From Balneolaceae bacterium (GTDB taxonomy: Bacteria > Bacteroidota > Rhodothermia > Balneolales > Balneolaceae), in assembly GCA_007131725.1 (NCBI GenBank), contig SLPZ01000060.1, positions 1 to 35,552 on the forward strand: 35,552 nt of DNA, written 5' to 3'. A program made the position numbers and the translations under genes. Position 1 is the first letter of the stretch; each line of letters begins with the position of its first letter. The notes below the pieces were generated by a model. The model did not search any database. It was not told where the DNA came from and was given only the letters and a program-made list of their open reading frames with translations. Shown here piece after piece: positions 1 to 35,552 of the stretch.

Positions 1-60
1 CCAGGCTTTTTGTATTTTCAGGTCGATTTAAAAAAATTGAAAAGAGGACTCTTATAATAA

Positions 61-161
61 GACAACTCCTGTAAAGAACGTGGTGCTGGCGCCCCGAGGC
101 GTTGGGGTGCCTACCCGATATGGTCCAAGCGGACGCTTGAACCAGTTTTGGGACAACACCA
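61..161 (+). ncRNA. Possible structured RNA (three-way junction), family not recognised
   Basis: The segment folds as an outer helix (81-85 with 157-161) that encloses two strong hairpins. The first pairs 88-95 with 104-111 (8 bp, one G-U). The second pairs 121-124 and 126-130 with 135-139 and 141-144 (9 bp, one C/A mismatch, loop GGAC). It is GC-rich in an AT-rich intergenic stretch and has no open reading frame. I do not recognise an Rfam family: there is no SRP, tmRNA, RNase P or hammerhead core. It could be a small RNA, a leader of the nfo gene 100 bp downstream, or the 3' end of an upstream transcript. The strand is uncertain. Confidence 0.35.
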
Positions 162-194
162 ACAAAATAATTTTGATTTTTTTCACCGAACTCT

Positions 195-220
195 GCGAGG
201 ACCTGTCGAACTCTCGCAGG
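195..220. repeat. Imperfect hairpin upstream of nfo
   Basis: CTGCGAG and CTCGCAG form a 7-bp stem around a 13-nt loop in the nfo leader, and CGAACTCT also occurs twice as a direct repeat. It could be a regulatory hairpin or a degenerate intergenic repeat. No T-tract follows directly, so I do not call it a terminator. Confidence 0.3.
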
Positions 221-261
221 TTCTAATATCAAATATTTAAAAAAGATAATTAACCAAATTA

Positions 262-1101
262 ATGAAATACATCGGAGCGCATGTTAGCGCAGCAGGCGGA
301 GTGGAAAATGCCCCTGAACGGGCAAAAGAGATCGGGGCGACAGGTTTTGCCCTATTTACCAAAAATCAACGACAGTGGAAAGCTAAACCGCTGACCGAAG
401 AAAACATCACACAATTTAAAAAACGATGCGAGGAATACGGCTATTCAATGGAAACCGTCATCCCGCACGACAGCTACCTGATTAACCTGGGGCATCCCGA
501 AAATGAGAAACTTCAGAAATCGCGCGATGCTTTTCTGGATGAACTTCAGCGCTGCGAGCAGCTTGGAATCGAACTGCTGAACTTTCATCCCGGCAGCCAC
601 CTCAAACAAATCAGCGAGAAAGAGTGCCTGAAAATTATTGCCGATTCGATCAACTGGTCACTCGATCAAACCAAAACGGTAAAAGCCGTTATTGAAAACA
701 CTGCCGGACAGGGTACCAACATGGGGTACCGGTTCGAGCAACTCGCGGAAATCATGAAACAGGTGGAACAGAAAGATCGTGTAGGTGTTTGCGTGGATAC
801 CGCTCATGCCTTTGCTGCGGGATATGACATTTCAACCGAGGATGGATTTGTAGATACATTTGAACAGTTTGATTCTATCGTCGGCTTTGATAATTTGCTG
901 GCCATGCACCTGAATGATTCCAAAAAAGAACTGGGGTCAAAAGTAGACCGACACGAAAGCCTGGGAGACGGGCTGATCGGGTGGACGCTCTTTGAACTGA
1001 TCATGAAAGACGATCGGTTTGATGGAATTCCGCTCATTCTTGAAACACCCAACCCGGATCGATGGCCGGAAGAGATTCAGAAATTGAAAGATTTAATGTA
1101 A
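262..1101 (+). CDS. nfo: Endonuclease IV (AP endonuclease, deoxyribonuclease IV)
   Basis: Cuts DNA 5' of abasic sites in base excision repair and uses three zinc ions. At 279 aa it has the usual length for the family. All nine metal ligands of the E. coli enzyme occur at the same residue numbers: H69, H109, E145, D179, H182, H216, D229, H231 and E261. The N-terminal GAHVSAAGG motif (5-13) and C-terminal ILETPNP are typical. The ATG at 262 is the natural start because the GAHVSAAGG motif begins four residues later; there is no clear Shine-Dalgarno, as is common in this phylum. It is followed after about 75 bp by polA on the same strand, giving a repair pair (AP-site incision, then gap filling). 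The two are separated by a heptamer repeat array, so co-transcription is likely but unproven. Confidence 0.97.
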
Positions 1102-1106
1102 TAGAA

Positions 1107-1175
1107 ATGAGTCCTGAGTCTTGAGTCATGAGATTCTCAAGACTCACGACTCAAGACTTATGACTCACGACTAAG
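1107..1175. repeat. Heptamer array that switches orientation (TGAGTC / GACTCA)
   Basis: Three to four head-to-tail copies of a 7-mer (ATGAGTC, CTGAGTC, TTGAGTC, ATGAG) are followed, after a short centre at 1133-1140, by five 7-mers in the reverse orientation (GACTCAC, GACTCAA, GACTTAT, GACTCAC, GACTAAG). The two halves can pair: 1117-1127 is an 11-bp perfect inverted match to 1148-1158. The array fills almost the whole nfo-polA gap and ends 3 bp before the polA start codon, so a hairpin here could affect polA translation or end the nfo message. Confidence 0.8.
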
Positions 1176-1178
1176 ATT

Positions 1179-3917
1179 ATGAAGAAGAAACTATACCTCC
1201 TCGACGGCATGGCACTGGCTTATCGTGCTCACTTTGCATTTATCCGAAGCAGGCTGAAAAATTCTGAGGGAATCGCCACCGGCCCCATTCTCGGTTTTGC
1301 CAACACCTTGGTGAAGTTGCTTGAAGAGGAAGAACCTACCCATATCGCCGTGGCCTGGGATACGCACGCCCCAACATTTCGCCACGAGATCGATGAAGAG
1401 TACAAAGCCAACCGGCCTCCGCAGCCCGAAGAACTGACTGTGGGTATTCCGCTGATTAAAGAGATGCTTGAAAAGTTCAAAATCCCAAACCTGGAACAAG
1501 ACGGGTACGAAGCGGATGACATCATCGGAACCATTGCGCACAATGCCAAAGAAGAAGATGTGGATGTTTTTTTGGTAACGCCTGACAAAGATTTTATGCA
1601 GTTAGTCGACAATCACATCACCATGGTGAAGCCGGATAATAAAAATGGCGGCTTTAACCTCATCGACAGGGAAGGGGTGAAGGAGTATTTCGGGGTTTAC
1701 CCGGAGAAAGTGATTGATGTGCTGGCCATTATCGGAGATTCATCAGACAACATTCCCGGCGTGCCCGGTATCGGGAAAAAAGGTGCGCCCGAGCTGATCC
1801 AAAAATACGGTTCGCTTGAAAAAGCGATTGAAGATGCGCCGAATATGAAATCGAAGCGGAAACGTGAAGGCCTCAGCCAGAATGCCGATCAGGCGATGCA
1901 CGCCAAAAAGATGGTGACCATCAAAATCGATGTTCCTGAAGTGGAGAGCTGGCGCAAGCTGGAGTGGAAAGGCCCCGATAAAAAGGAGCTTGGCCTGTTT
2001 TTTAAACGAATGGAATTTCGAACGCTCACTCAAAAATATCTGGGCGAGGAGCCGGGTGGCCAAGGGCTTCTTTTTGGGGGTGATACATCCGGTGATCAAA
2101 AGAAAACCGATGGATTTAATGAAGACGCCGTCTCGTACAAATTGGCCGTTAGTGAAAAAGAAATCCGGCAGGTGGTCAATCAACTGAAAGGGGCTGATGC
2201 ACTTTGCTTCGATACCGAAACCGACGCCCCCGATCCCATCACAGCAAATTTGGTGGGGATTGCTTTGAGCGCTAAAGCAGAATCGGCATGGTACATCCCG
2301 GTAAATGTAGAAGATGCACTGCAGGAAGGCCACGTTCGTGAGCTGTTGAAACCACTGCTTGAAAATGAGGAGTCACTGAAAATTGCCCACAATTACAAAT
2401 TTGATCAATTGGTGCTGGAGCGGGCCGGTTTCGGGCTGAAGGGGCCGATTTTCGATACCATGGTTGCGGCCTATCTACTCGATTCATCGCAGCGGCTGAA
2501 GATGGATAATCTTGCCAAAAAATATCTGAACTATGAACCGATTCCCATCAAAAACCTGATTGGCAGCGGTAAATCACAGAAGTCGATGGCAGATGTTCCG
2601 TACAAGGAGATCAAAAATTATGCATGTGAAGATGCCGATATCACGTATCGCTTGTATGAAATCTTATCGGAGAAATTGAAAGAGGATGATCTTCTGGAAG
2701 TGGCTGAAAAAATTGAGTATCCATTGATACCGGTTCTTGCCCGGATGGAAAAAAACGGGATACTGATTGACACTGAAAAACTCGCACAGTTTTCGAAAGA
2801 GCTGACAAGCGACCTGATCGACCTTGAAGCGAATATTTTTGATAAAACCGGTGCTGAGTTCAATCTCAACTCGCCCCAGCAGCTCGGCCATATTCTGTTC
2901 GAAAAAATGAAACTGCCTGCGGGAAAGAAAACAAAAACCGGCCAATACTCTACATCCGAAGCTGTTCTTTCCAAACTGGCAGCTGAATATGAATTGCCAT
3001 CACTCGTGCTTGATTACCGCAGCCTTAGCAAACTGCGATCCACTTATGTGGATGCACTTCCGAAACTGGTCAACGAAGAAACCGGACGAATTCACACCGA
3101 TTTTAATCAAACCGTGGCGGCAACCGGCAGACTTTCTTCATCCAATCCCAATCTTCAGAATATTCCCATTCGCACTCAGCGGGGGCGCGAAATCCGGAAA
3201 GCGTTTGTGCCTGAGAAAGATTTTCAAATACTTGCAGCCGACTATTCGCAGGTTGAGCTGCGGGTGATTGCCTCCATCTCGGAAGATGAAAATATGATCC
3301 GGGCGTTTAAAAACGGGGAAGATATTCACGCCAGAACTGCCAAAGAGATTTTTGGCCTGGAATCACTGGAGGATGTATCTCCCGATCAAAGGCGAAAAGC
3401 CAAAGAGGTGAACTTTGGCATTCCGTATGGAGTGAGCGCATACGGCCTGGCAAGCCGGCTGGGCATCAGCAACAGCGAGGGGAAGGAGATGATCGATCAG
3501 TATTTTGAGCGGTTTCCGAATATCAAAAATTATATTGAGGACACGGTGCAGTTTGCAAAAGAGAACGAGTATGTTGCCACGCTTCTCGGCAGACGCCGAT
3601 ATATACCCGATATCAATTCCCGAAACTGGAATGTACGCGGATTTGCCGAACGAATGGCCATCAACATGCCGATACAGGGCACGGCCGCAGATATCATCAA
3701 GCTGGCCATGATTGAGATTGACAAATATTTGCAGCAAGAAAATCTCAAATCAAGAATGTTGCTCCAGGTTCATGATGAGCTTGTCTTCGAAATTCATGAA
3801 TCGGAAACAGATCAGGTTCCGGATAAAATTAAATCGCTGATGGAAAATGCTTACGAGCTATCCGTTCCGCTTGATGTGGAAATGGGGCTGGCAGACAACT
3901 GGCTGGATGCGCATTAA
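1179..3917 (+). CDS. polA: DNA polymerase I
   Basis: Fills gaps and removes primers during repair and Okazaki fragment maturation. The 912-aa protein has three domains: a 5'-3' nuclease (about 1-300), a 3'-5' proofreading exonuclease (about 325-500) and family A polymerase (about 510-912). Proofreading appears intact: DTE at 345-347 supplies the Exo I acidic pair, with NYKFD and a later YACEDAD segment following. Polymerase motif A is DYSQVELR (D688), the O-helix reads RRKAKEVNFGIPYG with the conserved Phe, and motif C is HDE (865-867). A Pro stands in the O-helix where many enzymes have Ile, Leu or Val; this may be lineage-specific. The gene is convergent with rsgA, with about 40 bp between the stop codons and no obvious terminator. 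Confidence 0.98.
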   Translation: MKKKLYLLDGMALAYRAHFAFIRSRLKNSEGIATGPILGFANTLVKLLEEEEPTHIAVAWDTHAPTFRHEIDEEYKANRPPQPEELTVGIPLIKEMLEKFKIPNLEQDGYEADDIIGTIAHNAKEEDVDVFLVTPDKDFMQLVDNHITMVKPDNKNGGFNLIDREGVKEYFGVYPEKVIDVLAIIGDSSDNIPGVPGIGKKGAPELIQKYGSLEKAIEDAPNMKSKRKREGLSQNADQAMHAKKMVTIKIDVPEVESWRKLEWKGPDKKELGLFFKRMEFRTLTQKYLGEEPGGQGLLFGGDTSGDQKKTDGFNEDAVSYKLAVSEKEIRQVVNQLKGADALCFDTETDAPDPITANLVGIALSAKAESAWYIPVNVEDALQEGHVRELLKPLLENEESLKIAHNYKFDQLVLERAGFGLKGPIFDTMVAAYLLDSSQRLKMDNLAKKYLNYEPIPIKNLIGSGKSQKSMADVPYKEIKNYACEDADITYRLYEILSEKLKEDDLLEVAEKIEYPLIPVLARMEKNGILIDTEKLAQFSKELTSDLIDLEANIFDKTGAEFNLNSPQQLGHILFEKMKLPAGKKTKTGQYSTSEAVLSKLAAEYELPSLVLDYRSLSKLRSTYVDALPKLVNEETGRIHTDFNQTVAATGRLSSSNPNLQNIPIRTQRGREIRKAFVPEKDFQILAADYSQVELRVIASISEDENMIRAFKNGEDIHARTAKEIFGLESLEDVSPDQRRKAKEVNFGIPYGVSAYGLASRLGISNSEGKEMIDQYFERFPNIKNYIEDTVQFAKENEYVATLLGRRRYIPDINSRNWNVRGFAERMAINMPIQGTAADIIKLAMIEIDKYLQQENLKSRMLLQVHDELVFEIHESETDQVPDKIKSLMENAYELSVPLDVEMGLADNWLDAH

Positions 3918-3957
3918 TGAAGAACCGGAAAATCGTTGAATAGGAGAAACCGGATGG

Positions 3958-4878
3958 TTAATCATCCAGTGATTCCAGGATGTTTAGATAAGAGTTGTAA
4001 CGGTCCGGGTCAATTTTTCCTTCTTCGTACGCTTCTACCACACCGCATCCGGGTTCATGATAATGGGTGCAATTATAAAATTTGCAGTTTTGGCGCGGTT
4101 CAGCCATTTCGGGGAAAAACAGCGAGAGTTCGGGTTTCTCAATATTTACAGTTCCGAATTCGCGTATACCGGGTGTATCAACAATATAGCCTCCGGTTTT
4201 AAGGGGCACAAGTTTTGCAAATGTGGTGGTGTGTTTGCCCTTGTTCGAATAGGATGAGATTTCTCCCACTTTTAAGTTCAGATCCGGATCAATGGCATTC
4301 AAAATACTGGTTTTTCCTGCTCCGGAGGGGCCAATGAAAACAGAGGTCTGATCTTTCATTTCATCAGCCAGATTCTGGATTGATTTCTCATCGTGAATTG
4401 AAGTTTGCAAGACCCGGTAACCAAGCCCTTCATACAAATCAGAAATATCCTTCATAATGGTTTTGGCTTTTTCATTAGCCAGGTCCATTTTGTTGATGAT
4501 GATTCCGCCGGCAATCTCATAAGCTTCGCAAGTAACCAGAAAGCGGTCGATAAAACCCATATTTAATTTGGGTTTTTTTACGGATTGAACCACCCATGCC
4601 CGGTCGATATTTGCGGCAAGAATTTGTTCACCCCGCCGCCCGTGCGTAGCCTGCCGGGGGATATAATTTTCACGCTCTTCTATTTCTGTAATCAATCCAT
4701 GACCGTCATCACCAATATCAACGGAAACAAAATCACCCACGGCAATGGGATTTGTTACTTCCTGTTTTTCCAGTCTGAATCGTCCAGGAAGTCTGCAATC
4801 AACAACATCACCATTCAGTGATACCTTGTACCACTTGCCCGTTGATTGTATGACCCGCCCTTTTTTTTCCATTCTCAA
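3958..4878 (-). CDS. rsgA: Ribosome small-subunit-dependent GTPase RsgA
   Basis: Late-stage 30S maturation factor with a circularly permuted GTPase. Order seen: N-terminal OB-fold, G4 NKMD (129-132), G1 P-loop GPSGAGKT (183-190), G3 DTPG (234-237), then a zinc knuckle with Cys265, Cys270, His272/274 and Cys278. All hallmarks are intact and the 306-aa length is normal. The first possible codon is a TTG at 4878-4876, but an ATG lies two codons on (4872-4870). A TACCTTTG box matching the Bacteroidetes -7 promoter consensus covers 4883-4876, so transcription would start at or just before the ATG. The ATG start (304 aa, possibly leaderless) is therefore more likely. lon lies upstream on the same strand but is separated by a terminator. 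Confidence 0.96.
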   Translation of the reverse strand: MRMEKKGRVIQSTGKWYKVSLNGDVVDCRLPGRFRLEKQEVTNPIAVGDFVSVDIGDDGHGLITEIEERENYIPRQATHGRRGEQILAANIDRAWVVQSVKKPKLNMGFIDRFLVTCEAYEIAGGIIINKMDLANEKAKTIMKDISDLYEGLGYRVLQTSIHDEKSIQNLADEMKDQTSVFIGPSGAGKTSILNAIDPDLNLKVGEISSYSNKGKHTTTFAKLVPLKTGGYIVDTPGIREFGTVNIEKPELSLFFPEMAEPRQNCKFYNCTHYHEPGCGVVEAYEEGKIDPDRYNSYLNILESLDD

Positions 4879-4883
4879 AGGTA
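4876..4883 (-). promoter_or_regulatory. Candidate Bacteroidetes-type -7 promoter box of rsgA
   Basis: Minus-strand TACCTTTG fits the TAnnTTTG consensus known for the primary sigma factor of Bacteroidetes. It ends 3 nt before the ATG at 4872. I see no convincing -33 TTTG. If it is used, the rsgA mRNA has almost no 5' leader. Confidence 0.4.
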
Positions 4884-4976
4884 AAAATTTATCGGTGATA
4901 ACTGGAAATTATTCGAAGATTTAAACCCAAAAAGCCCCAACGGTTTTCTGGGATTAATATAAAAAAACGTGAGTTC

Positions 4977-5142
4977 GAGATATGATTTAAGGTAAGTTGT
5001 TGAATTCGTCAAAATAGCGCAATCCCGATGCATAATAATCGGTGCAGGCGGGGTGAAGTTGAAATATAGAGTTTTCGACTACATTTCGGCCAAAAAGCGG
5101 CCGAAATTGCGCTCAAACTGACGATATCTTTTATTTTATATC
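4977..5142. repeat. MITE/REP-like intergenic repeat, copy 1
   Basis: Related along its length to 16422-16603. Shared parts, in order: GAGATA-type left end, a CCGAT/ATCGG hairpin, a segment gaagt(t/c)gaaatatagag followed by TTTTCGACT, a hairpin ATTTCGGCC/GGCCGAAAT around the loop aaaaagc, then gcgctcaaactgacgata and a TTATATC right end. The ends form rough terminal inverted repeats. No protein is encoded. It lies between lon and rsgA. Confidence 0.75.
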
Positions 5143-5160
5143 GATCTAAGTTTAAAGAGT

Positions 5161-5196
5161 AAAAAAATGCCGGATGATTTCTCCCCCGGCATTTTT
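5161..5196 (-). terminator. Rho-independent terminator of lon
   Basis: On the minus strand, AAAATGCCGG pairs with CCGGCATTTT across a 12-nt loop and runs directly into a T-tract. It begins about 40 bp after the lon stop codon. The A-run on the other side is compatible with bidirectional function, but no plus-strand gene ends here. Confidence 0.9.
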
Positions 5197-5239
5197 AATC
5201 CAAGTATATGCTGTAAGTGAATTGTCTCCATTCACACAC

Positions 5240-7780
5240 TTAATCCATAATGGCCATTTCTTCTTTGCTGTCTTTCTTTGTATTGGTTGACTCAATCTGC
5301 TGCTTGTGAGATTCCGGTACTTTGAAGAATTCAGCAGGATCTTTATCAGGTTCGTCTTCCAAGATCAAGTCAAGAATGGGATCCATTCGTTCGAGATAAT
5401 CTATCTGAAGATTTCCAATAATATCGGTCTCAATTTCATCTACATCTTTCTCATTTTTCTTTGGCAAATAGGCCTTTTCTATACCCGCGCGTTTGGCCGC
5501 AAGCACTTTTTCCTTGATGCCGCCAACAGGCAATACAAGGCCACGAAGGGTGATTTCACCTGTCATAGCCAGGGTTCCTTTTACCTTGCGCTGCGTAAAT
5601 ATGGAAGCTACCGCTGAGAGTAGTGCCACACCGGCAGAAGGGCCATCTTTCGGAACAGCGCCTTTTGGCACGTGGATATGCAGATCGAAGTATTTGAAAG
5701 CTTCTTCGGGGATATTCAGCTCTTCATACCGTGCCCGCAGATAACTGATAGCCAGCATTGCCGATTCTTTCATTACTTCGCCAAGCTGACCGGTAATATG
5801 GAGTTTGCCTGAACCGCGGGATACGCTTGCCTCTATAAAGAGAATGTCTCCGCCATAAGGCGTCCAGGCCAGGCCGGTTGCAACCCCGGGAACTGTGGTT
5901 CGTTCAGCCACTTCAGAGAAGAATTTTCTCTTTCCGAGAATCTCTTCAATATCGTTTACGCCTACACTCATACTTTCAATATCTCCGCTTGCAATTTGTG
6001 CGGCAATGTTCCGGCATACAGCGCCAAGCTGGCGTTCCAGGTTACGCACGCCGGATTCGCGGGTATATTCATCAATTATTCTGTTAATGGCCGCTTTTGA
6101 AAGTTTGATCTGGCTGGAATTGAGGCCATTTTCCTCAATCTGTTTCGGAAGCAGATATTTCCTGGCAATTTCGATTTTCTCTTCCTGTGTGTACCCGCTG
6201 ATATTGATGATTTCCATCCGGTCTCGCAGTGGTGCTGGGATGGTATCAAGCGAGTTGGCTGTGGCAATGAAGAGAACACTTGAGAGATCGTACTCCAGTT
6301 CCAGGTAATTATCCGTGAAGGAATCGTTCTGCTCAGGGTCAAGGACTTCGAGCAGGGCAGAGGTTGGGTCGCCGCGGAAATCGGAACCCACTTTGTCGAT
6401 CTCATCCAGCATCAATACGGGGTTGCCTTTACCGGCTTTTTTCATAGCGCGTAAAATTCGTCCAGGCAGCGCGCCGATATAGGTGCGCCGGTGACCCCGG
6501 ATTTCAGCTTCATCGTGAATGCCTCCGAGGCTGAACCGCTCAAATTCTCTGTTCAATGCCCTTGCAATCGATTTTCCAAGAGAAGTTTTCCCCACACCCG
6601 GAGGGCCGTAGAAGCAGAGAATGGGCGCCTTCATGTCTTTCTTAAGTTTAAGCACCGCAAGATATTCTATAATTCTCTTCTTAACTTTTTCAAGTCCGTA
6701 ATGGTCTTCATCCAGAATTTTTCGTGCCCGTTTCAAGTCCAGTTTGTCTTTGGAATAATCGCCCCAGGGAAGGTCCAGAATCCATTCAACATAACTGTGA
6801 ATGATTCCGTAATTCGGGGATGAACTCGGCGTCATTTCAAGGCGCTGAATCTCTTTTTTGGCCTCATTAACTACGTTCTCCGGTACATTCTTTTTCTTTT
6901 CGAGGCGTTCTTTCAGTTTGGCAATTCCCTGTTGCTCAACATCTTCACCAAGTGCTTCCTGGATAGCTTTCATCTGCTGACGCAGGTAAAAATCACGCTG
7001 CTGATCGTCGATATCGGTTTTTACCTTGGTGCGGATTTCTTCACTTAAATTCAAAACCTGAAGCTCTTTCTGTAAGTGTTCCATCACTTTATTGAGCCTG
7101 ACTGAAAAATCTTTAATTTCAAGCAGCTCCTGTTTATCTGCAATAGATACCTGGAGGTTTGAAGAAATAAAATTCAGCAAAAACGAAGGACTCGAAATAT
7201 TGTTGATGGCAATAGATGCTTCGCTCGGAATGTTGGGTGAGAGGTTTACAATTTTTGAAGCTGTTTCTTTGATTGAGCGCATGGACGCATCAAGTTCCAC
7301 ACCCATGAGGTCCATATTTTGCCGTATTGGGCTTACCGTGGCTTTAAAAAACGGATCACTTTGGGTAAACTCTTCAATTTCAAAAATGCTTTTTCCCTGG
7401 ATAACCACACTTTTACTGCCGTCCGGCATTTTTATCAGTTTCAAAATCTGGGCAACTGTGCCAAATTTGAAAAGATCGCCCGGTTCAGGATTTTCAACCG
7501 ATTCGTCTTTTTGTGCTACTACGCCAATTATTTTATTGCTTTCGTAGGCTTCTTTTACAAGTGCGAGTGAGCGGTCTCTTCCCACGGTTATCGGCACAAC
7601 TACACCGGGGAACAATACAGTGTTTTTTAAAGGCAATATGGGAAGATTTTCAGGTACTTCTGATTCGGTCAGTTTTCTCTCTTCCTCCTCACTCATCAGG
7701 GGTATGGCCTGTTCAAAATCATCAAAGCCTTCATTTTGATCTTCGAAATCCATCTTTATTCTAAAGTGCTGATCAAACAT
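5240..7780 (-). CDS. lon: ATP-dependent protease Lon
   Basis: Cytosolic AAA+ serine protease for damaged and regulatory proteins. The 846-aa protein has the LON substrate-binding domain at its N-terminus, a Walker A GPPGVGKT (392-399), Walker B MLDEIDK, and the C-terminal protease domain with catalytic Ser715 in KDGPSAGVA and Lys756 in GGIKEK. It ends in a charged tail of about 40 residues ([12 protein letters not shown] and onward) that looks disordered. The annotated start is the ATG at 7780, but a second ATG nine codons in (7753, protein starting MDFEDQ) is also credible because the first residues have no recognisable motif. It is transcribed alone, with its own terminator downstream. Confidence 0.97.
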
Positions 7781-7864
7781 GTAATAGGGTTAATTTTTAG
7801 TTCTTTTTATTTAATTAGTAAGATTTGGCAAATAAGGAGCCAAAGCAAGCAATAGTATCATAAC

Positions 7865-7890
7865 GGCAGAACAATCTTTGGGGTTCTGCC
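7865..7890. terminator. Hairpin between the outer-membrane gene and lon
   Basis: GGCAGAAC (7865-7872) pairs perfectly with GTTCTGCC (7883-7890) around a 10-nt loop. It lies about 50 bp past the stop codon of the 7937-9505 gene and about 85 bp before lon, all on the minus strand. The 3' side lacks a proper T-tract, so it may be a weak terminator or a regulatory hairpin in front of lon. Confidence 0.45.
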
Positions 7891-7936
7891 AAATTGTGAT
7901 ATTAATTTTTGTTTATGACAGTTGGGCAGAATTCAG

Positions 7937-9505
7937 TCATTGAAAGTAGAATTTTATACCCATAAGTGATGCTGCAAGAATTTCAGATGTTGGGCCGGAA
8001 CTACCTGATTTCAACTGAATAGCGGCATTGAGGTCAAAATGCTTGGTTTCTAAGCCGGCGCCAACACTAAAAAATCCCGGCAAACCTGCTCCAAGACGGG
8101 TTCCGGTACGAAGCGGAATGGCACGAATCGGGCGAATTTCCATTCCAAGATAACTCGTTAGCCCTTTTGAACTTAATGCACTTTCAGAAACTGAATAGCT
8201 TAAATCACCCATCATTTTTACACGCCTGTATTGAAATAAAGCTCCGGCATTGATGGAAGTAGGCAGAAGTGTGCTGAAATTGTCCTGCGACCGTGATTCA
8301 ATGTCGGATGATAGCAGGTCTCCATATTCTTCTAAGAGCAGGTAATGCTCGTTTGGCGCTCCGCCATATTCTGTTTGCAGAAGGCCGCCGGTTTGACGGG
8401 TTTCATAAGTATCAGGGTTTATTTGAATGTCAACTGGATCATCGTAATAATAGACGGCACCCAGGTCTGTGACCGAAAAACTGATCCTGAGCGATTGATC
8501 TGTCGGATCGTCTTGCCTGTGCAGAACGGACAGGTCATCGCCAAAAGTAATCAGGTAGGTGATGCCAATATCAAGCCCTAAGCCAACACCTGTAGTCTGC
8601 ATCAATTCCCGGAATGAACGGTTGCCGGCCGGCATCACGCCATTTTGAGCACTAAAATAAAGACTGGCATCCTGGCTGAATGCACCCGCAGTCTGCTGAG
8701 AATATTGCACATTTCGCTCCCAGAATTCATCACCTGAATTTTGCGTGTAGCGATTGGTAAAATCAGCGCTCACGTAGCCGCCTGAGAGTACAACTTTTGG
8801 AGCAACGCCTATAATAAATTCAGACAAACGGGGAATCAGTCCATTCAGGTAAGTGAATGATTCGGCAAATCCGAAAGACAACTCATGCAGTGCTTCAAAC
8901 CTGTGCTGAAAAGATTGATCGAAGATTAACGTGTCATCATGCTCAATAGCGGTGTTTGAGTATAAACCTCTTGCCAGTTCGTATTGGCTGGCATATCTTG
9001 TGCGCAGCGAGAGCGCATAACTTCGTTTTGGCCGCACCCACTTCAACCCAAACCAGTAAATTTCAGACTGGTTGGTAAACACCCTGCTCATGCGCACTTC
9101 CCCGAAATTTCGTTCAACAATCTGTTCGCGTAAATTCTGGTCTAAAACCATCCTGTCGTCTTCGGCATCGAAAAAAGTTGAGCGGTTATAATAGTTTCTT
9201 AATCGGTCAATGTTACTTTCCGCGGGCAGGATAGAATCGTAATAATAAGCGCCTTGCAGAAAGGAGGCTTGTATAGAATAATTTTTTTCCGATATGAACA
9301 GGTTTGCAGGATTGGCAAATAATGCTTCATAGCCGGTAAGATAGGCTGTACCACCTCCGCCCAATGCCATACTTTCAGTAGACATTGAAACCTGGGCTTT
9401 CAAGGCGGTTGAAAATCCCATTGAGAAAAAAAGCAAAATTACAGGGAATAGTTTTACACCCTGTAAGCCTTGCAGAGATAATTTATCAGAAAAAAGTTGC
9501 TTCAT
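7937..9505 (-). CDS. Outer-membrane beta-barrel protein, DUF5723-like
   Basis: A 522-aa exported protein. A long N-terminal region with a hydrophobic stretch (about residues 18-36, VILLFFSMGFSTALKA) looks like a signal peptide cut near KAQV. The mature start has a Gly-rich motif (MALGGGGTAYLTGYEALFAN), then PANL, as in PorV/FadL-like and DUF5723 proteins of Bacteroidetes. Many alternating aromatic/hydrophobic strands follow, and the protein ends in Tyr-Phe-Gln, in keeping with a beta-barrel end signal. Substrate or role is unknown; the family is found in the outer membrane. The upstream leader contains the inverted pair ACCCGT/ACGGGT. The start at 9505 is slightly long for a signal peptide, and no inner ATG precedes the hydrophobic segment. 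Confidence 0.7.
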   Translation of the reverse strand: MKQLFSDKLSLQGLQGVKLFPVILLFFSMGFSTALKAQVSMSTESMALGGGGTAYLTGYEALFANPANLFISEKNYSIQASFLQGAYYYDSILPAESNIDRLRNYYNRSTFFDAEDDRMVLDQNLREQIVERNFGEVRMSRVFTNQSEIYWFGLKWVRPKRSYALSLRTRYASQYELARGLYSNTAIEHDDTLIFDQSFQHRFEALHELSFGFAESFTYLNGLIPRLSEFIIGVAPKVVLSGGYVSADFTNRYTQNSGDEFWERNVQYSQQTAGAFSQDASLYFSAQNGVMPAGNRSFRELMQTTGVGLGLDIGITYLITFGDDLSVLHRQDDPTDQSLRISFSVTDLGAVYYYDDPVDIQINPDTYETRQTGGLLQTEYGGAPNEHYLLLEEYGDLLSSDIESRSQDNFSTLLPTSINAGALFQYRRVKMMGDLSYSVSESALSSKGLTSYLGMEIRPIRAIPLRTGTRLGAGLPGFFSVGAGLETKHFDLNAAIQLKSGSSGPTSEILAASLMGIKFYFQ

Positions 9506-9611
9506 AACGCGGCACCCGTTTCGCAGCCGTTATTACGTAGACGGGTAAATTGTAGGCTGATTTTAGAGAAGTATTTTAACAATTTTCAATATAGGAAAGT
9601 TTAGTATCAAA

Positions 9612-11891
9612 CTATTCTGAAATGACCTTCAGTTTCGCCGCACGCAGCATCAACGTTTTTTGTCCTCGATTTTTAAAAAATACAACCACTTTCGAGTCTC
9701 TGCCGGAACCGCTTCGCTGTACTATTTTACCGGGCCCGAAAGCTGGATGCAGCACGTGAATACCCGGTCTGAATGGGTCTTCATCGTATTCGTACTCATA
9801 AGTGATATTATTTTTTGAAGATTTTTCCGACTTTTGCGGCTTTTTCCAGTCATATTCAATTTCGCTGAAATTGCCTTTACCTGGTTTGTGGTTGTTATTC
9901 TGGCGAATCGTTGCCCCGGTTTCTGTGCGAACCACCCCGGGATCTACTTCGTCCAGAAACCTCGATCGAACCTGGCGTTGCTCTTCACCAAACTTATACC
10001 TCATTTTGCTGTGGCTGAGGAACAGTTGTTTTTGTGCCCTTGTAATAGCCACATAAAACAGCCTGCGCTCTTCTTCAATATTGGCTTCTTCTCCGTCTCG
10101 CGCACCCATGGGGAAGAGATTTTCCTCCAGCCCCACTATAAACACCACCGGAAACTCCAGGCCTTTAGAAGCGTGCACCGTCATCAGAGTAACGGCCGGG
10201 ATGTTTTCGTCATATTTGTCTGCGTCGGTTATTAATGTGATTTCCTGCAAAAAAGATGCAAGGCTGGGCTTTTTTGTGCTCTGCTGATAGTAGGCGATTG
10301 CATTTTGCAGTTCCAGAACATTATCGCGGCGGGTGAGTGCCTGGGCACTGTTTTCTTCAACAAGGGCTTTCATGTAACCGCTCATTTCCAGCATTTTTTT
10401 TGTGACTTCCAAAATGGCCGTGCCCGATGCAAGCTGAGCTCTCAGCTTGTCAATCATATCCACAAAGCTGCTGATGCGGGATTTTGCCGGTTTGTAAAAG
10501 TCGTACGATTCCACATCATTAATAATACTCCATACACTGCGCCGCTCGGTTCTGGCTTTTTTCAGGATATCGTTGAGCGTTTTATTCCCGATTCCCCGGC
10601 TCGGTTCATTGATGATTCTCAGCAGCGCTTGTTCATCCTCAGGGTTCACCAGAAGTGTCAGATAGGCAACCACATCTTTAATTTCTTTTCGCTGATAAAA
10701 TGACAGCCCGCCCACAAGTTGGTAGTCGATATTTTTCCTGCGAAATGATTCCTCAAAAATCCTGCTCTGATAATTTGTGCGGTACAGTACGGCAAAATCG
10801 TTGAACGCGTAACCGTGCCTCAGTTTCAGGTCTTTGATGTAGTTTGCAATCCGGTTGGCTTCATCCCGCTCGTCAAAATTTTCGAGGAGTGTCACCGTCT
10901 CGCCATTATCGTTATCCGTCCACAGCGTTTTCTGAAGCTGCTTCTCATTTCTTTTGATGATTGAATCGGCGCATTGCAGAATCAGTTTTGTAGAGCGGTA
11001 ATTCTGCTCCAGCGGAATTTCCACGGCGTTTTCGTAATCCGATTTGAAATTCAGAATATTCGAAATGTCGGCCCCGCGAAACGAATAGATGCTCTGGGCA
11101 TCATCACCCACAACACAGATATTCTGATACTTATCGGCCAGCAATTTGGTGACTTTGTACTGGGCGTGATTGGTATCCTGGTATTCATCAATTAAAATAT
11201 ACCGGAATTTATCCTGATATTTTTCAAGCACATCAGGGTTTTCGTTGAATAGTTTAACCGGCTTGATGAGCAGGTCGTCAAAATCCATGGCGTTTGCCTG
11301 TTCCATGCGCACCTGGTAAACATCATAAACCTGGGCGGTAATATCGTCCAGTGTACTGAAAACAAATTTTGTTTTATAAGTATCCGGCAGGATTAATTGG
11401 TTTTTCGCATCGCTGATTTTTCGCTGAATTGTTCTCGGTTTGATCTCTCTCGGATCATAGCCCAGTTCTTTTAAAATCAGCTTGACGGCATTTTCCGAGT
11501 CGCTGGTGTCGTAAATAGAAAAATTTGAGGAAAACCCGATTTTGTCGGCTTCAAACCGCAAAATTTTTGAAAAAATGGAGTGAAACGTTCCCATCCACAG
11601 CTCCGAAGCTTTTTCACCGATTAAGTTTGAGATACGTTCCTGCATTTCCCGGGCGGCTTTATTGGTGAATGTAAGCGCCAAAATATTGTGGGGCATGGCG
11701 TGATGTTTCTGCAGCAGGTAGGCAATTCTATAGGTCAGAACCCTTGTTTTACCGCTGCCCGCACCGGCAACAATCAAAAGCGGGCCTTGTACATGTGAGG
11801 CTGCCTTGCGCTGCTGCTCGTTCAGTTCGCTGATAAAATCGGCGCTTTTTTCCGGTTTTGATGAATCAGGTTGTAGCGTAAATTTTCGCAT
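9612..11891 (-). CDS. pcrA: ATP-dependent DNA helicase, UvrD/PcrA type
   Basis: Superfamily 1A 3'-5' helicase acting in nucleotide excision repair, mismatch repair and transcription-replication conflicts. Seen in the 759-aa protein: Q-motif LNEQQRKAA, Walker A GAGSGKT, Walker B DEYQDTN, motif III GDDAQSIYSFRGA, motif IV EQNYRS, motif V VHASKGLEFPVVF and motif VI YVAITRAQ. The C-terminal part (FRPGIHVLHPAFGPGKI to the end) is the small Tudor-like domain of PcrA/UvrD that contacts RNA polymerase. It is divergent from the toxin-antitoxin pair upstream, sharing a 245-bp intergenic region. The name could equally be uvrD; the family call is firm. Confidence 0.95.
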   Translation of the reverse strand: MRKFTLQPDSSKPEKSADFISELNEQQRKAASHVQGPLLIVAGAGSGKTRVLTYRIAYLLQKHHAMPHNILALTFTNKAAREMQERISNLIGEKASELWMGTFHSIFSKILRFEADKIGFSSNFSIYDTSDSENAVKLILKELGYDPREIKPRTIQRKISDAKNQLILPDTYKTKFVFSTLDDITAQVYDVYQVRMEQANAMDFDDLLIKPVKLFNENPDVLEKYQDKFRYILIDEYQDTNHAQYKVTKLLADKYQNICVVGDDAQSIYSFRGADISNILNFKSDYENAVEIPLEQNYRSTKLILQCADSIIKRNEKQLQKTLWTDNDNGETVTLLENFDERDEANRIANYIKDLKLRHGYAFNDFAVLYRTNYQSRIFEESFRRKNIDYQLVGGLSFYQRKEIKDVVAYLTLLVNPEDEQALLRIINEPSRGIGNKTLNDILKKARTERRSVWSIINDVESYDFYKPAKSRISSFVDMIDKLRAQLASGTAILEVTKKMLEMSGYMKALVEENSAQALTRRDNVLELQNAIAYYQQSTKKPSLASFLQEITLITDADKYDENIPAVTLMTVHASKGLEFPVVFIVGLEENLFPMGARDGEEANIEEERRLFYVAITRAQKQLFLSHSKMRYKFGEEQRQVRSRFLDEVDPGVVRTETGATIRQNNNHKPGKGNFSEIEYDWKKPQKSEKSSKNNITYEYEYDEDPFRPGIHVLHPAFGPGKIVQRSGSGRDSKVVVFFKNRGQKTLMLRAAKLKVISE

Positions 11892-12136
11892 CTTTCGGGG
11901 TTACTTCAATCTTCGGCGGATCGGACTCAAAACTACGAATTATTACGGACGGGATTACACAAAAATTATCGATTGATAAAATCTGTTTTTTCCAGATCGT
12001 AAGTGGATTGTTATTGAATCAAATGAAATTTCCTCAAGCATAGCTGAGTGTAATCTTGATAAAAATATGTAATTCGCTTTTTGAGCGTTTATTTATTAGA
12101 ATTATTCACAGAACTTAATATCCAAATATCAGAAGT

Positions 12137-12373
12137 ATGAACAATCAGCTTAAGCATCGATTAATCGATAAGATTTTGGTCAGTAAAGACGAAAAACTGC
12201 TCTCTGCAATTGATCAGATTTTGGATTCTGTATCTGATCAAACTACCGGCGACGCTCTTACCAAAGAACAAAAGTTGATGCTTGAAATGAGTGAACAAGA
12301 CATTAAGAATAATGAAACCATATCACAGTCGGAGTTAGATAAAGAAGATCTTACATGGCTTCGCGAGAAATAA
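12137..12373 (+). CDS. Putative antitoxin of a RelE/ParE-type system
   Basis: A 78-aa protein with a helical N-terminus (MNNQLKHRLIDKIL) and the C-terminal pattern LTKEQKLMLEMSEQDI...ISQSELDKEDLTWL. I recognise this layout from antitoxins paired with RelE/ParE toxins in Bacteroidetes, where the C-terminal part wraps the toxin. The gene overlaps the next one by 19 nt in another frame, the usual arrangement for an antitoxin translated before its toxin. Autoregulation of the promoter upstream is expected from the family, but I see no clear operator palindrome. It is divergent from the helicase gene. Confidence 0.75.
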   Translation: MNNQLKHRLIDKILVSKDEKLLSAIDQILDSVSDQTTGDALTKEQKLMLEMSEQDIKNNETISQSELDKEDLTWLREK

Positions 12374-12663
12374 TTTGGACGAAAACAGCACAAAAACAGA
12401 GAAGAGCATTTCTGGAATACTGGCAAAAACGGACAGGATCTGCTGATTATTCAATCAAATTATTGACACTCACATCAAAACGAACCTCTTATATCTGTGA
12501 ACACCCGGAATTTGGACAACAATCAGAATTTCCAGATACAAGGGTTACATCTCTTGGCCATTTTAGCATTTATTATAAAATCTCACTCTCTGCCATCATC
12601 ATTACGGCTTTCTGGGATAACCGGCAAGATCCTAAAGATTTATACAATCTATTGAACAAATAA
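12355..12663 (+). CDS. RelE/ParE-family toxin
   Basis: A 102-aa basic protein of the RelE/ParE fold: N-terminal IIWTKTAQKQRRAFLEYW (beta strand plus helix), a central RTSYICEHPEFGQQSEFPDTR, then HFSIYYKISLSAIIITAFWDNRQDPKDL, where the final strand and WDNRQDP motif are typical of the fold. It starts inside the antitoxin gene (ATG at 12355, 19-nt overlap), implying translational coupling. The target (mRNA at the ribosome or gyrase) cannot be decided from sequence. The gene appears intact. The next gene (glycerate kinase) converges on it, with about 50 bp between and no visible terminator. Confidence 0.85.
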   Translation: MASREIIWTKTAQKQRRAFLEYWQKRTGSADYSIKLLTLTSKRTSYICEHPEFGQQSEFPDTRVTSLGHFSIYYKISLSAIIITAFWDNRQDPKDLYNLLNK

Positions 12664-12714
12664 TTTGAGATTAATCAATTATCTATTTCTACATAAAGCA
12701 AGCAATATTCCCAA

Positions 12715-14031
12715 TTACTTCTGCATCAAAACAATCTGAATATCCATCACATTATTGCCGGTCGGGCCTGTGATGATGTGGCCGCCGAATTTTTCAAAAA
12801 AGTGATAACTGTCGTTGGCTTCAATAAAGAAGTCCGGATCAAGGTTTTTCTTTTTGGCTTCAAAAAATGTGTTTTGGTCAACAACACCTCCGGCAGCATT
12901 AGTTGGCCCGTCTATACCATCGGTACCAGCACTTAAAAACGCAATATTTTCATCAATTTTTTGCAGGCGTCGGGCCATCCTCAGGGCGAGTTCCTGGTTT
13001 CTTCCGCCAAGCCCGTCACCGGTCACCTTCACCGTGCATTCACCGTAAAACACCAAAGCATGCTTACCGTCCGGTTTCTCTCTCATTTTTTCGATATGCT
13101 CTACAATATGCTCTTCTAAATCATTAATCAGGCCGGTCCAAGCAGGATGAATCAGTTCCGTTTCAAACCCGGACTCTTCCAGTATTTTATGGGTCTGTCC
13201 GGCAACTTTGGATGCCGATGATACGATCCATACCTCGTGATTTTCAATTTCTTTGGTTTTAAAAATTCTGCTTTCTGAGGCATCTTTTTTTGAACTGATG
13301 TGATTTTTCACCGAATTCGGCAGCTTATCCCAGATTTCATATTTATGGAGCACATCAAAAGCATCCTGGTACGAAATTTCCTGAGCTGTTGTAGGCCCGC
13401 TACCGATATACCGCAGGTCATCATCGGGCACGTCGGAGATGATTAAGTCAAGAAGAGTTTTGTTTTCAAAATAGGACAGCATCTGGCCGCCTTTCACCTG
13501 AGAGATGGTTTTGCGAACAGTATTCACTTCATGGATAGAAGCACCCGATTCCAAAAGAAGCCTGAATACATCTCGAATATCATTCATGGATACATTTTGA
13601 ACCGGCCGGCATAACAGTGCAGAAGTACCGCCTGAAATCAGGTTTATGACAACAGAACCATCCGGGATGTTTTTTACAAGGTCAAATAGTTCTTCAGTGG
13701 CCCGTATACTGCTTTCATCCGGAAGGGGGTGAGAGCCCTGAACCATTTTGATAGTTTTCAGATCCGATTCAGAATCCGGAGGTGCAATTATCAAACCGTC
13801 TTTGATTGAGTTGCCCAGAATCTTCTCCATCGCCTCGGCCATGGTGGGAGAAGCTTTCCCGGTTCCAATCACATAAATATCCTGATCTTTACCAACGGTA
13901 AATTCTGTATCGTAAATTCGTAATTTTCCCGTTTCCTGATTCCAGGATACAATTTCGGGCAGAAATTCTTTAGGATTAACATTTTTCAGGATAGATTTAA
14001 ATACTGAAACAGCTTCTTTTTTGAGATTCAT
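12715..14031 (-). CDS. gckA: Glycerate 2-kinase (MOFRL/DUF4147 family)
   Basis: Phosphorylates D-glycerate to 2-phosphoglycerate with ATP, feeding glyoxylate, serine or tartrate breakdown into glycolysis. The 438-aa protein carries the family marks: IGTGKASPTMAEAM near the N-terminus, QGSHPLPDE, the Gly-rich LISGGTSALLCRP and GSGPTT, and in the MOFRL domain GGRNQELALRMA followed by SAGTDGIDGPTNAAGG. Length is normal and no key segment is missing. The symbol follows the GckA/TtuD type and is a family assignment. A perfect 6-2-6 palindrome lies about 70 bp upstream (14101-14114) and may be an operator. Confidence 0.9.
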   Translation of the reverse strand: MNLKKEAVSVFKSILKNVNPKEFLPEIVSWNQETGKLRIYDTEFTVGKDQDIYVIGTGKASPTMAEAMEKILGNSIKDGLIIAPPDSESDLKTIKMVQGSHPLPDESSIRATEELFDLVKNIPDGSVVINLISGGTSALLCRPVQNVSMNDIRDVFRLLLESGASIHEVNTVRKTISQVKGGQMLSYFENKTLLDLIISDVPDDDLRYIGSGPTTAQEISYQDAFDVLHKYEIWDKLPNSVKNHISSKKDASESRIFKTKEIENHEVWIVSSASKVAGQTHKILEESGFETELIHPAWTGLINDLEEHIVEHIEKMREKPDGKHALVFYGECTVKVTGDGLGGRNQELALRMARRLQKIDENIAFLSAGTDGIDGPTNAAGGVVDQNTFFEAKKKNLDPDFFIEANDSYHFFEKFGGHIITGPTGNNVMDIQIVLMQK

Positions 14032-14100
14032 AATAGCTTCTTTTGCAGATGATCATTTCAAAATATGACAACACAAGGTATAAAGATTTTCTGAGTTTGT

Positions 14101-14114
14101 GTTAGTAAACTAAC
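14101..14114. promoter_or_regulatory. Palindrome upstream of the glycerate kinase gene
   Basis: GTTAGT-AA-ACTAAC is a perfect 6-bp inverted repeat with a 2-bp centre, 70 bp before the kinase start. It is the size of a dimeric repressor or activator site. The assignment to this gene rests on position alone. Confidence 0.35.
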
Positions 14115-14195
14115 AAGATTTTATGTTGAATCGGTTCGAGTGGTTAGCAATTTACAGTTGACAATACGTAAATATCCCGCTACTATTATTGCGGC

Positions 14196-14370
14196 AACAG
14201 GTTCCTGTTTGTTGTGATGAACGGGATGAAAAGGGAATCCGGTGAAAATCCGGAACTATCCCCGTAGCTGTAAGCTCAAATAATGTGTTAACCTCACAGT
14301 ACCACTGTCCGGTTTTTGTAGCCGGGCGGGAAGGTTGTTGACACTGAGTGAGTCAGAAGACCTGCCTGTT
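14196..14370 (+). promoter_or_regulatory. Cobalamin (adenosylcobalamin) riboswitch
   Basis: Strong match to the class: AAAGGGAATCCGGTGAAAATCCGG in the J/P3 region, cccCGTAGCTGTAAG, a CCACTGT...GGGCGGGAAGG segment, and the B12 box GAGTCAGAAGACCTGCC. The closing helix pairs AACAGG at 14196-14201 with CCTGTT at 14365-14370. After the aptamer come two hairpins (14373-14385 and 14385-14403) in the leader that could form the expression platform. It controls the TonB receptor that follows: with bound cobalamin, expression should fall. Confidence 0.96.
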
Positions 14371-14502
14371 TGCTGAATTATTCAGGCTTTCGGAGGAAAG
14401 GCCGGGAATGCAGTTTCGCAACAATCTGTATCTGCGAATTTCATACCCAACTTTTTTTCATCGAAAGCTCATCGGTTAACAACAAAATACAGGACAAAAA
14501 CC

Positions 14503-16407
14503 ATGAGCAAAATCATCATCTCTATTATAGCGGGGGCAATGTTTTTTGCCTCAGAATTACAAGCACAATCTTTCACAGCTCCGGCAGATACACTACTGCT
14601 GGATGACATTGTGGTAACCGGCACTAAAATTCCCATGTCGCTTCGCGAAACCACCCGGCCGGTTGTGATCATTGGCAGGCAACAAATCGAACAGGGGAGC
14701 AGCCGGGATTTCTCCCAATTGCTTCATCAGCAGAGCGGAATCCGGGTTAACAACTCTCAGGGTACGCCAAGCGGCAACCAAAGCCTGTTTATGCAGGGAG
14801 CGGGCGGCGAATATACACTGATTTTGATTGACGGAAAACCGGTCAGAGACCCCTCCGGGGTGGGTGGTGCCATCGACCTGCGATTGCTGCCTCTGCACAA
14901 AATCGAACAGGTTGAAGTTCTGAAGGGCAATCAGTCAGCCCTGTATGGCTCGGATGCATTGGCAGGCGTCATCAACATTATCACACAAAAACCGCAACAG
15001 GAAAAAGCAGCCGGAATGGGTTCTTTATCATATGGGGCTTTTAACACCTTCGGCAGTTCTGCAGGTGTGAATGGCTCACCTCATAAGAAATTTAGCTACA
15101 ATTTCCAGGCAAGCCGGGAATCGAGTGATGGCATCAGCGCTGCAGCCGATCCCACCGGGGAAGGAAATTTTGAACGGGACGGATTTACTCACCAATCGAT
15201 TTACGGAAGTTTGACATTTCAACCGGCCGGCGGGTTCAGCATTTCACCCGGTTTTTCCTACTCCGATTACGACGGTGACTATGACGCCGATGCCTTTATT
15301 GATGCACCCAACACATTCGGCATTACCATGTTCAATCCGTCCATTCAATCCCGGTTTGATGGAGATAAGTTTACTTTGAACAGCAACTACAGCTATACAA
15401 AAACCGACCGGATTTTTTCATCGGAGTTCGGAGATGATGAATATGAAGGCAGGTTCCACAATCTTGATCATTTTCTGGCTTATGAACTATTAGAAAATGT
15501 AACCCTGCTTGGCGGATTTGAATATCAGCATGGATCCATGCCGGATTTTGAAGAAGGCGACAGCAGGTTGTCTGACTCATTTATCAGCCCATACGCCACT
15601 GCAATTTTTTCAAATATAGCCGGGCTCTCGGTAGTACTGGGCTACAGGCTGAACAGCCATTCGGAATATGGCAGAAATTCATCGTTTAACATTTCGCCAG
15701 CATTTCAGCTATCAGAGAATTTCAAGGTTTTTGCAGCTTATGGTACCGGATTTAAAGCGCCTACCCTGAATGAACTTTTTGGCCCGTTTGGCCCCAACCC
15801 GGATCTTGATCCGGAAACAAGCCGCGAATACCGATTCGGGTTCGAGTCGTTTCTGCTCAATCAAAACCTGAAAATCAGCGGTACAGTTTTTAACCGTACG
15901 ATTGATGATCTGATCGTTTACACGTTTGATCCGGGATACATCAACCGGGACAGGGAAGAAACCACCGGGTTTGATTTATCAGCAAACTGGTTTGTTACTT
16001 CTTCGATGGCTTTGGGTGCGTTTTATAATTATCTCTCCGGGGAAACAATTACCCTGGATGATGCAGGAAGTGTTCTGGAGTCGGACGGGCTGATCAGAAA
16101 ACCAAAACACAATGCTGGTTTTAATTTATCATATCGTTTTGGAGAGTCAGTCTTTGTTCAGATTGATGGTGAAATTGTAGGAGATCGTACAGACCTGTTC
16201 TTCAATCCCGAAAATGATTTCATCCCGGAAGAGGTCAACCTGGACAACTATGTTTTGATGAACCTCTTTGCAGAATACAGTTTGCTGAATGAGAAACTAT
16301 CCATTTACGGCACGGTAAGAAATTTATTGAACTCGGATTTTACGGAGGTGTACGGCTTTAATACAATGGGGATCCACGCACAAGGCGGTGTACGGGTGCG
16401 TTTTTAA
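14503..16407 (+). CDS. btuB: TonB-dependent cobalamin receptor, BtuB-like
   Basis: Outer-membrane transporter of 634 aa. Residues 1-22 form a signal peptide (cut near LQAQS). A TonB box-like DDIVVTG follows, then the plug domain (IEQGSSRDFSQLL, IRVNNSQGTPSGNQSLFMQGAGGEYTLILIDGKPV, VEVLKGNQSALYGSDALAGVINII) and a 22-strand barrel ending in VRVRF with a terminal Phe. The cobalamin riboswitch directly upstream identifies corrinoid as the cargo, as for btuB elsewhere. No periplasmic binding protein, ABC transporter or cob genes lie next to it, so it stands alone here. ATG 14503 is supported by the signal peptide. Confidence 0.92.
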   Translation: MSKIIISIIAGAMFFASELQAQSFTAPADTLLLDDIVVTGTKIPMSLRETTRPVVIIGRQQIEQGSSRDFSQLLHQQSGIRVNNSQGTPSGNQSLFMQGAGGEYTLILIDGKPVRDPSGVGGAIDLRLLPLHKIEQVEVLKGNQSALYGSDALAGVINIITQKPQQEKAAGMGSLSYGAFNTFGSSAGVNGSPHKKFSYNFQASRESSDGISAAADPTGEGNFERDGFTHQSIYGSLTFQPAGGFSISPGFSYSDYDGDYDADAFIDAPNTFGITMFNPSIQSRFDGDKFTLNSNYSYTKTDRIFSSEFGDDEYEGRFHNLDHFLAYELLENVTLLGGFEYQHGSMPDFEEGDSRLSDSFISPYATAIFSNIAGLSVVLGYRLNSHSEYGRNSSFNISPAFQLSENFKVFAAYGTGFKAPTLNELFGPFGPNPDLDPETSREYRFGFESFLLNQNLKISGTVFNRTIDDLIVYTFDPGYINRDREETTGFDLSANWFVTSSMALGAFYNYLSGETITLDDAGSVLESDGLIRKPKHNAGFNLSYRFGESVFVQIDGEIVGDRTDLFFNPENDFIPEEVNLDNYVLMNLFAEYSLLNEKLSIYGTVRNLLNSDFTEVYGFNTMGIHAQGGVRVRF

Positions 16408-16421
16408 TTTAAAGTGAGTTC

Positions 16422-16603
16422 GAGATAAAAATGATGATAAATGGTTACAACGTCATATTGAGCGCAATTCCGATGGTGCCTTTCCATCGGAATGAAGTCG
16501 AAATATAGAGTTTTCGACTTCGTTCCGACCAGAAAGCGGTCGGAACTGCCACATAGTGATCCCTGCGGGGCGCTCAAACTGACGATACCTTTAATTTTAT
16601 CTC
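16422..16603. repeat. MITE/REP-like intergenic repeat, copy 2
   Basis: Bounded by terminal inverted repeats GAGATAAAA (16422-16430) and TTTTATCTC (16595-16603). Internal hairpins are ATTCCGATGG/CCATCGGAAT, GAAGTCGAAA/TTTCGACTTC and TTCCGACC/GGTCGGAA. The same hairpins occur in copy 1 (4977-5142), where the last one reads TTCGGCC/GGCCGAA, a compensating pair change. It begins about 15 bp after the btuB stop. No target-site duplication is clear. Confidence 0.8.
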
Positions 16604-16744
16604 AAAACACATAAATTTAAGGGTGATTCTATTCTCCAACCCTTTGGGTAATAAAGAAAAATAAATGAAATCAAATGGGTACCCCGATTTCCCTGTCTCG
16701 GAGTAATTCATTAGAGTCATGTCAACAATTGAATGTCGGATCTG

Positions 16745-16835
16745 AGACTTCCGAAGTCTACATCGACACTTTCAAAAGGTTTGAAAGATATTATTAGTCA
16801 ATGTTTTATTAAAACCTGAAAGACTTCGGAAGTCT
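16745..16835. repeat. Paired 15-bp near-palindromes with an internal hairpin
   Basis: AGACTTCCGAAGTCT (16745-16759) and AGACTTCGGAAGTCT (16821-16835) are exact reverse complements, and each is nearly self-complementary. Between them CTTTCAAA/TTTGAAAG makes a 3-nt-loop hairpin. TTTT follows the right copy. The element lies in the gap between btuB and ftsE (convergent) and could act as a terminator for btuB or be a small mobile repeat. The rest of the 16604-16867 gap shows nothing recognisable. Confidence 0.65.
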
Positions 16836-16867
16836 TTTCCATCCAGCAATCCACAATTGACGTAAAA

Positions 16868-17545
16868 TCAAAGCACCTTGATATTTTCGAGTTTACCGTC
16901 AGAAATCTGAACCGTTCTTGCGGGAAACTTCCGGATTACTTCATAGTCGTGCGTAACCATTAAAACGGCCATGCCCCGGTTGTTGATTTGGCGCATCAGC
17001 TCCATGATGGATGCGCTGGCTTCCGGGTCGAGGTTCCCGGTGGGTTCATCGGCCAGAAGAAGCCGCGGTTCGTTGGCGAGGGCGCGGGCAATCACCACCC
17101 GCTGTTTTTCTCCGCCGGAAAGGTCGTTCGGCATGGAGTTGCGTTTATGGCTGAGGCCAACCAGTCCCAAAACTTCAAGTACACGGCTTTTTATGAATCC
17201 TTTATTCTGGCCGGTTACCCGAAGCGAAAAGGCTACATTTTCAAAAACATTGCGGTCTGAAAGCAACTGAAAATCCTGAAAGACCACGCCCAGTCTGCGC
17301 CTCAGGTAGGGAATTTTTCTGTCAGGAATATTTGCCACATCATAATCGGCAACTTTAACCATCCCTTTATCCGGTTTTACATCACTGTACAACAGCTTAA
17401 GAAAAGTACTTTTCCCGACACCGGTTTTTCCGATCACATAGCAAAATTCTCCCACATCCAGCGAGAAATCTACACTATCCAGTATTCTGTTTTGCCCGTA
17501 GGCAACCGAAACATTTATCAGTTCAATTACACCGTTTCCGCTCAT
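16868..17545 (-). CDS. ftsE: Cell division ATP-binding protein FtsE
   Basis: ABC ATPase that works with the membrane protein FtsX to control cell-wall hydrolases at the septum. The 225-aa protein has Walker A GKTGVGKST, the Q-loop (VFQDFQLL), signature LSGGEKQRV, Walker B LLADEPTGNLD and the switch His in VMVTHD. The length and the DEPTGNLDP segment fit FtsE/LolD/MacB-type ATPases; FtsE is favoured by the closeness of the N-terminal half. No ftsX is adjacent. It is the last gene of an operon with the methyltransferase and pdxA: its ATG overlaps the methyltransferase stop by 4 nt (ATGA). Confidence 0.85.
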   Translation of the reverse strand: MSGNGVIELINVSVAYGQNRILDSVDFSLDVGEFCYVIGKTGVGKSTFLKLLYSDVKPDKGMVKVADYDVANIPDRKIPYLRRRLGVVFQDFQLLSDRNVFENVAFSLRVTGQNKGFIKSRVLEVLGLVGLSHKRNSMPNDLSGGEKQRVVIARALANEPRLLLADEPTGNLDPEASASIMELMRQINNRGMAVLMVTHDYEVIRKFPARTVQISDGKLENIKVL

Positions 17546-18318
17546 TGTAAAACCATGGTTATTCGGAGGCTTTTCTTGTGTGCCGGTTTCAGCTCAAAAC
17601 CGTCGTACGCCTGCAAGATAGTGAAATCTGTTTTCTTTATGAGAGATTTGATGTGATCAAAAGTATAAATTTTCTGTTGATGCTCCTCTTCGAAAACCTG
17701 GGTCGGCTCATCAGATTCGGGATCCATCACCTCGATATGAAATTTGTTAGTATGAATTTGATTTACAGCATCATAGCTGCTTTTTCGTTCATACCTGAAT
17801 TTTCCTTTCAGGTGCCTTCGTTCTTCGTTCAGGTATTTGATGGCTTTCCTTGAATTACGCGGTGTTGTGAAATCATAAATAAATATTCCGCCGGGTTTCA
17901 GTACTTTTTTAACTTCCGAGTGAAGTTTCAGAATCTCTTCATTGCTGTGTAGATAATTAAGGCTGTCGAACACCATGTACACTACATCGAATTTTTTATC
18001 CAGCTTGATTTCCAGGAAATTCATCGTGATAAACTTAATTTCCGAGTTAACCCGGGCTGCTTTTCGTTTTGCAATCCGGATCATATCTGCCGAAGCATCG
18101 GTGGCGGTGATATTGTAGCAGTCCAGCTCCTCGAGATAGAATGCAATGGTACCGGTGCCGCAGGCCAGCTCCAGTAATTCAACCGATTTGGGTTTGTGCT
18201 GGAGGATGATCTCGTCGATATAATCCGACCAGGTTTCGTAATCCACATCGGTCATCACCAGGTCGTAAATATCGGCTATAACGGTGTATGGCGAACTTTT
18301 TTGGGTGGCTAAACTCAT
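17542..18318 (-). CDS. Class I SAM-dependent methyltransferase
   Basis: A 258-aa Rossmann-fold methyltransferase. Motif I is LELACGTGTIAFYLEE (about 49-64), followed by an acidic residue at the end of strand 2 (ATDAS), FDVVYMVFDSLNYL as the motif around strand 4, and LKPGGIFIYDF as the later motif. These bind S-adenosylmethionine. The substrate cannot be told; the group includes small-molecule and rRNA/tRNA enzymes. It starts 4 nt inside the pdxA stop (ATGA) and overlaps ftsE by 4 nt in the same way, so the three genes are translationally coupled. Confidence 0.85.
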   Translation of the reverse strand: MSLATQKSSPYTVIADIYDLVMTDVDYETWSDYIDEIILQHKPKSVELLELACGTGTIAFYLEELDCYNITATDASADMIRIAKRKAARVNSEIKFITMNFLEIKLDKKFDVVYMVFDSLNYLHSNEEILKLHSEVKKVLKPGGIFIYDFTTPRNSRKAIKYLNEERRHLKGKFRYERKSSYDAVNQIHTNKFHIEVMDPESDEPTQVFEEEHQQKIYTFDHIKSLIKKTDFTILQAYDGFELKPAHKKSLRITMVLQ

Positions 18319-19316
18319 GATGATCGCTTTTTCATTCGGTTGATGGCCATCTCCTCAGCCAGGTTCCAGGCCTGTAAAAACGAACCTTCATTTGCCATAT
18401 TTTTTCCGGCAATGTTAAACCCGGTTCCGTGATCGGGCGAGGTGCGAATGATTGGAAGCCCCGCTGTGAAATTCACTCCTTTACCGAACGACAAAAGCTT
18501 GAACGGAATCAGCCCCTGATCGTGATACATTGCCAGTGTTGCATCAAATTCTTTGTGTTTCTGGTTTCCAAAATATCCATCGGCGGCGAATGGGCTTTCA
18601 ACGTTTACACCATTTTGCGAGATCCGGCGAACAACCGGCTCAATTAAGTCAATTTCTTCTCTGCCGAGAACTCCGCCGTCACCTGCATGTGGATTTAATC
18701 CCAGAACGGCAATTTTCGGGTTACTGATGCCAAAGTCACGAATAAGGCTGTCGTGCAGAGTGTAGATTTGATCAGAAAGTTTTTCCGGGTTCAGTGCTGC
18801 GGCCACATCTTTCAGCGGAATGTGAATGGTGGCTAGGCCTACCCGCAGTACATCACTGGCCAGTATCATCATAATTTTTTTTGCTGAAGTTTTTTCAGCC
18901 AGAAACTCCGTGTGTCCGGGCACCGAATATCCTGCCAGTGAAATCGCCTCTTTGGAAATGGGAGCCGTTACAATGGCGTGGCATTTTTTCTCCAGGCAGA
19001 ATTTTATGCCGAGATCTACAGCTTTCATGGCAGCTTCTCCGGCCTGAGCAGAAATCTGGCCGGGATTCACTTCTATTTCTTCGCCAGAAGACGATTCATA
19101 CAGGTATATATTCCCGGTTTCTAAATTATCAAAATTTTTTAGCGGTTTGATTGGGAGATTCAAATCCAGCAGCCTGAGATAGGTATTAATAACGGGGTAG
19201 TTCCCAATGACAACCGGAATCGACTTGTTCAGGTTGATTTTTTTGAGTGCTATCAAAACCACTTCCGGCCCGATGCCGTTAACATCCCCCAAACTGATTG
19301 CGATAACTGGTTTCAT
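18315..19316 (-). CDS. pdxA: 4-hydroxythreonine-4-phosphate dehydrogenase
   Basis: NAD-dependent oxidation of 4-phosphohydroxy-L-threonine in the DXP-dependent pathway of pyridoxal phosphate synthesis. The 333-aa sequence has GDVNGIGPEV at the N-terminus, VTAPISKEAI, GHTEFLAE, GLNPHAGDGGVLGREE and AMYHDQGLIPFK. The three His in these last motifs are the divalent-metal ligands. TSPDHGTGFNIAGK near the end is also typical. Complete and of normal length. It is the first gene of the pdxA-methyltransferase-ftsE operon. The 96-bp upstream gap holds an ACTGT/ACAGT inverted pair of unknown meaning. Confidence 0.96.
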   Translation of the reverse strand: MKPVIAISLGDVNGIGPEVVLIALKKINLNKSIPVVIGNYPVINTYLRLLDLNLPIKPLKNFDNLETGNIYLYESSSGEEIEVNPGQISAQAGEAAMKAVDLGIKFCLEKKCHAIVTAPISKEAISLAGYSVPGHTEFLAEKTSAKKIMMILASDVLRVGLATIHIPLKDVAAALNPEKLSDQIYTLHDSLIRDFGISNPKIAVLGLNPHAGDGGVLGREEIDLIEPVVRRISQNGVNVESPFAADGYFGNQKHKEFDATLAMYHDQGLIPFKLLSFGKGVNFTAGLPIIRTSPDHGTGFNIAGKNMANEGSFLQAWNLAEEMAINRMKKRSS

Positions 19317-19412
19317 ATCAAAAAATAGTAAACTGTGAAATCCGGAAAAAATATTGTGCTGACTGTGTTTAACAGTGTGCTATCAACCGGGTTTTAACAT
19401 TTTATGACCGGA

Positions 19413-20843
19413 TTATGGTGCTACGGACTCAGAAATGGTTCCAAGCGGATTCTCCGGCTCGAATGGGTCAAACGGATATTCATCCGGAGTGACAACTACT
19501 CCTGTGGTCTGTTTGAACGGGAGCGGGGTTTCGGCGTGATAGGTTGCTTCCACAAACCAGGCGGTGAATCCTTCATCAGGAGTATCCAGTTCAACAAACA
19601 GCTCGCCATCTTCCGGGATCTCCAGGTCGCGTGCCAGCCAGATTCGGTCAATCACATAAAGCCGGAAATCTCGAGCGTTTGGGTTATGTGCATTCCATAG
19701 CAGTAGTTCGTCTGGTAAATTGTCGGGATCAAGCTGAATGCGGAAACCGTTTTCTTCTGCCTGCCAGTTAAATTCCGGCAGTTCTTCATCATGTAAAATG
19801 AAGTTGTAAAAAGATGCCAGGCTATGTGCGGCGTCGGTATCGCTCAGAGAATGTCCCGCATTGGGTACGTACCGAATGCTTTTTTCTCCCGGCAGATCAT
19901 CCCAGTAAAACTGCCAAGAATCCGGGAGGAAAAACTCGTCACTTGCTCCATTCACGATGAATTTCGGCATGGTGAGTTCATCGAGGTAGGAGTAAGGATC
20001 AATCAATTCCAGGATTCGTTCAAACTCAGCAGAAAACTGCCAGTCCATAATTTGTTCATCCACATATTCCTCAATAGCCGGTGACCACTCACCATAAGCG
20101 CGCCAGTGGTGTTCGAACGATGGAATAATATTCAGCAGATCAATCACAAACGGAGCGATTGCAACCACACGATCATCAAAAATTCCTGTTGTCCAGGTTG
20201 TCCACCCTCGCTTAGAGGCGCCCGCAACAACATAATTTTCAACATAATGACCTTGCTCATGCAGAACAAATTCAGTGATGGTATCCATGGCACGGATGGC
20301 TGCCGTAGTCATGGGAAGCCGTGCGAGCCATTCGGCATCTTCATCCTGAGCGCCTCCTTCCAGGAATTTTCTCCAGCCGTAGGCAATCAAATCATCCTCG
20401 TAACGCTGCTCAAGGCGGGTATCATTCAAAAATCGAATCGGCTGATAAGGCACATTATGCAGATCGGCCACAATTGAATTGGTTGCCAATGCAGTTTCCA
20501 AAATATTTGTGTCCACATCAGCCCGAAGTTCACTGTAGTTGGTGCCACCGCCAATCCATAATAAGCCGGTTCTGAATTCTACTTCATCGGGGACAACGAT
20601 CGTGAGCCAGTGCCACCACTCGGTTTCATTGACGAAATCTTCGGTCAGCCAGTTTTGTGATACCATTCGAATGACGTACGCCGTATAACCGTCGCCCTCA
20701 ATCGTGTTTTGAAGATTGAAATTATAAGCGGGATCTGTTTCCGAAACATAGGCTTCGAATGGATTAACCGGTTCAGTTTCGGGAGCACAGGAGAAAAGAA
20801 ATAATGGCAGTGCAAGTACGAGCAGATTTCGGGTAAATTTCAT
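19413..20843 (-). CDS. PhoPQ-activated pathogenicity-related (PqaA-like) alpha/beta hydrolase lipoprotein
   Basis: The likely start is the ATG at 20843 rather than the upstream in-frame ATG at 20894, because it gives a clean lipoprotein signal (MKFTRNLLVLALPLFLFSC, lipid on Cys19). The remaining 476 aa fit the PhoPQ_related family: ENTEWWHW-like TEWWHWLTIVVPDE, a nucleophile elbow VAGASKRGWT, an acid region NGASDEFFLPDSW and the His in NAGHSL. An alpha/beta hydrolase catalytic triad is thus plausible. The substrate is unknown; the name is historical and does not imply virulence here. It stands alone next to the insertion site of the mobile element. The protein would sit in the periplasm or outer membrane. 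Confidence 0.85.
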   Translation of the reverse strand: MKFTRNLLVLALPLFLFSCAPETEPVNPFEAYVSETDPAYNFNLQNTIEGDGYTAYVIRMVSQNWLTEDFVNETEWWHWLTIVVPDEVEFRTGLLWIGGGTNYSELRADVDTNILETALATNSIVADLHNVPYQPIRFLNDTRLEQRYEDDLIAYGWRKFLEGGAQDEDAEWLARLPMTTAAIRAMDTITEFVLHEQGHYVENYVVAGASKRGWTTWTTGIFDDRVVAIAPFVIDLLNIIPSFEHHWRAYGEWSPAIEEYVDEQIMDWQFSAEFERILELIDPYSYLDELTMPKFIVNGASDEFFLPDSWQFYWDDLPGEKSIRYVPNAGHSLSDTDAAHSLASFYNFILHDEELPEFNWQAEENGFRIQLDPDNLPDELLLWNAHNPNARDFRLYVIDRIWLARDLEIPEDGELFVELDTPDEGFTAWFVEATYHAETPLPFKQTTGVVVTPDEYPFDPFEPENPLGTISESVAP

Positions 20844-21011
20844 AGTGTCTGTATTTTTGAAATGTCTGAAATTATCATAAAATGATATATACAAATCACA
20901 AATTACAGTGACAACGATTATTTCATATTTTTTTAATTCGAATAAAGAAGAATAAATTTAAAAACTCAAAAATAATCTGGTCTTGGGAGAGTAGGTTAAC
21001 GCAATAACAAA

Positions 21012-21044
21012 AAAGCCTTGTAAATATAAAATTTACAAGGCTTT
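21012..21044 (-). terminator. Stranded terminator of tRNA-Leu
   Basis: AAAGCCTTGTAAAT pairs perfectly (14 bp) with ATTTACAAGGCTTT around a 5-nt loop, and on the minus strand it is followed by six T. It abuts the 23-bp tRNA 3'-end repeat at 21045, exactly where a terminator for the minus-strand tRNA-Leu would stand before integration. The tRNA itself is now 8.6 kb to the right. The 20844-21011 stretch otherwise shows nothing recognisable. Confidence 0.85.
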
Positions 21045-21067
21045 AGTGCCCAAGAGAGGACTCGAAC
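21045..21067 (+). repeat. att core repeat, left end of the element
   Basis: A 23-bp exact direct copy of 29654-29676, which is the 3' end of tRNA-Leu (acceptor stem and part of the T arm). Beyond 21067 the tRNA sequence is lost. This marks one boundary of the integrated element. Confidence 0.93.
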
Positions 21068-21157
21068 ACCAATACCTTTAAACCTAAAAACCCCTCTAAA
21101 TATGTCAAAAACGCTGTTTATGTAATATAAACCTTTCTTTGAAAGTTACAAATTACA

Positions 21158-21196
21158 GGGTTTGTGCTACCAATGTGCTACCAAGTGTGCTACCAG
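21158..21196 (+). repeat. Integrase arm-type sites, left
   Basis: Positions 21158-21184 repeat exactly at 29563-29589 (27 bp, same orientation). They are made of TGTGCTACCAA units; a third unit (TGTGCTACCAG) follows only here, to 21196. They sit 90 bp inside the left att core. Short direct repeats of this sort flanking the core are the known binding sites for the N-terminal domain of tyrosine integrases. Confidence 0.75.
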
Positions 21197-21211
21197 TTTA
21201 TTATATTTCTG

Positions 21212-21223
21212 ATGACTTATAAC
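21212..21223 (+). promoter_or_regulatory. Shared 12-bp box upstream of the integrase gene
   Basis: ATGACTTATAAC ends 16 nt before the integrase ATG. The same 12-mer occurs at 22505-22516, ending 15 nt before the next gene. It contains TATAAC, which resembles a -10 element. It is a candidate common promoter or operator of the element. Confidence 0.4.
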
Positions 21224-21239
21224 AAAACTTACCAGATTT

Positions 21240-22466
21240 ATGCCTGCAACATTCAAGTTTTATATCCGGGATAACAGGAAAGACGATCGCGGAACTTGCC
21301 CCATCTATCTGAGAATTACGCACAATAGAAAACGTAAATATATCAATACCGGTATCCGGTTAAAGCCCGACCATTGGCACCCAGGCAATGAGCAGGTGCG
21401 CCGGAGTTTCGGCAAAAAACATGAAGTGCATAAAATCAACAAGCGACTTGCACAAATACGCATTGATGCAGAGGATGCTTATTGGGAATTGCATAGTGAA
21501 AATAAAGTCAGTGCCGATGCTATCAAAAAAAGGCTATCGTATTCATCCAAAGACAATTTTTTTACACTTGCCAAAGAATATTTGGACGAAATTAAGCACG
21601 ACAGCTTCTGGACACACAAACAGACGAAAGTAGCTATTGAGAAGATCAAAGATTTTCATGGTTCTGATAATTTACCTGTCAACTTGATTGATGCAGACTT
21701 TTTAACCCGGTTCCAAAACCAGTTAAAGAGAAAAAACAAACCATCAACGATTATAAAAAACCTCGGCTGTATTAGGAATATTCTGGATATTGCGGTAAGG
21801 CAGCACTTAATCAATATTAACCCCGTGAAATCGAATGATTTTACAATGGTTAAGCCCAATAATAGCACTTCAAAGACTAAACTATCACTCTCTCAGATTA
21901 AGGCATTGAAAGAGCTTAACCTGAAACCCGGTTCAAATCTATGGCACGCACGTAATGCCTTTTTGGTATCATTCTATTTTTGCGGAATGCGTTTTGGTGA
22001 TGTGGCTGAACTACGATGGGAAAACTTCAAAAATGGCCGCCTGGAATACGACATGAATAAAACCGGGAATCCGGTAAGTTTACCGGTTAAGGACGGCCCC
22101 AAGCAAATTTTGGACGCTTACAGGGATTTTGATTACAACGGATATGTTTTCCATTTTCTTTCAAATCTTACTGATGAAGAACAAAGCAGGCCCGATATTA
22201 TTAGAAAACGGATAAGCAGTTGGAATGCCTATGTTAATAGTTGCCTTAAAGATATTGCTGAAATGGCCGGGATTAAGGAAAACATTTCAATGCATGTGGC
22301 CCGGCATTCTTTCGCACAGTACGGGGTTAACGATCTGGAAATACCACCTTATAAAATGATGATGCTGTTAGGCCATAAAAGCCTTAAAACTACGATGCAG
22401 TATCTCAAATCCCTGGACTTGAAGGCGGTTGATAGTGCAATGGATTTGATGTTTAATGAACTGTAA
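21240..22466 (+). CDS. int: Tyrosine recombinase / phage integrase
   Basis: A 408-aa site-specific recombinase of the Bacteroidetes (CTnDOT/Tn4555-like) layout. The N-terminal arm-binding domain (about 1-90) contains ITHNRKRKYINTGIRL, then comes a SAM-like core-binding domain (about 100-200). The catalytic domain has the first Arg in FYFCGMRFGDVAEL, the HVARHSF box (H-x-x-R) and the C-terminal GHKSLKTTMQYL carrying the His and the nucleophilic Tyr. All catalytic residues are present, so it should be active. It lies just inside the left att core and reads inward. It would catalyse integration into, and with the HTH protein excision from, tRNA-Leu. Confidence 0.96.
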   Translation: MPATFKFYIRDNRKDDRGTCPIYLRITHNRKRKYINTGIRLKPDHWHPGNEQVRRSFGKKHEVHKINKRLAQIRIDAEDAYWELHSENKVSADAIKKRLSYSSKDNFFTLAKEYLDEIKHDSFWTHKQTKVAIEKIKDFHGSDNLPVNLIDADFLTRFQNQLKRKNKPSTIIKNLGCIRNILDIAVRQHLININPVKSNDFTMVKPNNSTSKTKLSLSQIKALKELNLKPGSNLWHARNAFLVSFYFCGMRFGDVAELRWENFKNGRLEYDMNKTGNPVSLPVKDGPKQILDAYRDFDYNGYVFHFLSNLTDEEQSRPDIIRKRISSWNAYVNSCLKDIAEMAGIKENISMHVARHSFAQYGVNDLEIPPYKMMMLLGHKSLKTTMQYLKSLDLKAVDSAMDLMFNEL

Positions 22467-22472
22467 AAAAAG

Positions 22473-22504
22473 AACCCCGATGGCCTGCAACAGACACCGG
22501 GGTT
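22473..22504 (-). terminator. Hairpin after the integrase gene
   Basis: AACCCCG pairs with CGGGGTT around an 18-nt loop. The A-run at 22465-22470 becomes a T-tract only on the minus strand, so this looks like a minus-strand terminator that would stop antisense transcription running into the integrase gene. On the plus strand it lacks the T-tract. Confidence 0.5.
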
Positions 22505-22516
22505 ATGACTTATAAC
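22505..22516 (+). promoter_or_regulatory. Shared 12-bp box upstream of the 310-aa gene
   Basis: ATGACTTATAAC, identical to 21212-21223 and placed almost the same distance (15 nt) before the start codon. It is likely a common promoter element or binding site for an element-encoded regulator. Confidence 0.4.
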
Positions 22517-22531
22517 GAACAGTAATATACC

Positions 22532-23464
22532 ATGAAAACCGAAGATAATAAACAACTAAGTGTTGAAACTCTTATAAATATAACCAAAGAGCAAGAGGTA
22601 CCACCCTTATATAAAACCAGAGAAATTGACGGTATTATTGTAAAAGAGTACAATTTTATTCAAGAACACCCTGCTATTGTCAATAGTAAAGACTCCATTC
22701 CAGAAATCAATATTAATTCAAAGGACTTTAATTTATTAGCAGCCCGAAAAAATGAGATTGAGAGCCAGATAGAGTTACATCATAAGCACTGCTATAGAAA
22801 TTATTTTGAGATAAAAAATATACGAACTCCAATCTGGCTATATGGGAAATTTGAATATTTCGACCTTGATGAAATTACTGAGGCAGAGAAAGAAAAACTC
22901 TATCATTTCATTTCAGGAATAAAAATTTTGATTTATTGCATAATGGTAGGTGATGAAATGAAAACCTTTCTGGACATGAACAAAGACGATTATCCATCAC
23001 TTGAATTACGTTGCTCTAAATGGCACAAGAAAACAGCCAGATTTGATCTATTTGAGTATGCAGAAGCTATCAAAAGGCCGGCTGATGAAATTCATCGGAT
23101 TGTTACACGAACTACATCGTTGTATCTGGAATACTTAAAAATTCAAAGTGTCTTGTATAGCATTAACATTGAAAAGTTGATTAACACGCTATCTAAGGAT
23201 GATATTTACAGTAAAATTCTAAATGCACCAGAAGGACAAAGAGCCAGGAAAATTACTTTAGTGGAATATTTTTATCGGAACGAAGATTGCCATACTTATC
23301 CAAAAGCGTTTGATGAAGCAAATAAAGTTCACAGAGAGATTGCAGGGAAGCCTATTTATTCAGGTAAAGACGGTTTCAAATCTTTTGAGTCAAGTAAATC
23401 GGTATTTATGAAAGAACAAGAGGGGCAAAAAATACTTAAAGAAATACTTAATCGAATTAAGTAG
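22532..23464 (+). CDS. Protein of unknown function, 310 aa
   Basis: Not recognised. The gene is AT-rich compared with its neighbours and the host genes, which suggests a separate origin. The protein is soluble, with no signal peptide or membrane segment, and is mostly helical by composition. Visible segments are SQIELHHKHCYRNYF (about 77-91), DLDEITEAEKEKLYHFISGI (about 112-131) and a Lys/Glu-rich end (MKEQEGQKILKEILNRIK). There is no obvious nucleotide-binding or nuclease motif. It occupies the slot between the integrase and the HTH regulator, where satellites often carry accessory or phage-interference genes; that role here is only a guess from position. The 12-bp box upstream suggests its own promoter. 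Confidence 0.75.
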   Translation: MKTEDNKQLSVETLINITKEQEVPPLYKTREIDGIIVKEYNFIQEHPAIVNSKDSIPEININSKDFNLLAARKNEIESQIELHHKHCYRNYFEIKNIRTPIWLYGKFEYFDLDEITEAEKEKLYHFISGIKILIYCIMVGDEMKTFLDMNKDDYPSLELRCSKWHKKTARFDLFEYAEAIKRPADEIHRIVTRTTSLYLEYLKIQSVLYSINIEKLINTLSKDDIYSKILNAPEGQRARKITLVEYFYRNEDCHTYPKAFDEANKVHREIAGKPIYSGKDGFKSFESSKSVFMKEQEGQKILKEILNRIK

Positions 23465-23488
23465 TTAATTAAGTAAATACACGTCTAT

Positions 23489-23529
23489 CATACAGTTGAA
23501 ATTGATAACAATAAATTTTCGACTGTATG
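23489..23529. promoter_or_regulatory. Inverted repeat overlapping the start of the HTH gene
   Basis: CATACAGTTGAAA (23489-23501) is inverted at TTTCGACTGTATG (23517-23529), matching at 12 of 13 positions with a 15-bp spacer. The right arm contains the ATG start codon of the HTH gene (23527). It may be the gene's own operator or an RNA hairpin that hides the start. Confidence 0.6.
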
Positions 23530-23814
23530 GAAAATGTAACAATTCTACCCGAATCTAAAATTAGACAGATTTTCCGAGAGGAACAGGAGGCCGTTCTAAA
23601 GCGACTTATCCCATCTATCGTAAGACGTGCGACCTGTAAAAAGTATTTGAGCACAAAAGACCTTCAGGAGTTGACAGGCATGTCTCCCAGGATGCAGAAA
23701 TATCACAGGGATGCTGGCAACCTTCCATATTCTCAGGAAAACGAACGAAGCAAGATTATTTATTCCGCTGATGATGTGGATAAATTTATTCTGGAGCGCC
23801 GGATCGAAGTATAA
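23527..23814 (+). CDS. Helix-turn-helix protein, excisionase/MerR-like
   Basis: A 95-aa small DNA-binding protein. The C-terminal part KKYLSTKDLQELTGMSPRMQKYHRDAGNLP (about 38-67) is a winged HTH of the MerR/excisionase kind, and IIYSADDVDKFILERR is the usual tail that packs on the wing. The N-terminus (ILPESKIRQIFREEQEAVLKRLIP) is a helix possibly for dimerisation. Such proteins accompany integrases in Bacteroidetes elements and act as directionality factors or repressors. The start codon lies inside a 13-bp inverted repeat, consistent with autoregulation. Which of the two roles applies cannot be settled from sequence. Confidence 0.8.
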   Translation: MENVTILPESKIRQIFREEQEAVLKRLIPSIVRRATCKKYLSTKDLQELTGMSPRMQKYHRDAGNLPYSQENERSKIIYSADDVDKFILERRIEV

Positions 23815-23835
23815 CCATGTGAGGGAGATAATAAG

Positions 23836-24030
23836 ATGACTGTAACGAATAAAAAGCAGCAGGCCCGGCGCGATGCACGAACTATTTTTCACTTAAAACA
23901 GCAGTGCAGGCAGCACGGCACCGGCCATAAAACGCTACAAAAAGTATTTATTGGATTGTTGCGGATACATGACAATCACTTGGCACTGTTTGCAGATGAA
24001 ATTCAAATGCAAGAGGGATGCAATGGCTGA
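23836..24030 (+). CDS. Small protein of unknown function, 64 aa
   Basis: Not recognised. It is a basic, mostly helical protein with ARRDARTIFHLKQQC and FIGLLRIHDNHLALFADEIQ. A purine-rich GAGGGAGAT lies 7-15 nt before the ATG, a good ribosome-binding site by the standards of this window. Its last codons overlap the start of the replication ATPase gene by 8 nt (ATGGCTGA), which argues that it is really translated and coupled to that gene. It might be a replication accessory factor; that is inference from coupling only. Confidence 0.65.
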   Translation: MTVTNKKQQARRDARTIFHLKQQCRQHGTGHKTLQKVFIGLLRIHDNHLALFADEIQMQEGCNG

Positions 24031-25633
24031 AAAAAAAGAGAAAGCCCCGACTGTATCGGAAATCCTACTGGAAATTATAGAATTTTCGGCCGTTCTCTTT
24101 CGGGATAATGCCGGTATTGCATGGGCTAAAGTTGATGGGGAATGCCAACCTGTACGATCTACGACCTTTCGGCGGCATATCCAGCGTAAATTTTATCATC
24201 TGGAAGGCAAGGCACCCCATACACAAGCCGTACAAGAGGCCATTGAGCAGGCCGAAGGCAAAGCGTTATTTGAGAGCCGTTTTAACCAGAATGTGAACGT
24301 GAGGGCGGCACTGTTCGACCATAGAATTTTAATCGACTTAGGGGATGATAGTAAGCTATTGGCCGAAGTTACCGAAGATGGATTTGATGTTACCGCAGAC
24401 CATGCCTTTTTTTACCGGCCAAGCGGATTAGAACCCTTACCGATACCAGAGCAAGGTGAAATAGAACTGCTACGGCCATTCATCAACGTTGAATCTGATG
24501 CAGATTTTCGGCTGATCGTATCCTGGATGTTGACGGCACTTCATCCCGGTATCGCTTGCCCGATTCTTGTTTTACAAGGTGAACAGGGATCATCAAAGAG
24601 TACCACATCGAAAGTAATTCGATCACTGATTGATCCCAACACGGCCCCAATCCGCACGGCACCACGAGACGAACGGGAATTAATCATCCAGGGAGAAAAT
24701 TCCCGGATGATCTGCCTGGATAATCTCTCAGGATTAAAACCCTGGCTGTCTGATGCCTTGTGTCGAATCTGCACGGGCGGCGGTTTTTCAGCCCGGAAAC
24801 TATACACCAATAACGAGGAAAAGATTTTTCAGATACGGCGACCGATCATCCTGAACGGGATTGATGATATAGCAACCAGAGGCGACTTACTGGATCGGGC
24901 TATTGTCTTAAATCTGCCTGCCATTCCACAGACTGATCGCAAGGATGAAGGGCGGTTCTGGAAGGAATTTGACCGGGTACGGCCAAAGATTTTCGGTGCC
25001 ATTCTGGATGGTATGTGCAGCGGCCTGAAATACCATGATAATATCCAGTTGTCGAACTTGCCACGAATGGCCGATTTTGCGAGATGGGCGGCAGCATGTG
25101 GCAAGGCCTATGGCTGGGATAATATTATTAACGAGTACAATCGAAATCGCGGAGAGGCGGTTGAAACCGGCCTGGATTCCGATATTCTTGCAACAGCCGT
25201 GCGCAAAATTATGGTCAACTTATCAAAATGGCAGGGCACCGCAACGGAGCTTGTAGAAAAAATTGAGCAGGTATCCGGGGATGTGGATAACAGATACCTA
25301 CCAACGACCAGGACATTAAAAAGCAGGTTGACGAGGTTGTCTCCGGCGCTTCGGCAAGTAGGTATTGTATGGCACCGGGAGCGAGTTGAATCAGGCACGG
25401 TTTATATCATCAAAAAGCCGGTGAATAATGTGCAAGTTGTGCAAGAAGTGCAAGGAGACAATAAAAACAATGGCTTACATACTGGCAGAACCCTTGCACA
25501 ACCAGATAACCTGGCAGAACGTGCAAGGAATCTGCAAGCCTCTAAATCATTGGTAGACAATGAGTCTTGCACAACTGGCAGGACTGGCACAACTGAACAG
25601 GACTTTTTATTTGAAGATAAAGCACCGTTTTAA
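24023..25633 (+). CDS. Satellite-type replication ATPase (VapE/D5-like helicase)
   Basis: A 536-aa protein with start at the ATG 24023 (MAEKKEKAP); AGAGGG lies 5 nt upstream and the preceding small ORF ends across it. The longer open frame from 23951 has no support. Walker A is LQGEQGSSKST, Walker B MICLDNLS, then SDALCRICTGGGFSARKLYTN and PIILNGIDDIATRGDLLDRAI, as in mobile-element ATPases near the primase-helicases of phage satellites (VapE, P4 alpha and D5 relatives). No primase active site is visible in the N-terminal 170 aa. A winged-helix-like part (LKSRLTRLSPALRQVGI) is followed by a low-complexity tail whose DNA holds iteron-like repeats. It probably starts element replication after excision. 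Confidence 0.85.
   Translation: MAEKKEKAPTVSEILLEIIEFSAVLFRDNAGIAWAKVDGECQPVRSTTFRRHIQRKFYHLEGKAPHTQAVQEAIEQAEGKALFESRFNQNVNVRAALFDHRILIDLGDDSKLLAEVTEDGFDVTADHAFFYRPSGLEPLPIPEQGEIELLRPFINVESDADFRLIVSWMLTALHPGIACPILVLQGEQGSSKSTTSKVIRSLIDPNTAPIRTAPRDERELIIQGENSRMICLDNLSGLKPWLSDALCRICTGGGFSARKLYTNNEEKIFQIRRPIILNGIDDIATRGDLLDRAIVLNLPAIPQTDRKDEGRFWKEFDRVRPKIFGAILDGMCSGLKYHDNIQLSNLPRMADFARWAAACGKAYGWDNIINEYNRNRGEAVETGLDSDILATAVRKIMVNLSKWQGTATELVEKIEQVSGDVDNRYLPTTRTLKSRLTRLSPALRQVGIVWHRERVESGTVYIIKKPVNNVQVVQEVQGDNKNNGLHTGRTLAQPDNLAERARNLQASKSLVDNESCTTGRTGTTEQDFLFEDKAPF
25430..25590. repeat. Iteron-like cluster in the 3' end of the replication ATPase gene
   Basis: GTGCAAG occurs at 25430, 25439 and 25448 (9-bp spacing) and at 25521. 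Its complement CTTGCAC occurs at 25493 and 25566, and the variant CTGCAAG at 25532. CTGGCA(G/C) occurs four times (about 25482, 25511, 25575, 25584). The copies fall in different reading frames, so they are not just a protein repeat. This is a candidate origin or regulator-binding region. Confidence 0.55.
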
Positions 25634-25651
25634 ATTCAACCTTAAACAAAA

Positions 25652-25963
25652 ATGAATACCATGATACCAACTGTAAGGCAGATTAATTTATTTGATGACA
25701 ACAATGTCCAGCAGGCAATTCCTTCAAGTAATGTTGTGGATAATTCCAGTGATGAATCAATGCAACCGGCGCAAGAAACCGGGCCGAGGTACGCTGTGAT
25801 TCACAACCGATCAGGCAGGATATTCATTAAAACCGAATCTTTTGAGGAAATTGAGCAACATCTTTTTGAAGAAAATGCAGGCCGTTATACGCTACATGAC
25901 AGAAAGCACAATCAATTCCTGAATGCAGAAATTATTTTTAAATCAAAATATAATAGGCAATGA
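25652..25963 (+). CDS. Protein of unknown function, 103 aa
   Basis: Not recognised. The first half is polar and probably disordered (NNVQQAIPSSNVVDNSSDESMQPAQE); the second half looks folded, with RYAVIHNRSGRIFIKTESFEEIEQHLFEENAGRYTLHD suggesting beta strands around a helix. It starts 18 bp after the replication gene and ends with a 4-nt ATGA overlap with a 32-aa membrane peptide, so the three are probably one transcript. A second ATG three codons in (25661) is an alternative start. Confidence 0.65.
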   Translation: MNTMIPTVRQINLFDDNNVQQAIPSSNVVDNSSDESMQPAQETGPRYAVIHNRSGRIFIKTESFEEIEQHLFEENAGRYTLHDRKHNQFLNAEIIFKSKYNRQ

Positions 25964-26058
25964 CTACCACAGAAATTAAACCTATCAAACCCTGGACGTG
26001 GATAGCGTACATCATGTTTATGATTTTGCTGATTGTGATACTGGCGACACATGGATGA
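25960..26058 (+). CDS. 32-aa single-pass membrane peptide
   Basis: A short open frame, ATG at 25960 and TGA at 26056-26058, encoding MTTTEIKPIKPWTW, then IAYIMFMILLIVILA and THG. The 15-16 residue hydrophobic stretch is a membrane span, with a positively charged N-terminal flank (two Lys). The ATG overlaps the stop codon of the 103-aa gene (ATGA), which strongly suggests coupled translation. Its role is unknown. Options are a holin-like or membrane-signalling peptide, or a toxin-like small protein. It is too short for usual gene finding, and certainty rests on the coupling and the clear membrane segment. Confidence 0.6.
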   Translation: MTTTEIKPIKPWTWIAYIMFMILLIVILATHG

Positions 26059-26108
26059 CACCCCCCGCCCTCAGAAAATTTTTAATGCTATGCTGCAAAC
26101 CGACCGCC
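26057..26108 (+). repeat. Degenerate 52-bp repeat, copy A
   Basis: About 77% identical without gaps (40 of 52 positions by eye) to 28762-28813, starting with GACACCCCCCG and including ATGCTG and ACCGAC. It lies in the gap just before the terminase-like gene. The two copies bracket the small-gene and capsid block. Confidence 0.6.
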
Positions 26109-26157
26109 CTAATTCGTCTCTCACTCTGTTATGAACCCAAAATCTTTTTTTTGAGCT

Positions 26158-26427
26158 ATGAAATTATCCAAAGAAGCTAAGAGATGGTACAACCGGATTA
26201 AACGGGAATACGACATTGACGACAAACCCGGATTACTACTACTCCAGACGGCTTTTGAGGCGTTCGATGAGATGAGAGCCGCGCAAGAGGAGATGGACGG
26301 AAACCCGGTATATACCGACCGTTTCGGCCAACCCCAGGAACACCCGGCCGCAAAAACGGCAAGGGCTTCACGTACTCAGATGCTGGCTGCACTAAAAAAC
26401 TTAGAACTTGAAATCAACCCAGAATAA
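26158..26427 (+). CDS. terS: Phage terminase small subunit, P27-like
   Basis: An 89-aa protein. LSKEAKRWYNRIKREYDIDDKPGLLLL, AFEAFDEMRAAQEEMD, VYTDRFGQPQEHPAAKTARASRTQMLAALKNLEL reproduces the layout of P27-family small terminases (PF05119-type): an N-terminal HTH-like part, the GLLLL-x-x-A helix, and the conserved D-R-x-G-x-x-x-x-H-P-A turn before the last helix. In phages this protein selects the packaging site and feeds DNA to the large terminase. It is shorter than many (110-150 aa), lacking an N-terminal extension. No large subunit follows, so it would redirect a helper's motor to this element. Family call from memory of the motif. Confidence 0.65.
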   Translation: MKLSKEAKRWYNRIKREYDIDDKPGLLLLQTAFEAFDEMRAAQEEMDGNPVYTDRFGQPQEHPAAKTARASRTQMLAALKNLELEINPE

Positions 26428-26437
26428 ACAAACTAAT

Positions 26438-26695
26438 ATGAGAAAACGAAAAATTGATAAAACCGACCCAGTCAAAGAATTAGCAGAAATATACAAACGC
26501 TTCGCACACGCTTTTTTCACTGAAAAAAATGTGGATAAAGCGTTGAAAATTCGCAAAGAGGCCGACCGGATTTTTAAAAAGCATCCTGAATATCTGGAAT
26601 CCGTTCCGGTGCATATAGGCCGGGCTGCTTACATCGACTGGGAACGCTTTATCAAATTCCCGCAAACAAAACACATGAACCCGAAAATTCAATAA
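26438..26695 (+). CDS. Small protein of unknown function, 85 aa
   Basis: Not recognised. The ATG at 26438 (MRKRKIDKTD) is preferred over the upstream TTG at 26408, which would overlap the terminase-like gene. The protein is basic and helical (KELAEIYKRFAHAFFTEKNVDKALKIRKEADRIFKKH resembles a single TPR-like helix pair), with YIDWERFIKFP near the end. It is located between the terminase-like gene and the capsid gene, so a head or packaging role is possible but unsupported by any motif. Confidence 0.65.
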   Translation: MRKRKIDKTDPVKELAEIYKRFAHAFFTEKNVDKALKIRKEADRIFKKHPEYLESVPVHIGRAAYIDWERFIKFPQTKHMNPKIQ

Positions 26696-26697
26696 TT

Positions 26698-26922
26698 ATG
26701 AGTATCGGAGATCAAAACGACTTTTTGAAAAAACACGAAAACAATAAAAAACAAGTATATGCAAACCTTACTGAAGAACAGATAAAGACTGTAGAATGGA
26801 TGGCCAGAAGTTCCGGCCTAAGTTTCGAGGACACGGTAATGATATTGGTTCAATTCACTTTACAGGACTTGGCCCCGGCTGCCAGACGTGCCATAATTGA
26901 AGAACAGGCAAAACGCAACTAA
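26698..26922 (+). CDS. Small protein of unknown function, 74 aa
   Basis: Not recognised. The protein is charged at both ends, with a central helix pair: LTEEQIKTVEWMARSSGLSFEDTVMILVQFTLQDLAPAARRAIIEEQ. The pattern of a helix, a short turn with Gly-Leu-Ser, then a long helix recalls small ribbon-helix-helix or CopG-like regulators, but the beta strand is not clear. It starts 2 bp after the previous stop codon, so it belongs to the same transcript. Confidence 0.6.
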   Translation: MSIGDQNDFLKKHENNKKQVYANLTEEQIKTVEWMARSSGLSFEDTVMILVQFTLQDLAPAARRAIIEEQAKRN

Positions 26923-26925
26923 GTG

Positions 26926-27177
26926 ATGGCTGAAAATGATGAAATCCGGTTTTGCTCTGTTTTGTCGGACGGCGTTCACCTTCCACCGGGAATATGCCAG
27001 TTGACACCTGAAGCATTCAATGGAATCTTTGAATCACTTATTCAGGATCCGGAATGCAACTATGAACAGGCTTACGAAATCATTGAGGAATGCCATAAAC
27101 GCATCTTCAGGAAGCGCCGGTATTCCAGCTACGATTCTTTCCGTAAATGCCGGGCAAAGATGATAAATGGAACTTAG
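26926..27177 (+). CDS. Small protein of unknown function, 83 aa
   Basis: Not recognised. The frame opens with GTG-ATG; the ATG at 26926 is taken as the start (MAENDEIRF). Visible: an acidic start, LPPGICQLTPEAFNGIFESLIQDPECNYEQAYEIIEECHKRIF, and a strongly basic end (RKRRYSSYDSFRKCRAK). Four Cys residues are spread without a metal-binding pattern. It lies 3 bp after the previous gene and 71 bp before the capsid gene. Confidence 0.6.
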   Translation: MAENDEIRFCSVLSDGVHLPPGICQLTPEAFNGIFESLIQDPECNYEQAYEIIEECHKRIFRKRRYSSYDSFRKCRAKMINGT

Positions 27178-27204
27178 TTCCGGTGATATTTGGCAAAATT
27201 CCTT

Positions 27205-27233
27205 GTAAAGTGTGATAGGAGTTCACAACAAAA
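27205..27233 (+). promoter_or_regulatory. Possible promoter for the capsid gene
   Basis: In the 71-bp gap before the capsid gene, TTGGCA is followed after 17 bp by TGATAG, a weak fit to a sigma-70 type -35/-10 pair, ending about 25 bp before the ATG. The gap is longer than the others in this gene cluster, which favours a separate late promoter. Confidence 0.25.
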
Positions 27234-27248
27234 ACCAATCAATTTATT

Positions 27249-28610
27249 ATGGATAAGAAAGAAAAAACTTTACGTGAGCAGCTTGGAGCACTTATCGACC
27301 AGCAGGAAGCCATTGTTAACAAGGCAAAAGCAGCCGATAGGAACTTGAACAGCAATGAAAAAAGAAATTTCGATCACATTGACCGGGAGATAAAACAGAA
27401 AAAATCAGAGCTTGACGATCACATCAACGGCCGAAGTTTTGAAGGACGTGCCCGGTTAAACAAGCAAAATCTATTTGGCGGTGGTTCTGAAATTGACCTA
27501 ACAACCGGTAAACCTTCAGGACGAACTGGCTTATCTGGCAATAAACACGTTGAGGAATGGAAATCATTATCAGAAGGCAGTAAAGGCAAAAGAATCCCGG
27601 TATTGAGTAACAAGGCGCGCCTGGCTGATGTGATAGAAACCAGTGAGTACGGCGGCAGCCCACAGGATTATATTATTGACCGTTACCGGGGCTTTACAGC
27701 CACACGCGGCGCGGACGTGAAAGCCGAAGGGCCAGACCCGATGAGCACATCGGCGGATTCCGCGATGGTTCCGATTGATGTATCATCTGCCATTATTGAC
27801 GAAGCCCGGAACCTTTCGAGAGTGATGCAGGCCGGCGCGCTTACAGTGCCGATGAGTACAAAGGAGTTGACGATCGCACGGATTACACAATCAGCCAGCC
27901 CGCACTGGAAGGCTGAAAACGCAAAAATCACACCGTCTGAAATCAAAACAGAGCCGGTTACGTTCACATCCAAAACGTTGGTGGCCGGTGTAAAATCAAG
28001 TGTAGAACTTAGCGAGGACGCGCAAAATCTTGGAAATGTTGTATTTAGCAATCTTGTAGAACAACTTTCACTTGAACTCGACAGGGCGGCACTGATGGGA
28101 ACTGGCAGCAGCAATGAACCCAGGGGCATACTTCATACCGATGGAGTACAAGAAATTGAAATGGGAGACAACGGAGCTGAATTGGAATCGTATGCACCAT
28201 TTTCAGAAGGTTTTGAGAAAATTCTTTCTGCAAACGGGTTTCCGAATGCTTGTATCTATTCACCAAGAACTTGGGGAGTTCTCGACCGGCTTGTCGATCA
28301 GAACGATCAACCGCTAAATCCACCTATGAGTTTTCGGGATTTAATGCAGCTACCTACATCTCAAATTCCGAATGATATGGTACAGGGATCGGCTGAAAAT
28401 GCTTCTGCTGCTTTTATCGGTGAATATCCCAAACTGATGATAGGAATGAGAACCCGGATTATTCTCGAAGTATCCCGGCACGGATTTGACGGCGACACAT
28501 CAGCATGGGAGAACTTACAGATCATGTGGCGCGCTTACTTGCGGGCTGATGTCCAACTGGCACACCCGGCGCACTTCTGCATTATTAAGGGAATCATACC
28601 AGGAACTTAA
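27249..28610 (+). CDS. HK97-fold phage major capsid protein
   Basis: A 453-aa protein. Residues about 1-65 form a charged coiled coil (LREQLGALIDQQEAIVNKAKAAD, then EKRNFDHIDREIKQKKSEL), the scaffolding-like delta domain of this family. A linker to about 150 follows, then the shell domain: MVPIDVSSAIIDEARNLSRV, TIARITQSASPHWKAENAKI, VELSEDAQNLGNVVFSNLVEQLSLELDRAALMGTGSSNEPRGIL (E-loop and spine helix region), and AFIGEYPKLMIGMRTRI...WRAYLRADVQLAHPAHF at the end. All are typical of HK97-type capsids. No prohead protease gene is next to it, so the delta domain stays on or is cut by a helper enzyme. A strong terminator follows. An encapsulin-like compartment is less likely given the terminase-like neighbour. 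Confidence 0.9.
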   Translation: MDKKEKTLREQLGALIDQQEAIVNKAKAADRNLNSNEKRNFDHIDREIKQKKSELDDHINGRSFEGRARLNKQNLFGGGSEIDLTTGKPSGRTGLSGNKHVEEWKSLSEGSKGKRIPVLSNKARLADVIETSEYGGSPQDYIIDRYRGFTATRGADVKAEGPDPMSTSADSAMVPIDVSSAIIDEARNLSRVMQAGALTVPMSTKELTIARITQSASPHWKAENAKITPSEIKTEPVTFTSKTLVAGVKSSVELSEDAQNLGNVVFSNLVEQLSLELDRAALMGTGSSNEPRGILHTDGVQEIEMGDNGAELESYAPFSEGFEKILSANGFPNACIYSPRTWGVLDRLVDQNDQPLNPPMSFRDLMQLPTSQIPNDMVQGSAENASAAFIGEYPKLMIGMRTRIILEVSRHGFDGDTSAWENLQIMWRAYLRADVQLAHPAHFCIIKGIIPGT

Positions 28611-28617
28611 AAAGAAC

Positions 28618-28638
28618 TTCACTTCTAAAAGAGGTGAA
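28618..28638 (+). other. Hairpin just after the capsid gene
   Basis: TTCACTTC pairs with GAGGTGAA (one G-U pair) around a 5-nt loop, 7 bp past the stop codon. It is not followed by T's. It may protect the capsid mRNA 3' end together with the terminator at 28693. Confidence 0.35.
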
Positions 28639-28692
28639 CTCCATAGGGAAATTATTATTCTTTATTCATGAGTTAGGTTTCCCTTGTGCTTC

Positions 28693-28724
28693 AAAGCCCC
28701 GGACGCCTCATCCGGGGCTTTTTT
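28693..28724 (+). terminator. Rho-independent terminator of the capsid transcript
   Basis: AAAGCCCCGGA pairs perfectly with TCCGGGGCTTT (11 bp, 7-nt loop) and continues into a T-tract. It ends the plus-strand gene cluster of the element. Confidence 0.93.
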
Positions 28725-28761
28725 ATTGATATAAACCCTTATATCAGTTGAACCAGCACAC

Positions 28762-28813
28762 GACACCCCCCGGCTTTCAAAAACTTTTAAGGCCATGCTG
28801 ATTACCGACAGCC
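28762..28813 (+). repeat. Degenerate 52-bp repeat, copy B
   Basis: Partner of 26057-26108. It lies in the non-coding stretch after the capsid terminator. A G-rich tract (GGGGG T GGGGGGGG, 28841-28854) follows 28 bp later and can pair with the C-run of the repeat. Confidence 0.6.
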
Positions 28814-28877
28814 AAAGCAAAATCGCACGCTGTCAAAATAGGGGGTGGGGGGGGTATTGAGTTTCGGGGTGTGAGAT

Positions 28878-29007
28878 CGCGCCGGATTGCTCTCAGGAAT
28901 TGCCAGGCATTATCCAGCAAATAGCACTCATTTTTTTGATGTACTATTATAGGTTACAGAGAGATCGGACGGGAAATCGAAAATTTAAAGCCAGGCAATC
29001 CGGCGCG
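28878..29007. repeat. 13-bp perfect inverted repeat with 104-bp interior
   Basis: CGCGCCGGATTGC (28878-28890) and GCAATCCGGCGCG (28995-29007) are exact reverse complements. GCCAGGCA occurs twice in direct orientation inside or beside the arms (28901 and 28990). The stretch 28611-29015 has no gene. Together with the G-rich tract and the 52-bp repeat it is the most structured non-coding DNA of the element, and a candidate packaging or replication site. Confidence 0.6.
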
Positions 29008-29015
29008 CCGGTTAT

Positions 29016-29483
29016 TTATAAACAGTATGAAACAACATCGTGCTCTTTAGGCCCATAAAATAGAATATGATCGACCAGATCAATGTGAAACAATTGTGCT
29101 GCCTCTCTTAATCTTCGTGTGAACACTTTATCATTTTTACTAAATGATGGGTGTCCGCTTGGGTGATTGTGAGCAACAAGAATACTATCTGCATTTGATA
29201 AGATAGCAGGCTTTAAAACATCCTTCATTTCAATATTGGCGGCATTAAGGCGGCCCACAGCGACCAGGTTGATCGCAGTTACTTCTTTTTGAGTTGACAG
29301 GCAGACAACATAAAAATGTTCTCGGTCTAAATCTTTAAAAAAAGGATAGAGCAACTTGGCAGCAGCCCCAGGTGAGCTTATGGGTTTTTCATATTCCACC
29401 TCTGCCTCTTTGACCATTCGGATTGAAACAACAGATGTGATCTTGGGATTTATTTTTTTTGCGTTCATCAATTCTGTCTCCAT
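29016..29483 (-). CDS. radC: Short RadC-family (JAB/MPN) protein
   Basis: A 155-aa protein with the JAB1/MPN metalloprotease-like domain of RadC: VAVGRLNAANIEMKDVLKPAILSNADSILVAHNHPSGHPSFSKNDKVFTRRL contains the H-x-H-P-S-G...S...D zinc motif. The N-terminal helix-hairpin-helix part of full-length RadC (about 220 aa) is missing, as in most copies on mobile elements. The true function of RadC proteins is unclear. It reads outward-to-inward on the minus strand, directly downstream of tRNA-Leu and the right arm sites, so it may be transcribed from the tRNA promoter. ATG 29483 or the Met six codons on could be the start. Confidence 0.88.
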   Translation of the reverse strand: METELMNAKKINPKITSVVSIRMVKEAEVEYEKPISSPGAAAKLLYPFFKDLDREHFYVVCLSTQKEVTAINLVAVGRLNAANIEMKDVLKPAILSNADSILVAHNHPSGHPSFSKNDKVFTRRLREAAQLFHIDLVDHILFYGPKEHDVVSYCL

Positions 29484-29562
29484 TTTTTTGTGGTTATTTG
29501 AGACAGCGTATATTGACCGGAGCGCAAAAAATAGCGAAGAATTAAGAACCGGAATATTTACC

Positions 29563-29589
29563 GGGTTTGTGCTACCAATGTGCTACCAA
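29563..29589 (+). repeat. Integrase arm-type sites, right
   Basis: Exact 27-bp copy of 21158-21184 in the same orientation, 64 bp inside the right att core. It contains two TGTGCTACCAA units. Confidence 0.75.
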
Positions 29590-29653
29590 AAATAGAGGGG
29601 ATGTTTTAAAGTTATTGAAAATAATGGCTTTATGAATTAAAAACCATTTCCAA

Positions 29654-29676
29654 AGTGCCCAAGAGAGGACTCGAAC
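29654..29676 (+). repeat. att core repeat, right end of the element
   Basis: A 23-bp direct copy of 21045-21067 that forms the 3' end of the intact tRNA-Leu gene. Integration here restores the tRNA with element-borne sequence. Confidence 0.93.
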
Positions 29677-29739
29677 CTCCACGACCATAAGGTCACATGC
29701 TCCTGAAGCATGCGCGTCTACCAATTCCGCCACTTGGGC
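29656..29739 (-). tRNA. tRNA-Leu (anticodon CAG)
   Basis: 84 nt without encoded CCA. The acceptor stem is GCCCAAG with CTTGGGC, discriminator A. A class II tRNA with GGCGGAATTGGTAGACGC in the D arm, anticodon loop TTCAGGA between CATGC and GCATG, a long variable arm (TGACCTTATGGTCGT) and T loop GTTCGAGTC. It is intact, although an 8.6 kb element is joined to its 3' end. Confidence 0.97.
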
Positions 29740-29763
29740 ATTTTGTATTATTTCAAGAACAGC

Positions 29764-29793
29764 AATATACCAACCTTTTCCGGCATCTTGCAA
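29764..29793 (-). promoter_or_regulatory. Promoter of tRNA-Leu
   Basis: On the minus strand, TTGCAA (29793-29788) and TATATT (29769-29764) are 18 bp apart, 24 bp before the tRNA 5' end. It looks like a standard -35/-10 pair. Confidence 0.5.
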
Positions 29794-29923
29794 TAGAAAA
29801 ATGTGATGATTTTCTTATCATTCAATGACGGAGAAACTACGGATTTCTGCCAACTTAAAATCAGGGATGTGATGAAATGAACATCCTCATATAATCAAAA
29901 TATTTAAGATAACTAAGCCTTCT

Positions 29924-31828
29924 ATGGAATCAGAATTAGATCAATTGGGACTGAAAATATTTGAAAAAATTGATACGGACATCTACACGGATGCAACAAA
30001 GGCCTCAAAAGTGGTTGCAACTGAAATTGCAAATCTTATTCACGCCCGAAATCAAACCGGGCAAAATACCGTGCTGGGCTTGGCTACGGGATCAACGCCG
30101 CTTCAGGTATACAGCGAACTTGTTCGCATACACAAACAACAGGGATTGAGCTTTAAAAATGTGATTTCATTCAACCTGGATGAGTATTACCCTATGCAGC
30201 CAGATGAATTGCAGAGTTACGTCCGGTTTATGAATGAAAATCTTTTTGACCATATCGATATCAAAAAAGAGAATGTATACATTCCCGACGGCACTCTTCC
30301 AAAAGAAAAAGTGTATCAGTACTGCCGGGATTATGAGAAAAAAATTGAGGAGTCGGGCGGCTTGGATGTGCAGATTTTGGGAATCGGGCGAACGGGTCAT
30401 ATCGGGTTCAATGAACCGGGTTCACTAAAAAAAACCCGCACCCGACTTGTTACGCTTGATGAGCTGACCCGGTCTGATGCCGCTGCTTCTTTCTATGGTG
30501 AGGAGCATGTTCCGCGCCAGGCCATAACAATGGGTGTGGGTACCATTCTGGGAGCCAAAAAAATCTATCTGATGGCCTGGGGCGAACCGAAGGCCAAAAT
30601 CATCAAAGAAACGGTGGAGGGTGAAATTACTGCTCAGAAACCAGCCACCTTTTTGCAGGAGCATGATAACACCAAGTTTATCCTGGATGAGGCCGCTGCT
30701 TCCGAACTGACCCGCCGCAAGACTCCCTGGCTTGTGGGGCCGTGCAAATGGGATGAAAAAATGATCAAAAAAGCCGTTACATGGCTGAGCCTGTATACCG
30801 GCAAACCCATCCTGAAACTGACCGACGAGGACTACAACCAAAACGGTATGAGTGATATTCTGACTGAGTATGGACGAGCCTACAACGCGAATATTCATAT
30901 TTTTAATGTAGTACAGCACACCATTACCGGATGGCCGGGCGGCAAACCCAAAGCCGATGACTCGAAACGTCCGGAACGAGCTGAGCCATTTCCAAAACGG
31001 GTGCTGGTCTTTTCTCCGCGTCCGGCTGATGATGTTGTGTCGATGGGGGGCACGCTGATGCGCCTTGTTGATCACGGCCATGAAGTGCACGTGGCGTATC
31101 AAACCTCCGGTAATATTGCTGTGTATGATGATGAAGCTTTGCGTTATGCCGATTTTGTGACTCAGTACAGCAATAATGAAGAAGAGATTAGCCTTTACAG
31201 AAAGCTGGCCGAATCTATGAGCCAGAAGAAACCCGGTGACCTGGATTCACCGGAAATGCTCGAACTGAAATCAAACATTCGAAAAGTGGAGGCCAAATCG
31301 TCTTGCCGGTACTGCGGAATTCCCGATGAAAATGTTCACTTTCTTGAGATGCCGTTTTACGAGACCGGGCGCGCAAGAAAAAATAAGTTGGGTGAAAAAG
31401 ATATCAAGCTTATCCGGGAAGTGATTGACAAAATAAAACCACATCAGATTTATGCCGCCGGAGACCTGTCTGACCCCCACGGAACACATCGAATTTGCTG
31501 GGACGCCATTCATCATGTTTTGAAGAGCTTTGATAGTGAGGGGTGGTTTGAAGATTGCTATGTTTGGCTCTACAGTGGCGTCTGGCAGGATGTGGATGTA
31601 AGTGGAATTGATATGGCGGTTCCGCTGAGCCCGGGGGAACGGTTGAAAAAACGCCGTGCCATTTTCAAACATGCATCGCAGAAAGATCAGCCTAAATATC
31701 CGGGGAGGATCAGCGGTGAATTCTGGATGGCTGCGGATGACAAAACAATTACCAATGCTAAAAAATATGACCGCCTTGGCCTTGCCGAGTACGACTCTAT
31801 TGAAGGTTTTACAAGGTGGAAGTCTTGA
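29924..31828 (+). CDS. nagB: NagB-type glucosamine-6-phosphate deaminase fused to a degenerate PIG-L domain
   Basis: A 634-aa two-domain protein of a type common in Bacteroidetes. Residues about 1-280 are the isomerase/deaminase: GLATGSTPLQVYSEL, FNLDEYYPM, GIGRTGHIGFNEPG and LVTLDELTRSDAA, converting glucosamine-6-phosphate to fructose-6-phosphate and ammonia. Residues about 360-630 are a PIG-L/LmbE-like deacetylase domain. The usual metal motif H-P-D-D-D/E reads R366-P-A368-D-D, so the first zinc-binding His and the catalytic Asp are replaced; the later DPHGTHR segment is kept. The domain probably lacks deacetylase activity and may be structural. The two changes need only one base each (CAT to CGT and GAT to GCT are possible). 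A monocistronic gene. Confidence 0.92.
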   Translation: MESELDQLGLKIFEKIDTDIYTDATKASKVVATEIANLIHARNQTGQNTVLGLATGSTPLQVYSELVRIHKQQGLSFKNVISFNLDEYYPMQPDELQSYVRFMNENLFDHIDIKKENVYIPDGTLPKEKVYQYCRDYEKKIEESGGLDVQILGIGRTGHIGFNEPGSLKKTRTRLVTLDELTRSDAAASFYGEEHVPRQAITMGVGTILGAKKIYLMAWGEPKAKIIKETVEGEITAQKPATFLQEHDNTKFILDEAAASELTRRKTPWLVGPCKWDEKMIKKAVTWLSLYTGKPILKLTDEDYNQNGMSDILTEYGRAYNANIHIFNVVQHTITGWPGGKPKADDSKRPERAEPFPKRVLVFSPRPADDVVSMGGTLMRLVDHGHEVHVAYQTSGNIAVYDDEALRYADFVTQYSNNEEEISLYRKLAESMSQKKPGDLDSPEMLELKSNIRKVEAKSSCRYCGIPDENVHFLEMPFYETGRARKNKLGEKDIKLIREVIDKIKPHQIYAAGDLSDPHGTHRICWDAIHHVLKSFDSEGWFEDCYVWLYSGVWQDVDVSGIDMAVPLSPGERLKKRRAIFKHASQKDQPKYPGRISGEFWMAADDKTITNAKKYDRLGLAEYDSIEGFTRWKS

Positions 31829-31877
31829 TGTTTTCAATGCCAGATTGAATCAATTGTGGTAAGAAAATTTTCATCAT

Positions 31878-32159
31878 TTAAAAATCTCTGGAAGAATGTA
31901 GAACTGTGAGTATTTCTATCCTCTTTTCAGAATGAGTATAATGGTAGATGATTCGGTAGGAATGGTATAGAATTTCTCGAATAGATGGGTCGTTTATTTC
32001 GGGAACTTTTCTGCCGAGGCGTGGAGAATGAATAAGTTTTCGGGTACGCAGAAAAATTTCATCTACTAATATTTCAGCAAATTCAGGTGCAACCTTCAGA
32101 TAATAATCCTCAATTGCCTCGAGATCTTATATTGCCTGGGGTTTCCATTGAATTTGCAT
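31878..32159 (-). pseudogene. ParE-type toxin with an in-frame stop at codon 11
   Basis: Read on the minus strand from the ATG at 32159: MQIQWKPQAI, then TAA (32129-32127), then 82 more residues in the same frame to the stop at 31880: DLEAIEDYYLKVAPEFAEIL, RTRKLIHSPRLGRKVPEIN, IREILYHSYRIIYHYT, IEILTVLHSSRDF. This is a complete ParE/RelE toxin apart from the one stop, which stands where family members have Glu, Arg or a similar residue before DLE. It follows the antitoxin gene by 8 bp, the normal order. The toxin is most likely inactive. Initiation after the stop would need a rare start codon, as there is no nearby ATG. Confidence 0.88.
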
Positions 32160-32167
32160 TACGGAAT

Positions 32168-32371
32168 TCAGTCTGTCCGTTTATCTTTTCTCTGGCGAAA
32201 ATAGTTTTCAGCTTCTCGCTGAGATATTCCTCCTTTTTCATTCATTCCTTTTTGCACTTTGTGTAGTACAATCAGACGTTCAATAGCTTGTTCTACCGTT
32301 GTATCCTCAGGCAGATCAGCAATTGCATCAGAGATCTGTTTTTTGTTGATAGTCAAATTCATGAGTGACAT
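32168..32371 (-). CDS. Antitoxin, partner of the broken ParE-type toxin
   Basis: A 67-aa protein: MNLTINKKQISDAIADLPEDTTVEQAIERLIVLHKVQKGMNEKGGISQREAENYFRQR. The LPEDTTVEQAIERLIVLHKVQKG stretch and the G-x-x-S/Q-x-E-x-E end are typical of the antitoxins that precede RelE/ParE toxins. It appears intact while its toxin is interrupted, so it is either drifting or kept for another purpose such as neutralising a related toxin. The start is the ATG at 32371; the next in-frame ATG, three codons on, is also possible. Confidence 0.8.
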   Translation of the reverse strand: MSLMNLTINKKQISDAIADLPEDTTVEQAIERLIVLHKVQKGMNEKGGISQREAENYFRQRKDKRTD

Positions 32372-32574
32372 TATTTAAAGTTAAAACATTAATGTAACGA
32401 AATAGATCCATAAAAAGTGATTTTCATCAAATAAATGCTACAAACTGTTCACTTCACTGTCAAATCTTGCACTTAGTACAATTTTATCATTCATCAGTTT
32501 TCTGAAAAGTGTTTGTTTAGTTTGCTACATTAAAAGCATGGACTCATAATAAAATCAAATACAGATAAAAAAAT
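32372..32574. other. Divergent intergenic region without recognised sites
   Basis: About 200 bp of AT-rich sequence between the antitoxin (minus) and the deacetylase gene (plus). I see no convincing promoter, operator or hairpin here. Confidence 0.4.
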
Positions 32575-32586
32575 ATGGTGATGAAT

Positions 32587-33483
32587 ATGAAAAAGTTTAC
32601 AGCTTTTTGTTTAATAATAGCCCTGACTTCAGGTTTTGCCAACGCTCAAATCAACTCATCTTCTGACGATCCGCTCCGGATTATAGCCATTTTTGCACAT
32701 CCGGATGATGGAGATATCAAGATGGGTGGAACCGCCGCTCTGCTTGCAGAAATGGGACACCAGGTGAAATTTTTATCCCTTACCAGCGGCAATGCCGGGC
32801 ATCATGAACTGGCCGGAGCCAAACTGGCAAACATTCGACGGGCTGAGGCAGAGGAAGCAGCACGCCGGTTTGGAATTGCAGAATATGAGGTATTTGATAA
32901 CCACGATGCCGAACTGCTTGCTGAATTGCACATCCGGAATGATGTGATCAGGGCCATCCGTGAATGGAATGCCGATGTGGTGCTCGGCCACCGTCCGAAC
33001 GATTATCACCCCGACCACAGAAATGCAGGCCAGCTTGTGATAGACTCTTCCTATATGGTTATTGTGCCAAATGTTGCTTCTGATACACCACCGCTGCCAA
33101 ATAACCCGGTTTTTCTCTACCTTGAAGACAGGTTCACAAAACCAAATCCGTTCAGCCACGATATTGTGATAGGCATTGATGAAGCAGTTGAAACGAAGTT
33201 AATGGGGCTTGATGCACATGAATCCCAGTTCTACGAGTGGCTGCCCTGGACGATAGGGCGGCTGGATGAGGTGCCGGAAGATCCGGATGAAAGGATTGAA
33301 TGGCTGCGTGAGTGGCGATTTAGTGGAGAAATGCCGGAAGAGCAACGGGCAGGCCTCGAAAAATGGTATGGATCCGAACGTGCCGCCGAGTTTCGTTTTG
33401 CCGAATCGTTCGAAATTGCCGAGTATGGAATGTACCCGACCGAAGAGATCATCCGCATGATTTTTCCAATGCTTGACAATTAA
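32587..33483 (+). CDS. Secreted PIG-L (LmbE-like) deacetylase
   Basis: Zinc-dependent N-acetyl-sugar deacetylase family. The ATG at 32587 (MKKFTAFCLIIALTSGFANAQ) is preferred over the frame's first ATG at 32575 because it gives a normal signal peptide cut after ANA. The mature protein holds the intact metal motif AHPDDGD (zinc His and Asp, catalytic Asp) and the second motif HRPNDYHPDHR. Substrate unknown; an exported enzyme likely acts on glycans or glycoconjugates in the periplasm. In contrast to the PIG-L part of the NagB fusion 1.5 kb away, its active site is complete. Its stop codon overlaps that of the convergent lipoprotein gene (TTAA, 33480-33483). Confidence 0.9.
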   Translation: MKKFTAFCLIIALTSGFANAQINSSSDDPLRIIAIFAHPDDGDIKMGGTAALLAEMGHQVKFLSLTSGNAGHHELAGAKLANIRRAEAEEAARRFGIAEYEVFDNHDAELLAELHIRNDVIRAIREWNADVVLGHRPNDYHPDHRNAGQLVIDSSYMVIVPNVASDTPPLPNNPVFLYLEDRFTKPNPFSHDIVIGIDEAVETKLMGLDAHESQFYEWLPWTIGRLDEVPEDPDERIEWLREWRFSGEMPEEQRAGLEKWYGSERAAEFRFAESFEIAEYGMYPTEEIIRMIFPMLDN

Positions 33484-34106
33484 TCCCGGTTTTCGAATTG
33501 ATCATCCGGCCATCCTGACTGGCATCTGCCGGAAAGTGTGGCCGGGCCGGTAAGTGCCTGCGCATGAATGGAACGATGCAGCGGTTTTAACTCTCCGGAA
33601 AATGTAAACTCTCCGGACGGGTTGATGTGAAGCACAGGCAGCGGGTTGTTCTCAGCATTTGCCACACTGATTTGATAAATGCCCGGTGCTGACTCCATGT
33701 CGATCTGAATTCGGCCGCTCTCTTCTGTTTCGGACACCTGCCTCTGGCCGCTTATGAAGAACGAATAACCATCTTCCGTTTTACCTTCTCCTGAAAACAT
33801 CATCAAAAATTTGTTTCCGATAATTTTTCCCATCGGCCCGTAAGGGTTTTCACCACGATTGGTACAACTAATCTCTGCCTTCAGCTTTTTATTATTAGTT
33901 TCCAGAATAACAATACCGGAAGCGGGAAGTTCAAATGAGTGGATTTCTGACCAGCCATTACTCTCAGTGAATCTCGCACTGTTTTCTGCAAACTCATTTG
34001 CATCATTCTCGGTTAGTTGATTGCTTTGATCAGTTCTGTTACACGATGAGATGGATAGCAATAAGAGCAGAGACATCGTAAAGAACTTCAGGCTGGTAAG
34101 TTCCAT
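33480..34106 (-). CDS. Putative lipoprotein, 208 aa
   Basis: Residues 1-22 form a lipoprotein signal ending in LLLSISSC (Cys22); a second Met at position 11 is also possible as start. The rest is polar and beta-rich with no motif I recognise: FELPASGIVILETNNKKLKAEISC, MSGEGK-like loops, and a second half (APGIYQISVANAENNPLPVLHINPSGEFTFSGEL). Probably attached to the inner or outer membrane facing the periplasm. The end of the gene overlaps the stop codon of the secreted deacetylase by 3 bp on the opposite strand, so the two genes converge without any spacer. Confidence 0.75.
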   Translation of the reverse strand: MELTSLKFFTMSLLLLLSISSCNRTDQSNQLTENDANEFAENSARFTESNGWSEIHSFELPASGIVILETNNKKLKAEISCTNRGENPYGPMGKIIGNKFLMMFSGEGKTEDGYSFFISGQRQVSETEESGRIQIDMESAPGIYQISVANAENNPLPVLHINPSGEFTFSGELKPLHRSIHAQALTGPATLSGRCQSGWPDDQFENRD

Positions 34107-34147
34107 AAATGAGCTAATATCAAAAAAATCGCAGCTTCTATTATTGG

Positions 34148-34172
34148 TTTCGTGTTTACATTAAACACGAAA
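34148..34172. promoter_or_regulatory. 11-bp perfect hairpin or operator
   Basis: TTTCGTGTTTA (34148-34158) is inverted exactly at TAAACACGAAA (34162-34172) with only 3 bp between. It lies in the 163-bp gap upstream of the lipoprotein gene and downstream of the GlmU-like gene, both minus. The minus-strand 3' flank is not T-rich, so an operator or mRNA hairpin is as likely as a terminator. Confidence 0.55.
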
Positions 34173-34269
34173 TTTCGGACTAAATTAGCTCAAACTCGAT
34201 TTTCTGAAATATCAGGAAGGCAGTTTTATGATAGTTCATAGGTCTGAAGATTCTGCAATCCGGAAATTG

Positions 34270-35487
34270 TCAGAAACTTGTAGACTGAAACAGGTTTTTC
34301 ATCATTCGGTGGTAAGCGGGTGTCAGCGGAACTGATCGGCGTTTCATCATGCGTTCCATCGCTTCGATCGCTTTATCGAAATGGTAGGGAACGATATTTT
34401 TGCCGCTAACCCAACTGAAAGAGGGAACAAATTTGGGCGGATAATCATCAGAAAAAAGATTGCAGCACACTCCGCAAATAGTGCCTGTGTTTAACATGGA
34501 ATTGATGCCTGTTTTGCTGTGATCTCCCATTATCGTGCCGATAAATTGCTGACCGGTATCGTATAATTTTTTGGTTTTCCATTCCACCACTTTCACAGTA
34601 CTATAATTGTTTTTCAGGTTTGATGTGTTGGTATCTGCACCCAGATTGCACCACTGACCGAAAACCGAATTGCCGCTAAAACCGTCGTGTGATTTGTTGG
34701 AATAAGAATGAAAAATCACATTGGCAATTTCTCCACCTACTTTACAAACAGGGCCTATGGTAGTGTCTTCATAAATTTTTGCCCCCATTTTTACGACAGA
34801 TTTTTCACAAATGGCAGACGGCCCCCTTACCACAGAATTGGCCATGATGTGAGCGTTTTTTCCAACATAGACAGGCCCTTTCTCTGCAAACAGCATTGCT
34901 CCCGGTTCAATTACTGCCCCTTCCTCAATGTAAATGTTATCACTGTTTATGAGTTGAGAGTGGGGATATTTTGAGGTATCCTGAACGGACTTTTTTCCAA
35001 GTAGAGAAATATCATGAATAATCTGGCTGCCATTGATCTGAAAAAGCTCCCAGCTATTTTTTAAAACGGTTATATCATCACCGTTCAGCTTTTGTGTATC
35101 GATATCATCAAAAACTATCTCCTGTTCAATCCATTTCTGGTGGATTGTATGAGTTACATTTGCCGCGATTAGCTGACTGTCCGAAATCAATCCCTCGCCG
35201 GTTTTCAGTTTCTTGACTTGATCTGCAAGTTTTTTTGTGGGAACAAATCGGGGGTTTAGCCATAACACGGATACATATTTATCAGAAGAATGAAATTCCT
35301 CAAATACACCGGAAAGATGTTTTCTGAGTACGCCACGAATGGGCTGTTCAGGAGTTTCGAGTGCATGCATCCACTTTTCGCCAAGTGTAAAAATTCCTAC
35401 TCTTAAATCGTAAACAGGCCTTGTAAGGGTGAGCGGATGAAAATTTTCGAGGTATTGATCTTCAAAAAAACAGCAATTTGATTTCAT
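34270..35487 (-). CDS. GlmU-like putative sugar nucleotidyltransferase with left-handed beta-helix
   Basis: A 405-aa protein. The N-terminal part (NCCFFEDQYLENFHPLTLTRPVYDLRVGIFTLGEKW) is the divergent nucleotidyltransferase half seen in a Bacteroidetes GlmU-related family (NTP_transf_4 type), and the conserved TRP-x-x-DLR is a family mark. From about residue 185 hexapeptide repeats run as in acyl/acetyltransferases: IYIEEGAVIEPGAMLFAEKG, IMANSVVRGPSAICEKSVVKMGAKIYEDTTIGPVCKVGGEI. The classic GlmU loop LAAGxGTRM is absent, so it may not be a true uridylyltransferase. Role in cell-envelope sugar metabolism is inferred. It is the last gene before the window edge and complete. Confidence 0.8.
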   Translation of the reverse strand: MKSNCCFFEDQYLENFHPLTLTRPVYDLRVGIFTLGEKWMHALETPEQPIRGVLRKHLSGVFEEFHSSDKYVSVLWLNPRFVPTKKLADQVKKLKTGEGLISDSQLIAANVTHTIHQKWIEQEIVFDDIDTQKLNGDDITVLKNSWELFQINGSQIIHDISLLGKKSVQDTSKYPHSQLINSDNIYIEEGAVIEPGAMLFAEKGPVYVGKNAHIMANSVVRGPSAICEKSVVKMGAKIYEDTTIGPVCKVGGEIANVIFHSYSNKSHDGFSGNSVFGQWCNLGADTNTSNLKNNYSTVKVVEWKTKKLYDTGQQFIGTIMGDHSKTGINSMLNTGTICGVCCNLFSDDYPPKFVPSFSWVSGKNIVPYHFDKAIEAMERMMKRRSVPLTPAYHRMMKNLFQSTSF

Positions 35488-35552
35488 CTTAAGGAATTGA
35501 TTCTTTTATTCATCAAAGTTTGTACATTTAGCGATTGTAAAAATACAATAAA

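Follow-up and report, generated by a model that had tools for sequence, protein, structure and literature searches.

What is an 8.6 kb integrated element whose recognisable head genes encode a capsid protein and a small terminase subunit (TerS)? The question arises from a locus in a bacterial member of the Fodinibius family. We believe this element to be a phage satellite that depends on a helper and has a reduced head module, and we would give this reading a probability of about 0.7.

An element integrated in a tRNA-Leu gene

The window, i.e. the whole stretch of 35,552 nucleotides that was analysed, contains at positions 21045–29676 an intact element integrated in a tRNA-Leu gene. The two 23-bp attachment cores (21045–21067 and 29654–29676) are identical, as had been claimed in the initial annotation, and by our own arithmetic the chance expectation for such a pair is ~1e-6 in 11.5 kb. 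The right copy lies inside the 3′ end of a tRNA-Leu(CAG) gene on the minus strand (29655–29739). A terminator-like hairpin just outside the left core (21012–21044, minus strand) would be the original terminator of this tRNA. The site is empty in the related genome G007, where the joined flanks of the element align over 1308 bp at 80% identity. Both ends also carry putative arm-type sites, TGTGCTACCA, which occur at 21163, 21174 and 21186 on the left (21153–21195) and at 29568 and 29579 on the right (29558–29589), within a 32-nt repeat that is 97% identical between the two ends.

Integrase, replication and accessory genes

Genes are on the plus strand unless otherwise indicated. The tyrosine integrase (21240–22466, 408 aa) was initially described as intact, in agreement with three Pfam integrase domains that score above cut-off (PF17293, PF13102 and PF00589). 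It is followed by a 310-aa protein without family (22532–23464; no match in Pfam, NCBIfam or PADLOC, best PHROG E 0.083) and a helix-turn-helix protein that may be excisionase-like or a regulator (23527–23814; PHROG_668 E 7.5e-5, HTH_17 below cut-off). The next gene (24023–25633) would encode the replication protein, with 536 aa from an ATG or 560 aa from a TTG at 23951. Its earlier designation as a replication ATPase could be sustained in part: a Walker A-like motif is visible by eye and three relatives possess proteins that are 51–67% identical, but we could not assign it to a named family. It has no Pfam family, its NCBIfam and PHROG matches are all no better than E 0.06, and the best match of a PDB search with its profile reached only E 0.04. 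A 103-aa protein (25652–25963) is 55% identical over 67 aa to one of a second element in the same genome (L019). On the minus strand, a RadC-like gene with a JAB domain (29016–29483; NF000642 E 1.6e-30, below the equivalog cut-off) appears to be cargo. This gene, the paired arm-type repeats at both ends and the 52-bp repeat flanking the TerS–capsid unit, described below, had been left out of the initial annotation. An Rfam scan of the element returned only the tRNA plus one chance-level match, and promoter-like matches were not used since their number equalled the shuffled expectation.

The capsid gene

The gene for the HK97-type major capsid protein (27249–28610, 453 aa) is full length. Its match to TIGR01554 (98 bits, cut-off 27.5) spans positions 11–384 of the 385 in the profile, in keeping with the HK97-fold capsid gene assigned earlier; PF05065 gives 78 bits, and the best PDB sequence match is HK97 gp5 (E 0.035). 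A terminator with an 11-pair stem and a T run is located 3′ of the gene (28693–28724, plus strand). The protein is without a close relative: its pN/pS values of 0.66–0.78 relative to the other capsids, at 24–27% identity, are uninformative because the silent sites are near-saturated. Among pairs of the other capsids pN/pS is 0.26–0.53, again with saturated silent sites. Structure prediction gave a mean pLDDT of 45 for the L021 capsid, the first row of alignment A1, which is not the focal capsid.

The small terminase and a candidate packaging site

The P27-type small terminase (26158–26427, 89 aa) is weak by sequence, with TIGR01558 at E 1e-5 (25.5 bits, cut-off 45.6) and PHROG_83 at E 0.003. 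Alignment by hhalign of the TerS alignment with four phage TerS was not significant; here the structure search was more telling. Among the best 23 matches of the TerS fold in BFVD, 19 are named terminase small subunits and four are nameless (query TM 0.60–0.78, E 1.7e-4 to 0.038, one of the 23 at E ≤0.001). In the PDB no match reached E 0.001, HK97 TerS ranking 50th (TM 0.64, E 2.8). The fold thus lends support to the small-terminase-like gene proposed before. It is under purifying selection, with a pN/pS of 0.22 relative to L019. Downstream follow a conserved partner gene (26438–26695, 85 aa; 79% identical to L019 and 46% over 74 aa to L023), an ORF of 74 aa (26698–26922) and, directly 5′ of the capsid gene, a small protein (26926–27177) for which tblastn and phmmer detect relatives in L020, L021 and L023. 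In L021 we did not recognise a TerS.

The TerS–capsid unit is bracketed by a 52-bp direct repeat. Copy 1 (26057–26108, plus strand), just 5′ of TerS, is 77% identical to copy 2 and conserved in L019, and could be a site recognised by TerS. Copy 2 (28762–28813) and a G-rich tract make up a non-coding block (28762–28992), of which 28764–28992 matches the corresponding place in L019 at 86% identity. Both non-coding sites are common to the two elements of this genome, in blocks of 81% and 86%. These elements also share TerS at 89%; their integrases (38%) and capsids (21%) are far apart and their replication genes are different as well. Since TerS and both sites are alike in the presence of dissimilar integrase, replication and capsid genes, the sites seem to go with TerS and not with the replication gene. 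On this comparison of two elements from one genome, the shared block is the best candidate for a packaging site. Positions 28700–28992 were compared with 195 genomes, 14 of which gave a match at E ≤0.01; the 13 outside its own genome are weak (≤52 bases), and the five of them that we inspected fall in ordinary parts of the host genome, where we found no satellite gene in the vicinity. The block had no match in phages, and one exact 20-base piece of it is absent from IMG/VR.

Phage genes not found, and the putative helper

Large terminase, portal, protease, tail and lysis genes were reported as absent in the initial annotation, and none was found by us in the element, either by family scans covering ten ORFs or by phmmer and local profiles covering the rest. 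The element, in which we detected neither motor nor portal nor tail genes, probably borrows them from an infecting phage. The host assembly (88.6% complete) contains neither a PF03354 large terminase nor a PF04860 portal, so that no resident helper of the P27 type was found; a related genome that holds two such elements also has the P27-type head module of a prophage. The failure to find such a helper in the host assembly would suit a different explanation, namely that the capsid gene is a cargo gene serving the cell or its defence, as a nanocompartment or a phage decoy, in an island that moves by another route. A relative of the replication gene in genome G090, adjoining proteins that by eye resemble MobC, could be read in the same way, PF05065 finding no capsid there. 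However, the capsid gene lies 3′ of TerS in the focal element, L019, L020 and L023, a compartment would require no terminase, the non-coding block is matched in L019, and a PADLOC scan of nine element proteins gave nothing better than E 0.02. We consider a role as cargo highly unlikely.

Related elements in the order

In 128 genomes of the order we detected 11 HK97 capsid genes, seven of them near an integrase with the portal absent nearby, and all seven are open frames. Five elements with a usable end repeat measure 8417, 8609, 8708, 8747 and 8899 bp from core to core; this count leaves out G088:C15 (8990 bp apart) and G074, whose 13-bp end repeats are too short to trust. The element G088:C28 adds a prophage-like head protease. 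Two related elements are present in a cultured strain, Fodinibius roseus DSM 21986. It had been stated beforehand that closest relatives in the form of full prophages with genes lost would speak against a satellite. By TerS, replication gene and layout, the nearest relatives are instead portal-less elements, and those with definable ends have a similar size. The frames are open, and a lone degenerate prophage was rejected on the grounds set out in the next paragraph. The replication-protein relatives in G090 and G019 were not taken to be capsid satellites; PF05065 detects a capsid in neither genome, and in G019 the contig runs for 1.4 kb beyond the replication gene before it ends.

Decay of a full phage, in which large terminase, portal, protease and tail were lost and capsid and TerS were left by chance, has to be weighed against these data. 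Capsid and TerS are phage genes, and prophages with fuller head modules are present in the order. The capsid tree, which has 18 rows, is compatible with such an origin but has weak forks. The long branch of the G049 prophage falls weakly (76/89) within the half holding the focal capsid and five satellites. The capsid of G088:C15 is placed together with that of the fuller G017 module (98/93). On the other hand, five of the seven portal-less capsids form one clade (100/99), the integrases are close to open capsid genes in all seven cases, the measured sizes are confined to 8.4–8.9 kb, and the focal element has intact attachment arms and a TerS under purifying selection. The occurrence of similar small islands in related bacteria suggests that the stripped-down layout was kept and does not represent a decayed virus, and we regard decay as very improbable.

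Single-sequence searches of IMG/VR for close relatives of the capsid, the replication protein and TerS found none. A capsid alignment without the focal row recovered four loci in the genome collection, all in elements already known, and one distant contig in IMG/VR. Related replication proteins occur on 54 IMG/VR contigs, 10 of which carry a portal, nine of them together with a capsid and TerL; the nine include seven contigs of 10–16 kb, which may be fragments. Such contigs might point to a capsid-forming PICI as the ancestor, which would have shed TerL, portal and protease in the course of becoming dependent on a compatible helper. The identity of the replication proteins is only 29–42%, any kinship of the capsids on these contigs to the focal capsid would be putative, and modules are clearly swapped between elements, all of which makes this descent doubtful.

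A proposed model for a probable satellite

As a satellite, the element would follow a cycle triggered by infection with, or induction of, a P27-type phage, upon which the integrase would excise the island and its own replication protein would amplify it. TerS would bind the conserved non-coding sites (26057–26108 and 28762–28992) and bring the large terminase of the helper to satellite DNA. The satellite capsid protein, alone or mixed with that of the helper, may form a head suited to ~8.7 kb, and helper portal, protease, tail and lysis functions would complete the particle. The proposal of a satellite with a reduced head module made in the initial annotation is strengthened by the comparison with relatives. 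A self-made shell is one option, and a helper shell that is mixed or resized would agree with the data equally.

Comparison with known satellites

The initial annotation had opposed satellites that steal the helper capsid to those that carry a fuller head module. This leaves out the cos-type SaPIs, of which SaPIbov5 is an example. Its HK97-like capsid homologue Ccm stands alone and resizes the capsids of the helper, the helper capsid being its target, and cannot make SaPI-sized capsids by itself, as described in PMC5052747. SaPIbov5, which we compared by description, resembles the focal element in having a single HK97-like capsid homologue and no other shell genes. It differs in phylum and in using a cos site like that of its helper where the focal element adds a P27-type TerS of its own, and Ccm function was shown experimentally, whereas the focal capsid is known from genes. 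By analogy, the focal capsid protein could co-assemble with that of the helper, shrink its heads and thereby block it. Resizing of this kind is a version of the satellite reading and differs in the role of the capsid gene alone. The single capsid gene, with neither portal nor protease found, speaks for it. Against it, two elements with TerS 89% identical have capsids of 21% identity, where a shared helper type would want alike capsids; G088:C28 supplies its own head protease; and the focal capsid and the five-member satellite clade do not group with the G081 and G076 prophage capsids, although the helpers need not be those prophages. Such resizing is a serious possibility, to which we give somewhat less than even odds.

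The general hallmarks of PICIs and SaPIs, namely an integrase, a replication gene (here putative), attachment repeats and a size of ~10 kb, are all found in the focal element, a likeness drawn by description and not at the level of genes. According to PMC10690885 and PMC5052747, pac-type SaPIs and PICIs have their own integrase, replication functions and a TerS that redirects the large terminase of the helper; the focal element has a protein of TerS fold that may do likewise. An average of 9.5 kb is given for pac-type SaPIs and other PICIs in PMC10803314, and PMC12409344 describes resizing of helper capsids via CpmAB or Rcm, not by a capsid gene. The cf-PICIs are, like the focal element, integrated and endowed with their own capsid protein and small terminase. 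Their head set is fuller, comprising capsid, protease, portal, connectors, both terminase subunits and HNH in the account of PMC10690885, with an average size of 14 kb (PMC10803314), in contrast to capsid and TerS alone in 8.6 kb; own portal, protease, connectors and large terminase, by which cf-PICIs are recognised, were not found among the genes of the focal element. Capsids are also encoded by the Streptomyces satellites MulchRoom and MiniFlayer, for which PMC10690885 lists both terminase subunits, portal, scaffold and adapter, and no obvious replicase. The PICMI of Vibrionaceae, likewise small satellites with excision and replication genes, are packaged as concatemers in helper heads and are described in PMC10803314 as having no identifiable packaging or capsid genes. 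They reside next to fis, unlike the focal element, which is found in tRNA-Leu and has a capsid and TerS. The reduced head module of capsid and TerS only is thus a variant of known satellites. If the element is a satellite, it would fill a gap between those that reshape helper heads and those that build whole heads. It illustrates how small a part of a head module the elements of a single bacterial family retain. The two elements of this genome, with TerS and putative site alike and capsids unlike, amount to a natural experiment on packaging choice and head size.

More speculatively, there might be 'shell plus selector' satellites, equipped with no more than a capsid gene and a gene for a DNA-selecting packaging factor, which would fit their own shell for ~8–9 kb to the portal, motor and tail supplied by many different helpers. 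The free mixing of capsid, TerS, protease and TerL between elements within one bacterial family would favour this wider reading, which we put forward tentatively and think rather unlikely as a whole. Such a kind would exceed one phylum, as the nearest kin of the focal capsid in the tree (93/89, under the 95 mark, and of unusual letter make-up) resides on pCD630, whose 7.9 kb family of Clostridioides difficile plasmids is of the same reduced type: they have an HK97-type capsid, and no large terminase or portal is among their nine annotated genes. They differ from the focal element in being free plasmids with helicase and HNH genes, and capsid identity is ~24%. According to PMC6807378, pCD630-like plasmids are frequent among the plasmids of C. 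difficile (378 in one survey), and the present comparison suggests a role for their capsid gene. A P27-type TerS was not seen in pCD630; its HNH protein has a match (E 3.7e-16) to a PHROG with the label terminase small subunit.

Integration site and gene content

The element is integrated at a tRNA-Leu gene. A repeat comparison in the window confirmed the exact 23-bp core repeats that the initial annotation had claimed, one at 21045-21067 and an identical copy at 29654-29676, the right copy being the 3′ end of tRNA-Leu(CAG) (29655-29739, minus strand). A hairpin outside the left copy is read as the former terminator of the tRNA, and tandem TGTGCTACCA sites spaced 11-12 bp at both ends (21163, 21174 and 21186 on the left; 29568 and 29579 on the right) are read as integrase arm sites. 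The empty-site comparison covered 25 other loci with flanks of up to 1.5 kb, and only in G007, a genome of the same genus, did a tRNA lie inside the flank. There the tRNA-Leu adjoins a flanking gene 88% identical to that of the window, the island is absent, and the joined window flanks align in one piece (1308 bp at 80%). Elsewhere in the window, a cobalamin riboswitch (14182-14383, 113 bits) lies upstream of a gene at 14503 which by eye resembles a TonB-dependent receptor.

The element genes, with open frames throughout, are ordered integrase, 310-aa orphan, helix-turn-helix protein, replication ATPase (assigned to no family, its role being putative), small genes, TerS (small terminase), a conserved partner gene, two further small genes and the capsid gene, 3′ of which a terminator is followed by the conserved non-coding block and, last, by a RadC-like gene. 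The capsid protein proved to be of the HK97 type that had been claimed for it, matching TIGR01554 with 98 bits (cut-off 27.5) along almost the whole profile. The absence of large terminase, portal, protease, tail and lysis genes likewise held: family scans, phmmer and local profiles found none among the ORFs of the element.

Related elements in the order

This layout recurs among elements. The closest relatives might have been full prophages, a point raised with the initial annotation; when PF05065 (capsid) was run against 128 genomes from the order, 11 capsid genes turned up in 7 genomes, 7 of the 11 without a portal nearby. These seven belong to the window genome (two), the uncultured Aliifodinibius MAG G081 (two), Fodinibius roseus G088 (two) and F. 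salsisoli G074 (one), the last three genomes being placed in the window's family, with F. roseus in Balneolaceae. PF04860 (portal) gave five matches in five of the same 128 genomes; three of the 11 capsid genes lie within 5 kb of a portal (G081:C1, G076:C2 and G049:C14). The G017 capsid gene sits on a 6-kb contig beside protease-like and head-closure-like genes, the portal of that genome being on a different short contig. PF04860 had no match in the window's genome, G074 or G088, and its sole match in G081 is on a contig other than those of the two portal-less capsid elements.

No portal or tail family appears among the PHROG matches listed for the six other elements (79 proteins; best 25 of 32, 38 and 31 families); within these matches, a large terminase is present only in G088:C15 and a head protease only in G088:C28. 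The G088:C15 element (L122, about 1637-10640) encodes an integrase, a helix-turn-helix protein, a replication initiator, an HK97-type capsid and, by PF04466 (40 bits), a large terminase; no portal was found in it. The protease of the G088:C28 element (L020, 10819-11538) is ClpP-like and lies 3′ of the capsid gene; a protein-kinase-like gene (11831-12511; PF00069, 35.5 bits) occupies a cargo position between the head genes and the attachment site. Core-to-core lengths are 8609 bp in the window, 8417 in L019 (the second element of the window's genome), 8899 in L020, and 8747 and 8708 in L021 and L023, two elements of one relative; the ends of the G074 and G088:C15 elements are unsure, their end repeats being just 13 bp. 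TerS was recognised in the window element, L019, L020 and L023 and none in L021, while two proteins of L022, another relative element, weakly resemble the G081 prophage's TerS-like protein (E 1.8e-6 and 1.7e-4). L021 and L023, at different sites of one genome, have 72 bp in common at 87.5% near their right ends (12019-12090 and 11910-11981). In G090:C2 (L025, 8659-11271) a relative of the replication protein lies near tRNA-Leu beside proteins that by eye look like MobC, and a capsid is absent.

Small terminase and associated non-coding DNA

The claim of a small-terminase-like gene stands on its structural side: the AlphaFold2 model of the 89-aa protein (pLDDT 86) resembles viral small terminases in BFVD, where 19 of the best 23 matches are so named and 4 are nameless (query TM 0.60-0.78; E ≤0.001 in one). 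By sequence, however, it is weak; the three family members each match TIGR01558, with 25.5 bits for the window protein, below the cut-off of 45.6. Against the PDB, the model had no match with E ≤0.001; the HK97 small terminase ranks 50th (TM 0.64, E 2.8), and the better-ranked proteins are of other kinds and have a lower query TM.

L019 is integrated in tRNA-Asn, and differs from the window element in its integrase (38% identical), its capsid (21%) and the kind of its replication gene, whereas the two TerS are 89% identical and the genes that follow them 79%, with pN/pS of 0.22 for TerS and 0.16 for this partner gene. The shared DNA comprises 645 bp at 81% (26058 to 26701), including ~100 non-coding bases 5′ of TerS, and a further 231 non-coding bp at 86% 3′ of the capsid gene (28764-28992); ~50 bp of it are repeated on both sides of the TerS-capsid unit in both elements. 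The shared non-coding DNA thus goes with TerS. It could be a replication origin, but since the two elements have TerS in common while their replication genes differ, a packaging site would fit better, judging from these two elements, both in the window's genome. The matches to this block listed for the 194 further genomes searched were just weak ones, none longer than 52 bases.

Capsid descent and candidate helper

A tree of 18 capsids places five of the seven from the satellites in one clade (100/99). Of the remaining two, that of the window pairs with the pCD630 plasmid capsid (at 93/89, which is under the 95 mark, the letter make-up of pCD630 being unusual), and that of G088:C15 clusters with G017 (98/93) and HK97. 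The prophage capsids of G081 and G076 lie alongside VP882 and S-CBS3 (98/98), and the long G049 branch lies weakly (76/89) in the half holding the window and five satellite capsids. From these placements, the G081 and G076 prophages do not look like recent donors of either the window capsid or the five-member clade; deeper kinship is possible. Silent sites are at or near saturation in the capsid comparisons (pN/pS 0.26-0.53 between other capsids), so the 0.66-0.78 of the window capsid against the others is uninformative on selection.

The G081 prophage (L097) has by phmmer a P27-type head module of large terminase, portal, ClpP-like protease and capsid, a TerS-like protein (PHROG_83, E 2.2e-5) and, by eye only, a lysis-like gene on the upstream side and tail-like genes on the downstream side. 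The protease in the G088:C28 satellite has its closest match in that of this prophage (E 6e-63). Three tRNA genes (16550-16784) lie directly 5′ of the large terminase gene of the prophage. Neither PF03354 (large terminase) nor PF04860 was found in the window's assembly, where no resident helper of P27 type was seen, and the partner of the window element is likely to be an infecting phage.

We infer that the element, as a helper-dependent satellite, would excise and replicate, that TerS would guide its packaging by the helper motor and that the head formed would suit about 8.7 kb. Head volume scales with triangulation number, and the T=7 head of HK97 holds a 39.7 kb genome; by this scaling, 8.7 kb would suit a T=3 head. 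Alternatively, four copies of the element would fill a head of ~35 kb. The satellite shell may be self-made or mixed with helper protein, the sequence being compatible with either.

Comparison with known systems

Capsid-forming PICIs encode a full head and packaging set (PMC10690885), which the window element lacks, and it thus falls outside their definition. PICMIs are without capsid and packaging genes (PMC10803314), in contrast to the capsid and TerS present here. The nearest functional precedent for the lone capsid gene is, by analogy, Ccm of SaPIbov5, a single capsid gene in a satellite (PMC5052747). Literature searches on satellites that encode a capsid or terminase themselves, and on satellites of this phylum, turned up no report of this layout in the accessible literature, which mostly excludes subscription papers.

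A related replication protein is encoded on 54 IMG/VR contigs. Ten of these have a portal, and nine of the ten also have capsid and TerL (large terminase); seven of these nine are 10-16 kb long and may be fragments. In L045, L048, L049, L053, L054, L058, L059, L065 and L068 the related replication gene stands beside portal, protease/capsid and TerL, and these nine are possibly cf-PICI-like elements. Of the phage and plasmid records searched, those that match the window capsid best over its full length are C. difficile plasmids that carry a capsid gene of the HK97 type, including pCD630 (L007, 7.9 kb). Its nine annotated genes include no large terminase or portal; an HNH gene lies near the capsid gene, and its product additionally hits a PHROG annotated as terminase small subunit (E 3.7e-16). 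These capsid-gene plasmids may be satellites in plasmid form.
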